Below are positions 1 through 64,000 of a DNA stretch of 64,000 nucleotides, piece by piece; position 1 is the first letter of the stretch, and each line of letters opens with the position of its first letter. The position numbers and the translations under genes were made by a program. This DNA comes from Planotetraspora silvatica (lineage in GTDB: Bacteria; Actinomycetota; Actinomycetes; Streptosporangiales; Streptosporangiaceae), in NCBI RefSeq assembly GCF_016863315.1, contig NZ_BOOQ01000028.1:1-64000 (forward strand), in the 5' to 3' direction. Below the pieces are notes generated by a model. It did no database searches and was not told where the DNA came from. It saw only the letters and a program-made list of their open reading frames with translations.

Positions 1-591
1 GAACAACAGATTCGAACACCTGCACGAATCATTTCACGAGAATGGAGGGACGACAACCAATACCGATGAGTAATCAGGGAACTCGTTCAAACCAAGATCA
101 CCCTATTGATATATTTAACACTTTCGTTCACATGCGGGCTTTTCATCGCAATTATCCGACCCGGCCAGCTCACCCCGTCACACAGCACCCCCATCGCGAC
201 CAAGCGAGGTTGATCTAGTGTCGGCATTTCGCCGACCTGCGAAAATGTCCCGCCGGCCAGCGCCCGCGAGGTCCGGCCGGAGCCACGCCCGCCACCTTTC
301 GGCACCCCCACTCCGAACTTCGCAACCCATCGATGAATAGCGGGATAAAGGCACCGAACAGCAGTTGCAGCGTAGAAAGACGGGCTACAGGAAGTAAGTA
401 CCTAGATGCTGCGCCAAATACCCAGATTCCCGATATACCAGTGTCGAGAATAAATAGCTCCGCATATAGACGGAGACCGCGAGGCGGCAGGCTGTCGACA
501 TCACACGGAGATCGGCGGACGTCACAGCCCTCACGCATGTCGTAAGTCAAACGGCCGGAGATACCAGTCATTACCCGGGTAAAACTGGGCG
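1..591. other. Gene-free, AT-richer stretch at the window edge
   Basis: I see no convincing gene here. Base composition is clearly more AT-rich than the coding DNA that follows. The open frames present lack a ribosome binding site and read like chance translations. It probably includes the upstream region of the chitosanase gene and possibly the end of an intergenic region that begins outside the window. Confidence 0.5.
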
Positions 592-637
592 TTGACAGCG
601 CCATGCGACACCTGGTCTCATTAGGAAACCTTCCTAA
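592..637 (+). promoter_or_regulatory. Chitosanase promoter with palindromic operator
   Basis: TTGACA at 592-597 is a good -35 box, with a weak -10 (TCTCAT, 616-621) after an 18-base spacer. Directly over and after the -10 lies a perfect palindrome, TTAGGAAACCTTCCTAA (621-637), with 7-base arms and a 3-base centre. Actinobacterial csnA-type chitosanase genes are known to be repressed by the ROK-family regulator CsnR at a palindromic upstream operator. I infer this is the equivalent site. The match to the published consensus was not checked. Confidence 0.6.
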
Positions 638-766
638 CTAATCTGCAAGGGTTCCTCCCCAGCAGCCGCCACCCCCTCTCGATCGTGCGCCCCCCCAACG
701 TCGCAACGTGCTCCTCCACATCGCCGTTGGACGCCGATGAGATCGGCGGAGAAACGGAGAGACACA

Positions 767-1819
767 GTGACAGACCTGCCGAAGAGCAGGCGTACCCCCC
801 GGCGAGGCGCTCTCCTGCTCGCCGTAAGCGTCGCCGTACTCCCGGTGCAGTCAGCAGCCGGATGCGCCGCGGCAGACGCCACTCCGGCCAAGGTGGACCC
901 CGCCAAGGTGGCCGCACTCGACTCCGTGACGGACTCGCCCGACGCGGCCCTCCCCGCGTCCGACGGCGGGGGGAACGTGGCCGAGCCCACCCAGCCCGCC
1001 AAGCCCTCGAGCACCGGCCAGGCCGGTACGCCGAGCGGAGCGAGCACGTCCGGCAAGCCCGGCACCACGGCCAAGCCCAAAGCCAAGCCCAAAGCCAAAG
1101 CCGCGGCCGTCGACCTCAGCGATCCGAAGAAGAAGGAGATCGCGATGGAGCTCGTCTCCAGCGCGGAGAACTCCTCTCTCGATTGGAAGGCCCAGTACAA
1201 GTACATCGAGGACATCGACGACGGCCGGGGCTACACGGCGGGCATCATCGGATTCTGTTCCGGCACCGGCGACATGCTGGAGCTCGTCGAGCTCTACACC
1301 CGACGCAAGCCCGGCAACGTGCTCGCGCCGTACCTGCCCGCGCTGCGCAAGGTGAACGGCACGGACTCGCACAAGGGCCTGGACCCGAACTTCATCAAGG
1401 ACTGGCGCAAGGCCGCGGCCGACACGGCCTTCCAGCAGGCGCAGAACGACGAGCGCGACCGCGTCTACTTCAATCCGGCGGTGAAGCAGGCCAAGTCGGA
1501 CGGCCTGCGCGCGCTCGGCCAGTTCATCTACTACGACGCGATGGTCATGCACGGGCCCGGCGAGGACAGCGTCAGCTTCGGCGGCATCCGCAAGACCGCC
1601 ATGAAGAAGGCCAAGACCCCCGCACAGGGCGGCGACGAGGTCACCTACCTCAACGCCTTCCTGGACGCCCGCAAGGCCGCGATGAAGACCGAGGAGGCCC
1701 ACAGCGACACGAGCCGGGTCGACACCGCGCAGCGGGTCTTCCTCAAGGCGGGCAACCTCGACCTCAACCCGCCGCTGAAGTGGAAGGTCTACGGGGACAG
1801 CTACAGCATCAACAGCTGA
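767..1819 (+). CDS. Secreted GH46 chitosanase
   Basis: This is an endo-acting chitosanase that hydrolyses beta-1,4 glucosamine links outside the cell. The C-terminal ~240 residues match family GH46 closely. The catalytic pair known from Streptomyces enzymes aligns with E134 (in SSAENSS) and D152 (in DIDDGRG), at the family spacing of 18. The N-terminus has twin arginines (SRRTPRRGALLLAV), a hydrophobic core and a Cys after SAAG. It may be exported by Tat, possibly as a lipoprotein. A ~75-residue Pro/Ala/Lys-rich linker precedes the catalytic domain. I chose GTG 767 because GGAGA lies 6 bases upstream; an in-frame ATG at 737 has no such site. A palindromic operator upstream suggests substrate induction. 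Confidence 0.93.
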   Translation: MTDLPKSRRTPRRGALLLAVSVAVLPVQSAAGCAAADATPAKVDPAKVAALDSVTDSPDAALPASDGGGNVAEPTQPAKPSSTGQAGTPSGASTSGKPGTTAKPKAKPKAKAAAVDLSDPKKKEIAMELVSSAENSSLDWKAQYKYIEDIDDGRGYTAGIIGFCSGTGDMLELVELYTRRKPGNVLAPYLPALRKVNGTDSHKGLDPNFIKDWRKAAADTAFQQAQNDERDRVYFNPAVKQAKSDGLRALGQFIYYDAMVMHGPGEDSVSFGGIRKTAMKKAKTPAQGGDEVTYLNAFLDARKAAMKTEEAHSDTSRVDTAQRVFLKAGNLDLNPPLKWKVYGDSYSINS

Positions 1820-1829
1820 ACCCGGCCGA

Positions 1830-1871
1830 AGAAAAAGGATCTTCCCCCTCGACGGGGAAGATCCTTTTTCT
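1830..1871. terminator. Bidirectional terminator, 18-bp stem
   Basis: A perfect 18-bp inverted repeat (1830-1847 with 1854-1871) surrounds a 6-base loop. The arms end in A5 on one side and T5 on the other, so the hairpin can act as an intrinsic terminator both for the chitosanase gene and for the FKBP gene converging on it. Confidence 0.92.
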
Positions 1872-1887
1872 GAGTTCTACGGAGGCG

Positions 1888-2847
1888 TCAGACGGCGCCG
1901 AGGACGTCCACCACGAAGACCAGGGTGTCGGTGCCCTTGATGCCGCCCTGGGCGTTGCCCTCCTTGCCGTACCCGAGGTCCGGCGGGATGGAGATCAGGA
2001 CGCGGCTGCCGACCGGTACCCCGGTGAGCCCCTGCGCCCAGCCCTTCACGACCTGGTTGAGAGCGAACGTGGCCGGCTCCCCGCGCTGCCAGCTGGAGTC
2101 GAACTCCTTGTCGGTGCCCCAGATCTTGCCCGTGTAGTGGGCGAGGATCATCTGGTCGGCCTTGACCTGCGGCCCGGAGCCCTTGATCACGGTCTTGACC
2201 ACGAGGTCCTTCGGCGCCTTGGCGTCGGTCTTGGTGGTCAGCGTGGGCGCCTTGTCACCACCCGGGTTCTCGAGCTTGACCCCGTCGACGGCGGGGTCCA
2301 CCACGGCGCCCTGGGCGGCCTTCGGCGCGGCGGACTCGACGTCGACCACCAGCACCTGCGAGGTCGTGGTGAAGTCGGTGCCCTGGTCCTTGGCCTGCGT
2401 GATCTGGTCGGGGCTCAGGCTGTCCTTGGCGACGACGGCCAGGACCCTGCCTCCCGGCCTGGCGCCGACGAGAGCCTCGTGCAGAGACTTCGGAAGCTGA
2501 GGGCTGACCGTGACGAACTCGGAATGACCCTGGTCGTAGTCGGAGCCCGACGACTTGTTCTCCTTGCCGTCCCAGTTGTAGACGGTCACCTTGGCCGTGA
2601 GGACGTCGCCGTCCTTGGCCGCCGTGCCCGAGCCGTCCGAAACCTTCAGGGACGACGACGTGAGCGGAGGCTGGCCCGCCGGGAACGTCACCGTCGGCTT
2701 CTTGCCGGCCTCTCCCACCACCTTCAGGCCCGCGGCGGCGGCGGTTCCCGCGCCCGTGCTGGGGGACGCGGTCTTCTGCGCGGTCCCGCAGGCCGCGGCG
2801 AGCAACAAAGGCAAGGCGGCGGCGACTATTGCCGTACGGCGGCGCAT
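1888..2847 (-). CDS. Lipoprotein FKBP-type peptidyl-prolyl isomerase
   Basis: This is a predicted outer-surface prolyl isomerase of 319 residues. The signal peptide RRRTAIVAAALPLLLAAAC ends in a lipobox, so the protein should be anchored by Cys20. The C-terminal ~110 residues form a standard FKBP domain (AHYTGKIW, VVKGWAQGL, RVLISIPPDLGYG). The middle region resembles a second, degenerate FKBP fold. I placed the start at 2847 because GAGGGA lies 6 bases upstream and the lipoprotein signal begins there. It lies just downstream of pafA on the same strand, and FKBP genes are common neighbours of pafA in actinobacteria. A direct role in pupylation is not known. Confidence 0.9.
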   Translation of the reverse strand: MRRRTAIVAAALPLLLAAACGTAQKTASPSTGAGTAAAAGLKVVGEAGKKPTVTFPAGQPPLTSSSLKVSDGSGTAAKDGDVLTAKVTVYNWDGKENKSSGSDYDQGHSEFVTVSPQLPKSLHEALVGARPGGRVLAVVAKDSLSPDQITQAKDQGTDFTTTSQVLVVDVESAAPKAAQGAVVDPAVDGVKLENPGGDKAPTLTTKTDAKAPKDLVVKTVIKGSGPQVKADQMILAHYTGKIWGTDKEFDSSWQRGEPATFALNQVVKGWAQGLTGVPVGSRVLISIPPDLGYGKEGNAQGGIKGTDTLVFVVDVLGAV

Positions 2848-2920
2848 GTGAAATCCCTCAGACAGACAGCTAGGTTCGGGTAACCCTACCCGAACCCGCT
2901 GTCGGAACGACGTAAGGAGA

Positions 2921-4279
2921 TCACATTCCGGCGATGAGCTTGTCAACCCTTTCATCGACGCTGCGGAACGGATCCTTACAGAGCACGGTCCGCTGGGCCT
3001 GGTCGTTCAGCTTGAGGTGGACCCAGTCGACGGTGAAGTCGCGCCGCTTCTCCTGGGCCTTGCGGATGAACTCGCCGCGCAGTCTGGCCCTCGTGGTCTG
3101 CGGCGGAACCGACTTCGCCTCGAAGATCTTGACGTCGCTCGCCACCCGCTCGACGGCTCCCCGCTTCTGCAGCAGGTAGAACAGGCCGCGCTTGCGGTGG
3201 ACGTCGTGATAGGCGAGATCGAGCTGGGCGACTCGCGGCGATGAGAGCGGAAGGTCGTACTTCTGCCGGTAACGTTCGATCATCTGGTACTTGGTGACCC
3301 AGTCGATCTCCCGCGACACGAGGTCGAGATCGCCGGTGTCGACGGCGCGGAGCGTCCGCTCCCAGAGCTCCAGGACCCGCTTGCTGATCTCGTCGCCGCC
3401 GCGCCGGTCGACGAAGTCCCGCGCCTTGGTGAGGTACTCCTGCTGGATCTCCAGGGACGAGGCCTCCCGCCCGTTGGCGAGCCGGACCCTCCGGCGGCCG
3501 GTCATGTCATGCGACACCTCACGGATCGCCCTTATCGGGTTCTCCAGCGACAGGTCCCGCATCACGACGCCGGCCTCGATCATGCGGAGTACGAGGTCGG
3601 TGGCGCCGACCTTGAGCAGCATGGTCGTCTCGCTCATGTTCGAGTCGCCGACGATGACGTGGAGGCGGCGGAACCGCTCGGCGTCGGCGTGCGGCTCGTC
3701 GCGCGTGTTGATGATCGGACGTGAACGGGTGGTGGCCGAAGAGACGCCCTCCCAGATGTGCTCGGCCCGCTGGGACACGCAGTAGACCGCACCGCGCGGC
3801 GTCTGCAGCACCTTGCCGGCCCCGCAGATGATCTGGCGGGTGACGAGGTAGGGGATGAGGACGTCGGCCAGCCGGCCGAACTCCCCGTGCCGGCCCACGA
3901 GATAGTTCTCGTGGCAGCCGTAGGAGTTGCCGGCGGAGTCGGTGTTGTTCTTGAACAGGTAGATGTCTCCTGCGATGCCCTCCTCGCGTAGACGCTTCTC
4001 GGCGTCGACGAGGAGACCTTCGAGGATGCGCTCCCCCGCCTTGTCGTGGGTCACCAGCTCCACGACGTTGTCGCATTCAGGGGTGGCGTACTCGGGATGA
4101 CTGCCCACATCCAGATACAGACGGGCGCCGTTACGGAGAAATACGTTGCTCGATCGGCCCCAGGACACCACTCGCCGGAACAGGTACCGCGCCACCTCGT
4201 CCGGTGACAGCCTGCGCTGCCCCCTGAACGTGCAGGTGACGCCGTACTCGTTCTCCAGCCCGAAGATGCGTCGATCCAT
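2921..4279 (-). CDS. pafA: Pup-protein ligase PafA
   Basis: PafA uses ATP to join the C-terminal glutamate of Pup to substrate lysines, marking proteins for the proteasome. The carboxylate-amine ligase fold is clear: GLENEYG with E9, then [17 protein letters not shown], where D57 matches the catalytic Asp of the mycobacterial enzyme. [18 protein letters not shown] and NTRDEPHAD are also present. Starting at ATG 4279 gives 452 residues, the mycobacterial length, with AGGG 7 bases upstream. A GTG one codon earlier is possible. The gene follows prcB and prcA on the same strand with a 73-bp gap to prcA, so it is probably cotranscribed with the core-particle genes. Confidence 0.97.
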
Positions 4280-4352
4280 CACTTAACCCTATTCCCCGAA
4301 TGTGACAACCGGATAGGGATCACCTGGTAATCGCCGAGCCTGACCTTGGTGG

Positions 4353-5141
4353 TTACTCGGCCGAGCCGGTGTCGATGTCTCCGTCCGGAGCGGTCGGAGG
4401 CTCCGGCAGCGAGACGTCTTCGGCGGCAGGCTTATCCGGTGGTGTCTCGGACTTGGCCGTCTCGAGCAGTTTCTCGAGGCGGGGACCGGCGAGGCGCAGG
4501 AACTTGCGGTGCTCGCGGCCGCGGTCGAGGACCGCCACCTCGAGCTGGGTGGTGGGAGGGCGCTCGCCTCCCGGCTCGGTCAGGGCGACCAGGGCGGCCT
4601 CGAGCGCCTCCGGCAGCGGCAGGTTGTCCCTGTAGCGCTCCTTGAGGCGGCCCGCGACGGCCTCGGCCTGCCCGCCGATGACGGCCATGCCCTGCTCGTC
4701 GAACACCGACCCGTCGAAGGTCAGCCGGTAGATCTGGTCATCGGCCTGGGATTCGCCGACCTCCGCGACGACGATCTCCACCTCCAGGGACTTGATCGAC
4801 TCGGTGAAGATCATGCCGAGCTGCTGGGCGTACAGGTTGGCGAGACCGCGGCCGGTGACGTCGTTGCGGTTGAAGGTGTAGCCGTTGATGTCCGCGTAGC
4901 GGATGCCGGCCAGGCGGAGCGACTCGAACTCGTTGTACCGCCCGACCGCGGCGAAGCCGATCCGGTCGTAGATTTCACTGATCTTGTGGAGAGCCTTGGA
5001 CGGGTTGGGCGCCACGAACAGGATGCCGTCGGCATACTGCATGACGACCACGCTGCGGCCTCGCGCGATGCCCTTTCGCGCATACTCCGCCCTGTCCCGC
5101 ATGATCTGCTCGGGTGAGGCATATCCAAAGGGCATGGACAC
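4353..5141 (-). CDS. prcA: 20S proteasome alpha subunit
   Basis: PrcA forms the outer gate rings of the 20S core particle and docks the Arc ATPase. The N-terminal gating region ([20 protein letters not shown]) and the [10 protein letters not shown] helix are typical. [20 protein letters not shown] and [16 protein letters not shown] confirm the family. The C-terminus is a long acidic, Pro-rich tail. The GTG start at 5141 has AGAGGA 9 bases upstream; ATG two codons later is an alternative. Only 22 bp separate it from prcB, so the two subunits are made from one message, which suits their 1:1 use. Confidence 0.97.
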
Positions 5142-5163
5142 CGGGGGTGTTCCTCTCTACGAG

Positions 5164-6000
5164 TTAGCGCAGCGGGGCGATCGGTCCGTCGGGGGCTTCC
5201 ATCCGTACGGCGAGCACGGCCTGGACGAGCTCCGCGACCTCGTCGTCGGGCAGCCGGCGGAAGCCGTCCGCGGTGATCACGGCGATCATCGGCCAGATCT
5301 TCCGCGTCACGTCGGGCCCGCCGGTGGCGGAGTCGTCGTCGGCCGCGTCGTACAACGCGTTGAGGCACGCCATGACGGTGTCCTCGGCTGAGGCGTTCTC
5401 GCGGTACAGCTTCTTCAGCGAACCGCGCGCGAAGATCGAGCCCGAGCCGATCGAATGGTAGTTCCGCTGCTCGTACGGCCCGCCGCCCACGTCGTAGCCG
5501 AAGATCCGCCCGCCGTCGACGGCCGGGTCGTACGCCGCGAACAGCGGCACGACCACGAGGCCCTGCATCGCCATGGCGAGGTTGCCGCGGATCATCGTCG
5601 CCAGCCGGTTAGCCTTGCCCTCGGTGGAAAGCGAACGGCCTTCCGTCTTCTCGTAGTGCTCGAGCTCCACGCGGTAGAGCCGGGCCATCTCGATGCCCGT
5701 GCTCGCGGTGCCCGCGATGCCCATGCAGGAGTAGTCGTCGGTGCGGAAGACCTTCTCGATGTCCCGCTGGGAGATGATGTTGCCCGAGGTGGCGCGGCGG
5801 TCGCCGGCCATCACCACTCCCCCGGCACAGGTCGCCGCGACGATCGTGGTCGCGTGGGGGATCTGCTCACCGACCGGCACGGCCGGCGCCTGTGCCCGGG
5901 ACGGCAGCAGATCCGGCGCGTACGCGCCGAGAAACTCGGTGAAAGACGAGGACCCCGTGTATGTGAAGAGGTTGTTCATCCCGGCCTGCTGAGATGCCAC
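5164..6000 (-). CDS. prcB: 20S proteasome beta subunit (proteolytic)
   Basis: PrcB is the N-terminal-nucleophile protease subunit of the 20S core. A 50-residue propeptide is followed by TTIVAAT, so T51 becomes the catalytic Thr1. D67 (GDRRAT) and K83 (DIEKVF) sit at mature positions 17 and 33, as in the family. The propeptide ends His-Ala, where mycobacterial PrcB ends His-Gly. [15 protein letters not shown] and the [16 protein letters not shown] motif are conserved. The GTG start at 6000 is supported by GGAGG 7 bases upstream. It is the first gene of prcB-prcA-pafA. Unusually, pup is not immediately upstream but about 9.8 kb away, beyond a divergent sugar operon. Confidence 0.97.
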
Positions 6001-6246
6001 GCGACTCCCTCCAAGCGTGCGTTGTTACGCCCGACCCTACTCATGTCACCGCACTGGTTGCACTCTTCCCGATCAGCTCAGCGCGAACCTCGTTTCTTGA
6101 TCGTCGTTCCGGCCGCGGCCGCGGTGGACCCCCGCGGGCGCCGCCCTCGCTCTTCACTGCTTCACCAAACCGTTTCTTTACTCGTTAGTTGTCCCGTGCG
6201 ACTGTCGATTTTGTCTGTACGTCATGACTTTGACGCGGAGGTCTTC
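6001..6246. promoter_or_regulatory. Divergent control region, prcB / sugar operon
   Basis: This 246-bp gap drives prcB leftward and the sugar transporter operon rightward. Leftward I see a plausible -10 (TAGGGT, complement of 6037-6042) with only a weak -35. Rightward there is an odd palindrome AAACCGTTT (6167-6175), loosely like a LacI-family operator, but no strong promoter. No regulator gene lies beside the sugar operon. Confidence 0.4.
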
Positions 6247-7614
6247 ATGAGACCTGTACTCGCGGCGGTGGCGGGAGCCGTACTGGTCCTCGCGGCCTGC
6301 GGAACGGGAAGCGAATCCTCGGACGGCAGTGTCACCCTCATCATCACGTCGAACGCGATCTCCGGCGGAAAGAACGCCGAGACGGCCGACTGGACGACCC
6401 GGTGGGTCATCCCCGAGTTCGAGAAGGAGCAGAAGGCGAAGGGCCGCCAGGTCCACGTCCTGTTCCAGCCGAGCGGGGTCGACGACGAGCAGTACAAGAC
6501 GAAGATCGCCCTCGACCTCAAGTCGCACGCCGGGGCCGACGTGATCGACGTCGACGGCATCTGGGTGGGCGAGTTCGCCCAGGCCGGCTACATCAAGCCG
6601 CTGTCCGAGGTCGCCGGCCCCGAGGTCGACTCCTGGGAGGGCTGGAGCCAGATCCCGAAGGCCGTACAGGGCCTGGGGATCTTCGAGGACAAGAAGTACG
6701 GCCTGCCCCAGGGCACCGACGGCCGCGTCCTGTACTTCAACAAGGACCTGTTCAAGAAGGCCGGCCTGCCGGCCGACTGGCAGCCCAAGAGCTGGCAGGA
6801 GATCCTCGACGCCGGCAACGCCCTGAAGGCCGCCGGGGTGCCGGTGCCGATCCAGCTCAACGCGGGCACCGCGATGGGTGAGGCGACGACCATGCAGGGC
6901 GCGCTGCCGCTCCTCGCCGGCGCGGGAGCGCAGATCTGGGCCGACGGCAAGTGGACGGGCGGCTCCCAGGCGCTGAAGGATGTGCTGGGCTTCTACCACC
7001 AGATCTACACGACCGGGCTCGGGGATCCGAAGCTGCAGCAGGAGGCGCAGGGCAGGGACAAGTCGTTCGCTCAGTTCGCCGAGGGCAAGATCGGCATCCT
7101 GGCGGAGGGCGACTACTTCTGGCGGGCGGTCGTCGAGCCCAAGGCCGGCGTCGCCCCGATGCAGAACAGGGACGCCGCCGTCGGGTACGCCCTCATCCCC
7201 TCCGAGCGCCCCGGCTCGGGCATCCGCGGGCAGGACTTCGTCAGCATGTCGGGCGGCGCCGTACGGGTCCTGAACCCGAACTCGAAGAACCCGAAGCTGG
7301 CCTGGGAGCTGCTGTCGTTCATGCACTCGGCCAAGGCCACCACGTCGCAGCTCGCGGGCGCGGCCAGGATCACCTCGCGCACGGACGTGAACGACGAGGT
7401 GCTCGGGGTCGATCCGATGCTGAAGTTCGTGTCGGACGAGGTGCTGCCGATCACGGCCTACCGTCCGCCGCTGGCCGTGTATCCGGAGGTGTCGGTCGCG
7501 CTGCAGGAGGCCACCGCCGCCGTCGTGTCGGGCAAGACGGTCGACGAGGCGGCCGCCGCTTACCAGCAGAAGGTGGAATCCCTGGTCGGCGGCGCCGCCA
7601 ATGTCACAAGCTGA
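6247..7614 (+). CDS. Sugar ABC transporter substrate-binding lipoprotein
   Basis: This is the extracellular ligand-binding component of a carbohydrate (CUT1-type) importer. The lipoprotein signal MRPVLAAVAGAVLVLAAC puts the anchoring Cys at residue 18. The body is typical of family 1 solute-binding proteins: VIDVDGIWVGEFAQ, then YGLPQGTDGRVLYFNKDLFKKAG, FAEGKIGILAEGDYFWR and, near the C-terminus, PPLAVYPEVSVALQEA. GGAGG sits 5 bases before ATG 6247. The stop overlaps the first permease gene by 14 bp. The mannosidase at the operon's end suggests a mannose-containing ligand, which is inference. Confidence 0.92.
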   Translation: MRPVLAAVAGAVLVLAACGTGSESSDGSVTLIITSNAISGGKNAETADWTTRWVIPEFEKEQKAKGRQVHVLFQPSGVDDEQYKTKIALDLKSHAGADVIDVDGIWVGEFAQAGYIKPLSEVAGPEVDSWEGWSQIPKAVQGLGIFEDKKYGLPQGTDGRVLYFNKDLFKKAGLPADWQPKSWQEILDAGNALKAAGVPVPIQLNAGTAMGEATTMQGALPLLAGAGAQIWADGKWTGGSQALKDVLGFYHQIYTTGLGDPKLQQEAQGRDKSFAQFAEGKIGILAEGDYFWRAVVEPKAGVAPMQNRDAAVGYALIPSERPGSGIRGQDFVSMSGGAVRVLNPNSKNPKLAWELLSFMHSAKATTSQLAGAARITSRTDVNDEVLGVDPMLKFVSDEVLPITAYRPPLAVYPEVSVALQEATAAVVSGKTVDEAAAAYQQKVESLVGGAANVTS

Positions 7615-8491
7615 CCCATCGGGCCTGGGACGCGCACGAGCCGTCGGGTTCGTGCTCCCAGGCCTGGTGCTGATCGGGATCTTCCTGATCTTCCCGGCGC
7701 TCTGGACCATCTATCTCGGCCTGACCGACTACCGGCTGACCGGCCTCGCCGCGGCGAATCCGCAGGTCGTCGGACTCGACAACTACACCACGGCGCTGGG
7801 GGACGACCGGTTCCGCAACTCGCTGTGGCTGACCGTGCAGTATGTGCTCGGCTCGGCGGTGGTGGGCCAGGCCGCGCTCGGGTTCGCGATCGCGTGGATG
7901 TTGCGCAACCGGCCCGGGCCGGTCAAGCGCGTCACCGAGGGCCTCGTGCTGCTGGCCTGGATCCTGCCGTCGTCGGTGGTCGCGTTCCTCTGGATCGCGC
8001 TGCTGGACCGCGACGAGGGCACGCTGAACGCGCTGCTGCACACGCCGGGGTTCGCCTGGCTGCTCGACTACCCCATGTCGTCGATCATCGTGTTCAACAT
8101 CTGGCGGGGCACGGCCTTCTCGATGATGTTGTACGGCGCGGCGCTGGAGAACGTGCCGCCGTCCCATCTGGAGACGGCCAGGCTCGCGGGCGCGTCGACC
8201 TTCCAGCAGCTCAGAGACGTCGTCTTCCCGAGGATCAAGGGCCACGTGCTGACCAACCTGCTGCTGATCAGCCTGTGGACCTTCAACGACTTCACCTCGT
8301 TCCAGCTCACGGCGGGCGGGCCCGAGGGCCGTTCGGAGATCCTCCCCGTGTACATCTACAACGTCGCGCTCAGCGGCGGCCAACTGGGCTTCGGCGCGGC
8401 GATCTCGTTCCTCGTCCTGCTGATCAACCTCGTCTTCGCCTTCATCTACCTGCGCCTGCTGCGCGGCCGCAGGAAGGTGGTCGTCCCATGA
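7601..8491 (+). CDS. Sugar ABC transporter permease 1 (MalF type)
   Basis: This is an inner-membrane permease of 296 residues with about six membrane segments and the EAA loop (ARLAGASTFQQLRDVVFP, ~residues 198-215) that contacts the ATPase. The short soluble N-terminus and FVLPGLVLIGIFLIFPALWT are typical of the UgpA/MalF group. It overlaps the end of the binding-protein gene by 14 bp and has no clear ribosome binding site, so it is probably translationally coupled. Confidence 0.92.
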   Translation: MSQADPSGLGRARAVGFVLPGLVLIGIFLIFPALWTIYLGLTDYRLTGLAAANPQVVGLDNYTTALGDDRFRNSLWLTVQYVLGSAVVGQAALGFAIAWMLRNRPGPVKRVTEGLVLLAWILPSSVVAFLWIALLDRDEGTLNALLHTPGFAWLLDYPMSSIIVFNIWRGTAFSMMLYGAALENVPPSHLETARLAGASTFQQLRDVVFPRIKGHVLTNLLLISLWTFNDFTSFQLTAGGPEGRSEILPVYIYNVALSGGQLGFGAAISFLVLLINLVFAFIYLRLLRGRRKVVVP

Positions 8492-8610
8492 CCCGCGAGG
8501 GGCGCGGCGGTGCCTGGACTGAGGAGAGCGCGGGAGCGAAGCGACCGAGGCGCGACGAGGGAAGGCATCGCCGCAAAGGAGCCCCGAGCCGTCGTGCCGG
8601 AGGCATGACC
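8492..8610 (+). other. Spacer with GC-rich repeat-like element between permease genes
   Basis: The other joints in this transporter operon overlap or nearly touch, but here ~120 bp intervene. The stretch could be read as an N-terminal extension of permease 2 from an ATG at 8488, but that peptide is charged and unlike a permease N-terminus. It contains gcgcgggagcgaagcgaccg (8529-8548), similar to an element at 62511-62530. I read it as an inserted short repeat. Confidence 0.4.
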
Positions 8611-9429
8611 ATGACACGCCACGCGCTCGCAACGATCGGACGGGCCACGTTCTTCGCGGTCGTGCTGGGGTTCTTCTCCCTGCCGCTGCTCTGGCTCGCC
8701 TCCGCGCCATTCGACGCGCACCCGTCGATCACGACGTCGCTGCCGGAGTTCACGTTCGGCAACTTCCGGTCGCTGCTCGACAACCCGTATGTCATGAGCT
8801 CGCTGCGCAACTCGCTCCTGCAGGCGGCCGGCAGCGCGGCGCTCGTGGTGGTCCTGGCGGCCCTGGCGGCGTACGCGCTCTCCCGGGTGCGGGTGCCCGG
8901 CAGGGACGCGCTGTTGTACGTGTTGCTGCTCCTGTCCTCCGTGGTGACGGGGACCGCGGCGATGGTGCCGCTGTTCGAGCTGGCCACGCGGCTGAACCTG
9001 ATCGACACCCACCTGGGGGTGATCCTCACCCTGTCGGGCGGCCTGCTCCCGGCCGCGATCTTCATTCTCAAGGACTTCATGGACGGCACGCCCACGTCGT
9101 ACGAGGAGTCGGCCCGGGTGTTCGGGGCGTCGCCGCTGCAGATCCTGCGGCACATCGTGATCCCGCTGGTGCGGCCCGGCCTGGCCACGATCGCGGTGTG
9201 GGCGGTCGCCAACGTGTGGGGCAGCTTCCTGCAGCCGTTCATCCTGCTCCGCGATCCCGACAAGTCACCCGGCGCGGTGATCCTCTACACGCTCTACACC
9301 GAGGGCGGGGCGCCGCGTCTCGACCTGATCTCGACGTTCTCGCTGCTCTACTCGCTTCCGGTGGTCGTGATGTACGTGTTCGTCAGCCGCAGGTACGGCT
9401 TCCGCTTCCACGGAGGGATCAAGAGGTGA
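8611..9429 (+). CDS. Sugar ABC transporter permease 2 (MalG type)
   Basis: This is the second inner-membrane permease, 272 residues with six predicted membrane segments. The EAA loop is SYEESARVFGASPLQILRHI (~residues 166-185). The C-terminus FVSRRYGFRFHGGIKR is typical of MalG/UgpE. I chose ATG 8611 because GGAGG (8599-8603) lies 7 bases upstream. An ATG at 8605 is too close, and one at 8488 would add an unlikely extension. The stop overlaps the GTG of the ATPase gene. Confidence 0.9.
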   Translation: MTRHALATIGRATFFAVVLGFFSLPLLWLASAPFDAHPSITTSLPEFTFGNFRSLLDNPYVMSSLRNSLLQAAGSAALVVVLAALAAYALSRVRVPGRDALLYVLLLLSSVVTGTAAMVPLFELATRLNLIDTHLGVILTLSGGLLPAAIFILKDFMDGTPTSYEESARVFGASPLQILRHIVIPLVRPGLATIAVWAVANVWGSFLQPFILLRDPDKSPGAVILYTLYTEGGAPRLDLISTFSLLYSLPVVVMYVFVSRRYGFRFHGGIKR

Positions 9430-10487
9430 TCTCGCTCAGCGGTCTGACCAAGGAGTTCCCCGGAGGTGTCCGGGCGATCGACTCCCTCGATCTCGAGATC
9501 CGCGACGGCGAGTTCTTCGCCCTGCTCGGCCCCTCGGGGTGCGGGAAGACGACGTTGTTGCGGACCATCGCCGGCCTGGAAACCCCGACATCAGGAAATG
9601 TCGGGATCGGGGGGACCGACGTGACCGGGTTGCCCCCCGGACGGCGCGACGTCGCGATGGTCTTCCAGGACTACGCGCTGTTCCCCCACATGGACGTCAC
9701 GACCAACATCGCCTATCCCCTGCGGATCAAGAAGGTCTCCCGGGCGAGGCGGGAGGCCAAGGCGGCCGAGACCGCCTCCCGTCTCAGCCTCTCCGAACTG
9801 CTGGCGCGCAGGCCCGCACAGTTGTCCGGCGGCCAGCAGCAGCGGGTCGCCCTGGCCAGGGCCATCGCCAGCCGCCCCCAGGTGTTCCTGTTCGACGAGC
9901 CGCTGTCGAACCTCGACGCCCGCCTGCGCCTGGAGGCGCGGACGTTCCTCAAGCGCCTCCAGCGTGAGCTCGCGGTGACCACCGTCTTCGTGACGCACGA
10001 CCAGGGAGAGGCGCTCGCGCTCGCCGATCGGATCGCCGTCATGAACGCCGGGCGGATCACGCAGGTCGGCACGCCGTCCGAGGTCTTCCACCGGCCCGCC
10101 GACCCCTTCGTGGCCGGTTTCATCGGCTCCACCCCCATGAACCTGCTGCCCGCCTCGGCCGAAGGGGGCGAGTTGCACGTCGCCGGCGCCGTGCTCCCCC
10201 TCCCTCGCGACATCCCGGACGGTCCTCTCGTGTACGGCCTACGGCCGGAATATGCGGATCTATCACAATCCGCACCGGTCGGGAGGCGGGACGCCTTCTC
10301 GGGGAAGGTAGCCGTCGTGGAGAATCTCGGCACCGCCCACCTCGTCACGCTCGAGTCGGGGGACCTGCTGATCCAGGTCGTCGTACCGGAGGGAGACGAG
10401 CCCGCCGTCGGCGCGTCCGCCTGGGCCGCCCCCCGTCCCGGCCGCGCCCTCCTCTACCGCGACGACCGACTCCTCACGGGGGCCTGA
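9426..10487 (+). CDS. Sugar ABC transporter ATPase (MalK/UgpC type)
   Basis: This is the ATP-hydrolysing subunit of the importer, 353 residues. Walker A GPSGCGKTT, Q-loop VFQDYALFPH, signature LSGGQQQR, Walker B VFLFDEPLSNLDARLR and the H-loop VFVTHDQGEA are all intact. The C-terminal ~110 residues form the TOBE/OB regulatory region of MalK-like proteins, so sugar-specific rather than peptide transport is expected. It starts with GTG 9426, overlapping the permease stop by 4 bp. Many actinomycete sugar importers lack their own ATPase and share MsiK; this one has its own. Confidence 0.93.
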   Translation: MISLSGLTKEFPGGVRAIDSLDLEIRDGEFFALLGPSGCGKTTLLRTIAGLETPTSGNVGIGGTDVTGLPPGRRDVAMVFQDYALFPHMDVTTNIAYPLRIKKVSRARREAKAAETASRLSLSELLARRPAQLSGGQQQRVALARAIASRPQVFLFDEPLSNLDARLRLEARTFLKRLQRELAVTTVFVTHDQGEALALADRIAVMNAGRITQVGTPSEVFHRPADPFVAGFIGSTPMNLLPASAEGGELHVAGAVLPLPRDIPDGPLVYGLRPEYADLSQSAPVGRRDAFSGKVAVVENLGTAHLVTLESGDLLIQVVVPEGDEPAVGASAWAAPRPGRALLYRDDRLLTGA

Positions 10488-10489
10488 GG

Positions 10490-11743
10490 ATGGCCTGGAT
10501 CACGGGAGCGCCCGGAGAGACGATCCGGGGGACGTGGACGCTCGACGACCGGATCTCCGGCCCGGTCAAGGAGGTGGCGTTCGAGATCCCCGCCGGCACC
10601 GCCGCCCTCACGGTACGGCTCGGCCATGACAGCTCGGCGGGGGTGCTCGACCTCGGCTGCTCGGGCCCGGACGGCTTCCGCGGCTGGTCGGGCGGGGCCC
10701 GCACCGAGTACACGATCGGCCCCCTGTGGGCGACCCCCGGCTACCTTCCCGGCGACGTCGAGCCCGGCGTCTGGCGGGTGCTGATCGGCCTTCATCGCAT
10801 CCCCCTCGAGGGCATGCCGTACGAGATCACGGTGATCGCCCACCCGCGGCCGCCGGCCGCTCCGCGCGACCATCCGAGCCGGTGCAAGCGAGCACCCCGT
10901 GACCCGCACCGGCAGCCCGCCGCCACGCGCCGGGGCCTGCCCTCGCTCGACGGGTTCCACTGGCTGGCCGGGGACCTCCACGCCCACACGCATCACTCGG
11001 ACGGCTCGCTCAGCGTCTACGAACTTGGGTGCTTCGCGGCCGACCGCGGCCTCGACTTCCTCGCCGTCACCGACCACAACACGGTCAGCCACCACGCCGA
11101 CCTGGCCTCCGGGTCGGCGCTCGCCGGCATCCTGCTCGTTCCCGGGCAGGAGGTCACCACCGATCTCGGCCACGCCAACGCGCTGGGCGACATCGGCTGG
11201 GTCGACTTCCGGCGCCCGCCCGACGAGTGGGCCCGTGCCGTGGAGGACCGGGGCGGAGTGTTGTCGGTCAACCATCCCCTGGCGGCCGACTGCGCCTGGC
11301 GGCACCCGTTCGGCAACCGGCCGAGGACGGCCGAGCTGTGGCACTGGAGCTGGTGGGACCGGACATGGGGCGCGCCGCTCGCCTGGGGGCAGGCCTGGAC
11401 GGACGACCTCGTCGTCGTGGGAGGCGGGGACTTCCACCGGCCGGAGGACGGGCACCCGCCGGGGGCTCCCACGACGTGGGTGCTCGCCGACTCGGCGTGC
11501 GACGGCGCGGACAAGGTCGTGCGGGCGGTGGCCGACGGCCGCACCGCGGTGTCGGCGTCGCCCGACGGGCCGCTGCTGCTCCGGCACGGGGAGGAGTTCC
11601 TCGTGGCCGGCGGGGACGGGCTCGTGTTGTGGGGTCCGGAGATGCGGCGGGTCATCCGCGGGGATCGCGTGCTGGTGCCGGCCCGGCCGGGCGTCCATCG
11701 GCTCGAGACGCCGGTGAACGAGGTGATGGCCCTGTGCACCTGA
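10490..11743 (+). CDS. PHP-domain metallohydrolase (CehA/McbA-like)
   Basis: This is a predicted metal-dependent phosphoesterase of 417 residues. An N-terminal beta-rich domain (~1-130) precedes a PHP domain with the expected ligand motifs: GDLHAHTHHSDG (~163-174), VTDHNTVSHH, LGHANALG, VNHPLAADC and GGGDFHRPEDG. No signal peptide is visible, so it should act in the cytoplasm. It begins 2 bp after the ATPase stop. PHP enzymes of the CehA/McbA group often accompany sugar ABC operons, but their substrates are mostly unknown. I infer that it processes a phosphorylated or ester-linked form of the imported glycan. Confidence 0.82.
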   Translation: MAWITGAPGETIRGTWTLDDRISGPVKEVAFEIPAGTAALTVRLGHDSSAGVLDLGCSGPDGFRGWSGGARTEYTIGPLWATPGYLPGDVEPGVWRVLIGLHRIPLEGMPYEITVIAHPRPPAAPRDHPSRCKRAPRDPHRQPAATRRGLPSLDGFHWLAGDLHAHTHHSDGSLSVYELGCFAADRGLDFLAVTDHNTVSHHADLASGSALAGILLVPGQEVTTDLGHANALGDIGWVDFRRPPDEWARAVEDRGGVLSVNHPLAADCAWRHPFGNRPRTAELWHWSWWDRTWGAPLAWGQAWTDDLVVVGGGDFHRPEDGHPPGAPTTWVLADSACDGADKVVRAVADGRTAVSASPDGPLLLRHGEEFLVAGGDGLVLWGPEMRRVIRGDRVLVPARPGVHRLETPVNEVMALCT

Positions 11744-11851
11744 CCCCCGCCGCACCTGGCACGGCCTTTGCGGGAAGGCAGGCGTGATCACACCGGCATC
11801 GTGGGAAGGTCACGTGGCAGCCGGGGAAGCCCGCGTGACGGTGGGGGGACG

Positions 11852-13009
11852 GTGACGGGCGTGGACGTGGTGAAGGTGGCCGTCGTGGGCCTGGGCGTGG
11901 CCGGTCAGGTCGTCTACCTGCCGCTGCTGGCGCGGCGTCGCGACATCTTCCGAGTCTCCGCCGTCTGCGATCTCGACCGCGAGCACGCGGAGAACGTGGG
12001 GCGCGACATCGGCGCCACGGCGTTCGACGACCCGATCGCCATGATGGACAGGGGCGGATTCGACGCGCTGATCGTCTTGACCGGCGGGTCCCACGGGCCG
12101 CTCGTGAAGGCGGCCCTCGACCGCGGCTACTGGGTGCTCTCCGAGAAGCCGCTGGCCTACAGCCTGGCCGAGCTGAAGGGCATCCCCGGGGACGCCCGGC
12201 TCATGGTGGCCTACATGAAGCAGTACGACCCGGCGTCGCAACGCATGCTGGACGCGCTGCACGAGGTGGGCGGACCGGCCGCGATCCGCCATTTCGACGT
12301 CACCGTGCTGCACCCGTCGGACGAGTCGCAACTGCTGTTCGCCAGGGCACGCGTGACCAGGCCCTCGCCCGACCGGCTGGCACCGTACGCGGAGGCCGAC
12401 GAGCGGGCGCTCACCGCCGCGGTCGGGGCGTCGTCGGAGCGGCTGCGGCGCCTGTACGCCCGGGTCGTGCTGGGCAGCATCTGCCACGACCTGTCCCTCA
12501 TGCGGATGTTCACCGGCCCGCCCGACACGGTGGACCACGTGTCGGTGTGGCCCGTCGACGCCTTCCCGCCGTCCGTCGAGGTGAGCGGGACGCTGCGCGG
12601 CAGCGGTTCCGGCAGGTACGGCATCCGCTGGCACCATCTGCCCAGTTATCCCGCGTACCACGAGACCGTGCTGGTGCACCACGAGCACGGCTCGCTGGAG
12701 CTGGAGTTCCCCTCCCCCTACCTCCTGAACGCCCCGACCACCCTCACCTGCCTGTCGCGGGTCGGCACGACCGAGCGGCGGACGGTCTACCGTGACGTGG
12801 CGGAGGCGTTCGAACGGCAACTCGTCGCCTTCCATCGGTTCGTCACCCAGGAGGAACGCCCTCTGACCGGGCTCGAGGGCGCCGTGGAGGACATCGTCAC
12901 CGCCCAGCGGATCATCCGCCGCTACGCCGAATGGGCCGGCATCCCCGTCAGCGGCGAATGCGTCGAGAGCGAGCGCACGCGTGAACCTGTTACCGACCCC
13001 CTCGGATGA
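11852..13009 (+). CDS. Gfo/Idh/MocA family oxidoreductase
   Basis: This is a predicted NAD(P)-dependent sugar oxidoreductase of 385 residues. The Rossmann motif VAVVGLGVAGQVVYLPLL is at the N-terminus. The family EKP motif occurs as LSEKPLAYSL, and CHDLSLMRMF supplies the usual active-site His/Asp region. The substrate is unknown. I chose GTG 11852 because a G-rich ribosome site lies just upstream; GTG 11861 is possible, and the longer ATG form at 11768 adds an Arg/Gly-rich stretch that looks non-coding. Its end overlaps the mannosidase start by 29 bp, so the two are probably coupled. Confidence 0.87.
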   Translation: MTGVDVVKVAVVGLGVAGQVVYLPLLARRRDIFRVSAVCDLDREHAENVGRDIGATAFDDPIAMMDRGGFDALIVLTGGSHGPLVKAALDRGYWVLSEKPLAYSLAELKGIPGDARLMVAYMKQYDPASQRMLDALHEVGGPAAIRHFDVTVLHPSDESQLLFARARVTRPSPDRLAPYAEADERALTAAVGASSERLRRLYARVVLGSICHDLSLMRMFTGPPDTVDHVSVWPVDAFPPSVEVSGTLRGSGSGRYGIRWHHLPSYPAYHETVLVHHEHGSLELEFPSPYLLNAPTTLTCLSRVGTTERRTVYRDVAEAFERQLVAFHRFVTQEERPLTGLEGAVEDIVTAQRIIRRYAEWAGIPVSGECVESERTREPVTDPLG

Positions 13010-15728
13010 TCGTCCAGAGATCGTCGTCGTCCCCCACACCCACTGGGACCGCGAGTGGTACCTCCCGTTCCAGCGGTTCCGGATGGGCCTGGTCGGGATG
13101 CTCGACGACGTCCTGTCCGCGATGGACGACGACCCCGCCTACCGGTTCACCATGGACGGCCAGCTCGCCGCCGTGGAGGACTACCTGGAGATCCGGCCCT
13201 CCCGGCGTGACGACATCGTCCGCTTCGTCACCGAGGGCCGGTTCGCCGTCGGCCCGTGGCTGATCCTCGCCGACGAGTTCCTCTGCTCCGGCGAGACCCT
13301 GATCCGCAACCTCGAGTACGGCATGCGCGGCTCGGCCGTCCTCGGCGGGGCGATGCGCGTCGGCTACCTTCCCGACCAGTTCGGGCACTGCGCCCAGATG
13401 CCGCAGATCCTGGCGTCCGCGGGACTGCGCCACGCCTGCCTGTGGCGCGGGGTCCCGGCGCACGTCGACCGGGACACGTTCGTCTGGACGGGCGCCGACG
13501 GCACCTCGGTGACGACCAGATACCTGCCCGGAGGGTACGGCAACGCCGTCGCGCTCCTCAGCGGCCCGCCCGACGGCCTGCCCGACCGCGTCGCCGCCTT
13601 CGCCTCCGCGATGGACGGCTGGCGCTCGGACGCCCTGCTGCTCGCGATGTACGGGGCCGACCACTCGGCCCCGTCCCGTGAGATCACCGCCGCAGGGCTG
13701 CGCGTCGCGACCCTCGGCGAGTTCATGGACACGGCCGCAAGCGCCGCCAAGGGCGCCGCCGACGGGGACGGCGGCCTTCCGCGGGTCGCCGGCGAGCTGA
13801 GGTCGCACGCGCGGGCCAACATCCTGCCCGGCGTGATCTCCGCTCGCGTGGGGCTGAAGCAGGCCATGGCCCGGGCCGAGCGGGTCATCACGCGATACGC
13901 CGAGCCGCTGTCCGCCCTGTGGCTCACCGACCGCTCGGCCTCCGCGCGCCTGCTCGATCTCGCCTGGCGGCGGGTCATCGCGTGCAGCGGGCACGACTCG
14001 GTGACCGGCTGCGGCGCCGACGAGACGGCGCAGCAGGTGGCCGCCAGGATCGCCGAGGCCGGGCAGATCGGCCAGGCCGTCGTCGACCTGGTCGGATCGT
14101 CCCTCGCCGCGTCGGCGGGCAAGGACGCGATCGTGGTCGTCAACCCCTCCCCGTTCGAGCGGTCCGGCCTCGTGCTCGCCGACCTCCCCGAGCGCAGCGC
14201 CACTCTCGTGGGCCCGGACGGCCGGGCCGTGCCCGTCCAGCGCCTGGAGCACGCCCCCACGCTCCTGGACGAGACCGTCATGGACGACCTCGGACGGTTG
14301 CTCGGCCGCGTGCACGAGCGGGAGCTGTTCGGCCACGAGATCGTCTCCTGGGCCGTGGAGCGGCCTCGCGAGGACGAGGGCGGCGTGTTCACCGTGACGG
14401 TCAGCCGCCACGCCTCGGGCGCGTACGCCTACGAGGACCTCCGCCAGGCGATCCTCGGCGCGGGGCCGGGGCCCTGGATCGTCAGGACCCTGGCGGAACC
14501 GGTCGTCACCGTCGCCGCCCATGTCACCGTGCCGCCTCTCGGCCGTTCGGTGCTGACCGCGCGCGCTCCGGTCTCCGGCGGCCCCCGGGCGGGCCTTCCC
14601 ACCGGAGCGATCCTCGAGGAGGAGGCGGACGGGGCCACGCTGGACAACGGGCTGCTGCGCGTCCGGGTCGCCGCCGACGGCACGCTGTCCCTGCGGAGCG
14701 CGGAGGGAGTCGAGGTCCACGGGGTCGGGCGCGTCGCCCACGGCGGTGACGTGGGCGACACCTACAACCACGCCCCACCGCCACGGGACCACGTGAGCGA
14801 CGTCCCCGCTCACGTGTCGGTCGAGGAGGTGCACACCGGGCCGCTCGTCTCGGTGCTCGACGTCGTCCGGGTCTACGAGTGGCCGGCGGACGAGCACGCG
14901 GCCTCCCAGGTGACCACCGACGTCCGGACCAGGGTCGAGTTGCGGGCGGGCGAGCCGTACGTGCGGTGTGAGGTGTCCATGGACGTCGTCTGCCGGGACC
15001 ACCGGATCAGGTGGCACGCCCCGCTGCCGTCCGGGGCGGCCGAGTCGTTCGCCGAGGGGCAGCTCGCCGTGGTCCGGCGTGGCCTGACGGCCGAGGGAGG
15101 CGGCGGAGAGGAGCCCGTGCCCACCTTCCCCGCGGAGTCGTTCGTCGCCGCGGGCGGGCTCGCGGTGTTGCTCGACCACGTCAGCGAATACGAGCTCGTC
15201 GGGGCGGAGGTCCCCCAGGTCGCGAGCGAACTGGCGCTCACGCTGGTCAGGTCGGTGGGCCTGCTGTCCGCCAATCGCAATTCCCACCGGGACGAGCCCG
15301 CCGGGCCGCAGGTGGCGACTCCCGCCGCCCAGTGTCCGGGGCCGTTCTCGACGCGCTTCGCCGTCCTCCCGTATGCGGGGACCTGGCACGAAGCGGAGTT
15401 GCCGCGTCTCGCGGAGGAGTTCCGGCACGAACTGCTCGCCGTCCCCGGCTCCGGGCCCTCAGTGGCCGCGTCCACGCGGCGGGGACTCATGATCAGCGGC
15501 GACGGGGTGATGATGGCGGCGTTGCGGGAGAGGGACGGATGGCTGGAGATCCGCCTGGTGGCCGAGCATCCGGTGGCCACCGCGGCTGTGATCCACGGGG
15601 GGTTCACCGGCGCGCGTCTCGCCGACGCGCTCGGTTCCCCCGCCGCCCCGCTGGATGTCACAGAAGGATCGGTACGGCTCCCGCTCCGTCCCTTCGAGAT
15701 AGCGACCGTTCAGATGTCGTGGTTGTAG
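12981..15728 (+). CDS. GH38 family alpha-mannosidase
   Basis: This is a predicted retaining alpha-mannosidase of 915 residues, cytoplasmic because no signal peptide is seen. The N-terminal GH38 domain begins PHTHWDREWYLPF (zinc ligands H21 and D23). D132 in GYLPDQFGHCAQMPQIL is the expected nucleophile and zinc ligand. CSGHDSVTGCGADE supplies the later zinc-site His. The middle helical and large C-terminal beta domains are present, so the length is normal for the bacterial MngB-like branch. The true substrate may be a mannosyl conjugate such as mannosylglycerate rather than a free oligosaccharide. It is the last gene of the sugar operon, converging on pup 49 bp away. Confidence 0.93.
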   Translation: MNLLPTPSDDRPEIVVVPHTHWDREWYLPFQRFRMGLVGMLDDVLSAMDDDPAYRFTMDGQLAAVEDYLEIRPSRRDDIVRFVTEGRFAVGPWLILADEFLCSGETLIRNLEYGMRGSAVLGGAMRVGYLPDQFGHCAQMPQILASAGLRHACLWRGVPAHVDRDTFVWTGADGTSVTTRYLPGGYGNAVALLSGPPDGLPDRVAAFASAMDGWRSDALLLAMYGADHSAPSREITAAGLRVATLGEFMDTAASAAKGAADGDGGLPRVAGELRSHARANILPGVISARVGLKQAMARAERVITRYAEPLSALWLTDRSASARLLDLAWRRVIACSGHDSVTGCGADETAQQVAARIAEAGQIGQAVVDLVGSSLAASAGKDAIVVVNPSPFERSGLVLADLPERSATLVGPDGRAVPVQRLEHAPTLLDETVMDDLGRLLGRVHERELFGHEIVSWAVERPREDEGGVFTVTVSRHASGAYAYEDLRQAILGAGPGPWIVRTLAEPVVTVAAHVTVPPLGRSVLTARAPVSGGPRAGLPTGAILEEEADGATLDNGLLRVRVAADGTLSLRSAEGVEVHGVGRVAHGGDVGDTYNHAPPPRDHVSDVPAHVSVEEVHTGPLVSVLDVVRVYEWPADEHAASQVTTDVRTRVELRAGEPYVRCEVSMDVVCRDHRIRWHAPLPSGAAESFAEGQLAVVRRGLTAEGGGGEEPVPTFPAESFVAAGGLAVLLDHVSEYELVGAEVPQVASELALTLVRSVGLLSANRNSHRDEPAGPQVATPAAQCPGPFSTRFAVLPYAGTWHEAELPRLAEEFRHELLAVPGSGPSVAASTRRGLMISGDGVMMAALRERDGWLEIRLVAEHPVATAAVIHGGFTGARLADALGSPAAPLDVTEGSVRLPLRPFEIATVQMSWL

Positions 15729-15777
15729 CCGGGCTCCCGCTCGATGGTCCGGCGGGCGCCCATCGTGGGACCCGCTT

Positions 15778-15987
15778 CTACTGCCCGCCCTTCTGGACGT
15801 AGCTCCGGACGAACTCCTCCGCGTTCTCCTCGAGAACCTCGTCGATCTCGTCGAGGATCGCGTCGACGTCGTCGGTGAGCTTCTCCTGACGCTCCTGGAC
15901 GTCCGGGGCCGCCTGCGCCTCGACCTCTTCGACGTCGTTCTCCTGGCGGCCGGTCTGCTTCTGACCGCCGGTGTCCTTGGTCGCCAT
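15778..15987 (-). CDS. pup: Prokaryotic ubiquitin-like protein Pup
   Basis: Pup is the small, largely disordered protein tag that directs substrates to the proteasome. The 69-residue product is acidic. Its central helix-forming region (VDAILDEIDEVLEENAEEFV) is the part that binds the coiled coil of Arc/Mpa. It ends YVQKGGQ, so the terminal Gln must be deamidated by Dop before PafA can use it. GGAGG lies 8 bases before ATG 15987, and a promoter is predicted upstream. Pup usually sits between dop and prcB. Here it is followed by the convergent GH38 gene and separated from dop by the kinase-like, cobB and phosphatase genes, so it probably has its own transcript. Confidence 0.98.
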   Translation of the reverse strand: MATKDTGGQKQTGRQENDVEEVEAQAAPDVQERQEKLTDDVDAILDEIDEVLEENAEEFVRSYVQKGGQ

Positions 15988-16022
15988 GGGTGCTACCTCC
16001 GCTACTCGGGGATGTCCCTCTC

Positions 16023-16050
16023 CCTATATTTTCCCCGAACCGGACGACAA
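16023..16050 (-). promoter_or_regulatory. Predicted pup promoter
   Basis: Reading leftward, TTGTCG (complement of 16045-16050) and TATAGG (complement of 16023-16028) are separated by 16 bases. The start point would fall ~30 bases before the pup ATG, leaving a short leader with the strong GGAGG site. Confidence 0.55.
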
Positions 16051-16388
16051 TTCGCGCGGAAGCCCCCACGATCTTTCTCCCCGGCCCGGGGACGTCCCGC
16101 CAGACAACCCTCTGCGTACCCCGAGCGCAACCCCCTGACCGGATAGCAGAGCTATCCGATTCTCCGGCCGGACCGGCCCCGGCCACCCGGTCCGGACAAG
16201 CTCGTTTACCCGAGGGTGCTGGCTGGAGTAAGCCCGAGAGCAGGCACAATGATCTCGGCACCGGCCTGCTGTAGATCGGATCGTTATGCCCGCCACACTG
16301 CCGTCCGGCATCCGGCGGCAGCCGTCCGGACCACAATGTGCAGAGATCTCGGGCCCACGGGGGCGGCTGGAGCGCGGACGGGGAACTG
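16051..16388. other. Intergenic region, pup / kinase-like gene, with small hairpin
   Basis: This is the divergent gap between the pup promoter and the pseudokinase gene. It holds a perfect 7-bp hairpin, CGGATAG/CTATCCG with a 5-base loop (16140-16158), that could be an operator half-site pair. No convincing -35/-10 pair for the rightward gene was found. Confidence 0.4.
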
Positions 16389-17357
16389 ATGGGAACAGAT
16401 CGGGCAGGAGACCTGCTCGGGGATCGGTACAGACTTGTGTCGCCCTTCCACCGGGAGGACGGCGGCGTCATGTGGCGGGCTCACGATTCACGGCTCAAGC
16501 GTGACGTGGTGGTCAGGGAAGTACGCCCGCCCGCCCATCTCGACGGATCCGATCTCCCCTCCGCGCGGCTCCACGCGCTCGGTGAGGCGCGCTCGGCGGC
16601 CCGGCTGGACCATCCGGCGATCGTCACCGTGCACGACCTTCTGGAGGACCAGGGCCGGCTCTGGATGGTGACCGAACTCCTGCGCGGCCTCACGCTGACG
16701 GAGACCGTGCGGCATCTGGGCAGGCTCCCGGTCCACTGGGCCGCCTGGGTCGGCTTCCAGCTCCTGGCCGGGATCCGGTACGCCCACGCGGCCGAGGTCC
16801 TGCACGACGGCATCAGGCCGTCCAGGGTCCTGCTGACCGAGGAACGCGTGGTGCTGACGGGCTTCGGGTTCGCCACGCCGGAGAACATGCCGGCGCCGCC
16901 CCCGTCGCCGTACGCCGCGCCTGAGCGGCTGCTCGGCCGCCGGCCGGACCAGGCGTCCGATCTGTGGTCGTTCGCGGCGACGCTGTACTACGGCGTGGAG
17001 GGCAGGCCTCCCTACCCGGCCGACGAGGTCCGCTCCGGCCGGACAGGCGAGCCTGAGGCCGTCACGGCGGCCTCAGGCGCATACGGCGACGCCGGGAGCG
17101 CTCCCGAGGACGCGTCCGCGGACCGGCCCGGAGGCTCGGTCCTGACCGCCGACGATCGCGGGGAGCCGGACCCGCCCCGCAAGGCGGGACCGCTGCGCCC
17201 GGTCCTCGAGGGCCTGCTCCGGGTGGACCCGGAGAGGCGGCTGACGGCCGAGGCGGCCACGGCCCTCCTCGTGGAGCTCCTGAAGAAGGAGGGCATCGCG
17301 GCCACGTTGCCCGGGCGCAGGACCGAGTCGCCCCTGCCGCCCTCCTTTACAAAGTAG
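16389..17357 (+). CDS. Serine/threonine kinase-fold protein, predicted pseudokinase
   Basis: The 322-residue product has the overall fold of a bacterial Ser/Thr kinase: GDRYRLVSPF start, C-helix Glu (E67 in GEARSAARLDHPAIV), hinge VTELLRG, APE motif (SPYAAPERLLG) and SDLWSFAATLYYGVEG. The catalytic residues are replaced. The beta-3 lysine is R43 (DVVVREV). The HRD loop reads HDGIRPSR, so the catalytic Asp is G141 and the Asn is R146. DFG reads GFG, with the Mg-binding Asp as G158. The Gly-rich loop is also degenerate. No membrane segment is present, and a disordered acidic insert spans ~205-260. It probably binds a partner or nucleotide without phosphorylating. It is transcribed away from pup, and its stop is 2 bp from that of cobB. 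The start at 16389 is a best guess. Confidence 0.85.
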   Translation: MGTDRAGDLLGDRYRLVSPFHREDGGVMWRAHDSRLKRDVVVREVRPPAHLDGSDLPSARLHALGEARSAARLDHPAIVTVHDLLEDQGRLWMVTELLRGLTLTETVRHLGRLPVHWAAWVGFQLLAGIRYAHAAEVLHDGIRPSRVLLTEERVVLTGFGFATPENMPAPPPSPYAAPERLLGRRPDQASDLWSFAATLYYGVEGRPPYPADEVRSGRTGEPEAVTAASGAYGDAGSAPEDASADRPGGSVLTADDRGEPDPPRKAGPLRPVLEGLLRVDPERRLTAEAATALLVELLKKEGIAATLPGRRTESPLPPSFTK

Positions 17358-17359
17358 AT

Positions 17360-18742
17360 TCATTTGTCCGCCGGGTGGCCCGCCGCCGCGGCGACGAAGC
17401 GGGCCGCGAGCCGGGGACTGCCCGCCCAGTGCAGGTGCAGATAGGACGCCAGGACCCCGCCACTGGCATGTCCGTCGGCCCCGCCCCGCCACCGGAACGC
17501 GGGCCTTTCCGGCGGATCGCAGACCGTCCGATGGAACTCGTGCCCGCGGAACCGTTCGCCCTCCCTGGTCAGCACCGTGTCGCGGACGGCGACCGCGTCG
17601 CGGTACCCGAGCGTGAGCCGGGCGGTCATCCGCGCCGTCGTGTCGAGCACGCCGCACATCGGGAGCCCGTCGAGCTCACGGCCCAGGTAGAGAAGCCCGG
17701 CGCACTCGGCGGCGATCGGCCCGGTGAATCCGGCCACCTGCTCGCGCAGCGGCACGTTCGCCGACAGCGCGCTCGCGTACACCTCGGGGAAGCCGCCGGG
17801 CACGACGATGCCCCGCGTGCCCTCAGGCAGCGCCTCGTCGTGCAGAGGGTCGAAGGTGACGACCTCGCCACCGGCCGCCTCAAGAAGCTCCACGTGCTCG
17901 GCGTAGCCGAACGTGAACGCCGCCCCTCCCGCCACCGCGATCCTGATCCCGCCGCCCTCCGCCACCACGTCGCCCTCTCGTACGGCCTCGGCCGGCGACC
18001 ACGAGGTCCCCGCTGAGGCGGGAGCCGAGCGCGCGAGCCGTACGAGCCCGTCGAGGTCGCAGGACCCGGCCACCAGGTCGGCGAGCAGCCCGGCGGTCCT
18101 GACGGCCTCGGCCCGCCGCTCCGCCACGGGGATCAGGCCCAGGTGACGGGAGGGGGTCTCGATCTCCGCAGCCTTCCTGATCGCGCCGAACACGGGGACT
18201 CCGGCGTCTTCGAGGGCACCGCGGCAGATCTCCTCGTGGCGATCGGAGGAGAGCCTGTTGAGGATGACCCCGCCGAACCGGATCCGGGTGTCGTACGACG
18301 CGAACCCGTGAACGAGCGCGGCCACCGACTGGCCCTGACCCGCGGCGTCCACGACCAGGACGACGGGGGCGTCCAGCAACCGGGCGACATGGGCCGTCGA
18401 GGCGAAGTGGCCGTGCCGTCCCGCGGCGGGCTCTCCGGGGCTCGTGGCGACGCCGTCGAACAGGCCCATGACCCCTTCGATCACGGCGACGTCCGACCCG
18501 GCCGAACCATGCCGGAACAGGGGGCCGACGAGGTCCTCGCTGGTCAGCCACGGATCGAGGTTCCGGCCCGGCCGCCCGGTCGCGAGGGAGTGATAGCCGG
18601 GGTCGATGTAGTCGGGGCCCACCTTGTGCGGGGACACGCGCAGGCCCCGCGCGGCCAGGGCGGCCATCAGGCCGGTGGCGACCGTGGTCTTCCCCGTTCC
18701 CGAACCGGGTGCCGCGATCACGAGCCGGGGAACGCCGCTCAT
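17360..18742 (-). CDS. cobB: Cobyrinate a,c-diamide synthase (CobB/CbiA)
   Basis: This enzyme amidates the a and c carboxylates of cobyrinate or hydrogenobyrinate using glutamine and ATP in cobalamin synthesis. The 460 residues have the family architecture: a dethiobiotin-synthetase-like N-terminal domain with P-loop APGSGTGKTT and KVGPDYIDPGYH, DAAGQGQSVAALVHG in the middle, and a class I glutamine amidotransferase domain with C347 in AAECAGLLYLG and its His near the C-terminus (YLHLHWAG). It is preceded by a cobalamin riboswitch, so expression should fall when cobalamin is plentiful. No other corrin-ring genes are nearby apart from the phosphatase-like neighbour. Confidence 0.95.
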   Translation of the reverse strand: MSGVPRLVIAAPGSGTGKTTVATGLMAALAARGLRVSPHKVGPDYIDPGYHSLATGRPGRNLDPWLTSEDLVGPLFRHGSAGSDVAVIEGVMGLFDGVATSPGEPAAGRHGHFASTAHVARLLDAPVVLVVDAAGQGQSVAALVHGFASYDTRIRFGGVILNRLSSDRHEEICRGALEDAGVPVFGAIRKAAEIETPSRHLGLIPVAERRAEAVRTAGLLADLVAGSCDLDGLVRLARSAPASAGTSWSPAEAVREGDVVAEGGGIRIAVAGGAAFTFGYAEHVELLEAAGGEVVTFDPLHDEALPEGTRGIVVPGGFPEVYASALSANVPLREQVAGFTGPIAAECAGLLYLGRELDGLPMCGVLDTTARMTARLTLGYRDAVAVRDTVLTREGERFRGHEFHRTVCDPPERPAFRWRGGADGHASGGVLASYLHLHWAGSPRLAARFVAAAAGHPADK

Positions 18743-18854
18743 CGCCGGCTCCCGGCCGACGGCCCGGTCGGTGACGTGGGCGACGGCGGACTCGGTGGCA
18801 GGCTCGAGCGCACGGATGATCCATTCCCGGGGTCCTCGCCCCGATCGGGTAGGG

Positions 18855-18985
18855 CTGCCGCGGCGGGAAGTCTCCCGGCTCCCGGGGGTCGGCGCCCGTC
18901 CCGGGCCTGGGTGAGCTCCCCGGTCACGGTTGCGGGACAGTCGCGGATTCCCACCGCGTTCCTTCCACGCCGCCGCCCGAAGTGT
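18855..18985 (-). promoter_or_regulatory. Cobalamin riboswitch upstream of cobB
   Basis: Reading leftward, the conserved core GGTGGGAATCC (complement of 18946-18956) is followed by CGACTGTCCCGC (complement of 18932-18943). Further on comes a B12 box, GAGCCGGGAGACTTCCCGCC (complement of 18862-18881). Order, spacing and sequence match the adenosylcobalamin-sensing element. The ~110 bases between it and the cobB start contain GC-rich inverted repeats that could hide the GGGAG ribosome site, so translational control is likely. The outer limits given are approximate. Confidence 0.88.
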
Positions 18986-19048
18986 ACGACGTACGGCCCC
19001 ACGGGCCGGGGTCAGGTGCTCCGCGCCGTGATCGGCCCGCTCGGGCCG

Positions 19049-19654
19049 TCAGGCACCGGCTCCGAGCCGCAGGTTCCACCGTCCGCTCCTGCCGGTCAGC
19101 TCGGACCGGCTCAGCGGCTCCACGTCGATCCGCCAGAACGCTCCCGGCGGAGTCCCGAGCGCGTGGACGATCACGGCGCGGATCACGGACGGGTGCGTGA
19201 CGGCTACCACGCGGCCCGGAGGCAGGCCTGTGAGCCAGCCTGCCACCCGATCGATCACGTCGGCGACGGATTCCCCGCCGTGGGGCGCCGCCGACGGGTC
19301 GGCGAGCCAGCGGCTCACGCCTTCGGGGTCCGCCGCCTGGACGTCGGCCAGCGTGCGGCCACGCCATGCGCCGAAATCGCAGTCTCGCAACTGCGGGACC
19401 GGCTCGGGGGCGAGGCCCAGCGCCTCGGCCGTCTGGCCGCACCGAAGCTCGGGTCCCCGCAGCGCGAGCCCGTCCATGCGGGCGGCACCGGCCTCTCGCT
19501 CGGCACCGGCCTCTCGCTCGGCTCCGGCTTCTCGGGCGGCACCGGCCTCTTCGTCACGAAGGCCGCGCCCCTCCACCGGCTCGTCCTCGGGGAACGACGC
19601 GGCGGCCATCGCCGGGGTGAAGGCGTGACAGATCAACAACAGGCGGGTGGTCAT
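19049..19654 (-). CDS. Histidine-phosphatase-superfamily protein, variant active site
   Basis: The 201-residue product has the phosphoglycerate-mutase/CobC-like fold: GPELRCGQTAEALG, DFGAWRGRTLADV, HGGESVADVIDRVAGWL and VVAVTHPSVIRAVI. The N-terminal catalytic motif RHG is replaced by CHA (LLLICHAFTPAM). The arginine is therefore missing while the nucleophilic His is kept. Near residues 33-57 the protein carries an Ala/Glu/Arg/Gly-rich insert encoded by an 18-bp tandem repeat. It lies 29 bp after dop and before the cobB riboswitch, so it may share the dop message. A role in alpha-ribazole phosphate metabolism is possible but unproven. Confidence 0.72.
   Translation of the reverse strand: MTTRLLLICHAFTPAMAAASFPEDEPVEGRGLRDEEAGAAREAGAEREAGAEREAGAARMDGLALRGPELRCGQTAEALGLAPEPVPQLRDCDFGAWRGRTLADVQAADPEGVSRWLADPSAAPHGGESVADVIDRVAGWLTGLPPGRVVAVTHPSVIRAVIVHALGTPPGAFWRIDVEPLSRSELTGRSGRWNLRLGAGA
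19484..19555 (-). repeat. 18-bp tandem repeat, four copies, inside the phosphatase-like gene
   Basis: GGCACCGGCCTCTCGCTC occurs twice exactly (19484-19501, 19502-19519) and twice with changes (19520-19537, 19538-19555). The unit is six codons long, so changes in copy number keep the reading frame. It encodes repeats of the type EREAGA. Confidence 0.9.
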
Positions 19655-19683
19655 CGCGTCAGGGAGTCCCGGCCGCCGAGGGC

Positions 19684-21201
19684 TCAGCTCTCGCCGGTCA
19701 GAGCCGCCACCAGGTCGGCGGCGGTCCTGCACCGGTCGAGGAGGTCGCCCACGTGCGCCTTGGTGCCACGGAGGGGCTCCAAGGTGGGCACCCGTTGCAG
19801 CGACTCCCTGCCGGGGATGTCGAAGATCACCGAGTCCCACGACGCGGCGGCCACCGACTCGCTGTACTGGCGCAGGCAACGGCCGCGGAAATAGGCGCGG
19901 GTGTCGTTCGGCGGCATCTCGATGGCCCGCTCGACCTCGTCCTCGGTCACCAGGCGCTGGATGCGGCCCCGGGCCACGAGCCGGTTGTAGAGGCCGCGCT
20001 CGGGCCGGATGTCGGAGTACTGCAGATCGACGAGCTGGAGCCGCGGGTGGCTCCAGGGCAGGTTGTCGCGGGTGCGGTAGCCCTCGAGAAGCTCCAGCTT
20101 GGCGACCCAGTCGAGCTCCCTGGACAGCTGCATCGGGTCCTCGGCGAGCCGGGTCAGCACCGACTCCCAGCGGTTCAGCACGTCCTTGGTCATCTCGTCG
20201 ACGCCGGAGCCGTAGCGGTCCTCGACGTACTTGCGGGCCTGCTCGAGATACTCCATCTGGAGTTGGACGGCCGTCATCTTGCGGCCGTTGCGCAGCGCGA
20301 TCTCGTATTTGCAGGTCGGGTCGTGGGACACGGCCCGCAGCGCCGCGACCGGCGACTCCGCCGACAGGTCGTTGGTGAGGAAGCCGTCCTCGATCATGGC
20401 CAGGACGAGCGCCGTGGTCCCCAGCTTCAAATATGTCGAGATCTCCGACATGTTGGCATCGCCGATGATGACGTGGAGGCGGCGGTACTTCTCGGGGTCA
20501 GCGTGCGGTTCGTCACGCGTGTTGATGATCGGCCGCTTGAGCGTGGTCTCGAGGCCGACCTCCACTTCGAAGAAGTCGGCCCGCTGGCTGATCTGGAAAC
20601 CCTCGCCACGCGAATCCTGCCCGATCCCGACCTTGCCCGCGCCGCAGACGACCTGGCGGGACACGAAGAACGGCGTGAGATGGCGGACGATGTCAGCGAA
20701 CGGGGTGGCCCGGCGCATGAGGTAGTTCTCGTGGCAGCCGTAGGAGGCGCCCTTGGCGTCGGTGTTGTTCTTGTACAGCTGGATGGGGGCGTTGCCCGGC
20801 ATGCCCGAGGCGCGGACGGCGGCGTCGTGCATGACCCGCTCCCCCGCCTTGTCCCAGATGACCGCGGCCCGGGGGTTGGTGCACTCCGGCGTGGAGTACT
20901 CCGGGTGGGCATGGTCGACGTAGAGCCGCGCGCCGTTGGTGAGGATGACGTTGGCCAGGCCGAGGTCCTCATCGGTCAGCTGGCTCTGGTCGGCCACCTC
21001 ACGGGCCAGGTCGAACCCACGGGCGTCACGGAGCGGGTTCTCCTCCTCGAAGTCCCATCGAGCGCGCCGGGCCCGAGCGGCCGACGCCGCCAGGTACGCG
21101 TTGACGACCTGCGAGGAGGTCACCATCGCGTTGGCCCCTGGCTGGCCGGGTACGGCGATGCCGTACTCGGTCTCGATGCCCATCACCCGCCGAACCGTCA
21201 T
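19684..21201 (-). CDS. dop: Pup deamidase / depupylase Dop
   Basis: Dop deamidates the terminal Gln of Pup and can remove Pup from substrates. The 505 residues show the PafA-like fold: MGIETEYG (E10 and E12 bind Mg/ATP), [16 protein letters not shown] (D96 is the expected catalytic Asp), [19 protein letters not shown] and NTRDEPHAD. The Dop-specific loop (~residues 66-82, [16 protein letters not shown]) separates it from PafA. I prefer ATG 21201 ([10 protein letters not shown]), the usual actinobacterial N-terminus; a GTG two codons earlier is possible and the ribosome site is weak. Downstream come the phosphatase-like gene and cobB rather than pup. A 370-bp gap separates it from arc. Confidence 0.96.
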
Positions 21202-21474
21202 GCGCACCCCGCCTGTTTCAGGCTGTCGTTCCGCCGTTATATCCCCGAGCCTAGCCCCTTCTCTATGCCCGGCTGCCAGACAGTTACGGCACCGATGCCT
21301 AGGGAGTTTGTACCGGAACGGGCGACTGGAGCGGGGAGACCGACTTCCGCGTGGCCGTACGCAACGGGTGGGGGCGATCGCCCGGACCCGCCCGGCGGAC
21401 CGCTGACCAGCGCGGGAGGAGGCCGGCGCCGGCGCCCCTCAGCCTGGCCTCGGCGCCGGGTGCGGACACGGAAA
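21202..21474. other. Intergenic region upstream of dop
   Basis: This 273-bp part of the arc-dop gap holds no gene. A leftward TAGGCT (complement of 21250-21255) could be a -10 for dop, but the -35 is poor. Confidence 0.3.
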
Positions 21475-21504
21475 GCGGCGCGGTCCGCCGGGGGACCGCG
21501 CCGC
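21475..21504. terminator. Terminator-like hairpin after arc
   Basis: A perfect 12-bp GC-rich stem (21475-21486 with 21493-21504) has a 6-base loop. It sits 74 bp after the arc stop in the direction of transcription and is followed by CTTTCC rather than a long T run. It probably ends or reduces the arc transcript before dop. Confidence 0.7.
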
Positions 21505-21577
21505 TCCTCGTGTCACGAGTTCCGCTGGATGACGGAAGTGGCCGGAGTTCCTTCGCCTTCCTCTGAGGCTGCCGCGC

Positions 21578-23341
21578 TCAGAGGTACTGACCCGTGTTGG
21601 CCACCGTGTCGATCGACCGGCCGGCCTCCGTGCCCTGCTTGCCCTGGACGAGCGTGCGGATGTAGACGATCCGCTCGCCCTTCTTGCCGGAGATGCGGGC
21701 CCAGTCGTCGGGGTTGGTGGTGTTGGGCAGGTCCTCGTTCTCGGAGAACTCGTCCACGCAGGCGGCCAGCAGATGCGCGATCCGCAGACCCTTCTGCCCG
21801 GTCTCGAGGAACTGCTTGATCGCCATCTTCTTGCCGCGGTCCACGATGTTCTGGATCATGGCTCCGGAGTTGAAGTCCTTGAAGTAGAGGACTTCCTTGT
21901 CGCCGTTGGCGTAGGTCACCTCGAGGAAGCGGTTCTCCTCGCTCTCGGTGTACATCCGCTCGACGACCCGCTGGATCATGCCCGCGATCGTGCCCTCACG
22001 GCTGTCGCCGTGCTCGGACAGGTCGTCGGCGTGGAGCGGGAGCTCGCTGATGATGTACTTCGAGAAGATGTCCTTGGCCGCCTCGGCGTCCGGCCGCTCG
22101 ATCTTGATCTTGACGTCCAGGCGGCCGGGCCGCAGGATCGCCGGGTCGATCATGTCCTCGCGGTTGGAGGCGCCGATGACGATGACGTTCTCCAGGCCCT
22201 CGACGCCGTCGATCTCCGACAGCAGCTGGGGGACGATGGTGTTCTCGACGTCGGAGGAGACGCCGGAGCCGCGGGTCCGGAAGATCGAGTCCATCTCGTC
22301 GAAGAACACGATCACCGGGGTGCCCTCGGATGCCTTCTCCCTGGCCCGCTGGAAGACCAGGCGGATGTGCCGCTCGGTCTCACCGACGTACTTGTTGAGA
22401 AGCTCGGGACCCTTGATGTTGAGGAAGAAGCTCTTGCCGGACTGGCCGGTCTTCTCGGCGACCTGCTTGGCGAGGGAGTTGGCGACGGCCTTGGCGATCA
22501 GGGTCTTGCCGCACCCGGGCGGGCCGTACAGCAGCACGCCCTTGGGCGGGCGGAGCTTGTGCTCCCTGAACAGGTCGGCGTGCAGGTAGGGCAGCTCGAT
22601 CGCGTCCCTGATCTGCTCGATCTGCCTGCTGAGGCCGCCGATCTCCTCGTAGGAGATGTCGGGGACCTCTTCGAGGACGAGCTCCTCGACCTCGGACTTG
22701 GGGATCCGCTCGTAGACGTAGTTGGAACGGGGCTCGAGCAGGAGCGAGTCTCCGGCGCGGATCGGCTGGTCGAGAAGGGACTCGGCCAGCTTGACCACGC
22801 GCTCCTCGTCCGCGTGCGAGATGACGAGCGCGCGCTGCCCGTCCTCCAGGAGTTCCTTCAGCATGACGATCTCGCCGACGTCCTCGAAGCCGAGGGCCTC
22901 GACGACGTTGAGCGCCTCGTTGAGCATGACCTCCTGGCCACGCTTGAGGGACTCGACCTCGACGGCGGGGCTGACGTTGACCCGCAGCTTCCGGCCGCCC
23001 GTGAACACCTCGATCGTGCCGTCTTCCCTGGCCTCGAGGAACACTCCGAAACCGGACGGCGGCTGGGCCAGCCGGTCGACCTCCTCCTTGAGGGCGACGA
23101 TCTGATCCCTGGCCTCCTTGAGGGTGGAGACCAGCCGTTCGTTCTGACTCGTGAGGGCCGCCACCTGGGCCTGTGCCTCATGGAGACGCTCTTCGATGAC
23201 CCTGGCCTGCCGGGGTGACTCGGCCAGTTTCCGGCGCAACGCGGTGATCTCCTCCTGCAGGAAGGAGACCTGTGTTGTGAGATCCGCGACCTCCCGTTCG
23301 CGCTGCGCGGCTCGAGCCTCAGCGTCGTCGCGAGCTGCCAC
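21578..23341 (-). CDS. arc: Proteasomal AAA+ ATPase Arc/Mpa
   Basis: Arc is the ring ATPase that recognises Pup, unfolds tagged proteins and feeds them into the 20S core. The 587 residues have an N-terminal coiled coil (~1-92) that binds Pup, tandem OB domains (~95-225) and one AAA domain with Walker A GPPGCGKT, Walker [11 protein letters not shown] and the arginine-finger region AILRPGRLD. It ends TGQYL, whose penultimate Tyr is the docking signal for the alpha ring. The GTG start is supported by a perfect AAGGAGGTGA upstream. It lies between trmI (204 bp) and dop, the usual order. Confidence 0.97.
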
Positions 23342-23545
23342 GCCCCGTCACCTCCTTCCCCGTCGAGAACGACTACTCAAGACCCTACCTATCTTGGCGC
23401 TGTACGTAACCTGGCCGGGCAGTGTTCGTGTAGTTACATTGGGTGTTCGCCGTTTGATACCTAATTGTGCGTTTATTCTCGCAGCATAAGGAACACACCC
23501 TTATGTTCCCGTGTCACGGGGCTTTGCCCGTTTGTAGCTGAATCG

Positions 23546-25720
<2,175 letters not shown>

Positions 25721-26983
25721 TCAGTCGGCGCCGAACGCGGCCCTGAGCTTGGCGAAGGCCGCGTCGGTGCCCTGAAGGGCCCGGTCGATCTCGGCGTCGG
25801 TGTGGGCGGCCGACAGGAACCAGTTGTGCCACGCGTGGAGGAAGACGCCCTCGTCCAGGCAGGCCCCGGCCCAGTGCATCGCCTTCTCGAGGGTCTCGTC
25901 GCCCTCGAAGGACAACCAGGGCACCTGCACGGGACCCGTCTGCTTCACCACGAACCCGTGTGAGGCCGCCTGCGCGGCCAGCCCCTCGCGGAGCCGGGTG
26001 CCCGCCCGGTGCATCAGCGCCACCCCGTCCTCCTCGTGGAGGATCTCGATCGTCGCCGTGGCGGCGGCCATCGCGGTCGCGGAGAACCAGAACGAGCCGG
26101 TCGAGTACAGCGTCTGGGCCGGGCCGCGCAGCGCGTCCGCGCCCGTTACCGCGGCGATGGGGAAGCCGTTGGCCATGGCCTTGCTCCAGGCCGTCAGGTC
26201 GGGACGCACTCCGAGCGGCTCCCACGAGCCCCGCAGGTCGAGCCGCCATCCGGCGCGCACGTCGTCGATGACCAGGGCCGCGCCGAGCCGGTCCGCCAGC
26301 GCGCGGATCCCGCGGGCGAACTCCGCCTCGGCCAGTTCCTGGTCCTCGAACGAGTCGTGCTTGAACGGGGTGACGAGGATGGCGGCGACGTCGCCCTCGG
26401 CCTGGGCCGCCGCCGCCTCGGCGGACGCGAGGTCGTTGTAGGTGAACTCGATGGTGTCGGCCCGCTGGTTGGGGGTCACCCCGGAAAGGCCGGGCGTGCA
26501 CCACGGGTCGGCGCCGTGGTAGGAACCGTGGGCGACCAGCACCTTGGTCCTCCCGGTGGCCGCCCTGGCCACCATCAGGGCCTGCGTCGTCGCGTCGGTG
26601 CCGTTCTTGGAGAACATCGCCCAGTCCGCGGACGGGATGAGGTCCACCAGGAGCTCCGCCAGCTCCACCATGACCGGGCCGGGCCCGTTGAGGCAGTCGC
26701 CCACCGCCTGCTGCGCCGCGGCGGCGGCCTCGACCCGGGGGTTGCGGTGGCCCACGATCATCGGGCCCCAGCTGCACATCAGGTCGACGTACTCCTTGCC
26801 GTCCGCGTCCCACTGCCGGGCGCCTTCGGCCCTGACGAAGAACTGCGGGTACTTCTCGCCGTGCAGGGCCGCGTTGAGGTGGCCGTACATGCCTCCGGGG
26901 ATGACCTTGGCGGCGCGCACACGCAGGGAGGCGTCGCCCGCGGCCGCGTGGCCCGGCCCGAGGCCACTGGACAACTCACTCAT
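25721..26983 (-). CDS. Class III aminotransferase, glutamate-1-semialdehyde-aminomutase-like
   Basis: This is a PLP-dependent enzyme of 420 residues. The Schiff-base lysine is K268 in AWSKAMANGFPIAAVTG, and the cofactor-binding Asp is in LVIDDVRAGWR. SKNGTDATTQALMVARAATG and HGSYHGADPWC fit the GSA-aminomutase branch of class III. It is not next to haem genes, and its neighbour is a PfkB kinase, so I doubt that it is hemL. It more likely aminates or isomerises a catabolic intermediate. It follows the PfkB gene by 118 bp on the same strand, near a divergent TetR regulator. Confidence 0.87.
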   Translation of the reverse strand: MSELSSGLGPGHAAAGDASLRVRAAKVIPGGMYGHLNAALHGEKYPQFFVRAEGARQWDADGKEYVDLMCSWGPMIVGHRNPRVEAAAAAQQAVGDCLNGPGPVMVELAELLVDLIPSADWAMFSKNGTDATTQALMVARAATGRTKVLVAHGSYHGADPWCTPGLSGVTPNQRADTIEFTYNDLASAEAAAAQAEGDVAAILVTPFKHDSFEDQELAEAEFARGIRALADRLGAALVIDDVRAGWRLDLRGSWEPLGVRPDLTAWSKAMANGFPIAAVTGADALRGPAQTLYSTGSFWFSATAMAAATATIEILHEEDGVALMHRAGTRLREGLAAQAASHGFVVKQTGPVQVPWLSFEGDETLEKAMHWAGACLDEGVFLHAWHNWFLSAAHTDAEIDRALQGTDAAFAKLRAAFGAD

Positions 26984-27101
26984 GTAATGACTCTCCCCTT
27001 CAAAGCATGAAATTTAAGATCATGGTGCTGATCGGGTGGGCCGTCCACGGCGGACGGCACGGCGTACGGCACGGCGGCCCCGCCGAGGGCGCAGCGGACG
27101 G

Positions 27102-28007
27102 TCAGGGTGCCTCGACGGGCCCGTCGAGACCGGCGTCGGAGCCGAGGCCGCCCGCCACCCGGGCGGCGACCGCCGTTCCGAGCCTGGCGGCGCCGGCCAC
27201 GTCGCGGCCGCCGAGCAGGCCGGCCACGAAGCCGGCGCAGTACGCGTCGCCGCAACCGGTGGTGTCGACCACGGGCACGTCGAGCGCGGGGACGCGCGTG
27301 TGGCCGGACGCGGTGGCGACCAGGCTGCCCTCCCCGCCGAGCGTGACGAGGGCGCCCTTCAGCCCCTCGGCGAGCAGCGCCTCCGCGGCCGCCTCGGGGG
27401 TGTCCGCCCCGGTCAGCATGAGGGCCTGCTCCTCATTGGGCAGGAAGTAGTCGATGTGGGGCAGGAACGTCCGTACCGCCGGCATAAGGTCGGACATGTT
27501 GGACAGCAGGTCCATCGTGACCACGGTGCCGTTCTCCCGGATCTTGTCCAGAAGCGCGAAGAACGCCGGGTCGTGGAGGCCCCATGTCACGTCCATGCCG
27601 CCGAGGTGCACGATCTCGGCTCCGGCGATCCGCTCCTGATCGAGGTCGGTCAGGGACAGACCCAGATTGGCGCCGGGAACGTGGAATGACGGGCGCCCGC
27701 CGTCCGGCCGGATCGGCAGGATGGAGGCCGCGGTCTGCTCGCCGGGCTTGCGGACGACGCCGCTGACGTCGACGCCGTGCCGCTTCATGATCATGATGAG
27801 GACATCGCCCAGATCATCGTCGCCCACCGCGCCCAGAGAGGCGACGGGGACTCCGATCTTCGCCAGGTCGACCGCCGTGCCGGCGGCCGCGCCGGCGGCG
27901 GTGATGCGGATCTGCTCCACCAGATGCGTGTCCTGGCCCTCCGGGATGGACTCCACCGGGCGCGCCAGGACGTCCACGATGTGAACGCCAAGTGTGACAA
28001 CCGACAT
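27102..28007 (-). CDS. PfkB-family carbohydrate kinase
   Basis: This is a ribokinase-like sugar or nucleoside kinase of 301 residues. It has the N-terminal GG-type region (ITAAGAAAGTAVDLAKIGVPVASLGAVGDD) and the C-terminal signature DTTGCGDAYCAGFVAG, with the catalytic Asp in GCGD (usually GAGD). The substrate cannot be told from sequence. The ATG at 28007 lies 6 bases after a good -10 box, so the message is probably leaderless. It is the first gene of a two-gene unit with the class III aminotransferase and is divergent from tetR. Confidence 0.9.
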   Translation of the reverse strand: MSVVTLGVHIVDVLARPVESIPEGQDTHLVEQIRITAAGAAAGTAVDLAKIGVPVASLGAVGDDDLGDVLIMIMKRHGVDVSGVVRKPGEQTAASILPIRPDGGRPSFHVPGANLGLSLTDLDQERIAGAEIVHLGGMDVTWGLHDPAFFALLDKIRENGTVVTMDLLSNMSDLMPAVRTFLPHIDYFLPNEEQALMLTGADTPEAAAEALLAEGLKGALVTLGGEGSLVATASGHTRVPALDVPVVDTTGCGDAYCAGFVAGLLGGRDVAGAARLGTAVAARVAGGLGSDAGLDGPVEAP

Positions 28008-28013
28008 GTGCGG

Positions 28014-28041
28014 ATAATAGACGGGCGACCGACTAAAACAA
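28014..28041 (-). promoter_or_regulatory. Leaderless promoter of the PfkB gene
   Basis: Reading leftward, TTGTTT (complement of 28036-28041) and TATTAT (complement of 28014-28019) are 16 bases apart. Only six bases separate the -10 from the PfkB ATG, so transcription should begin at or next to the start codon. On the other strand the same bases offer GATAAT (28013-28018) as a -10 for tetR. A TetR operator should lie within this 45-bp gap. Confidence 0.65.
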
Positions 28042-28052
28042 CAGGGGGCGAC

Positions 28053-28652
28053 ATGCCGAAGATCGTCAATCACGAGGAGCGTCGTGACGAGGTCGTCGCG
28101 GCCGCCCGCCGGATCATCCTGCGCGACGGGATCGAGGCCGCCACCACACGGGCCATCGCTAAGGAGGCCGGATACTCCAACGGTGTGCTGACCCACTACT
28201 TCACCGACAAGGACGACATCCTGGTCTCGGCGCTGGAGTCCTCCCACCGGCGGATCGCCGACCGGCTCGCGCGGAAGTTGTCGGGCCGCGGCGGCCTCGA
28301 GGCGCTCAAGGAGGTGCTCCTCGACAACGTGCCGCTCGACGCGGAGCGGGTGATGGAGACGGGCCTCGAGATCGGGTTCTGGGGGCGCAGCCTGACCAGC
28401 CCCGACCTGCTGGAGGTCCAGCGGCGTGAGGCGGCCGAGTTGCGCTACCTCGTGGTGAGCCTGCTGCAGTCGGCCGCCGAGGCCGGGCAGATCCGTACGG
28501 ACGAGGACCTGGACGACGTCGCCGAGCGACTGCTCGCGCTCGTCGACGGGCTGAGCGTGCACCGGCTGCTCTATCCGTCCAGGATCACCGAGGAGCGACT
28601 GGAGCGGCTCATCCTCGGCGAGCTGGACCGGCTGCGCGCCCAGGTCCACTAG
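28053..28652 (+). CDS. TetR-family transcriptional regulator
   Basis: This is a 199-residue repressor-type protein. The N-terminal helix-turn-helix (~residues 8-55, including TTRAIAKEAGYSNGVLTHYF) is typical. The ligand-binding C-terminal domain is of the TetR_C type with a conserved GFWGRSL region. AGGGGG lies 5 bases before the ATG. It is 45 bp from the divergent PfkB gene, so it most likely controls the PfkB/aminotransferase unit and itself. The inducer is unknown. Confidence 0.92.
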   Translation: MPKIVNHEERRDEVVAAARRIILRDGIEAATTRAIAKEAGYSNGVLTHYFTDKDDILVSALESSHRRIADRLARKLSGRGGLEALKEVLLDNVPLDAERVMETGLEIGFWGRSLTSPDLLEVQRREAAELRYLVVSLLQSAAEAGQIRTDEDLDDVAERLLALVDGLSVHRLLYPSRITEERLERLILGELDRLRAQVH

Positions 28653-28724
28653 TTCGCCGGCTCCGCCGGGGCCGCCGGATCCGCTGGGGCCGTGCCCTTC
28701 GTGCTCCGGGCGGGACCGTCGGCC

Positions 28725-28745
28725 CGGGGACGCGTTCCGTCCCCG
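28725..28745. terminator. Hairpin between tetR and the FHA gene
   Basis: An 8-bp GC-rich stem (28725-28732 with 28738-28745) with a 5-base loop lies between the convergent stops. The tail is T-poor (agccgtccttct). Confidence 0.55.
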
Positions 28746-28756
28746 AGCCGTCCTTC

Positions 28757-30295
28757 TCAGGCCCCTCGATGGGCCTCGTAGCGCATCGTCCGGGAGACGC
28801 CGACCCGCACGGTCGTGCCCGGATGGATCGCGACCTCCTCCTCCGGGGGGATGTCGTAGAAGTTCGGGTCGCCGGGCGGCTGGATCTGGGTGCCGTTCAC
28901 CGATCCGAGATCGATGAGATTGACGTCCCAGCCGTCCAGCGCGACCCGCAGGTGGCGGCGCGACACCGAACCGTCAGGGCTGGTCACCCTGGCCGGACGG
29001 GCCTTGCCGGCCTGCACCTCCGCGGCACGCTCGGGATCGCGTCCCAGGACGTAGTCGGAGTCCAGCTGCAGCGTCATCCCGTCGTCGAGGACGAGCACCC
29101 CGAGTGGCGGCCGCGACCCCTGGTAGGGCACCACGGACCGCTGGTCGATCGCGATCCCGCAGACCGCGCAGTACGGCACGCGCGGGTCGTTGAAGTGGTC
29201 GTTCTTGCAGTCGACGCCGAAGACCATCGGCCCGGATCCGGGCTCGGAGCCGGGCTCGGGAGAGGTGTCGAACTGGGTGGCGTCGGGGATCTCCCGGCCG
29301 AACTCCTGCGGCGGCTCACGACCGGCCTCGGGCCCGGGCAGGTCGAACGGCCCGCTCGGAGGGCCGTCCTGCCGGAGGTCGGACCGCTGGCCGTGCCTGC
29401 TCTCCTCACGCGGCCCGTCGAGGGGCGTCCACTTGTCGGAGAGCGGTGAAGGTCCCGGCGGGGGCAGCGGCGGAAGGGGAGGCAGCTGGGAGGCCGAGGA
29501 GATCGGAGAGATCGGCGACGGGCCCGGCAGGGAGTCGAGCGGGTTCGGTCCGAGCGGACCGGCCGGTCCCTGACCATGCGAACCGGGCACCGGTTCCGGC
29601 GGCGGCCCCGACGGAGGCGCGGGCGGCAACGGCGGAAGGGGAGGCAACGGCGGCGGGACGACCGGCTCACGCGCGGGCAGGGGATCAGGAGGCCCGATCG
29701 GAGGGAACGGGTTCGGCTGGAGGTGGGGCGACGGCACGGGGGGCGCACCGTGCAATGAGGGCAACTGCGGCACGCGCTGCGGCAGCGGCGGCGGCACGGC
29801 GTCGGCACGCTGGGTGAGATCGAGCTCGATCCCCGCCCCCGGGACCACTCCGCTGTCGAGCCGTGCGAAGGGACTGGCCGGTCCCGCACCTGGGAGCCTC
29901 AGATCGATCTTGGCGATCGGGCCGCCGATGAGCCGATCGGTCCAGGTGAGGGCCTCCCGGCCGGCCAGGCGAACGTCACCGTCCGGCCCTCCGGACACGA
30001 TGGCCGTCGCCGTTCCGCTGACGAGGACGGCGACGCCGCCTCCGGCCGGCCCCGCGACCGCGCAGGGCACCGGCTCCCCGGCGATCGACCTGTCCATCGC
30101 CCGGGCGAGGACCTGGGCCACCCGGCGGGCCAGGGCCCGGCCGTCCCCGCCCGTCGCCGCGGTCTCCCGCAGCGCCGCCAGGAACTCCCCCACCTCCTGC
30201 TCGGCGGCAGCGCAGACGAGCAGCAAACCGTTCAGATGGGCGACCACGCCATCTCCCGGCATCGGGCGGATCAAGCCCACGCCCTGTTCCGTCAC
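28757..30295 (-). CDS. FHA-domain protein with proline-rich linker and zinc-ribbon-like motif
   Basis: This is a predicted phosphothreonine-binding cytoplasmic protein of 512 residues. The N-terminal ~170 residues look like a compact domain of unknown family. A long Pro-rich, disordered linker spans ~180-370. A Cys/His cluster follows (CKNDHFNDPRVPYCAVCG), likely binding zinc. The C-terminal FHA domain carries DYVLGRDPE, SRRHLRVALDG and LIDLGSVNGTQI, the expected binding residues. Such proteins usually bind substrates of Ser/Thr kinases. I chose GTG 30295 because GGGAGA lies 5 bases upstream. It is monocistronic, with a 261-bp gap to the M50 gene. Confidence 0.88.
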   Translation of the reverse strand: MTEQGVGLIRPMPGDGVVAHLNGLLLVCAAAEQEVGEFLAALRETAATGGDGRALARRVAQVLARAMDRSIAGEPVPCAVAGPAGGGVAVLVSGTATAIVSGGPDGDVRLAGREALTWTDRLIGGPIAKIDLRLPGAGPASPFARLDSGVVPGAGIELDLTQRADAVPPPLPQRVPQLPSLHGAPPVPSPHLQPNPFPPIGPPDPLPAREPVVPPPLPPLPPLPPAPPSGPPPEPVPGSHGQGPAGPLGPNPLDSLPGPSPISPISSASQLPPLPPLPPPGPSPLSDKWTPLDGPREESRHGQRSDLRQDGPPSGPFDLPGPEAGREPPQEFGREIPDATQFDTSPEPGSEPGSGPMVFGVDCKNDHFNDPRVPYCAVCGIAIDQRSVVPYQGSRPPLGVLVLDDGMTLQLDSDYVLGRDPERAAEVQAGKARPARVTSPDGSVSRRHLRVALDGWDVNLIDLGSVNGTQIQPPGDPNFYDIPPEEEVAIHPGTTVRVGVSRTMRYEAHRGA

Positions 30296-30556
30296 AGAAC
30301 TCTCCCTCCCGGATACCCCGGAATCGCCACCTGACCATCGGTACCCGGCCCGGCCCACCGGCCGACAACGCGGCATCCGGCCCGCGGGAGGACCCGCGGG
30401 ACACGGAACGCGGCGGCTGATGGCACCGGATCGATCATCCCAGAACGTAGCAAACCAATGGTGAACGCCGTTCCTGAATCTACGCTGCCGGAGCCACGGG
30501 ACAGAACAGCCCCGGCGGTCAGGCGACCATGACGGCGGAACCTCGCTGCCGCGCCG

Positions 30557-31726
30557 TCAGACCCCGGTGAACACACGGTTGACGTCCGCCGTGGCCAGCA
30601 CACCGTAGATCTCGCCGCCTTGCTCGACCAGCAGATACTCCGCGGCGGGGGTGCCGCGCATGGCGTCGAGAAGGGACTCCCCCTCGAGATCGGCCCCGAG
30701 GACCAGCGACGGCTCCAGCGTCCGTGACAGCGAGCCGACGGTGACCCACGGCCTGCGCTGTTCCGGGGTGGCGTTGATGGCCGCCTCGCTGACGATCCCG
30801 ACGGGCCGCCCTTCGTGGTCGACCACGACCATCGCGCCCGCTCCGGCGTCACCCGCACGGCGCAGCGCCTCCGACAGCGGGACCTCCGCGGTCACGGGGA
30901 AAGCCCTGCGCGCCAGAAGACGCGCCCGCAGCTGCGGCAACCTGGTGCGCACCCGCGCGACCTTGAGCGACTGCGAGGCGCCGATCCAGATGAAGGACGC
31001 GAGCAGGATCGACCAGAGCATGTTGCCCCAATCGGCATTCTGACCGGCCATCACGGACGCCAGCAGGGGGAGCGCCACGATGATCACCGCTACGGAGCGC
31101 CCCACCCAGGCCGCGGCCAGGGTGCCCCGGGTCGAGTCCTTCGTCACCTTCCACACCCCGGCCCGCAGCAGCCGCCCTCCGTCGAGCGGCAGGCCAGGGA
31201 GCAGGTTGAAGATCCCGACGATCAGGTTCGACAGCCAGAGCTGCCAGATCAGAACCGGCAGCAGCCCCATCGGCGGATGCACGGCCATGTGAAGCGGATT
31301 GACCGAGCCGTCCACGAACAGGGCCGCGGAGACCGCGTAGCCGACAGCGGCGAGCCCGATCGACAGCAGCGGGCCGGCGAGGGCCACGTTGAACTCGCGG
31401 CCGGCCGTCTCCGGCTCGCGCTCGATCTCGGAGACCCCGCCGAGCATGTAGAGGACGATGCGGCGCACCGGCAGGCCGTAATGCTTGGCGACCACGCAGT
31501 GGGCCAGTTCGTGGAGCAGGACGGAGGCATAGAGCAGAACGGCGAAGACCAGCGCGACGGCCGAACTGCCCACGACCCCGTAACCGGGGAGGCTCGCGGC
31601 GAACACGTCTTGGAAGGTGAAGGTGATGAAGGCGGCCACGATCAGCCACGTCGGGGAGACGTACACCGGAATGCCGAAAGGGCTCCCAATCCGCAGCCCC
31701 GGGGACTGGTTGGCAGGTGTACTCAT
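30557..31726 (-). CDS. Site-2-type M50 membrane metalloprotease with CBS domains
   Basis: This is an intramembrane zinc protease of 389 residues in the SpoIVFB/Rip3-like group. The zinc motif HELAH is at H72-H76 within the second membrane segment, and the third ligand is D182 in NLLPGLPLDGG. About six membrane segments end by residue ~265, followed by two CBS domains (~280-385) that probably sense adenylate ligands. The substrate is likely a membrane-bound anti-sigma factor or similar, but none is encoded nearby. It is divergent from the RecB-like gene, as in the arc-trmI neighbourhoods of other actinobacteria. Confidence 0.92.
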   Translation of the reverse strand: MSTPANQSPGLRIGSPFGIPVYVSPTWLIVAAFITFTFQDVFAASLPGYGVVGSSAVALVFAVLLYASVLLHELAHCVVAKHYGLPVRRIVLYMLGGVSEIEREPETAGREFNVALAGPLLSIGLAAVGYAVSAALFVDGSVNPLHMAVHPPMGLLPVLIWQLWLSNLIVGIFNLLPGLPLDGGRLLRAGVWKVTKDSTRGTLAAAWVGRSVAVIIVALPLLASVMAGQNADWGNMLWSILLASFIWIGASQSLKVARVRTRLPQLRARLLARRAFPVTAEVPLSEALRRAGDAGAGAMVVVDHEGRPVGIVSEAAINATPEQRRPWVTVGSLSRTLEPSLVLGADLEGESLLDAMRGTPAAEYLLVEQGGEIYGVLATADVNRVFTGV

Positions 31727-31981
31727 GTTTCGCCGCCTTCTCTCCTCGATCTCGATGCTACGCGCCGCCGAGGTGAGATCAGCCTATGAGTTCGCGCGCG
31801 ATCCGCGAACCCGGACCGTCCCTCGAGTCGCCTCTCGTCCCAGCGCCGCGCTCCCCCGGCGCCCGCTTTCCCGTCCCGCTCGTCGAGCGCCGCGCTCCCC
31901 CCGCGCCTGCCTTCCCGTCCCGATTTCCGGCCTCCGCTCGTCGTCTCCGTGGTTGTCGGCTCCGTGGCCTACAGTGCGGGC

Positions 31982-32848
31982 ATGACCCTCGCCGAAGAGC
32001 GCGCGATCATCGGCGCCCTGTCCCCCTCACGTGCCGGTGACTTCATGACCTGCCCGCTGCTCTATCGGTTCAGGGTGATTGACCAGCTGCCCGAGCGGCC
32101 CTCCCCCGCGGCGGTGCGCGGCACGCTCGTGCACGCCGTGCTCGAGCGGCTGTACGACCTGCCGGCCGAGGCGAGGACGACCGCGGCCGCGCAGGATCTG
32201 CTGGAGCCCCAGTGGGAGCGCCTGCTCACCGATGAGCCGGAGTACGCCGGGCTGTTCGAGACCGACGAGGAGCGCGCCCAGTGGCTCGCGCAGGCCAGGA
32301 CGATGGTCGAGCGCTACTTCACGCTGGAGGACCCCCGGCTGCTCGAGCCGGCCGAGCGCGAGATGTACGTGGAGACCGTGCTGGAGAGCGGCCTGTTGTT
32401 GCGCGGCTACATCGACCGCCTGGACGTGGCGCCGACGGGCGAGATCCGGGTGGTCGACTACAAGACGGGCACGGCGCCGCGGCGTGACTTCGAGGCCAAG
32501 GCGCTGTTCCAGATGAAGTTCTACGCACTGGCGCTGTGGCGTCTGAACGGGACCGTCCCGAGGATGCTCCAGCTGATGTACCTGGGCAACGGGGAGATCC
32601 TTCGCTACACGCCGGACGAGGCCGACCTGCGCGCCACCGAGCGCAAGGTGCAGGCCCTGTGGGAGGCGATCGAGCGGGCCGTCCGCACCAAGGAGTGGCG
32701 GCACCGTCCCTCGCGGCTGTGCGACTGGTGCGACCACCAGGCGCTGTGTCCCGAGTTCGGCGGCACGCCGCCGCCGGTGCCCGACCACCGGCCCGGCACG
32801 TCGTCACGGGGCCGCGGCAGGCCGCGGTCCGCCACCGACGAGCTCTGA
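31982..32848 (+). CDS. RecB-family PD-(D/E)XK nuclease with Fe-S cysteines
   Basis: This is a 288-residue Cas4/RecB-like exonuclease. Core motifs are RGTLVHAVLE (H51), GYIDRLD (D145, D148) and VVDYKTG (D159, K161). C24 with C247, C250 and C256 (LCDWC...LCPEF) forms the four-cysteine pattern that holds a 4Fe-4S cluster in Cas4/AddB-type enzymes. No CRISPR array or cas gene is near, so a DNA-repair role is more likely. A homologue sits at the same place beside trmI in mycobacteria. I chose ATG 31982 because the conserved family N-terminus starts there. Confidence 0.9.
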   Translation: MTLAEERAIIGALSPSRAGDFMTCPLLYRFRVIDQLPERPSPAAVRGTLVHAVLERLYDLPAEARTTAAAQDLLEPQWERLLTDEPEYAGLFETDEERAQWLAQARTMVERYFTLEDPRLLEPAEREMYVETVLESGLLLRGYIDRLDVAPTGEIRVVDYKTGTAPRRDFEAKALFQMKFYALALWRLNGTVPRMLQLMYLGNGEILRYTPDEADLRATERKVQALWEAIERAVRTKEWRHRPSRLCDWCDHQALCPEFGGTPPPVPDHRPGTSSRGRGRPRSATDEL

Positions 32849-32982
32849 GACGACCGGCGACGGCGGTCGCCCCGGCCGTGACTGACCCGGGCGCGAGCGA
32901 CCCGGGCGCGAGCGACCCGCCGCAGGGCCGGTGATGCGCGTCTCCTCCGTGCGAAGGAGGCGGATATCCGCCGCGCGCAGGG

Positions 32983-33009
32983 TTGCTCCCTCCCGTCACG
33001 ACCTAAATT
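32983..33009 (+). promoter_or_regulatory. Leaderless promoter of the sensor kinase operon
   Basis: TTGCTC (32983-32988) and TAAATT (33004-33009) are 15 bases apart, a little short. Six bases later comes GTG 33016 with no ribosome binding site before it, which is the geometry of a leaderless message. Confidence 0.6.
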
Positions 33010-33015
33010 TGATAC

Positions 33016-34233
33016 GTGCGCACCACCCCCGCGAATCCGCGGTCCTGGATCCGAGCTCTTCCTCCGATCAGCGACTCGGTCCTCGCGGTGGTGCTGACGA
33101 CGGCCTCACTGCTCTTCATCCTGCTGACGGGCTCCGAGACCTTCGCGGACTGGCAGGACGCACCATCCGTCGCGGTGCGTGACCCCGACTGGATCAGCCT
33201 GTTCGGGGCGGCCCTGTGCACGCTCCCGGTGGCGTTCAGGCGGCGCTGGCCATTCGTGTTGCTCGTGCTGATCGGCATTCCCGAGATGGTCCTGAACGGG
33301 CTCGGGTACAACGCCGGGCTCGGCGGCATCGGCGGGCTCGTCCTGCTCTACACCGTGGCGGCCTACCGGGGCCTCGCGCTGAGTCTCGGTGCGATCGCGG
33401 TCTACCTCATCGGAACCGCCGTCTGCGTCGCCATCGGGCCCCAGCCGCTGTCGTGGATGGATCAGCTCGTGGTCCTCGTGGTGATGATCCTGTGCTGGGT
33501 CATCGGGCGCAGCGTACGGCTGCGCCGGGCCTATCTGGCGGAGCTGACCCAGCGGGCCGACCGGCTGGAGCGTGCGCGGGAGGCCGACACGCGGGCCGCC
33601 AGGGCCGAGGAACGCTCACGCATCGCGCGCGAGTTGCACGACGTGGTCGCCCACCATGTCAGCGTCATGACGGTCCAGGCCTCCGCGGCCCGCAGGATGC
33701 TCGACGCCGACCCCGCCGTCGCGCGTGACGCGCTCACCGCGATCGAGGAGATGGGGCGCACCGCGATGGCCGAGATGCGCAACATCGTCGGCGTCCTGCG
33801 CACCGACGGCCCCGCCGAGCGCGAGCCGCAGCCGGGCATGCACGACCTCCCCACGCTGGTCGAGCAGATGCGGGAGGCGGGCCTGCGCACCCAGCTCTGG
33901 GTCGAGGGCGAGCGGTTCGGCCTGCCTCCGGGCCTCGACCTGGCCGCCTACCGTCTCGTCCAGGAGGCGCTCACCAACAGCCTCCGCCACGCCGGCCCGT
34001 CCGCCCGCGCCTGGGTCACCGTGCGGCAGGAGGCGGGCGAGCTGACGGTCCACGTCGAGGACGACGGAAGGGGCGCCGCGGCGGAGCTCGCCCAGCCCTC
34101 CAACGGGACAGGGCACGGGCTCGTCGGCATCAAGGAGCGCGTGGCGCTCTATGGTGGAGTCCTGAGGATCGGCCCCCGCGACGGAGGCGGATTCGAGGTC
34201 CGGGCCCGTTTCCCCCTCAAGGACAGACCATGA
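33016..34233 (+). CDS. NarL/LiaS-type sensor histidine kinase
   Basis: This is a membrane sensor kinase of 405 residues. Five or so hydrophobic segments fill residues ~20-165 with little extracellular sequence, suggesting membrane-stress sensing. The HisKA_3 dimerisation domain has the phospho-acceptor H208 in ARELHDVVAHHVSVM. The ATPase domain has QEALTNSLRHAG (N box) and the G box GTGHGLVGIKERV. It starts at GTG 33016, apparently leaderless. It is coupled to the next reading frame by an ATGA overlap and signals to the LuxR-type regulator downstream. The pair precedes a MacB/FtsX exporter. Confidence 0.93.
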   Translation: MRTTPANPRSWIRALPPISDSVLAVVLTTASLLFILLTGSETFADWQDAPSVAVRDPDWISLFGAALCTLPVAFRRRWPFVLLVLIGIPEMVLNGLGYNAGLGGIGGLVLLYTVAAYRGLALSLGAIAVYLIGTAVCVAIGPQPLSWMDQLVVLVVMILCWVIGRSVRLRRAYLAELTQRADRLERAREADTRAARAEERSRIARELHDVVAHHVSVMTVQASAARRMLDADPAVARDALTAIEEMGRTAMAEMRNIVGVLRTDGPAEREPQPGMHDLPTLVEQMREAGLRTQLWVEGERFGLPPGLDLAAYRLVQEALTNSLRHAGPSARAWVTVRQEAGELTVHVEDDGRGAAAELAQPSNGTGHGLVGIKERVALYGGVLRIGPRDGGGFEVRARFPLKDRP

Positions 34234-34289
34234 CGATCAGGGTGACCCCTTCCACCCCTCGCCCCGCGCCGCCCGTGGACGGATCATGA
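34230..34289 (+). CDS. Possible 19-residue leader peptide between kinase and regulator
   Basis: A short frame starts at ATG 34230, overlapping the kinase stop (ATGA), and ends with TGA 34287-34289, overlapping the regulator start (ATGA). Its first five residues, MTIRV, are the same as those of the regulator itself, and the DNA ATGACGATC is repeated at 34230 and 34286. AAGGAC lies upstream. It could couple translation of the two genes, or be the residue of a small duplication. Confidence 0.45.
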   Translation: MTIRVTPSTPRPAPPVDGS

Positions 34290-34969
34290 CGATCCGCGTC
34301 CTGCTGGTGGACGACCAGCCACTGCTGCGAACGGGTTTCCGGTTCATCCTCGAGGCGGAGAAGGACGTCACCGTCGTCGGGGAGGCCGGGGACGGGTCGA
34401 CGGCCATGGACCAGTCACGTGCGCTCCTTCCGGACGTCGTCCTCATGGACGTCCGCATGCCGGGCATGGACGGCATCGAGGCGACCCGGCGCATCGTGCG
34501 GGAAGCGGCGCCGCGTGCCCATGTGCCGAAGGTTCTCGTGCTGACCACCTTCGACCTCGACGAGTACATCGTGGAGGCGCTCCGGGCAGGCGCGAGCGGC
34601 TTCCTGCTCAAGGACGTCCCGCCGGACGAGCTCGTGCAGGCCATCAGGGTCGTCGCGGCAGGGGACGCCATCGTCGCCCCGAGCGTCACGCGCCGCCTGC
34701 TCGACCGCTTCGCCATGCGGCTGCCTTCGGCCCACCAGCAGGCGACGCCGGCCCGGCTCGACCGGCTCACCGAGCGCGAGCTCGAGGTCCTCCAACTGAT
34801 CGCCAAGGGCATGTCCAACGCCGAGATCGCCGCCGAACTCGTGGTCAGCGAGACCACCGTCAAGACCCACGTCGGCAACGTGCTGACGAAGCTGGGCCTG
34901 CGCGACCGGGTCCAGGCGGTCGTCCTCGCCTACGAGACAGGCCTGATCACCCCGGGGGCGCTCCCCTGA
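34286..34969 (+). CDS. NarL/LuxR-family response regulator
   Basis: This is a 227-residue two-domain regulator. The receiver domain has D9/D10 (VDDQP), phospho-acceptor D55 (VVLMDVRMPG), the T/S (LVLTTFD) and K (FLLKDVP). The C-terminal LuxR helix-turn-helix is LTERELEVLQLIAKGMSNAE and onward to ETTVKTHVGNVLTKL. It is the partner of the upstream kinase and probably activates the ABC exporter genes 114 bp downstream. Confidence 0.95.
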   Translation: MTIRVLLVDDQPLLRTGFRFILEAEKDVTVVGEAGDGSTAMDQSRALLPDVVLMDVRMPGMDGIEATRRIVREAAPRAHVPKVLVLTTFDLDEYIVEALRAGASGFLLKDVPPDELVQAIRVVAAGDAIVAPSVTRRLLDRFAMRLPSAHQQATPARLDRLTERELEVLQLIAKGMSNAEIAAELVVSETTVKTHVGNVLTKLGLRDRVQAVVLAYETGLITPGALP

Positions 34970-34972
34970 GGT

Positions 34973-34994
34973 CCCTACTCCTCGGGGAGTAGGG
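34973..34994. terminator. Hairpin after the response regulator
   Basis: A perfect 9-bp stem, CCCTACTCC/GGAGTAGGG, closes a TCGG loop 4 bases after the regulator stop. It may terminate the two-component transcript. Because related CTCGGGGAG-type repeats follow, it may instead be part of an operator for the exporter genes. Confidence 0.55.
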
Positions 34995-35082
34995 GTCTCC
35001 CCGAGTTCTCCTGCCTCGGGGGCAGACCGAGTCGGTCCCGCAGGCCGATCCTCCGGCGGGCGGGCGCCCATAGCGTCGAAGC

Positions 35083-35889
35083 ATGACGTTTCCCCTGACG
35101 ACATCCGTGAACACAGACCTCGCCGGCGCCGCGCCCACGACCGATGACGAGATCCGTTCCGCCGGTCCGCTCGCCGCGCGCGCGGTCGGCGTGACCAAGG
35201 TGTACGGCACCGGCGACGCCCGTGTGTCCGCGCTCGGCGGGGTGACCCTGGGCATCCCCGGCGGCCGGTTCACCGCCATCATGGGCCCGTCCGGATCGGG
35301 CAAGTCCACTCTGATGCACTGCCTCGCGGGCCTGGACACCGTGACGGACGGCAAGGTGTTCGTCGGCGACGTGGAGCTGACCCGCCTGGACGACAGGCGG
35401 CTGACCCGGCTGCGCCGCGACAGGATCGGATTCGTCTTCCAGTCCTTCAACCTGATCCCGACCCTGACCGCGCTGGAGAACATCACGCTCCCGATGGACA
35501 TCGCGGGCGTGCGTCCCGACCCGGCCTGGCTCGACACGGTCATCGACACGGTGGGGCTGCGCCCCCGGCTGAGGCACCGGCCGTCGGAGTTGTCCGGCGG
35601 CCAGCAGCAGCGGGTGGCCTGCGCGCGCGCCCTGGCGAGCAAGCCCGAGATCATCTTCGCCGACGAGCCCACCGGGAACCTCGACTCGCGCTCCGGCGCC
35701 GAGGTGTTGTCGTTCCTGCGCAACTCGGTGCGGGAGATGGGCCAGACGGTCGTCATGGTGACCCACGACCCCGTGGCCGCCTCCTACGCCGACCTCGTCG
35801 TCTTCCTCGCCGACGGCCGCATCGTCGACCAGCTCGCCGGCCCGACCGCCGAGGGCGTGCTCGAGCGCATGAAGGGCCTGGACCGATGA
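35083..35889 (+). CDS. MacB/LolD-type ABC transporter ATPase
   Basis: This is a 268-residue ATPase of the MacB/FtsE class. Walker A GPSGSGKST, Q-loop FVFQSFNLIP, signature LSGGQQQRVACARAL, Walker B IIFADEPTGNLDSR and the switch His (VTHDP) are present. It partners the FtsX-like permease whose start overlaps its stop by 4 bp. Such pairs, placed after a LiaSR-like system, often export peptides or protect against cell-envelope antibiotics. That role is inferred from context. Confidence 0.95.
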   Translation: MTFPLTTSVNTDLAGAAPTTDDEIRSAGPLAARAVGVTKVYGTGDARVSALGGVTLGIPGGRFTAIMGPSGSGKSTLMHCLAGLDTVTDGKVFVGDVELTRLDDRRLTRLRRDRIGFVFQSFNLIPTLTALENITLPMDIAGVRPDPAWLDTVIDTVGLRPRLRHRPSELSGGQQQRVACARALASKPEIIFADEPTGNLDSRSGAEVLSFLRNSVREMGQTVVMVTHDPVAASYADLVVFLADGRIVDQLAGPTAEGVLERMKGLDR

Positions 35890-38426
35890 TCACCCGGCTG
35901 ACCCTGAAGAACCTCGCCGCGCACAAGCTGCGCCTCGGCCTCACGGCACTCGCCGTGGTGCTCGGCACGGCGTTCGTCGCCGGAACGCTGATCTTCTCCG
36001 GCACGACCGACAAGGCCTTCGACGAACTCTTCTCCGAGGGCACGCACACGGTGGACGTCACGGTGCAGGGCCGGCAGGCGTTCGCGGGGAGCGCCGACGG
36101 CGTCTCCGTGAAGCCGGTCCCCGCGTCCGTCCTCGACGAGGTCCGCGGTGTGGACGGCGTGGCCGAGGCCCGGGGCGAGATCACGGGCTTCGCGGCGATC
36201 GTCGGCAGGGACGGGAAGATCGTCGGCGGGAACGGGCCGCCGCAGCTCGGGATCGGCTGGCCGTCGTCCCTGTCGGATTACGGCCTCGTCACCGGCCGAG
36301 GTCCCGCGGGCCCCCACGAGATCGCCATCGACTCGGTGACCGCGGAGAAGACCGGATACACGACAGGCGACCAGGTGAAGGTCGTGGCGAGGGGGCCGGC
36401 CGAGCCGTACGAGGTGGTCGGGGTCTTCAAGGTCGGCGCGAGCGGGACGACGGGCGGTGTCACCTACGCCGCGTTCGAACCGGCGACCGCGCAGCGGCTG
36501 CTGGTCGAACCGGGCGCCTTCTCCGGGATCGTGGCCAAGGCCGCGGACGGGGTCTCCCCCGCCGAGCTGGCCGCGCGGGTGGGCGCGGTCGTGCCCTCGC
36601 AGTTCGAGGCCATCACGGCCCAGCAGGCCGCGGACGACGCCGCCGGCGACGTCCGGGAGCTCCTCGGCTTCCTCAGCACGTTCCTGCTGACCTTCGGCGT
36701 CATCTCGATCTTCGTGGGCTCGTTCATCATCTTCAACACGTTCTCGATGCTGGTCGCGCAGCGGACCAGGGATCTGGCGCTGCTGCGCGCCGTCGGGGCG
36801 TCCCGCCGCCAGGTGACCCTCTCGGTCATGGGCGAGGCGCTCGGGGTGGGACTGCTCGGCTCGATCGCCGGCCTGCTCGCGGGGGCCGGGCTGGCGGTCG
36901 GGCTGCGCGGGCTCTTCTCCGCGTTCGGAGCCGACCTGCCGACGACCGGCCTCGTCATCGCGCCGTCGACGGTCGTGTGGACCCTCGCGGTCGGCGTGAC
37001 CGTCACCCTGGTCGCGGCCTACTTCCCGGCCCGCCGCGCGGCGAAGACGCCTCCGGTGGCGGCGCTGCGGGATGACGTCGCCACGCCGGCCCGGTCACTG
37101 CGCGCCCGGGCCGTGGCCGGCGGCCTGTTCGCCGTCGTCGGAGGTGTTCTGCTCGCGACCGGCCTCGCGGGCGACGGCGGCAACCCGCTCGCGCTCGTGG
37201 GAGGCGGCGCCCTGCTGGTCTTCCTCTCCGTCGCCATGCTGAGCCCCCTGTTCGCGCGCCCGGTCACCCGGGTGCTGGGTGCGCCCCTCGTCCGGCTGTT
37301 CGGCACGACGGCCAGGCTCGGCAGCGGGAACGCGCAGCGCAACCCCCGGCGGACCTCCGCCACAGCCGCCGCCCTCATGATCGGCATGGCGCTGATCGCC
37401 ACGGTGTCGGTGCTGGCGGCTTCGATGACGGCCTCCATCGACAAGGCGCTCGACGGCTCGCTGGGCGCCGACTTCCAGGTGTCGTCGGGCGGCGGCTTCG
37501 GGCCGTCCGGCTCGTTCGACCCGTCGGTGGCGGCCGCCCTCACCGCGGTGCCAGGTGTGCGGAGCGCGACCCCGATGACGTACGCCCAGGTCAAGCTGGA
37601 CAACGAGCCGGTCTTCGCCACGGTCGGCGATCCGGCCGCGCTGGCCGGGCCGTTCGGGCTGGAGATGGAGTCAGGCGGACTCGCCGCCGGCGCCGACGAG
37701 ATCCTGGTCGACGCCAGGACGGCGAAGGCCGGCGGCTGGACGGCGGGGTCGACCGTGCGGGGCCAGTACGCGGACGGCGCATTCGCGACGATCAGGATCG
37801 CGGGCGTCTTCGCGGACAATCCGATGGCGGGGTCCTACCTCCTGGGAGAGGCCACCCACGCGGCCCACTACCCGGGCTCCCGGGTCTCCACCGTCCTCGT
37901 CGTCAAGGAGCCGGGCGCCGACGCGGCGACCGTGCGCAAGGCCCTGGACGCCTCCCTCGCGGCCTATCCCAACCTGACGCTGCAGGATCAGTCCGACATC
38001 AAGGAGCAGGCCCGTGCGAGCGTCGGCCAGCTCCTCACGATGATCACCGCGCTGCTGGTGCTCTCGATCGTGATCGCGATCCTCGGCATCATCAACACCC
38101 TCGCGCTGTCGGTGATCGAGCGGACGCGCGAGATCGGGCTGCTGCGGGCCGTCGGGATGGGCAGACGCCAGTTGCGCCGGATGATCCGCTATGAGTCGGT
38201 GCTCATCTCGGTCTTCGGCGCGCTGCTCGGAATCGCCGTCGGGATCGGCTTCGGCTGGGCGGTCCAGCGTGCGCTCGCGAGCCAGGGCATCGACGTCCTG
38301 TCAGTACCCGCCGCACAACTCGGCGCGTATCTGGCGGCCGCGGCGCTGGTCGGCGTCCTCGCGGCGGTCTGGCCGGCACGCCGGGCGGCCAGGATGGACG
38401 TGCTGCGGGCGATCGCCACGCAGTGA
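35886..38426 (+). CDS. FtsX/MacB-like ABC permease, two FtsX domains
   Basis: This is an 846-residue permease typical of actinobacterial antimicrobial-peptide-type exporters. Membrane segment 1 is at ~18-38, followed by a large extracellular domain. The first FtsX domain (~255-385) ends YFPARRAAKTPPVAALRDD. A second half has segments at ~405-460, an extracellular domain, and a final FtsX domain (~715-840) with ERTREIGLLRAVGMGRRQ and WPARRAARMDVLRAI. Duplicated FtsX domains in one chain let it work without a second permease. It overlaps the ATPase gene by 4 bp. Confidence 0.94.
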   Translation: MITRLTLKNLAAHKLRLGLTALAVVLGTAFVAGTLIFSGTTDKAFDELFSEGTHTVDVTVQGRQAFAGSADGVSVKPVPASVLDEVRGVDGVAEARGEITGFAAIVGRDGKIVGGNGPPQLGIGWPSSLSDYGLVTGRGPAGPHEIAIDSVTAEKTGYTTGDQVKVVARGPAEPYEVVGVFKVGASGTTGGVTYAAFEPATAQRLLVEPGAFSGIVAKAADGVSPAELAARVGAVVPSQFEAITAQQAADDAAGDVRELLGFLSTFLLTFGVISIFVGSFIIFNTFSMLVAQRTRDLALLRAVGASRRQVTLSVMGEALGVGLLGSIAGLLAGAGLAVGLRGLFSAFGADLPTTGLVIAPSTVVWTLAVGVTVTLVAAYFPARRAAKTPPVAALRDDVATPARSLRARAVAGGLFAVVGGVLLATGLAGDGGNPLALVGGGALLVFLSVAMLSPLFARPVTRVLGAPLVRLFGTTARLGSGNAQRNPRRTSATAAALMIGMALIATVSVLAASMTASIDKALDGSLGADFQVSSGGGFGPSGSFDPSVAAALTAVPGVRSATPMTYAQVKLDNEPVFATVGDPAALAGPFGLEMESGGLAAGADEILVDARTAKAGGWTAGSTVRGQYADGAFATIRIAGVFADNPMAGSYLLGEATHAAHYPGSRVSTVLVVKEPGADAATVRKALDASLAAYPNLTLQDQSDIKEQARASVGQLLTMITALLVLSIVIAILGIINTLALSVIERTREIGLLRAVGMGRRQLRRMIRYESVLISVFGALLGIAVGIGFGWAVQRALASQGIDVLSVPAAQLGAYLAAAALVGVLAAVWPARRAARMDVLRAIATQ

Positions 38427-38447
38427 CACTTCCGCGGCGCTGCGCCG

Positions 38448-38491
38448 CCGGTACGGCTCCCGCCATCGGGGGGAAGCGGGAGCCGTACCGG
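38448..38491. terminator. Bidirectional terminator, 16-bp stem
   Basis: A perfect 16-bp inverted repeat (38448-38463 with 38476-38491) with a 12-base loop lies between the convergent FtsX and oppF-like stops. Confidence 0.8.
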
Positions 38492-38518
38492 GGTGAGGCC
38501 GTCGGGCGACTCGTTCCG

Positions 38519-39532
38519 TCAGGCGGTCGTGGCCGCGGGCTCCGGAGTCGCGGGGGCGTTCTCGGGGAAGTGGCAGGCGACCTGGTGGCCGGTGGCGAGC
38601 GTCTCCAGCGGAGGCTCGATCGTCTTGCAGATCTCCTGCGCCTTCCAGCAGCGGGTGTGGAACCGGCAGGCGGGCGGCGGGTTGAGCGGGGAGGGCACGT
38701 CGCCCTGGAGCCTGATGCGCTCCCGCTGGGCCCGCCCCTTGGGGTCGGGGATCGGCACGGCGGACAGCAGCGCGTTCGTGTACGGGTGCATGGGCGACTC
38801 GTACAGGCTCTTGCGGTCGGCCAGTTCGACGATCTTGCCGAGGTACATCACGGCGACCCGGTCGCTGATGTGCCGGACCACCGACAGGTCGTGCGCGATC
38901 ACCAGGTAGGTGAGGTCGAGCTCGCTCTGCAGGTCCTCCAGCAGGTTGACCACCTGGGCCTGGATCGACACGTCGAGCGCGGAGACCGGCTCGTCCGCGA
39001 TGATCAGCTTCGGCTTGAGCGCCAGCGTCCTCGCGATGCCGATGCGCTGCCGCTGGCCGCCGGAGAACTCGTGCGGATAGCGGTTGTAGTGCTCCGGGTT
39101 GAGGCCCACCAGCTCCAGGATGTCCTGGACCGCCTTCTTGGTGCCGTGCTCCGTCTTGATCCCCTGGATCCGGAACGGGGCGCCGACGATGGCGCCGACC
39201 GTGTGCCGGGGGTTGAGCGAGCTGTAGGGGTCCTGGAAGATCATCTGCACGTCCCGGCGGAGCGGGCGCATCCGGCCCTGGGACATGTGCGTGATGTCGT
39301 TGCCCTCGAAGCGGATCTTCCCACCGGTCGGCTCGATGAGCCGGGTGATCAGGCGCCCGGTCGTCGTCTTGCCGCAACCGGACTCGCCCACCAGGCCGAG
39401 CGTCTCGCCCTTGACGACGTCGAAGCTGATGCCGTCGACGGCCTTGACCGCCGCCACCTGGCGCTGGAGCAGCCCCTTGGTCACGGGGAAATGCTTCTCC
39501 AGCCCCTCGACGGACAGCAGGGGCTCACTCAT
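38519..39532 (-). CDS. Peptide ABC transporter ATPase (DppF/OppF type)
   Basis: This is a 337-residue ATPase of a di/oligopeptide importer. Walker [11 protein letters not shown]-loop [13 protein letters not shown], signature [15 protein letters not shown] and Walker [14 protein letters not shown] are present. The C-terminal oligopeptide domain has a Cys-rich end ([14 protein letters not shown]) that in relatives binds an Fe-S cluster. It is the last gene of the five-gene importer operon. Confidence 0.95.
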
Positions 39533-39610
39533 GGGTCTCTCCTCGCGTGACGATGCGCGGTCCGCTCGCGCGGGACGCCGCGTTCGTCGTGGTTCGCTCG
39601 CCGCGCCGCC

Positions 39611-40636
39611 TCACGACGCCTCCAGGCTCGGCTTGATCTCGGTCTCCCAGATGGAGCGGCGCGTGTCACGCGGCAGGTGACACCGCACCAGGTGACCACC
39701 CTCGGTTTCCACGAGCTGCGGGACCTCGGTCGAGGCCTTGCCGCCGGTGCGGTCCTCGAACGTGCAGCGCGGATGGAAGGCGCACCCGGCCGGCACGTTG
39801 ATCAGCGAGGGCGGCGAGCCCTTGATCGGCAGGAGACGCTCGGTCCGGTCGCGGTCGAGCCGCGGCATGGATCCCAGCAGGCCCCAGGTGTAGGGGTGCT
39901 CCGGCCGTTCGAAGATGTCCTCGGCCGTGCCGTACTCGATGCACTTGCCGCCGTACATGACCAGGATGTCGTCGGCGAGCTCGGCGACCACGCCCAGGTC
40001 GTGCGTGATGATGATCAGGGCGGCGTTGAAGTCACGCTGAAGGTCGCGCATCAGATCGAGGATCTGCGCCTGGACGGTCACGTCGAGAGCCGTGGTGGGC
40101 TCGTCGGCGATGAGCAACTCGGGGTCGCAGCTCAGCGCCATCGCGATCATCGCACGCTGCCGCATGCCGCCGGAGAACTCGTGGGGGTAGCTGTCCACCC
40201 GCCGGTCCGGCTGCGGGATGCCCACCCGGCCCAGCATGTCGATCGCGTGCTTGCGCGCGACCTTCTTGCTGACGTCGTTGTGGATCCGGTACGCCTCGAT
40301 GATCTGGGAGCCCACCGTGTAGAACGGGTGCATCGCGGACAGCGGATCCTGGAAGATCATCGCCATCTTCTTGCCGCGGAGCGTGCGCACGTGCTCGGCG
40401 CTGGCGCCGACCAGTTCCTCGCCGTCCAGCCAGATCTCGCCGCCGAGCTTCGCCCGTCCGCCCTTGTGCAGGCCGAGGATGCCCAGCGACGTGACGCTCT
40501 TGCCGGAGCCGGACTCGCCCACGATGCCGAGGGTCTTGCCCCGCTCCAGCGCGAACGACAGCCCGTCGACGGACTTGACGAGGCCGTCGTCGGTCGGGAA
40601 GTGGACCTGCAGGTCCTTCAGCTCAAGAAAGCTCAC
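39611..40636 (-). CDS. Peptide ABC transporter ATPase (DppD/OppD type)
   Basis: This is a 341-residue partner ATPase of the importer. Walker [28 protein letters not shown], signature [15 protein letters not shown], Walker [14 protein letters not shown] and the C-terminal Cys motif (CAFHPRCTF) are present. It starts 55 bp after the OppB stop and ends 78 bp before the OppF start. The gaps on both sides contain GC-rich sequences with TTCGCTCGC. Confidence 0.95.
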
Positions 40637-40691
40637 GAGCCCTCCTTCGTCCGCCTCATTCGCGGGCTCCCGTGCTTGTTCGTTCGCTCGC

Positions 40692-41705
40692 TCACACGAG
40701 CCTCACCCTCGGGTCGACCACGGCGTAGAGAAGGTCGACGACCAGGTTCGCGACGACCACGAAGAACGCGGCGACGAGCGTCACGCCCATGACCTGGGGA
40801 AGGTCCTGGCGGCCGATCGCGTCGATGGCGTACTTGCCGATGCCGGGCAGAGAGTAGGTGCTCTCGGTCAGCACCGCGCCGCCGAGCAGCAGGCCGAGGT
40901 CGAGACCGAAGATCGTCAGGATGGGGGTGAGCGCGCCGCGCAGGCCGTGCTTGACGACCACGGTCCGCTCCCGCAGGCCCTTGGCCCTGGCGGTGCGGAT
41001 GTAGTCCTCGTTCATCGTCTCCAGCATGCCAGCACGGGTGAGCCGCGCGTATCCGGCGGCGTACAGGAAGGCGAGCGTGATCCAGGGCAGCAACAGGTCA
41101 TACGCCCAGGTGGCCGGATTGGTGAGGAAGGGCGTGTACGTGCCGCCGGCCACGGTGATCTTCAGGCCGTAGCTGAACAACACCAGCGACACCATTCCGG
41201 TGAAGAAGATGGGCATCGACACCCCGGCGAGGGCGATGCTCATCGCGGCCCGGTCGAAGAAGCTGCCGCGTTTCAGCGCGGACAGCACGCCGGTGGCGAC
41301 TCCGGCGATGACCCAGATCACCGCGGCCCCGAGGGCCAGGGAGATCGTGACGGGAAGCCGGTCGAGCAGATCAGGCCAGACCGGCAGCCGGGTGAGGAAG
41401 GAGTAACCGAAGCAGGGCGCCGGGCAGCGCTCGACGCCGGGGCCGTAGTCGTAGTCGGCGCCGGCCACGATGCCCTTCGCGAAGCGCCCGTACTGCACGA
41501 TCAGCGGATCGTTGAAGCCCAGCTTCTCGGCCGCGACCTTGACCTGCTCCGCCGAGGCGGTACGCCCGACGTAGCGAGCGGCCATATCCTCCGATGTCGC
41601 GCCGGCCAGGCGCGGCACGAGGAAGAAGATGGCGAACGTGATGATGCTCACGATGGAGAGCATCACGACCGACCAGATCAGCCGCCGGATGATGTATGTG
41701 ACCAC
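40692..41705 (-). CDS. Peptide ABC transporter permease (OppB/DppB type)
   Basis: This is an inner-membrane permease of 337 residues with six predicted segments. The N-terminus (MVTYIIRRLIWSVVMLSIVS) and the EAA-type loop (NEDYIRTARAKGLRERTVVV) are typical of OppB. A periplasmic-side insert with two Cys (RCPAPCFGYSFL, ~residues 93-104) may form a disulfide. Confidence 0.95.
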   Translation of the reverse strand: MVTYIIRRLIWSVVMLSIVSIITFAIFFLVPRLAGATSEDMAARYVGRTASAEQVKVAAEKLGFNDPLIVQYGRFAKGIVAGADYDYGPGVERCPAPCFGYSFLTRLPVWPDLLDRLPVTISLALGAAVIWVIAGVATGVLSALKRGSFFDRAAMSIALAGVSMPIFFTGMVSLVLFSYGLKITVAGGTYTPFLTNPATWAYDLLLPWITLAFLYAAGYARLTRAGMLETMNEDYIRTARAKGLRERTVVVKHGLRGALTPILTIFGLDLGLLLGGAVLTESTYSLPGIGKYAIDAIGRQDLPQVMGVTLVAAFFVVVANLVVDLLYAVVDPRVRLV

Positions 41706-41794
41706 AGTCCCCCCGGCTCCGGGGGCCGGCTCTCACGAGCCGGCCCCCTTGCCGCGTTCACGCGTAGCGCGGATCTATCGGATGTGCCGAGGTA

Positions 41795-43567
41795 CTACTT
41801 GACGCCCATGCCGAGGTAGTCGTACATGCCGTACGCGTCGTTGACGAACACGTTCGTCGCGTTCTTGCTGCGCACCAGCAGAGCCTTCGCCCAGACGTTC
41901 GGCAGGATGTAGGCGTCATCCATGACCTTCTTGTCGATCTGGGTCCAGATGCCGTTACGCGAGTTGGGGTCGGTCTGCTCCATCGCCTGGTCGATCAGCT
42001 TGTCGACCTCGGGGTCGCGGACGCTGACGTTCGAGGAGCCGCCGGTCTCGCGGATGACGCGGCTGTCGACGATCTGCTGGAGGAAGCCGAAACCGTCGGG
42101 CCAGTCGGACTGCCAGCCGTTCATGGCCAGGCCGAGCTTGTTGTCCTTCGCGTAACCGGGCTTGCCCGCGTACAGGGCGAAGTAGTCGGTCTGCGGGAAG
42201 GGCTTAAGCGTCAGCTTGATGCCCACGCGGCCCAGCGACTGCTGGAGAGCCTCGGCGGCCGCCTTCTCCTTGGGACGCTCGGCCCGGTAGGAGATGTTGG
42301 TCTCGAAGCCGTTCGGCTGGCCACAGGCGGTGAGGGCCTCCTTGGCCTTGGTCACGTCGCCCTTGTTGTCGGCGCCGGGGACCCAGGTGTTGAAGTCCTC
42401 GTGACCGGGGATCGACGGCGGCAGCAGGCTCGTGGCGATCTGACCACCCGCGAACTCGCCGCCCCACGCGGTCTGCAGGGCCGTCTTGTCGGCCGCGTAC
42501 TCGACGGCCTTGCGGCACTCGAGGTTGTCCAGCGGCGGAACGTTGCCGTTGATCGAGGTGTACCAGAGGCGGGTGCCCGTGGGGTTGTCCGTGCCGGCCT
42601 TCACCGCCGGGTCGGGCAGGATGCGGCCCAGGGCGGCCGGCTGCACACCGGTGCCCGTCACGTCGACGTCGAGGTCACCGGCGAGGACCCGGTTGTCGAT
42701 GTCGTCGGCGTTGACGTTGGTCGCGACGTCGTAACCGTCGGGCAGCGCCTTGCGGTTCGGGTCGGTCGCCGGGTCCCACTGGTCGTTGCGGACGAGCGTG
42801 AAGCCCTTGCCGATCTCGTTCTTGTCGAACTTGTACGGCCCGGTGGCGATCACGTGCTCCTTGTACTTCGCGCCGGTGTCCTTGGCCTTGGGGACCGGGA
42901 TGGTGGCGGGGAGCTGGGCGAAGTAGTCGAAGTTGCTCAGCGGCTGCTTGAGGTGGAAGACGATCGTCTGGTCGTCCGGCGTCTCAATGGCGCTGTCGGT
43001 GTTGGCGTCAGGCGACTTGTAGGCGCCCTTGTAGTCCTTGGGCCAGTTCAGGAAGTCGTTGAAGTAGGTGTACCCGTCGGGGAACACCTCCTTGTCGAAC
43101 GAGCGCTCCACGCCGTACTTCACGTCCTTGGACGTGACGGGGGTGCCGTCCTCGAACTTGACGCCCGCCTTGAGCTTGTAGGTCCAGGTCTTGGCGTCGT
43201 CACTCGGCGTGCCCAGGCCCTCGGCCAGGTCGGGGGTGAGCTCGTTGCCCGTCTTGCCCGGCGCGGACTTGAACATCACCAGCGAGCGGCCGTAGAGCCG
43301 GATGAAGTTCCAGGAGTAGCCGTAATAGGTGTCGCCCGGGTCGAGGGAGTCCCAGTCGCCGGCGTTCGCGAGCTTGAGGATGCCCCCCTTCTTGTCCGAC
43401 GGGTTGACGACCGCGGTGAGGGCGCCGTTGAACTCGCCCGTCGCTCCGCCGGCCGCCGGCGCCCCGCTGGAGGTCGGGGTCGTGGTCGAACCGCCTCCAC
43501 AGGCGGCGAGCCCGAGAGCGAGGACCGCGCTCAGCGCGGCCGCGCCCAGTCTCGTTGTTTTCTGCAT
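41795..43567 (-). CDS. Peptide ABC transporter substrate-binding lipoprotein (family 5)
   Basis: This is a 590-residue family 5 solute-binding protein that captures peptides outside the cell. Its lipoprotein signal (LSAVLALGLAAC) anchors Cys23, followed by a Thr/Ser/Ala/Gly linker. KFEDGTPVTSKDVKYGVERS and ATGPYKFDKNEIGKGFTLVR are family motifs. It lies between oppC and oppB, with short gaps (54 and 89 bp), in one operon. Confidence 0.94.
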   Translation of the reverse strand: MQKTTRLGAAALSAVLALGLAACGGGSTTTPTSSGAPAAGGATGEFNGALTAVVNPSDKKGGILKLANAGDWDSLDPGDTYYGYSWNFIRLYGRSLVMFKSAPGKTGNELTPDLAEGLGTPSDDAKTWTYKLKAGVKFEDGTPVTSKDVKYGVERSFDKEVFPDGYTYFNDFLNWPKDYKGAYKSPDANTDSAIETPDDQTIVFHLKQPLSNFDYFAQLPATIPVPKAKDTGAKYKEHVIATGPYKFDKNEIGKGFTLVRNDQWDPATDPNRKALPDGYDVATNVNADDIDNRVLAGDLDVDVTGTGVQPAALGRILPDPAVKAGTDNPTGTRLWYTSINGNVPPLDNLECRKAVEYAADKTALQTAWGGEFAGGQIATSLLPPSIPGHEDFNTWVPGADNKGDVTKAKEALTACGQPNGFETNISYRAERPKEKAAAEALQQSLGRVGIKLTLKPFPQTDYFALYAGKPGYAKDNKLGLAMNGWQSDWPDGFGFLQQIVDSRVIRETGGSSNVSVRDPEVDKLIDQAMEQTDPNSRNGIWTQIDKKVMDDAYILPNVWAKALLVRSKNATNVFVNDAYGMYDYLGMGVK

Positions 43568-43621
43568 CTACGGATCCCTTGGTTGGTAGTGCCGGGGGGA
43601 ATTACGGGAATTCGAGAGATT

Positions 43622-44617
43622 TCATCGAGCCTTCGGATCGAGGGCATCCCTCAGGCCATCGCCGAACAGGTTGAACGCCAGGACGGTGATGAAGATCGCC
43701 ATGCCGGGGAAGAACAAGAAGTGCGGAACCGTGTAGAACCGGACCGCGTCCGCCAACATGCCGCCCCACGTGGGGGTGGGCGGCCGCACTCCGACGCCGA
43801 GGAACGACAGCGACGCCTCGAAGATCACGTTGGTCGGGATCAGCAGCGTCGCGTAGATCAGGATCGGCGCGATCAGGTTGGGCAGCATCTCGCGGAAGAT
43901 GATGTACGGCCCGCGCGCCCCGAGACTCCGCGCGGCGTCGACGAACTCCCGCTCGCGCAGCGACAACGTCTGACCACGGATGATGCGCCCGATGTACGGC
44001 CAGCTGAAGAAGCCGATGATGAAGATCAGGAGCGAGACGCGCAGGGTGTCGCCGGTCAGGCCGAAGGCCGAGTCGGGGACGACGCCCGCGAGGGCGATGG
44101 CGAAGACCAGGATGGGGAACGCCAGGAAGACGTCCATGGCCTTGCTGATGATCGAGTCGACGATGCCGCCGAAGTATCCCGCCGTGACGCCGAGCAGGGT
44201 GCCGATGACCACCGACAGCAACGTGGCGAGGAAGGCGATCAGCAGCGAGATGCGTGCCCCGTAGACGACGCGGCTGAAGATGTCCCGGCCGTTGACGGGC
44301 TCGACCCCGAAGAGGTGGTCGGCGCCGATGCCGGTGCCGCCCTTGGGCACCAGCGTGGTCGGGTCGATGAGGTCGGAGTTGAACTGGGTGGGGTCCTGGC
44401 CGAAGGCCCCGGCGATCAGTGGCGCGAATATCGCCACCAGGATCAGGAAGATCACGACCAGTCCGCCCGCGAGGGCCACCTTGTCGCGCTTGAGCCGCAT
44501 CCAGGCGATCTGACCGAGTGAACGGCCCTGGATGGCCTTGATGTCACCCTGCCCCGCGAGGACGGCTTCCGGCGTGGCCTCGAAATCGGATCCGGGCACG
44601 TCCAGCGGCGCGGTCAT
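43622..44617 (-). CDS. Peptide ABC transporter permease (OppC/DppC type)
   Basis: This is a 331-residue inner-membrane permease with a cytoplasmic N-terminus (~45 residues) and six predicted segments. The EAA loop is REFVDAARSLGARGPYIIFR. WGGMLADAVRF and the end NLFGDGLRDALDPKAR are typical of DppC. I chose ATG 44617 because AAGGAGG lies 4 bases upstream; an upstream ATG at 44632 lacks one. It is first in the operon, whereas binding protein or OppB usually comes first. Confidence 0.95.
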   Translation of the reverse strand: MTAPLDVPGSDFEATPEAVLAGQGDIKAIQGRSLGQIAWMRLKRDKVALAGGLVVIFLILVAIFAPLIAGAFGQDPTQFNSDLIDPTTLVPKGGTGIGADHLFGVEPVNGRDIFSRVVYGARISLLIAFLATLLSVVIGTLLGVTAGYFGGIVDSIISKAMDVFLAFPILVFAIALAGVVPDSAFGLTGDTLRVSLLIFIIGFFSWPYIGRIIRGQTLSLREREFVDAARSLGARGPYIIFREMLPNLIAPILIYATLLIPTNVIFEASLSFLGVGVRPPTPTWGGMLADAVRFYTVPHFLFFPGMAIFITVLAFNLFGDGLRDALDPKAR

Positions 44618-44933
44618 AGACCCTCCTTGCACGGTTCCATGACCAAGGTGCTGACTTCCTTAATGACCTTGCTACGCGCGGCCATGGGTGTCGGGACTCC
44701 CTGGATCGCAGACGACATTGTCCGTGAGGCCCGTTGTGTGGTGCCTCTGGAACGCACAATGTATGCGCTGAGCTGCAGTGACCAGGACCCTGAGGCCGCC
44801 CGTTGTTCAACTGTGATTCATGCGAAACTCATTCGTGTTGATCTTGAAAGGATTGTGGGGGTCTCGTTTCGGTTGTGTCGCAAATCCGTGACATAGAACC
44901 GAAGACTGATCCAGGTCCCGACATGTGAGATTT
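44618..44933. promoter_or_regulatory. Upstream region of the peptide importer operon
   Basis: This gap contains no gene. It is less GC-rich than its surroundings. Reading leftward I see TTGAAC (complement of 44813-44818) and a separate TACATT (complement of 44757-44762), but no well-spaced pair. A small imperfect palindrome (cgca...tgcg) surrounds TACATT. Confidence 0.35.
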
Positions 44934-45413
44934 TCAGCTGATCCCACGCCGCTTGAGGATGTCCTCGATGTCGGAGAAATCATCGGCGGGGGCGGGCTTG
45001 GCGGCCCGTTCGACGGGTCGCGGGTCGGCCGCCTTGCCCTGCTTCCGCGGCGTCTCCGCCTTCGCGGGCGCCTCCGGATCGGCGGGACCCGTCGCACGGG
45101 CGCGGGAAAGAGCCCGGCCACGCAGGCCGCCCGAGACGAAGAAGAGCAGAACCGACAGTCCGGTGACGACGACGCCCGACCAGACCATCGGCGAGAAGAC
45201 CAGGCCCGTGACGAAGCCGACGACGGCCGAGCCGATGTTCCACACCGTCCTGAGCGCCCCGGTCAGGTAGGCCGCCAGGGGAAGCAGCGACCAGGCGGTC
45301 GCCCGCAGGCCCGCCTGGAGCCCTCTGCGACGGAAGGCGAGGTAGCTGAGCGCGATCCCCACCGCGGTGAGCCCGGCACAGAGCGGCAACCAGGCGATCT
45401 GGTCGAAGGTCAT
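44934..45413 (-). CDS. Conserved actinobacterial membrane protein, unknown function
   Basis: The 159-residue product has four hydrophobic segments in residues ~5-95, then a charged, Ala/Pro/Lys-rich cytoplasmic tail ending DDFSDIEDILKRRGIS. The conserved acidic tail end may bind a partner. I do not recognise a characterised family. Its position near trmI, the RecB-like gene and metH recalls a membrane-protein gene at a similar place in M. tuberculosis (Rv2120c), from memory. Confidence 0.7.
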   Translation of the reverse strand: MTFDQIAWLPLCAGLTAVGIALSYLAFRRRGLQAGLRATAWSLLPLAAYLTGALRTVWNIGSAVVGFVTGLVFSPMVWSGVVVTGLSVLLFFVSGGLRGRALSRARATGPADPEAPAKAETPRKQGKAADPRPVERAAKPAPADDFSDIEDILKRRGIS

Positions 45414-45516
45414 GGCGATCCCCTAAGTCACGGCCCGGACATCCGGCACTCCTCCATCCTGGCACGCGACCCGCCCCTCCGCGTGGTGATGATCACGCAC
45501 ACCTTCACCCGTGGTG

Positions 45517-45690
45517 GTGATCATGCACACATTCGCGGAATCCCCACCCCACCCGCCCAACCCCCCCGCCGTGATCATGCACACATTCGGCGGCACGCCG
45601 CCTCACCAGCACGAACACCAGCCGTGATCATGCGCACTTTCGGCCGCACACCACTTCACCTGCACGAACACCGTTCGTGATCATGCATGG
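45517..45690 (+). repeat. Tandem ~53-bp repeats in a noncoding gap
   Basis: GTGATCATGCACACATTCG occurs at 45517-45535 and 45571-45589, a variant (GTGATCATGCGCACTTTCG) at 45624-45642, and a shortened one (GTGATCATGCATGG) at 45677-45690. Start-to-start spacing is 54, 53 and 53 bp, and units 3 and 4 are similar over their whole length (both with cacgaacacc). A further degenerate copy lies at 45485-45506. The block fills most of the 322-bp gap between the membrane-protein and HAD genes. Confidence 0.88.
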
Positions 45691-45735
45691 CTCAGGGCGC
45701 CACGCCACCTCAACCGGCGCGTACGGCTCCCGCGA

Positions 45736-46377
45736 TCAGAGGACGTGCGACCGCAGCAGGTCGACGTTCACGTCCAGGAGCGAGGGCATGACGAGCCGAC
45801 CGGCGGCGGGAGTGATCGGCAGCACGCTCGGCACCGCCACGACCCGGCAGCCGGCCGCGGTCGCCGAGGCGACGCCGTTCGGCGAGTCCTCCAGGACGAC
45901 GCAGCGCACCGGATCCACCGCGAGCAGCGTCGCGGCGGTCAGGTACGGCTCGGGGTCGGGCTTGGTCCGCGAGACGTCGTCCGCCGTCACGATCACCTCG
46001 AAGTACTCCCGGCCGACGCTCTTCAGGACGGCGTCGGCGATCACCCGCAGCGAGGAGGTGACCAGCCCCGTGCGGATCCCGTGGTCCCCGAGACTGCGCA
46101 GGAGGTCGAGTGCCCCCGGCATGAGGACGACGCCGGTGGACAGGCGGCTCTCCATGCCCTCGATCAGCCACTCCCCCACGATGGCCGGATCGACGTCGGT
46201 TCGGGTCAGCGCCAGCATGTAGGCGACGGTCCGCTCCCAGGACCCTCCGACCAGCTGCTCCTGGTGTTCCGGCCCCCACGTTCCGCCGAGGCGGCCGATG
46301 ACCTCCTCCTCGACCTCGAACCACACCCGTTCGGTGTCGACGAGCAGTCCGTCCATGTCGAACAGCACAGCGTCCAC
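45736..46377 (-). CDS. HAD-superfamily hydrolase, beta-phosphoglucomutase-like
   Basis: This is a 213-residue phosphatase or phosphomutase. Motif 1 is LFDMDGLLVDTERVWFE with the nucleophile D7 and D9, motif 2 is GLVTSSLRV, motif 3 is the Lys of SRTKPDPEPYL and motif 4 is VVLEDSPNGVASA. A helical cap follows motif 1. The substrate is unknown, probably a small sugar phosphate. The GTG start at 46377 has GAAGGGG upstream. It is 164 bp downstream of metH and may be cotranscribed. Confidence 0.92.
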   Translation of the reverse strand: MDAVLFDMDGLLVDTERVWFEVEEEVIGRLGGTWGPEHQEQLVGGSWERTVAYMLALTRTDVDPAIVGEWLIEGMESRLSTGVVLMPGALDLLRSLGDHGIRTGLVTSSLRVIADAVLKSVGREYFEVIVTADDVSRTKPDPEPYLTAATLLAVDPVRCVVLEDSPNGVASATAAGCRVVAVPSVLPITPAAGRLVMPSLLDVNVDLLRSHVL

Positions 46378-46541
46378 GTGACCCCTTCCCCCGGCTGAGC
46401 GCCTCCGTTAAGAGGGGGGACCAACATGGTAGAGGTCCACCCGAAGCCTTCCTCACCCCGGGGAGCCGGGAGGAGGACGGCCCGGAGCCGGGGAGGCGTC
46501 AACACCGCCGCCCCGGCTCGCATTCCGTGAAAGCCCGAAAG

Positions 46542-49500
46542 CTAGACGTTGAAGTACTTCGCCTCGGGATGATGAGTGATCAGCGCCGACGTGGCCTGCT
46601 CGGGGTGGAGCTGGAACTCCTCCGACAGGGTGACGCCGATGCGCGAGGGATCGAGCAGCTCCATGAGCTGAACCTGGTCCTCCAGGTTCGGGCACGCCGG
46701 GTACCCGAAGGAGTACCGGCAGCCGGCGATGTTCACCTTGAGCATGTCGGAGAGGGACTCGTCACCGCCGATGCCCAGCTCGGACCGCACCCTGGCGTGC
46801 CAGTACTCCGCGAGGGCCTCGGTGAGCTGCACCGACAGGCCATGGAGCTCCAGGTAGTCGCGGTAGGAGTCCTTCGCGAACAGCTCCGCCGCGGCCTCGC
46901 TGATCCGGTTGCCCATGGTCGCCACCTGGAAGGCGATGACGTCGACCTCTCCGGAGTCGCGGGACCGGAAGAAGTCCGACAGGCACAGGTGCCGGTCACG
47001 CCGCTGACGCGGGAAGGTGAACCGGGTGCGCTCGTTCCCGGCCTCGTCGAGGATGATCAGGGTGTCGCCCTCGCTGACGCACGGGAAGTATCCGTACACG
47101 ACGGCGGCCTCGAGCAGGTTCTCCGTCTGCAGCCGCTCCAGCCACATGCGGAGCCTCGGCCGTCCCTCGGTCTCCACGAGTTCCTCGTAGGAGACCCCGT
47201 CGCCGCCGCGGGATCCCTTGAGCCCCCACTGGCCCATGAACGTGGCCCGCTCGTCCAGGAAGGCCGCGTAGTCGGCCAGCGGGATGCCCTTGACCACCCG
47301 GTCGCCGAGGAACGGCGGCTTGGGCAGGGGGTTGTCGGCCGCGACGTCGGAGCGGGACGGCAGGTCCTCGACCGCGGTCCGGGTGAGGACCGCCCCGGTC
47401 TTCACCCGGCGCTCGCGCAGCGCGGGGAGCTCCGCGCCCTCCACGCCGCGCTTCACCGCCATGAAGGCGTCCATCAGCCGCAGCCCCTCGAACGCGTCCC
47501 TGGCGTACCTGACCTCTCCCTGGTAGAGGTCGGCGAGGTCCTGCTCCACGTACGCCCTGGTCAGGGCGGCGCCACCCAGGAGAACCGGATACTTGTCCGC
47601 GATGCCCCGGGAGTTCATCTCCTCGAGGTTCTCCTTCATGATGACCGTCGATTTCACGAGAAGTCCGGACATGCCGATCACGTCGGCCTTCTCGTCGTCC
47701 GCCGCCTCGAGAATGGCCGACACCGGCTGCTTGATGCCGAGGTTCACGACCTCGTAGCCGTTGTTGGACAAGATGATGTCCACGAGGTTCTTGCCGATGT
47801 CGTGCACGTCGCCCTTGACCGTGGCGAGCACGATCCGGCCCTTGGTGGCGCCGTCGACCCGGTCCATGTGCGGCTCGAGCTGAGCGACCGCGTTCTTCAT
47901 GACCTCGGCCGACTGGAGGACGAACGGCAGCTGCATCTGGCCGGAGCCGAACAGCTCGCCCACGGTCTTCATGCCGTCGAGCAGCACGTCGTTGATGATC
48001 TCCAGGGCGGGCCGCTGGGTCAGCGCCTCGTCGAGGTCGCCCTCCAGCCCCTTCTTCTCCCCGTCGATGATGCGCCGCTTGAGCCGCTCCCACAGCGGCA
48101 GCCCGAGGAGCTCGGCCGCCTTGTCGGCCTTCAGAGCGGCCGCGTCCACCCCTTCGAACAGCTCCATGAACCGCTGCAGGGGGTCGTAGCCCTCCCGCCG
48201 GCGGTCGTAGACCAGATCGAGCGCCACCTGGCGGTGCTCGTCGGGGATCCGGGCCGTAGGAAGGATCTTGGAGGCGTGCACGATGGCCGAGTCGAGCCCG
48301 GCGTTGACGCACTCGTTGAGGAAGACCGAGTTCAGCACGATCCGCGCGGCCGGGTTGAGGCCGAAGGACACGTTCGAGAGGCCGAGCGTGGTCTGCACCG
48401 TCGGATAGCGCCGCTTGAGCTCACGGATCGCCTCGATGGTCTCGATGCCGTCGCGCCGGGTCTCCTCCTGGCCCGTGGCGATGGGGAAGGTGAGGCAGTC
48501 GACGATGATGTCGGCGACCTGCATCCCCCAGTTCGTGACCAGGTCCTCGATGATCCGGGTGGCGACGCGCACCTTCCACTCGGCGGTGCGGGCCTGCCCC
48601 TCCTCGTCGATGGTCAGCGCGACCACGGCGGCGCCGTGCTCCTTGACCAGCCGCATCACCTTGGTGAAGCGGGAGTCGGGGCCGTCGCCGTCCTCGTAGT
48701 TGACCGAGTTGACGACCGCGCGGCCGCCGAGCATCTCCAGGCCTGCCTCGATGACCGGGGGCTCGGTCGAGTCGATCACGATCGGCAGCGTCGAGGCGGT
48801 GGCGAATCGGAACGCCAGTTCCTTCATGTCCGTCACGCCGTCGCGGCCGACGTAGTCGACGCACAGGTCGAGCATGTGGGCGCCGTCGCGGGCCTGCGCC
48901 CTCGCGATCTCGACGCACTCCTCGTAGTTGCCGGCGAGCATCGCCTCACGGAACGCCTTGGAGCCGTTGGCGTTGGTCCGCTCGCCGATGGCCAGGTAAG
49001 AGGTGTCCTGGCGGAAGGGGACGTGCTGGTACAGCGAGGCCGCCCCCGCTTCGGGGCGAGGCCGCCGTACGGCACGGGCCTTGCCGGAGTTGCGCTCGAC
49101 GACCTTGCGCAGGTGCTCGGGCGTCGTGCCGCAGCAGCCGCCGATCAGGGCGAGCCCGTAGTCGCGGGTGAAGTTCTCGTGCGCGTCGGCGAGCTCGTCG
49201 GGCGTCAGGGGGTAGTAGGCCCCGTCGGAGGTGAGCTGGGGCAGTCCCGCGTTCGGCATGCACGACAGCGGCAGGCGCGCGTGCTTGGCGAGGTAGCGCA
49301 GGTGCTCGCTCATCTCGGCCGGCCCGGTGGCGCAGTTGAGCCCGATCAGGTCGACGCCCAGCGGCTCGATCACGGTCAGCGCCGCACCGATCTCGGAGCC
49401 CAGCAACATCGCGCCGTTGGTCTCGATGGTGACCTGCGTGATGATCGGCACATCGCGGCCGGAGGCCTCGGCGGCCCGCTTCGCGCCGACGACGGCCGCC

Positions 49501-50006
49501 TTGAGCTGCAGCAGGTCCTGGCACGTCTCGATGATCAGGGCGTCCGCCCCGCCCGCGATCAGGCCCGCGGCGTTCTCGCCGTAGGCGTCGCGCAGCGTCA
49601 GGTACGGCAGGTGCCCCAGGGTGGGGAGCTTGGTGCCCGGCCCCATGGAGCCGAGGACGAACCGGGGGTGTTCGGCGGTCGACCACGTGTCGGCCTGCTC
49701 GCGGGCCAGCCGCGCGCCCGCCTCGGAGAGCTCGAAGATCCGGTCGGAGATGCCGTACTCGCCGAGGGCCGCCTGGTTGGCGTTGAACGTGTTGGTCTCG
49801 ACACAGTCGACGCCGACCGCGAGATAAGCGTCGTGGACGGCTCTGACGATGTCGGGACGGCTCACGTTGAGCACGTCGTTGCAGCCCTCGTGGCCCTGGA
49901 AGTCGTCCAGAGTCGGGTCGTAGGACTGCAGCATCGTCCCCATCGCCCCGTCGGCGACCAAGACTCGCTCGGACAGCGCTTCACGGAAGGACGGTCTGCT
50001 GGTCAT
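46542..50006 (-). CDS. metH: Cobalamin-dependent methionine synthase MetH
   Basis: MetH moves a methyl group from methyltetrahydrofolate through cobalamin to homocysteine. All four modules are present in 1154 residues. The homocysteine domain has zinc Cys225, Cys291 and Cys292 (GLNCATGP, IGGCCGTT). The folate (pterin) domain begins YLAIGERTNANGSK. The cobalamin cap and Rossmann domain carry VKGDVHDIGKN, with H735 as the lower axial ligand. The C-terminal SAM reactivation domain includes YPACPNLEDQ. The length is a little under the E. coli enzyme. No cobalamin riboswitch precedes it, unlike cobB in this window. It is divergent from the PAC2 gene. Confidence 0.97.
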   Translation of the reverse strand: MTSRPSFREALSERVLVADGAMGTMLQSYDPTLDDFQGHEGCNDVLNVSRPDIVRAVHDAYLAVGVDCVETNTFNANQAALGEYGISDRIFELSEAGARLAREQADTWSTAEHPRFVLGSMGPGTKLPTLGHLPYLTLRDAYGENAAGLIAGGADALIIETCQDLLQLKAAVVGAKRAAEASGRDVPIITQVTIETNGAMLLGSEIGAALTVIEPLGVDLIGLNCATGPAEMSEHLRYLAKHARLPLSCMPNAGLPQLTSDGAYYPLTPDELADAHENFTRDYGLALIGGCCGTTPEHLRKVVERNSGKARAVRRPRPEAGAASLYQHVPFRQDTSYLAIGERTNANGSKAFREAMLAGNYEECVEIARAQARDGAHMLDLCVDYVGRDGVTDMKELAFRFATASTLPIVIDSTEPPVIEAGLEMLGGRAVVNSVNYEDGDGPDSRFTKVMRLVKEHGAAVVALTIDEEGQARTAEWKVRVATRIIEDLVTNWGMQVADIIVDCLTFPIATGQEETRRDGIETIEAIRELKRRYPTVQTTLGLSNVSFGLNPAARIVLNSVFLNECVNAGLDSAIVHASKILPTARIPDEHRQVALDLVYDRRREGYDPLQRFMELFEGVDAAALKADKAAELLGLPLWERLKRRIIDGEKKGLEGDLDEALTQRPALEIINDVLLDGMKTVGELFGSGQMQLPFVLQSAEVMKNAVAQLEPHMDRVDGATKGRIVLATVKGDVHDIGKNLVDIILSNNGYEVVNLGIKQPVSAILEAADDEKADVIGMSGLLVKSTVIMKENLEEMNSRGIADKYPVLLGGAALTRAYVEQDLADLYQGEVRYARDAFEGLRLMDAFMAVKRGVEGAELPALRERRVKTGAVLTRTAVEDLPSRSDVAADNPLPKPPFLGDRVVKGIPLADYAAFLDERATFMGQWGLKGSRGGDGVSYEELVETEGRPRLRMWLERLQTENLLEAAVVYGYFPCVSEGDTLIILDEAGNERTRFTFPRQRRDRHLCLSDFFRSRDSGEVDVIAFQVATMGNRISEAAAELFAKDSYRDYLELHGLSVQLTEALAEYWHARVRSELGIGGDESLSDMLKVNIAGCRYSFGYPACPNLEDQVQLMELLDPSRIGVTLSEEFQLHPEQATSALITHHPEAKYFNV

Positions 50007-50189
50007 GGGACAAAGCCTATCGGCTGGGTGTCACGACATATTCCACATGATCTCCCTTCGCGGGGTCGCCTCCCCCGTGTTTCCGGGCACAACGAAGGCC
50101 CGGTGATGTTCGTGGGTGACGCCCGGGTACCCTCACCGAATAGTCTTGGGTTGAACGATAAATCAGTGGCCCAGTTAGGGAGGCGGCGC

Positions 50190-51044
50190 GTGATCGAGTT
50201 CGAAGGGCTCCCTGAGCTCGTCGACCCGGTGCTCATCGCCGCGTTCGAGGGGTGGAACGACGCCGGTGAGGCGTCCAGCGGCGTCATCGCGCACCTCGAG
50301 GCGATGTGGAAGGCGACCCCGCTCGTCGAGCTGGACCCGGAGGACTACTACGACTTCCAGGTGACCCGGCCGATCGTGGAGCTCGGTGAGGGTCTCACCC
50401 GGTCCATCATCTGGCCGACCACCCGCCTGCTGCTCGCCCGGCCCCCGGGCGCCAAGCGCGACGTGGTGCTCCTGCGGGGCATCGAGCCCAACATGCGCTG
50501 GCGCTCGTTCTGCGCCGAGATCGTCGGGCTCTGCCACGACCTCGGCGTGGACCTGGCGATCATGCTGGGCGCGCTGCTCAACGACTCGCCGCACACCCGC
50601 CCGGTCCCGATCGTGGGGTCCGTGAGCGATCCCGGGCTCGCCCGGGCGCTCAACCTGGAGATGACCAAGTACGAGGGGCCCACCGGCATCGTCGGCGTCC
50701 TCCAGCACTCGCTGGGCTCGGCCGGGCTGCAGGCCATGTCGCTGTGGGCGTCGATCCCCCACTACGTGGCCCAGCCGCCCAACCCGAAGGCCACCCTGGC
50801 GCTGCTGCGCCGGATCGAGGACATGCTCGACATCCCCATGCCGTACGGCGAGCTGGCCGAGGAGGCCCGCGCCTGGGAGCACGGGGTCGACGAGCTGGCG
50901 TCCCAGGACAGCGAGGTCGCGGAGTACGTCAAGGAGCTCGAGGAGCGCAAGGACGCCGCCGACCTGCCCGAGGCCAGCGGCGACGCCATCGCGGCCGAGT
51001 TCGAGCGATACCTGCGCCGCCGCGACCGCGGCACCGACGGCTAG
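50190..51044 (+). CDS. PAC2-family protein
   Basis: This 284-residue protein belongs to the PAC2 family, named after a eukaryotic proteasome assembly chaperone. Conserved parts include AAFEGWNDAGEASSG, GIEPNMRWRSFC and LGALLNDSPHTRPV. The C-terminal third is helical and charged (probable coiled region ~230-284). Its bacterial role is not established. The GTG start at 50190 follows GGGAGG by 6 bases. It is divergent from metH, a pairing also found in M. tuberculosis (from memory). Being in the same region as all the proteasome genes makes a link tempting but unproven. Confidence 0.9.
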   Translation: MIEFEGLPELVDPVLIAAFEGWNDAGEASSGVIAHLEAMWKATPLVELDPEDYYDFQVTRPIVELGEGLTRSIIWPTTRLLLARPPGAKRDVVLLRGIEPNMRWRSFCAEIVGLCHDLGVDLAIMLGALLNDSPHTRPVPIVGSVSDPGLARALNLEMTKYEGPTGIVGVLQHSLGSAGLQAMSLWASIPHYVAQPPNPKATLALLRRIEDMLDIPMPYGELAEEARAWEHGVDELASQDSEVAEYVKELEERKDAADLPEASGDAIAAEFERYLRRRDRGTDG

Positions 51045-51148
51045 GAGAACCGGCCGGGAACCCCGCTGGAAACCGGCTCGGGAAACCGGCTCTGGAGGCC
51101 ACTGGGAACCCGGCTCGGGAAGCCGGCCACGAAGGCGGCCGAGTACGG
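51045..51148 (+). repeat. Short degenerate repeats after the PAC2 gene
   Basis: GGAAACCGGCTC occurs exactly at 51068-51079 and 51081-51092, with looser copies (gaaccggccggg, gggaacccggctcggg, gaagccggcc) around them. The array fills the gap between the convergent PAC2 and cbiX-like genes and can fold into GC-rich hairpins, so it may double as a terminator. Confidence 0.65.
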
Positions 51149-51925
51149 CTAAGCGGCGGGCGGCGGGAAACCCGCGGTCAGGGACAGGCTCGGCACTGAC
51201 CGCACCTGGGCCGGCCGGCCCGGTGACATCGCGGCGGCCGTCCTCCATCCTGTGGCCACGGCCTCGTCGAACCTCCTCCAGACGAGCTCGGCCACGTCGT
51301 CGTCGGCGCCGATGGGGGCGCTGACCATGTCGGCCCCCGAGGCGGCCAGCCGTTCGTGGAAGAGCCCGGGGGCGAGCAGGTAGGACGCGATCACCACCCG
51401 GGGAGCGGGTCCCGACCTGATCCGGCTCAGTGCCTGCGCCACCGAGGGGCTCCCCGCCGAGGCGAAGGCCGCCGTCACCGGGCGCGAGAGCCGTACGGAC
51501 AGAAGCCGGGCCGCGGCCCGGACGTCCTCGAGCGCGGCCGGGTCCGACGAGCCCGCCGCCCCGAGGACGACGGCGTCGCACGACCGCAGACCGGCCGACA
51601 CGAGCCGTCTGGCCAGGACCGCGGTCAGCAGCGGGTGCGGCCCGAGTTGCCCGGTGACCCGTGCGTCCGGGCGGGTCCGCGCGACCACCGCCGGCAGGTC
51701 GATGTGCACGTGGTAGCCCCCGGCGAGCAGCAGCGGGACGACCACCACGGGCCCCGGCGCCCCGGCCAGCACATCGGTGAGAGCGGGTGAGCTGAGCTCC
51801 AGGAAGCCGACCTCCACCCGGCGCCCCGGGCGGGCCCGGCGGACCCGCTCCGCGACAGAGCCCATGACGGACTCCCACTCCTCGCTGCGGGCCCCGTGCG
51901 CAGCGAGGACGAGGGTGGCCGTCAT
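51149..51925 (-). CDS. CbiX/SirB-type sirohydrochlorin chelatase-like protein
   Basis: This is a 258-residue protein with two CbiX-like halves. The metal-ligand His occurs in LVLAAHGARSEEW (H10) and the second in AGGYHVHIDLPAVV. The family inserts iron or cobalt into sirohydrochlorin, giving sirohaem for nitrite or sulfite reductase, or cobalamin. Here the gene overlaps nnaR by 4 bp (ATGA). With a nirD remnant upstream of nnaR, the original job was probably sirohaem supply for nitrite reductase. Confidence 0.86.
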   Translation of the reverse strand: MTATLVLAAHGARSEEWESVMGSVAERVRRARPGRRVEVGFLELSSPALTDVLAGAPGPVVVVPLLLAGGYHVHIDLPAVVARTRPDARVTGQLGPHPLLTAVLARRLVSAGLRSCDAVVLGAAGSSDPAALEDVRAAARLLSVRLSRPVTAAFASAGSPSVAQALSRIRSGPAPRVVIASYLLAPGLFHERLAASGADMVSAPIGADDDVAELVWRRFDEAVATGWRTAAAMSPGRPAQVRSVPSLSLTAGFPPPAA

Positions 51926-53085
51926 CGTTCGTCCCGCCCGATGGCCAGGCGGTAGCCCCGCTTGACCACGGTCTCCACGATGCCGGAGGGGCCGAGGGCA
52001 CGGCGCAGGCGGGTGATCGCCATCTCGACCGCGTGCTCGGCCGAGTCGCGCGACGGGCCGCCGGGGAGGACCACGCGCAGTTCGGCGCGCGCGACGACAT
52101 GGCCCGGCCGTTCGGCGAGTCGCTTGAGGACGGCCATCGGCGCCGGTGGCAGCGGCTTGAGCTCGCCGTCGACGACCACCGCGTGCCCGCGGATCTCCAG
52201 ATCGTGGCCGCCCGCGACGATCCGCGTGACGCTGCTCGCGGGCAGGTGGCGCGCCAGTGTGCGCGCCAGCGCGCCGAGCCTGGGCCGGTCCGGCTGGACG
52301 ACCCGGACGCCACGGGCCTCCAGCGGGGCGGAGGTCACCGAGCCGACGCAGGCCGCCACGACGTGCGTGTTGAACGCGGCGAGCAGCGGCTCCTCCAGGC
52401 CGTCGGCGCGGGCGGCGTTCAGCATGGCGATCACCGCGGGCGCGCTCGTGAACGCCACCGCGTCGACCGAGCCGGTGATGGCCTGGCTCACCAGACGGCG
52501 CAGCGGCGAGGTGTCCCGGTAGGGCAGCCATCGGTAGACGGGCACCTCGATGACCTCCGCGCCGGCCTCGCGCAGTGCGGCGACGAACCCGGTCAGCGGT
52601 TCGCCGTGCAGTTGTACGGCGATGCGCCGGCCGCGGAGGTCCCGGGCGAGGAGGTAGTCCTTCATCTCCTCGCAGGACTCCGTCGCCGGCGTCCAGAAGT
52701 CGGTCAGGCCGGCCGCGCGGACCGCGCCGAGGGCCTTCGGGCCTCGCGGCAGCAGCCGGGCGGCCTCGAAATGGAGCGCGACGTCGGGGGCGAGTCCCCA
52801 TCCTTCGACCGCCGACATCCACCCGCGGAAGCCGGCGCCCGTGGTAATCACCACGTAGTCGATCGGCGCGTCCAGGCAGGCCCGGGTGGCGGCGAGCAGT
52901 CCGGCGTCCTCGGCCACCGGCACCAGCCGGATCGCCGGCGCCTGGTACACCCGTGCGCCGCGGCGTTCCAGCAGCGCGGAGAACTCCTCGCGACGCCGGG
53001 TCGCGGTCACCCCGATGGTGAACCCGGCCAACGCGTCGGGCGCCGTCTCGGGTGTGACCAGAGGATCGTCCAGAAGCGCGGTCAT
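51922..53085 (-). CDS. nnaR: NnaR-like regulator: uroporphyrinogen-III synthase domain plus winged helix
   Basis: The 387-residue protein joins a HemD-like domain (~20-275, with VVITTGAGFRGWMSAVEGWG and VAFTSAPAVIAMLNAA) to a C-terminal OmpR-type winged helix (~290-385, ending VETVVKRGYRLAIGRDER). This architecture matches NnaR, known in streptomycetes and mycobacteria as a co-activator with GlnR of nitrate/nitrite assimilation genes. The ATG at 53085 overlaps the stop of a nirD-like fragment, and GGAGGTGA lies upstream. It is followed by the cbiX-like gene with a 4-bp overlap. No intact nitrite-reductase gene is in the window. Confidence 0.85.
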   Translation of the reverse strand: MTALLDDPLVTPETAPDALAGFTIGVTATRRREEFSALLERRGARVYQAPAIRLVPVAEDAGLLAATRACLDAPIDYVVITTGAGFRGWMSAVEGWGLAPDVALHFEAARLLPRGPKALGAVRAAGLTDFWTPATESCEEMKDYLLARDLRGRRIAVQLHGEPLTGFVAALREAGAEVIEVPVYRWLPYRDTSPLRRLVSQAITGSVDAVAFTSAPAVIAMLNAARADGLEEPLLAAFNTHVVAACVGSVTSAPLEARGVRVVQPDRPRLGALARTLARHLPASSVTRIVAGGHDLEIRGHAVVVDGELKPLPPAPMAVLKRLAERPGHVVARAELRVVLPGGPSRDSAEHAVEMAITRLRRALGPSGIVETVVKRGYRLAIGRDER

Positions 53086-53171
53086 GCCACGCTCACCTCC
53101 ACGGTTTCGTCGTTGACGCGGATGGGACAGGCCGGGGCGACGCGGGCGGGGTCGCCGCACAGGCACCCGTC
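53082..53171 (-). pseudogene. Remnant of a nirD-like (nitrite reductase small subunit) 3' end
   Basis: In the frame ending TGA 53082-53084, about 29 residues (from HDGCLCGDP to PIRVNDETVEVSVA) resemble the C-terminus of NirD Rieske-type subunits, which read DG-x-CLDDP...YP-x-RV...V. The stop overlaps the nnaR ATG as ATGA, as expected for a once-intact nirD-nnaR operon. Upstream of ~53171 the similarity stops, and the Rieske core is absent. The alignment is from memory. Confidence 0.55.
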
Positions 53172-53578
53172 ATGAGGGAGGCCGGCCCCGTGCGCGCGGA
53201 CCGCGTGCCAGGCGCGGCGCCCGTGCTCAGGTGATCGCGTGGCATCACAGGCCGCGGAGGGGAAAGTGAGACCGGCATGGTCCGATGGTGCTTTCAGGCG
53301 GTTTCGCGGCTGGGTCCCTGCTGTTACCGCTGTGCTACAAGCCGCTAACGGCGCTCACTTGTGCCGCCGGCCGGATGTGAGCCCGCGGGCGATCACGCGG
53401 CCATGAGAGACGAGTTACGTGTGTTGACTCTCCGTGACGATTCGCGGGGCCCCCGTCGCGTATTCACCCGGCCGATGAAATGTACCTATCACCCATGCAA
53501 TACGGATTTAACAAAGGTTGGTACAACGCCAAACTGGGGACTTTCGTTGTGGTGTCGTCGTCGCCGCGGGGAGCGTGC
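53172..53578. promoter_or_regulatory. Divergent gap between nnaR unit and peptide deformylase
   Basis: About 400 bp without a gene, with a less GC-rich part at 53470-53560. It contains the GlnR-like half-sites listed separately and a TTGACT at 53424-53429 with no good -10. An upstream in-frame ATG at 53480 could lengthen the deformylase by 33 residues, but that extension does not look conserved. Confidence 0.4.
53323..53349. promoter_or_regulatory. GlnR-like box (three half-sites)
   Basis: GTTAC (53323-53327), GCTAC (53334-53338) and CTAAC (53345-53349) are each separated by exactly six bases, giving the 11-bp phasing of GlnR sites (gTnAC-n6-GaAAC repeats). The match is partial. It lies ~240 bp upstream of nnaR, a gene usually controlled together with nitrogen genes. 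Confidence 0.45.
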
Positions 53579-54055
53579 ATGACTGTCCGTCAGATCCGTA
53601 TGTTCGCCGATCCAGTGCTACGGAGCGTAGCCGAACCCGTCACCGTATTCGACCGATCCCTCAGGGACCTCGTCCGGTCACTCACCGCCACCATGCGAGC
53701 CGGTCCAGGACGCGCCGGGCTCGCCGCCCCTCAGATCGGAGTCCCCCTGCGAGTGCTCGCCTTCGATCTGGACGGCAAGGCGGGACACATCGTCAATCCG
53801 CGTCTCGAACCGTCGGATCGCGTGATCGTCGCGGACGAGGCGTGTCTGTCCGCGCCGGGCATGTGGTGGCCGAGAGCCCGATCGTTCTCCGTGGTCGTCC
53901 GCGGCAGGAACATGTACGGCAAGCCGATCACGGTGAGGGCGATCGGACTGCTGGCCAGGGTCCTGCAGCACGAGGCCGACCATCTGGACGGGGTGCTGTT
54001 CATCGACGCCCTGCCCGATGAGGACCAGCGGCGGTTCCTGGCCGCCATTCCCTGA
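53579..54055 (+). CDS. def: Peptide deformylase
   Basis: This enzyme removes the formyl group from nascent proteins. The 158 residues have all three motifs: GRAGLAAPQIG, DEACLSAPG (usually EGCLS) with metal ligand C89, and QHEADHLDG with H131, E132 and H135. It is shorter than housekeeping actinobacterial deformylases of ~180-210 residues and lacks a C-terminal extension, so it may be a second copy. ATG 53579 has GGGGAG 5 bases upstream. Confidence 0.92.
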   Translation: MTVRQIRMFADPVLRSVAEPVTVFDRSLRDLVRSLTATMRAGPGRAGLAAPQIGVPLRVLAFDLDGKAGHIVNPRLEPSDRVIVADEACLSAPGMWWPRARSFSVVVRGRNMYGKPITVRAIGLLARVLQHEADHLDGVLFIDALPDEDQRRFLAAIP

Positions 54056-54296
54056 TCCGGCCGATAATGCCATTACCGGACAATTGCCGTGTCGAATGTA
54101 CACGAGTGGCCATTCCGGATATCGGCGTCCGATCAGGACGACAGGGTATTCGGCTTTGGCAATATTCCCGGGACATATCGGTTGACAAAGGACCGGTTTC
54201 CGTGAGGAGGAATAGCGGGCCCAGAGGCCGGGGATATCGACCCAACCTCCCGACGGACCGTGGACCCCCGAAGTCCACCGCTCACTTGGGAGGGTC

Positions 54297-55169
54297 ATGC
54301 CCGCGTTCTCACAGGTCGGCGCGAGGCTGCGCGAGACGCCCGTCACCCGCCGCGCGTTCCTGCTGGCGGGAACCGGGCTGGCGGGCGGGGTCCTGCTCGG
54401 GACGTCGGCTCAGGCGTTCGCCGGCGATCCCGCGACCCGTCCGCGCATCTACACGCGCAGTGAGTGGCACGCGGCGCCCCCCAAGACCAAGGCGGTGATC
54501 CTCGACCGGACCCCCGACCGGCTCGTCATCCATCACACGGCCACGGCCAACACGAGCGACCAGAGCCTGGACGCCGCGTTCCGGTTGTCACGGGCCATCC
54601 AGCGCTACCACATGCACCACAACGACTGGGCGGACATCGGCGAACAGTTCACCGTCGGCCGGGGTGGCCAGATCATGGAGGGCCGCAACAGGACGCTGCC
54701 CGCCATCCAGGAGCGCAAGCACGTCATGGGCGCCCAGGCCGCCGACCACAACCGCCACACCCTCGGCATCGAGACCGAGGGGACGTACATGACCGACCTG
54801 CCCACCGAGTCGCAGCTCGCCTCCCTGACGAGCCTGCTGGCCTGGCTCTGCGGCGTGTACCGGCTCGACCCCCTCAAGGCGATCATCGGTCACCGGGACC
54901 TCAACGCCACCTCATGCCCCGGTGACCGCCTCTACGCCCATCTCCCCCAGCTCCGCGAGGACGTCGCCCGCAAGCTCGGCGGGTCGGACCGGTCGGACGA
55001 CGCGCGCCTCGCCCTGCCCGACCCCGCCCCGCAGGACCCGGCCCTGCTCGCCGTGCCCGGCCTCCTCATATCGGGAGAGGCGCATCTGGAAAGGCCGCTC
55101 AGGACCTACCACCACGGTCCGGGGGTCGGCCCGCGCGATCACCCGCGGAAGGCCGGCCGTCCGGCCTGA
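54297..55169 (+). CDS. Tat-exported PGRP/N-acetylmuramoyl-L-alanine amidase
   Basis: This is a 290-residue cell-wall hydrolase. A twin-arginine signal (TRRAFLLAGTGLAGG) ends near residue 43. The amidase_2/PGRP domain spans ~52-225 with zinc ligands H79 or H80 (VIHHTA), H199 (GHRDLNATSCPG) and C207, so it should be catalytically active. The C-terminal ~65 residues are Pro/Asp-rich and look disordered. It cuts the bond between MurNAc and L-Ala in peptidoglycan. GGAGG lies close before ATG 54297, and a small hairpin (54260-54278) precedes it. It converges on mshC. Confidence 0.93.
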   Translation: MPAFSQVGARLRETPVTRRAFLLAGTGLAGGVLLGTSAQAFAGDPATRPRIYTRSEWHAAPPKTKAVILDRTPDRLVIHHTATANTSDQSLDAAFRLSRAIQRYHMHHNDWADIGEQFTVGRGGQIMEGRNRTLPAIQERKHVMGAQAADHNRHTLGIETEGTYMTDLPTESQLASLTSLLAWLCGVYRLDPLKAIIGHRDLNATSCPGDRLYAHLPQLREDVARKLGGSDRSDDARLALPDPAPQDPALLAVPGLLISGEAHLERPLRTYHHGPGVGPRDHPRKAGRPA

Positions 55170-55176
55170 GGGGCGT

Positions 55177-56388
55177 TCAGAGCTCGATGCCGAGCAGGGC
55201 GTCGGCGACGTCCCGCACCAGGGCGGGAGCCGTCGTGTCGCCGCCCTCCGCGGCGGCCCACTCGTCGATGAGCGCGAGGGCTCCGGGTGCGTCGAGGTCG
55301 TCGGCGATCCGCTCCCTCACCCCGGCCAGTACGGCCAGGCCGTCCGGCCCCGACGCGCGGCCGGTGGCCGCCCTCCAGCGGGCAAGACGGTCCTCGGCCT
55401 GGGTGAGCTGCTCCGGCGTCCACTCCCAGTCGGACCGGTAGTGGTGGGCCAAAAGCGCCAGCCGTACGGCCATGGGATCGGCCACCGGGCGGAGCTTGGA
55501 GACGAAGACGAGGTTGCCCCTGGACTTCGACATCTTCTCGCCGTCGAGGGCGACCATGCCCGCGTGCACGTAGGCGCGGGCGAACGGCCACTCTCCGGTG
55601 GCCACGTGTCCCTCGCAGGCGCCCATCTCGTGATGCGGGAAGATCAGGTCGGAACCGCCGCCCGCCACGTCGAACCCGCTGCCGAGGTTCCGCAGGGCGA
55701 TGGCCGTGCACTCCACATGCCAGCCGGGACGGCCGGGTCCGAACGGGGCCGCCCAGGACGGCTCGCCGGGCCGCTCGGCCCTCCAGAGCAGCCAGTCGAG
55801 CGGATGGCGCTTGCCCGGCCGGTCGGGGTCGCCGCCGCGTTCGCGGAACAGCTCCAGCATCCGCTCCTCCGAGTAGCCCGACACGGCCCCGAACTTGGGC
55901 GCGGCGGCCACGGAGAAGTAGACGTCGTCGTCGACCCGGTAGGTCGCCCCCCGCTCGGTGAGCCTGCCCACGAGGGAGGCGATCTCGTCGACGACCTCGG
56001 TCACCCCGACGTACTCCCGGGGCGGCAGGATGCGCAGCGCCTCCATGTCGGAGCGGAACAGGTCGATCTCGCGCTCGGCCAGGTCCTGCCAGTCGACGCC
56101 GGTGGCCTGGGCGCGCTCCAGCAGCGGGTCGTCCACGTCTGTGGCGTTCTGGGTGTAGTGGACCTCGTGGCCGGCGTCCCGCCATGCCCGGTTGACCAAG
56201 TCGAAGGCCAGGTAGGTGTTGGCATGTCCCAGATGGGTGGCGTCGTACGGCGTGATGCCGCAGACGTACATCCGCGCCTGTCCCGACGGCCTCGTCTCGC
56301 GCACGTCGCGGGCGGCGGTGTCGTACAGACGGAGCGGAACGCCCGAACCGGGCAATTTGGGGATGTTCGGCGCAGACCACGATCGCAT
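55177..56388 (-). CDS. mshC: Mycothiol biosynthesis cysteine ligase MshC
   Basis: MshC joins L-cysteine to glucosaminyl-inositol in mycothiol synthesis. The 403 residues follow a CysRS fold: N-terminus [13 protein letters not shown], typical of Msh[21 protein letters not shown], which holds a zinc Cys and the HIGH-like [29 protein letters not shown]; and the KMSKS loop ([10 protein letters not shown]). It lacks the anticodon-binding domain of true CysRS. It is the last gene of the minus-strand run beginning at uppP. The ribosome site is weak. Confidence 0.96.
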
Positions 56389-56423
56389 GTTGTGCAGCCT
56401 ATCCGCGTGACCGTGGACTCGGC

Positions 56424-57173
56424 TCAGGCGGGATCACCCGTTTCCACCCGATACCACGACGAGGGGTCTCCCGGCGTGGGCCAGAAGTCGAAGCGCAGGC
56501 CGTCCTCGGACAGGGCGAGGAGGCTGACCGACAGGCTCGCGAAGACCCGCCCGTCCTCCAGCCGCTGCCGGAAGACCAGCGCCCTGGGGTCGTCGGCCGC
56601 CAGCCCGGCTCCGGACGCCAACTCGAGCCACTCCCCCCAGAACCGTTCGGGCGAACCGCCGTTCAGCCAACGTGGGCGCTGCGCGAACGCGAAGGCGGGC
56701 CGGAAGGCCGCGACGCGGGGATGGTCGTCGCCGCGTTCCCAGCCGCTGTTGACCAGCATGTGCACGCCCTGAGGCAGCTTGTCCTCGGCGAGCCGCTCAC
56801 CGTCCCAGCTCCACAGCCGCACGCCGTCCAGACCGGCGGCCACGAGATGGAAGGGGTCGTAGCGGAAGAGATCGATCGGCGGGAGTTCGCCCGCCTCGGC
56901 GGCCTGGAGCGGCAGGTCGCCCCGCGTGCGGCGGACCTCCTCCGGCGCGGGGACCCCATGCCCGTTGAGGAGCACTCCGACCCTCCGGGCGGCGGGGTCG
57001 GCCGCCAGCCAGGTGCCGCCGGCCTGGAGGTCCCGGCCGCCGACCAGTCCCGGATGATCCGGCCAGTGCCGGCCGGGAGACAACCACGGCCGTGTGACGA
57101 ACTCGTCACGCACCCCGACGAGGAGCACGGGAACCTCGGCTTCCGGCTCCACACTCACGATGACCGTACACAA
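56424..57173 (-). CDS. NRDE (TANGO2-like) family protein
   Basis: This 249-residue protein belongs to the NRDE/TANGO2 family, probably an N-terminal-nucleophile fold with Cys2 exposed after Met removal (MCTVIVSVE). The family NRDE motif appears as VRDEF, so the Asn is changed. [15 protein letters not shown] and [14 protein letters not shown] are conserved. The function is unknown. The TTG start at 57173 is supported by GGAGGG 8 bases upstream and keeps Cys at position 2. It lies 35 bp upstream of mshC in the same operon. Confidence 0.82.
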
Positions 57174-57240
57174 CGTGCGTTCCCTCCAGAATCGGTAGAG
57201 ACTCCTGCAGAGTGCACAATCAGAGCTTTTCGCGCAAGTA

Positions 57241-58002
57241 CTAGATCGGCGGCCACGGGATCGCCGGCCAGTCCTCTGACGGATACGGATGGATCCCGGT
57301 CTGGAGCAACCGCCTGACCCGCTCCCAGGTGGCCTCCACCTCGGCGGGCGTGAGCAGTTCGCGCAGCCGCCTGCCCAGCCGTCCGCGTTCCAGGTCGCGC
57401 TCCAGGCCGGTCAGCATGGTCACCGCGTCCCGGGACAACTGCTTGCCCCGCCACTGCCATAACACGGTGCGCAGCTTGTCGTCGGCCGAGAAGCACACGC
57501 CGTGGTCCACGCCGTAGACGTGCCCGTCCTCCAGCGGCAGCAGATGGCCGCCCTTGCGGTCGGCGTTGTTGACCACCGCGTCGAAGACCGCCATCCGGCG
57601 CAGCCCCGGGTGACGGCTGCGGACCAGGGCCAGCAGGTCGGCCTCCGGATCAGTGTCGATCCACAACTGCACCATGCCCGGGCCGAAGGGACCGTCGCGG
57701 TAGACCGTGGGCGGAACGATCCGCCAGCCGGTGGCCGCCGCCACCTCGTAGGCGGCCACCTCGCGCGCCGCCAGGGTGCCGTCGGGGAAGTCCCAGAGCG
57801 GGCGCTCACCCCGCACCGGCTTGTAGACGCACGCGGCCACCTGCCCGCCATGGCGGATGGAGCAGTACAACGTCATGTTCGTGGCCTCGACCAGCCTGCC
57901 GGCCACGTCCAGCTTGCCGTCGCGCAGCAGCCGCATGGCGGCCTCGTCGTCCAGCCCGGACCCGTCGACGTCGCCGGGGGTCGGCTCGCCCTCAGCCGTC
58001 AT
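57241..58002 (-). CDS. SCO1664-family protein (PI3/4-kinase-like fold)
   Basis: The 253-residue product matches the actinobacterial family typified by SCO1664. Motifs include YCSIRHGGQVAACVYKPVRG (a K in a nucleotide-binding context), ERPLWDFPDGTLAAREVAAY, AVFDAVVNNADRKGGHLL (catalytic-type NNADR) and VYGVDHGVCFS (D metal-binding). The pattern resembles phosphatidylinositol-3/4-kinase or HipA-like folds, suggesting phosphotransfer. No substrate is known. I chose ATG 58002 as a typical start. It lies in the conserved uppP-mshC cluster. Confidence 0.87.
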   Translation of the reverse strand: MTAEGEPTPGDVDGSGLDDEAAMRLLRDGKLDVAGRLVEATNMTLYCSIRHGGQVAACVYKPVRGERPLWDFPDGTLAAREVAAYEVAAATGWRIVPPTVYRDGPFGPGMVQLWIDTDPEADLLALVRSRHPGLRRMAVFDAVVNNADRKGGHLLPLEDGHVYGVDHGVCFSADDKLRTVLWQWRGKQLSRDAVTMLTGLERDLERGRLGRRLRELLTPAEVEATWERVRRLLQTGIHPYPSEDWPAIPWPPI

Positions 58003-58048
58003 CCGGTTCCCCGCCCGGCCGCCGCGGCGGCCCCGCTCGTCAGCTCGC

Positions 58049-58627
58049 TCACACCGACAGCCCCCCGGGGTGGTGACCGTTGAGGCGCACGCAGATGTGA
58101 CCGTCGGGGTCCAGGGGCTGGCCGCACAACGGGCAGGGGGGCCGGCCCGCCGCCACCACGTCGAGGGCACGACGGCTGAACGCGCGGGCGGCCGCGGGAC
58201 TGATCCGGACCCTGAGGATGGCGGGCTCCGGCCGGTCGTCGTCGACCTCCACGATGAACGGCTCGTCGTCCTCGTCGCCCTCGGTGGCCTCCTGGGCCTC
58301 GATCACGACCTGCGAGGTGTCGGGATCCCAGGCGAGCGCCATGGTGCCCACCCGGAAGTCCTCGTCGATGGGGAGGTCGAGCGGCGCCTCGTCGGTCAGG
58401 TCCGCGGGGGCCATGGCCGGCACCGGGGCGCGGCCGCCGCTGCGGCGCAACACCTCGTCGAGCAGCTCGTCCAGCCGATCGGCGAGCACGGCTACCTGGA
58501 ATTTCTCGAGCGCCACGGTCGTGACCCTGCCCTGACCTCGGGCCTGCAGAAAGAAGGCGCGTGCTCCCGGTTGCCCGACGGCACCGGCCACGAACCTGTC
58601 AGGCGGATCATAGTCGAAGACCGGCAT
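58049..58627 (-). CDS. DUF3090 family protein
   Basis: This is a 192-residue conserved actinobacterial protein of unknown function. The N-terminus (FDYDPPDRFVAGAVGQPGAR) and the C-terminal zinc-knuckle-like CPLCGQPLDPDGHICVRLNG are diagnostic. It lies 9 bp after the histidine phosphatase gene and upstream of the SCO1664-type gene, the usual order. The joint conservation suggests a shared process with the kinase-like neighbour. Confidence 0.92.
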   Translation of the reverse strand: MPVFDYDPPDRFVAGAVGQPGARAFFLQARGQGRVTTVALEKFQVAVLADRLDELLDEVLRRSGGRAPVPAMAPADLTDEAPLDLPIDEDFRVGTMALAWDPDTSQVVIEAQEATEGDEDDEPFIVEVDDDRPEPAILRVRISPAAARAFSRRALDVVAAGRPPCPLCGQPLDPDGHICVRLNGHHPGGLSV

Positions 58628-58636
58628 AGCCCGACC

Positions 58637-59338
58637 CTATGTCGTCCCTGGTCCACCGCCGACAGCGGCATCACTCCCGGTGGGGTTTTCTCCCCCGTCT
58701 GACTCCTCCGCAACCTCTTCGCGAGGCATCAGATCGGCGACGTCTCCTCCGACGTCGTTGGATCTGAGCAGGAAGGGACGCAACGAGGTGTAACGGATCA
58801 CGGTGAGCGACACCGGGTCCGCGGTGATCCGCTGGAACTGGTCGAGATGGAGTCCGAGGGCGTCGGCCACGATCGCCTTGATCACGTCGCCGTGGCTGCA
58901 GACGAGGTAGGTCGCCTTCTCGCCCAGCCGCTCGTTCCATTCCCGTACGGCACGCACCGCCCGGCTCTGGGTGTCCGCGAGGGCCTCACCGCCCGGGAAG
59001 ACGGCCGCGCTGGGGTGGGCCTGCACGACCTTCCACAGGGGCTCCTTGGCCAGCTCCTTCAGCGGCCTGCCGGTCCAGTCGCCGTAGCCGCACTCGCCGA
59101 ACCTGTCGTCGGTCTGCACCGGCACGGCGCGGCCCTGGGCGACCGCGCCGGCCGTCTCCTGGCAACGCTCCAGCGGGCTGGAGACGATGGCGTCGAGTTC
59201 CAGGGGCGCCAGCCGCCGGCCGAGGGCCTCGGCCTGCTCGCGCCCGCGCTCGTTCAGGTGGACCCCGGGAGTCCACCCGGCCAGCACGGGCCCGGTCATG
59301 GCCGTGAGGCCGTGCCGTACGAGCAGGACGGTCGTCAT
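58637..59338 (-). CDS. Histidine phosphatase family protein (MSMEG_4193 type)
   Basis: This 233-residue phosphatase has an intact catalytic motif, LLVRHGLTAMTG (H9), with the second His in YLVCSHGDVIKAI, plus SSPLERCQETA and FGECGYGDWTGR. The C-terminus (~200-233) is Glu/Gly-rich and disordered. The start codon overlaps the uppP stop by 4 bp, so the two are coupled. The substrate is unknown. The cluster position matches the mycobacterial homologue. Confidence 0.92.
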   Translation of the reverse strand: MTTVLLVRHGLTAMTGPVLAGWTPGVHLNERGREQAEALGRRLAPLELDAIVSSPLERCQETAGAVAQGRAVPVQTDDRFGECGYGDWTGRPLKELAKEPLWKVVQAHPSAAVFPGGEALADTQSRAVRAVREWNERLGEKATYLVCSHGDVIKAIVADALGLHLDQFQRITADPVSLTVIRYTSLRPFLLRSNDVGGDVADLMPREEVAEESDGGENPTGSDAAVGGGPGTT

Positions 59339-60153
59339 GACGAGATCACGCCCAGGCCGAGCAGGGTGAGCAGGAAGGTCCCGGCGAAGACCCGGTAGAT
59401 GACGAAGATGTTCGTCGAGTGCTTCGCGACGTAGCGCAGGAGCCAGGCGATCGAGGCGTATCCCACGATGAAGGAGACGACGGTCGCGATCAGCGTGGGG
59501 ACCAGGGGCACTCCCCCGCCGTCGCCGATGCCGCGGAGCTCGAACAGCCCGGAGAGGATCACCGCGGGGATCGACAGGAGGAAGGAGTAGCGGGCCGCGG
59601 CCTCCCGCGTGTATCCGAGGAACATGGCGCCGGTCATCGTCGAACCGGAGCGCGAGGCGCCCGGGATCAGCGGGAGCATCTGCCACGCGCCGATGATGAG
59701 GCCGTCGCGCATGTTGAGGTCGGCGACCTCCTTCTTCTTGCGGCCGTACTGGTCGGCGAACAGGAGGAGAAGGCCGAAGACGATCAGCATGATCGCGTTC
59801 AGCCACAGGTTGCGCGCGGGGCCCTCGATCGCGTCCTTGAAGATCAGCCCCGCCACACCGATCGGGATCGTGCCCAGGCCGATGTACCAGCCCATCCTCG
59901 CATCGAGGTCCTGCCGCAGCTCAGGCGTCCACAGGCTGCGCAACCAGGTCGTGAAGATCCGGATGATGTCGCGCCAGAAGTAGATCACCACTGCCAGCAT
60001 GGTGCCGAGCTGGATCACCGCGGTGAACGCGGCTCCCGGGTCGGTCCATCCGGCGAGCTTCGGAACGATGAGCAAGTGCGCTGAGCTCGAGATCGGCAGG
60101 AACTCGGTGAGCCCCTGGACGATGCCGAGAACGGTGGCCTGAAGTACGTCCAT
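59335..60153 (-). CDS. uppP: Undecaprenyl-diphosphate phosphatase
   Basis: UppP recycles the lipid carrier of cell-wall synthesis by removing one phosphate, and gives bacitracin tolerance. The 272 residues have about eight membrane segments and both catalytic motifs: GLTEFLPISSSAHL (Glu, Ser-rich) and PGASRSGST. It is the first gene of the uppP-phosphatase-DUF3090-SCO1664-NRDE-mshC run and is divergent from the aldo/keto reductase gene 35 bp away. Confidence 0.96.
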   Translation of the reverse strand: MDVLQATVLGIVQGLTEFLPISSSAHLLIVPKLAGWTDPGAAFTAVIQLGTMLAVVIYFWRDIIRIFTTWLRSLWTPELRQDLDARMGWYIGLGTIPIGVAGLIFKDAIEGPARNLWLNAIMLIVFGLLLLFADQYGRKKKEVADLNMRDGLIIGAWQMLPLIPGASRSGSTMTGAMFLGYTREAAARYSFLLSIPAVILSGLFELRGIGDGGGVPLVPTLIATVVSFIVGYASIAWLLRYVAKHSTNIFVIYRVFAGTFLLTLLGLGVISS

Positions 60154-60188
60154 GGTCTGGACACCCTATCGGCTACTCTTACCCGGCA

Positions 60189-61124
60189 ATGGATCAGCGA
60201 TATGTCGGGCGCAGCGGTCTGACGGTGTCCCGCATCGGTCTCGGCACGATGACCTGGGCCCGCGACACGTCGGCCGAGGAGGCCACGGCTCAGATCACCG
60301 CGTTCGCCGACGCCGGCGGCACACTGATCGACACCGCCGACGTCTACGGCGGGGGCGACGCCGAGCGGCTGATCGGCCGGCTGATCCGCGACGTGGTCCC
60401 GCGCGACGACCTGGTGATCGCGACCAAGGCGGTCCTGACCCCCGACGGCGGCACGAACGGATCCCGCCGCCATCTCATCCGGGCGCTCGACGCCTCGCTC
60501 GCCCGGCTGGGCCTCGACGAGGTGGATCTGTGGCAGATGCACGCGTTCGACCCGCGCATCCCGCTGGAGGAGACGCTCGCCGCCGTCGACCTCGCGGTCT
60601 CCACCGGTCGTACGGCATACGCCGGGGTGTGCAACTACACCGGCTGGCAACTCGCCGCGGCCGCGGTCCGGCAGCAGTCGGGTGAGTCCCGCGCCCCTCT
60701 CGTGGGCGCGCAGGTCGAGTACTCCCTCCTGGCCCGCGACGCGGAGGTGGAGGTGTTGCCTGCGGCCGACCATGTCGGCGCGGGCGTGCTGGCCTGGTCG
60801 CCGCTCGGGCGTGGTGTGCTCACCGGGAAGTACCGCACCGGGATCCCGGCCGACTCCCGGGCCGCGACCCCGCACTTCGCCGAGTTCGTCCGGCCCTATC
60901 TCGACGAGCGCTGCCGCAGCATCGTCGAGTCCGTCACCACCGCCGCCGAGGGCCTGGGCGTCTCCCCTCTCGCCGTCGCCCTCGCCTGGGTCCGCGACCG
61001 CCCGGGCGTGTCGTCGGCCATCGTCGGCGCCCGGACCCACGCCCAACTGCTCGGTGTGCTCGAGGCCGAGAGCCTGTCCCTCCCCCGCGAGATCCGCGAA
61101 GCCCTCGACGACGTGTCGGCGTGA
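60189..61124 (+). CDS. Aldo/keto reductase
   Basis: This is an NADPH-dependent oxidoreductase of 311 residues. The catalytic tetrad is complete: D48 and Y53 (LIDTADVYGGG), K80 (VIATKAVL) and H118 (LWQMHAFD). The C-terminal part has the NADPH-binding GARTHAQL. The substrate is unknown. No ribosome site of note precedes ATG 60189. Confidence 0.93.
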   Translation: MDQRYVGRSGLTVSRIGLGTMTWARDTSAEEATAQITAFADAGGTLIDTADVYGGGDAERLIGRLIRDVVPRDDLVIATKAVLTPDGGTNGSRRHLIRALDASLARLGLDEVDLWQMHAFDPRIPLEETLAAVDLAVSTGRTAYAGVCNYTGWQLAAAAVRQQSGESRAPLVGAQVEYSLLARDAEVEVLPAADHVGAGVLAWSPLGRGVLTGKYRTGIPADSRAATPHFAEFVRPYLDERCRSIVESVTTAAEGLGVSPLAVALAWVRDRPGVSSAIVGARTHAQLLGVLEAESLSLPREIREALDDVSA

Positions 61125-61172
61125 ATCGCGCTGTATTCACTTGCTCGGGGCGCCTTGGAGCCGGCGGATGCG

Positions 61173-61646
61173 CTAGGGCGTTCCGGTCAGGCGCAGGCGG
61201 GTACGGGACGGGGCTGATGGGGGCAGTGCGGCGATGATCTCGCTGAGCGAGGTCGTGGCGAGGCTGTTCCGCCAGGCTTCGTGGGCTTCGGCCATCTTCG
61301 CGGCGAGGATGCAGGGGTTCTGGCACTCCTCGGCGGGCAGTGCTCCCCGTCCCTGCTGGCGGATCTCGCGGCACTCGTACGGCGAGGCAGCACCGTCGAC
61401 CGCCTCGACGATCTGCAGGAGCGTGATCTCGGAAGCGGGCCGGGCCAGCCGGAACCCGCCGCGCGGGCCTGTCGTCGCGGCCAGCACGCCGGCCTTGACC
61501 AGCGCCTGCAGCTGCTTGGCGAGATAGGCCGCCGGCAGGTCGAAGTACTGGGCGAGCTGTGCCGCCGACGCGGTGGCCCCCGCCTCGAGCTGCGCCAGCG
61601 ACGCGGCGCAGTGCAACAGCCATTCCGTACTCACAGGCAGCTTCAT
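61173..61646 (-). CDS. rsrR: RsrR-like Rrf2-family redox regulator
   Basis: This is a 157-residue winged-helix regulator. It has three Cys (C92, C108, C112) in the cluster-binding loop, and E8 and H12 at the N-terminus (MKLPVSTEWLLHC). Glu8 and His12 are the unusual non-Cys [2Fe-2S] ligands described for Streptomyces RsrR. It is divergent from an NmrA-like gene, exactly as in the described RsrR locus. I infer that it senses redox state through the cluster and represses both genes. ATG 61646 starts the conserved N-terminus; ATG 61670 is possible. Confidence 0.85.
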   Translation of the reverse strand: MKLPVSTEWLLHCAASLAQLEAGATASAAQLAQYFDLPAAYLAKQLQALVKAGVLAATTGPRGGFRLARPASEITLLQIVEAVDGAASPYECREIRQQGRGALPAEECQNPCILAAKMAEAHEAWRNSLATTSLSEIIAALPPSAPSRTRLRLTGTP

Positions 61647-61657
61647 AAACCCCGATG

Positions 61658-61698
61658 CTATCCCAGACATTGAGGATCTATTTAGTCCGAGATAGTGT
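61658..61698 (+). promoter_or_regulatory. Promoter of the NmrA-like gene with RsrR-type inverted repeat
   Basis: TTGAGG (61670-61675) and TAGTGT (61693-61698) are 17 bases apart. An imperfect inverted repeat, CTATCCCAGAC (61658-61668) and GTCCGAGATAG (61685-61695, 9 of 11 pairing), spans both boxes. A dimeric Rrf2 regulator bound there would block transcription. Confidence 0.6.
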
Positions 61699-61731
61699 GG
61701 CGGCGACATGCGAGACAGAGGAGAGATCACC

Positions 61732-62484
61732 ATGAGGATCATGCGAATCGCCGTTGCCGGAGCCACCGGGAACATCGGGGCCCGCACCGTCGAGGCCCTG
61801 GAACAGGCCGGGCACGAGGTCGTGCGCATCAGCCGCTCATTCGGTGTGGACCTGACCACCGGCGACGGCCTCGACGCCGCCTTGGCCGGCGTCGAGGCCG
61901 TCATCGACGTCACGAGCTACACGGCAGCCGACCGGGACGACGCGGTGGCCCGCTTCGGCACCACCACCCGGAACCTGCTCGCCGCCGAGGAACGGGCCGG
62001 TGTCCGTCACCACGTACTGCTCTCGATCGTCGGCGTCGGCCGTATTGAAGGCAACGCGCATTACGCCGGCAAGCGCGAGCAGGAGCGCCTCGTGACCGAG
62101 GGCCCGGTGCCGTGGACGATCGTTCCCGCCACGCAGTTCCACGACTTCGCCGCGACGGTGACGAGCTGGACCGAGCAGGACGGCGTCGCCACGCTTCCAC
62201 CGCTGCTCGTCCAGCCGATCGCGCCCGCGGACGTGGCCGACATCCTCACCGAGATCGCCACGGGCGCACCGCAGGGGCGTCACCGCGATGTCGCCGGCCC
62301 TGAGGCGCAGGACCTGGTGGACATGGCCCGGCGCACCAACGACGCGCGCGGACACACGGTCAAGCTCGTGCCGACCTGGTCATCGGTGCTCGGTCCGGAG
62401 GCGGCCGGCGACGTACTCCTGCCCGGCGAGGGCGCCCGCATCGCGCCGACCACCTTCGAGGAGTGGCTCGCAAAGCAGCAGTAG
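61732..62484 (+). CDS. NmrA-like NAD(P)-binding protein
   Basis: This is a 250-residue atypical short-chain dehydrogenase. The N-terminal motif is IAVAGATGNIGARTVEALEQ, and HYAGKREQERLV holds the family YxxxK-like pair. PVPWTIVPATQFHDF is typical of NmrA/HSCARG-type sensors of the NAD(P)H pool. I chose ATG 61732 because GAGGAG lies 8 bases upstream. Its promoter overlaps a predicted RsrR operator. Confidence 0.9.
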   Translation: MRIMRIAVAGATGNIGARTVEALEQAGHEVVRISRSFGVDLTTGDGLDAALAGVEAVIDVTSYTAADRDDAVARFGTTTRNLLAAEERAGVRHHVLLSIVGVGRIEGNAHYAGKREQERLVTEGPVPWTIVPATQFHDFAATVTSWTEQDGVATLPPLLVQPIAPADVADILTEIATGAPQGRHRDVAGPEAQDLVDMARRTNDARGHTVKLVPTWSSVLGPEAAGDVLLPGEGARIAPTTFEEWLAKQQ

Positions 62485-62510
62485 CGTCACCCCGGCCCAG
62501 CCCCGAGCAC

Positions 62511-62535
62511 GCGCGAGCGAAGCGAGCGCGATGAG
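62511..62535. repeat. GC-rich mirror-repeat element
   Basis: GCGCGAGCGAAGCGAGCGCG (62511-62530) reads the same in both directions on one strand, a mirror rather than an inverted repeat. A close relative lies at 8529-8548. Confidence 0.6.
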
Positions 62536-62662
62536 AAACGAGAGTCGACCTCACGTATCACGCATCGATACCGAATCGCAACTTGCTGCTGCATAACTTG
62601 GTGCTCCGGCGAAGAGTGGCAAGAGTAGCGGGGAACGAAGTTAACGTGACGGAAGGGGACAG

Positions 62663-63619
62663 ATGGGGATCGCACGTAATGCCTCCGCGATCTCTGCCGG
62701 GGCATTGGCGTTCGCTCTCGCTGGCGCAATTCCCTTGGTGGCGGCCCAACCGGCGCAGGCGATGGACTGCACGGGAGGCGGCCTGGTCTCCTCGGTGACG
62801 GGCGGCCTGTGCTCGATCCTCGGCGGGGTGGGCGACACGGTCGACGGGGTGACGGACGTGGTCGACGGGGTGACGGGCGGTGTGACGTCACCGGTGACCG
62901 GAGGCCTCGACGACGTGGTCAGCGGCGTGACGGACGGGGTCGGCGGCACCGTCAACGGCGTCGGAGGTGCGGTGGACGACACCGTGGAATCCGCCGTCGA
63001 CGTGGTGGGCAGCACGGTCGACAAGGTCACGGACCCGCTGACCGGGGGCTCCGGCGGCTCAGGTGGTTCCGGCGGCTCAGGCGGCTCAGGCGGTTCCGGA
63101 TCCGGTGGTTCCGGCGGCGGAACGGGGCCGACTCCGGTCCCGTGCATCACGTTGCTCGGCCTCGGCGGCGACTGCGATGGGCAGGCGGTGCCGCCTCCGG
63201 CGAAGCCGCCCAAGAAGCCGAAGCCGGCGCCCGAACCACCGGCGAGAACGCCCGCGGGAACGCTCCCAGCCGAGCCGGCCCGCACGGTCGAGTTGCCCCG
63301 GTACACCCCGGCGGGCGGCAAGGACGTGGTGCCGGCGCCGGACCCGCGTGTGAACCTCGACGAGGACGGCGCCATCCCCCTGCTCTGGCCCGGCCGGGAC
63401 ATCCCCGGGCTGACCGGCAGGCTGAAGTCCGATCCGGTGCGTCCGTCGCAGCCGTACGACGCGGCGGGGACCGCGTTGACGGCGGCGCTGCTCCTGTCGG
63501 CGGTACTGGCCACGCGCGTGGTGTCGGCGCGGCGCGCCCGGATGGAGCAGCGCGAGTCGATCCCGCTCGAGGGAGGGGTCCGCGGCGCGCGGACTGCCGG
63601 TCGTCATCGTCTCGCCTGA
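62663..63619 (+). CDS. Secreted, membrane-anchored surface protein with VTDGV-type repeats
   Basis: The 318-residue product has a signal peptide (~1-33, ending PAQA). A region of Val-Thr-Asp/Gly repeats follows (~43-125, units like GVTDVVDGVTGG), then a Gly-Gly-Ser run (~127-155), Cys pairs flanking these parts, a Pro/Lys-rich wall-spanning stretch (~180-215), and a C-terminal membrane segment (~272-292) with a basic tail. There is no LPXTG motif. The layout fits an envelope-attached protein whose repeats may form an amphipathic rod. The function is unknown. GAAGGGG lies 4 bases before the ATG. Confidence 0.82.
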   Translation: MGIARNASAISAGALAFALAGAIPLVAAQPAQAMDCTGGGLVSSVTGGLCSILGGVGDTVDGVTDVVDGVTGGVTSPVTGGLDDVVSGVTDGVGGTVNGVGGAVDDTVESAVDVVGSTVDKVTDPLTGGSGGSGGSGGSGGSGGSGSGGSGGGTGPTPVPCITLLGLGGDCDGQAVPPPAKPPKKPKPAPEPPARTPAGTLPAEPARTVELPRYTPAGGKDVVPAPDPRVNLDEDGAIPLLWPGRDIPGLTGRLKSDPVRPSQPYDAAGTALTAALLLSAVLATRVVSARRARMEQRESIPLEGGVRGARTAGRHRLA

Positions 63620-63659
63620 GCGCCACTCGGCGGCACGGCGGCGAGACTCCGGGTGAGGG

Positions 63660-63693
63660 CCCGGCCGAGGAGGCATCACCTTCCTCGGCCGGG
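63660..63693. terminator. Bidirectional terminator, 12-bp stem
   Basis: A perfect 12-bp inverted repeat (63660-63671 with 63682-63693) with a 10-base loop lies between convergent genes. It is GC-rich, without a T run. Confidence 0.7.
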
Positions 63694-63727
63694 GGTCCGG
63701 TGTCCGGCCTTCGCGGAAACCTGTGGG

Positions 63728-64000
63728 TCAGGCCGCCGTGACGGTGTAGGTCGTTCCCGACTGGGTCGGGAAGTTGATCTGGTCGTTGCTCATGGTGACG
63801 GCGACCGTGGATCCGTCGGCCCTGGCGACCCTGACCGCGCGTCCCGGCCAGGGGTTCTGGAGACGTACGGCCTTGCCGGCGAGGCTGGTGATGTCGACGT
63901 AGCTCACCTGTCCCGCGCTGCGCGCGCTCGAGACGAGCATGCCGCCCTTGTCACGGAGCTTGACGAAGGAGGCGTTCTTCGCCGACGGCCAGACGGGGAA
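63728..64000 (-). CDS. C-terminal fragment of a probable secreted glycosidase (partial)
   Basis: The frame is open from the window edge to the stop at 63728, giving the last 90 residues. They form beta-type sequence with LQNPWPGRAVRVARADGS, like the C-terminal beta domains of GH95-type and similar actinobacterial glycosidases. The start lies outside the window. The family is a guess from that motif alone. Confidence 0.55.
   Translation of the reverse strand, partial: FPVWPSAKNASFVKLRDKGGMLVSSARSAGQVSYVDITSLAGKAVRLQNPWPGRAVRVARADGSTVAVTMSNDQINFPTQSGTTYTVTAA

Follow-up and report, generated by a model that had tools for sequence, protein, structure and literature searches.

Few functions are known for bacterial pseudokinases. 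The main text of a review of such proteins (O'Boyle et al. 2025, PMC12599244) describes actinobacterial groups to which the gene reported here can be compared. In ActPs1, a clade related to Act1, the catalytic triad is substituted, the G-helix is absent in about 60% and many members carry a C-terminal PQQ-type domain. ActPs2 shows the beta-3 Lys changed to Arg, the HRD Asp changed to Asn, a DFG deletion in most members and two long insertions in about 90%, and ActPs3, which includes MviN, shows a deletion of the activation loop, complete motif loss and, in many members, a transmembrane region. According to the same main text, the pseudokinase domain of MviN from M. tuberculosis is thought to act by binding, through the recruitment of FhaA. 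The words Pup and proteasome do not occur in this main text, and the word "kinase" does not occur in the main text of a review on the Pup-proteasome system (PMC8223512). A full-text literature search over open-licence papers, covering titles and the beginnings of abstracts, returned no paper on a kinase at the pup locus.

The locus studied here lies in a window, i.e. the whole analysed stretch of 64,000 nucleotides from Planotetraspora silvatica. It carries the genes of the Pup-proteasome system and, divergent from pup, a gene with a kinase fold for which we coined the name psk (pup-linked pseudokinase):

2921-4282, - strand: pafA
4353-5141, - strand: prcA
5317-5856, - strand: match of a second proteasome-subunit gene, presumably prcB
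15778..15987, - strand: pup, divergent from psk
16389..17357, + strand: psk, 322 amino acids and a stop codon (ORF, Pfam and model)
19684..21207, - strand: dop, depupylase
21578-23341, - strand: proteasome ATPase gene mpa/ARC

Between the proteasome genes and pup, the + strand encodes an ABC transporter, an oxidoreductase of Gfo/Idh type and a relative of mannosylglycerate hydrolase, a glycosyl hydrolase, and this transport, oxidoreductase and glycosyl-hydrolase segment (7601-15728) separates the proteasome subunit genes from pup. In the pup-psk spacer, a consensus scan found no sigma-70 promoter and a comparison with Rfam found no structured RNA up to E 1.

The open reading frame, the strand and the coordinates 16389-17357 (+) given by an earlier note on this DNA are correct, and so is its reading of the product as a kinase fold. 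The ATG at 16389 is the likely start; the longer frame from a GTG at 16338 was rejected, as indels put it out of frame in the relatives in the Planotetraspora alignment. The product matches Pkinase in Pfam with E 1.1e-22 and hits kinase families only, and the nearest solved sequences are those of M. tuberculosis PknA (E 9e-22). With 54 psk sequences as the input alignment, an AlphaFold model was built for the window psk, the only psk modelled (mean pLDDT 77, pTM 0.77), and it superposes on M. tuberculosis PknB (1mru_B) with Z 27.4 and 2.6 A over 250 residues. The profile match and the bilobal fold of the predicted structure thus indicate that the kinase fold is retained. The protein resembles PknA and PknB in fold and nearest solved sequences, and differs from them in that its catalytic residues are replaced, that it has no strongly hydrophobic stretch (top 19-mer score 1.06) and that no second Pfam domain was found.

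The four substitutions that had been pointed out are all present, and their positions, together with one further feature of the C-lobe, are as follows:

16515..16517, + strand: codon 43, beta-3 Lys changed to Arg (R43); Lys in 71 of 73 orthologues
16803..16811, + strand: codons 139-141, HRD changed to HDG (H139-D140-G141), codons checked
16824..16826, + strand: codon 146, catalytic-loop Asn changed to Arg (R146), codons checked
16860..16868, + strand: codons 158-160, DFG changed to GFG (G158-F159-G160), codons checked
17025..17138, + strand: residues 213-250, low-complexity and predicted disordered stretch in place of alpha-G (model and alignment)

The alpha-C Glu (E66), the APE Glu (E179) and the DxW Asp (D191, in DxWS) are kept, as had also been reported, and the glycine loop, on which the earlier note was silent, is likewise degraded. 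The residue labels K72 and D166 follow protein kinase A numbering. With the HRD Asp, the catalytic-loop Asn and the DFG Asp lost, canonical Mg-ATP phosphotransfer by the window psk is very unlikely, as judged from its sequence. The protein is also a pseudokinase in the sense of having lost at least one of the beta-3 Lys, the HRD Asp and the DFG Asp: three of these are lost in the window and in P. mira, two in P. phitsanulokensis and P. kaengkrachanensis, and one in P. thailandica. Between residues 205 and 266 the model contains no helix of at least 4 residues, only a 3-residue turn at 254-256, and among 55 distinct psk sequences P. mira alone shares the disordered insert of the window. The psk and Dop of the window are 95% and 99.8% identical to their counterparts in P. 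mira NBRC 15435. The loop from GFG to APE is shorter than in many orthologues, and the regions of HRD and DFG align without deletion.

Compared with the described groups, the psk of the window and of P. mira (2 of 55) resembles ActPs1 in that all three canonical catalytic residues are substituted, and the alpha-G helix is absent in the window model, where residues 213-250 are disordered. Unlike ActPs1, psk with its 322 residues has no C-terminal PQQ-type domain, and its full triad loss arose within one genus from kinases that hold the triad, a comparison with ActPs1 by description only. With ActPs2 it shares the Arg, whereas its HRD Asp is changed to Gly and its GFG is undeleted, so it does not fit that group. 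As an actinobacterial pseudokinase proposed to act by binding it is similar to MviN, but MviN spans the membrane and the activation loop of ActPs3 carries a deletion, and psk, a soluble single domain beside pup, does not fit there either.

To describe the distribution of psk, we refer to 341 searched genomes of the same GTDB family, among which 73 contain the gene (18 of 68 genera), and to a sample of 150 genomes of the family, among which 47 contain it. In every one of the 73 orthologue genomes psk is divergent from pup, with its start 216-1849 bp away, so the place beside pup given by the earlier note holds for all of them. In contrast, cobB, the other neighbour it had named, comes after psk only in Planotetraspora and in part of the other genera. 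The constant neighbour of psk is therefore pup and not cobB, and the idea of cobB as a functional neighbour is weakened. The position of dop is also variable. In the 150-genome sample the median distance between dop and pup is 238 bp where psk is absent (94 of 96 genomes measured) and 3699 bp where it is present (43 of 47 measured), where three genomes with only psk2 (a second kinase, see below) are excluded from the psk-less group and 4 of the 150 have no pup match. Of the 94 measured psk-less genomes, 76 have dop and pup no more than 700 bp apart, and of the 43 measured psk genomes, 19 have dop at a distance of over 6 kb from pup, with psk still beside pup; 14 of the 73 psk genomes are represented by short loci in which dop is not always within view.

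In a class-level sample of 296 genomes with at most 8 candidates scored per genome, scores of psk grade (>430 bits) were found in 10 genomes, all from the same GTDB family, and the best match from another family reached 295 bits. Among the 146 pup-matching genomes of the 150-genome sample, 96 contain neither psk nor known psk2. In the dop tree, which is mostly weakly supported, psk-less relatives are nested among psk-bearing genomes, and judged from this psk seems to be dispensable. No convincing kinase remnant was found at any of 11 psk-less loci examined (best E 0.069). In 16 of the 73 genomes a second kinase, psk2, with intact motifs stands in tandem between pup (or tm134, a membrane protein gene described below) and psk. 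An example is found at L034:442-1245; psk2 stands alone at loci L105-L107, and it occurs without psk in three genomes (G101, G123 and G005).

The catalytic state of psk is graded. In a quick tree of 74 kinases (restricted to rows that match with 120 bits or more and span 200 amino acids or more; three own-genome paralogue rows, one of them a fragment, were dropped), the 55 distinct psk sequences form one clade (SH-aLRT 99) and psk2 is its sister. The two thus share a locus and are sister clades, whereas psk2 has all catalytic residues intact (12 distinct sequences) and is without W117 and W120. Among the 55 psk sequences, one of which (L081) is left out of alignment A1, losses are seen at the beta-3 Lys in 2, the HRD Arg in 37, the HRD Asp in 11, the HRDxK Lys in 41, the Asn in 9 and the DFG Asp in 7, and no loss is seen at the alpha-C Glu, the HRD His, the DFG Phe, the APE Glu or the DxW Asp; the alpha-C Glu is present in all 73 genomes. 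The complete Lys-Asp-Asp triad is found in 42 of the 55 and therefore most of the psk family may still be active. All catalytic residues are intact in genus g31 only (5 of 55 sequences; 11 of 73 genomes).

Losses recur on the tree: Microtetraspora and its kin have HGA, genus g5 shows HES/EFG and HQA, genus g6 shows HRS or a lost Asn, a single g44 genome has GFG, and in g34 and g59 the Asn is changed to Thr. In Microbispora rosea the motif reads HGD. Within Planotetraspora, psk of P. thailandica reads HGD, Asn and EFV, and psk of P. phitsanulokensis and P. kaengkrachanensis reads HDG, Arg and GFG with the beta-3 Lys kept. The change of this Lys to Arg is limited to P. mira and the window (2 of 73), and three of the five Planotetraspora genomes retain the Lys. 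By parsimony on the tree, the glycine loop would have been lost first and the HRD Arg next, followed by the Asp, the Asn and the DFG Asp, and the beta-3 Lys would have gone last, in the window and P. mira. Two other atypical kinases were seen in passing: one in the same genome as the window (locus L008, G000:C3:26094-26774) with beta-3 Lys changed to Arg and HGD, and one in Actinomadura macrotermitis (L058), 39% identical, with an intact HRD and GFD for DFG, whose 20.6 kb locus contains no pup match.

The replacement of every catalytic residue, put forward in the earlier note, is consequently no family trait: the states are graded and specific to lineages, the exact HDG/GFG state is limited to four of the five Planotetraspora genomes, and 11 of 73 genomes (g31) are intact. 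Such intact orthologues had been named as what would mark the window gene as a recent degenerate allele; they exist, and the recent allele nevertheless fails, as HDG/GFG is found in four Planotetraspora genomes, three of which are named species. An assembly error was rejected together with the recent allele, as the substitutions recur in the genomes of P. mira, P. phitsanulokensis and P. kaengkrachanensis. The sequences thus indicate that HDG/GFG is neither an ancient family trait nor a recent allele and that the losses are stepwise and occurred several times over.

Some residues outside the catalytic set are characteristic of the family, including the following pair:

16737..16748, + strand: codons 117-120, W117 and W120, where alpha-E begins

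A63, H109, W117 and W120 are invariant among the 55 distinct psk sequences and absent from all 12 psk2 and all 6 own-genome paralogue rows. Counted by genomes, all four are kept in 71 of 73, and the exceptions (G599 and G603) have Arg at 117 and 109. In the model the four residues fall within alpha-C, where alpha-D ends and where alpha-E begins. They are the best hint to a candidate binding surface.

To see how psk is constrained, dN/dS was calculated with a Nei-Gojobori script for 6 of the 10 Planotetraspora species pairs. The ratio is 0.25 between the window and P. mira, 0.29 between P. phitsanulokensis and P. kaengkrachanensis, 0.30-0.37 between those pairs and 0.32 between the window and P. 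thailandica; over the first 850 bases, the 6 pairs of the four HDG genomes give 0.27-0.39. In every pair tested omega is far under 1, and the excess of silent changes between the window and P. phitsanulokensis is significant (Fisher p 1.6e-8). For the neighbours, the values are 0.08-0.16 (cobB), 0.17-0.34 (glycosyl hydrolase and oxidoreductase), 0.26-0.36 (phosphatase) and less than 0.07 (dop and mpa). The psk frame is unbroken in all five Planotetraspora genomes, P. thailandica (dS 0.72) included, and the adjoining spacer carries several indels between these genomes. Median omega is 0.30 for Planotetraspora psk versus 0.18 for the intact psk of g31, 0.19 for Microbispora and for Microtetraspora psk, and 0.13 for psk2, based on 81 of 82 usable pairs inside the chosen dS range (the pair left out is from psk2, 14 of 15).

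It follows from these sequence comparisons that psk in Planotetraspora is under purifying selection, and that the constraint is relaxed relative to the intact relatives but not gone. Given this constraint and the intact frame in all five genomes, psk is not a recent allele, nor is it a dead gene. The selective, non-random loss of catalysis claimed earlier is thus borne out in part: the intact frame in five genomes, the dN/dS of 0.25-0.39 and the constant position next to pup in 73 of 73 orthologues agree with it, while the glycine loop, alpha-G and the upstream tm134 are eroded too and the constraint is weaker.

The gene tm134 encodes a 134-residue membrane protein without a named family, and it lies between pup and the kinase, on the strand of the kinase, in 37 of 73 genomes (e.g. 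L067:6397-6798, and likewise the loci of 36 other genomes). It has four predicted membrane helices and an invariant GHAHA, and 13 copies are 72-93% identical to the first. It is found with or without kinases, and in some psk-less genomes (e.g. G100, G141, G121, G051 and G068) it stands alone between dop and pup. No Pfam family is over the cut-off (best DUF7937, E 0.0047), no NCBIfam match was found up to E 1, and Rv1761c is a weak profile match (E 0.048). There is no significant match among solved structures: the best by Foldseek is styrene oxide isomerase (E 1.0), and the best VIA-align result (Z 8.6, 4.1 A over 128 residues) is in the chance-level range for helical proteins. The genome of the window has no tm134 copy at E 1e-6, and the four other Planotetraspora genomes have only a relative of 37-38% identity on a different contig. 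Upstream of psk, the window contains:

16240..16274, + strand: tm134 scar, the last codons over two frames with a conserved stop at the end
16273..16288, + strand: conserved block AGATCGGATCGTTATG, following the scar and upstream of the psk start

At 31 of the 55 distinct psk loci this block is located 105-123 bp 5' of the start codon (at most 3 mismatches), 25 of which are without full tm134, and it is missing from that position in the other 24; the best among the listed shuffles has 4 mismatches. It is possibly a promoter or regulatory site of psk.

Loss of catalytic residues (among Lys, Asp, Asn and Asp) affects 17 of the 36 genomes without full tm134 versus 2 of the 37 with tm134 (Fisher p 4e-5), where genomes with a partial tm134 (G147 and G599) are scored as without, and the raw p over 55 sequences is 2e-4. 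These raw tests treat genomes as independent, whereas contrasts on the tree allow for shared ancestry. On 8 independent contrasts the link is not significant, with 3.2 going the same way, 1.0 the opposite way and 3.8 showing no difference. Contrary to a coupling, 19 genomes without full tm134 keep the residues, and the tm134-bearing G044 and G603 show losses. We do not claim a coupling, because it is lost on the independent contrasts both for the 55 sequences and for the 73 genomes, and the loss of tm134 as the trigger of catalytic loss is a lead. Genus g6 (L073, L083 and L148-L154) holds four combinations of tm134 and catalytic state by itself, with two contrary cases (G599 and G603).

Because its catalytic residues are gone yet selection persists, psk has probably been retained for a role other than phosphorylation. 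The explanation that we favour, by a narrow margin over its being wrong, is that psk is a maintained binding module, dead for phosphotransfer, which evolved from a kinase once encoded together with tm134. Sequence comparison shows that it belongs to a single clade of soluble, PknB-type kinase genes with a fixed place beside pup, some members of which retain every catalytic residue. The membrane protein encoded just upstream may have been a working partner of the ancestral kinase, and when tm134 was gone, catalysis would have become unneeded in several lineages with the binding role still needed. With less confidence, we suggest that psk acts by binding a partner, perhaps through H109, W117 and W120 of the C-lobe, as its active site drifts. 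Its partner may belong to the Pup-proteasome system, with Pup, Dop or the proteasome as candidates, which we infer from gene position only; the adaptor or sensor role suggested in the earlier note would be a candidate on the same ground.

The main rival is that the kinase became unneeded after the loss of tm134 and is slowly disappearing, with the residual constraint merely preventing harmful misfolding. The raised dN/dS relative to intact relatives (median omega 0.30 versus 0.18 in g31 and 0.13 in psk2), the degraded glycine loop, the alpha-G helix missing from the model, the low-complexity insert, the reduction of tm134 to a scar and the several relatives that are without psk and without a convincing remnant (11 of 11 loci) would all agree with such a decay. 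On the other hand, omega is well below 1 in all tested pairs, none of the five genomes has a broken frame, P. thailandica at dS 0.72 among them, and the non-catalytic residues A63, H109, W117 and W120 are invariant, so we regard decay as rather unlikely. Far less probable is that psk still binds nucleotide, with Arg43 in place of Lys and Asp140 shifted by one residue, and carries out weak phosphotransfer or another transfer. The beta-3 Lys in three of five Planotetraspora genomes with a conservative change in the other two, the alpha-C Glu in 73 of 73, and the precedents of SelO (AMPylation) and SidJ (glutamylation), which act with degraded motifs (main text of PMC12599244), speak for it, but four of the five Planotetraspora genomes lack the HRD Asp, the Asn and the DFG Asp, and the glycine loop is degraded.

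A further reading is compatible with all the others and concerns the partner: psk could be beside pup through a shared divergent promoter region, with a target unrelated to the Pup-proteasome system. We give this somewhat less than an even chance, as the proposed link is one of gene position, dop, cobB and the sugar-related genes vary around psk, and 96 of 146 pup-matching genomes have neither psk nor known psk2. Against it, the position is fixed in 73 of 73 genomes and 18 genera, and psk stays with pup where dop moves off. Extending the favoured binding module, one could imagine that a pup-linked signalling unit of tm134 and one or two kinases once governed the Pup-proteasome system of Streptosporangiaceae, and that after the membrane input was lost the kinase repeatedly became an adaptor without catalysis, serving Pup, Dop or the proteasome; we consider this broad version improbable.

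In conclusion, one orthologous locus beside pup spans the range from a kinase with all catalytic residues to a protein without the triad, with the loss of tm134 as a candidate trigger. If the signalling-unit reading were true, this would provide a natural series from active kinase to pseudokinase that is testable at a single locus, and if the partner is indeed Pup, Dop or the proteasome, psk would regulate the Pup-proteasome system from within that system's own locus.
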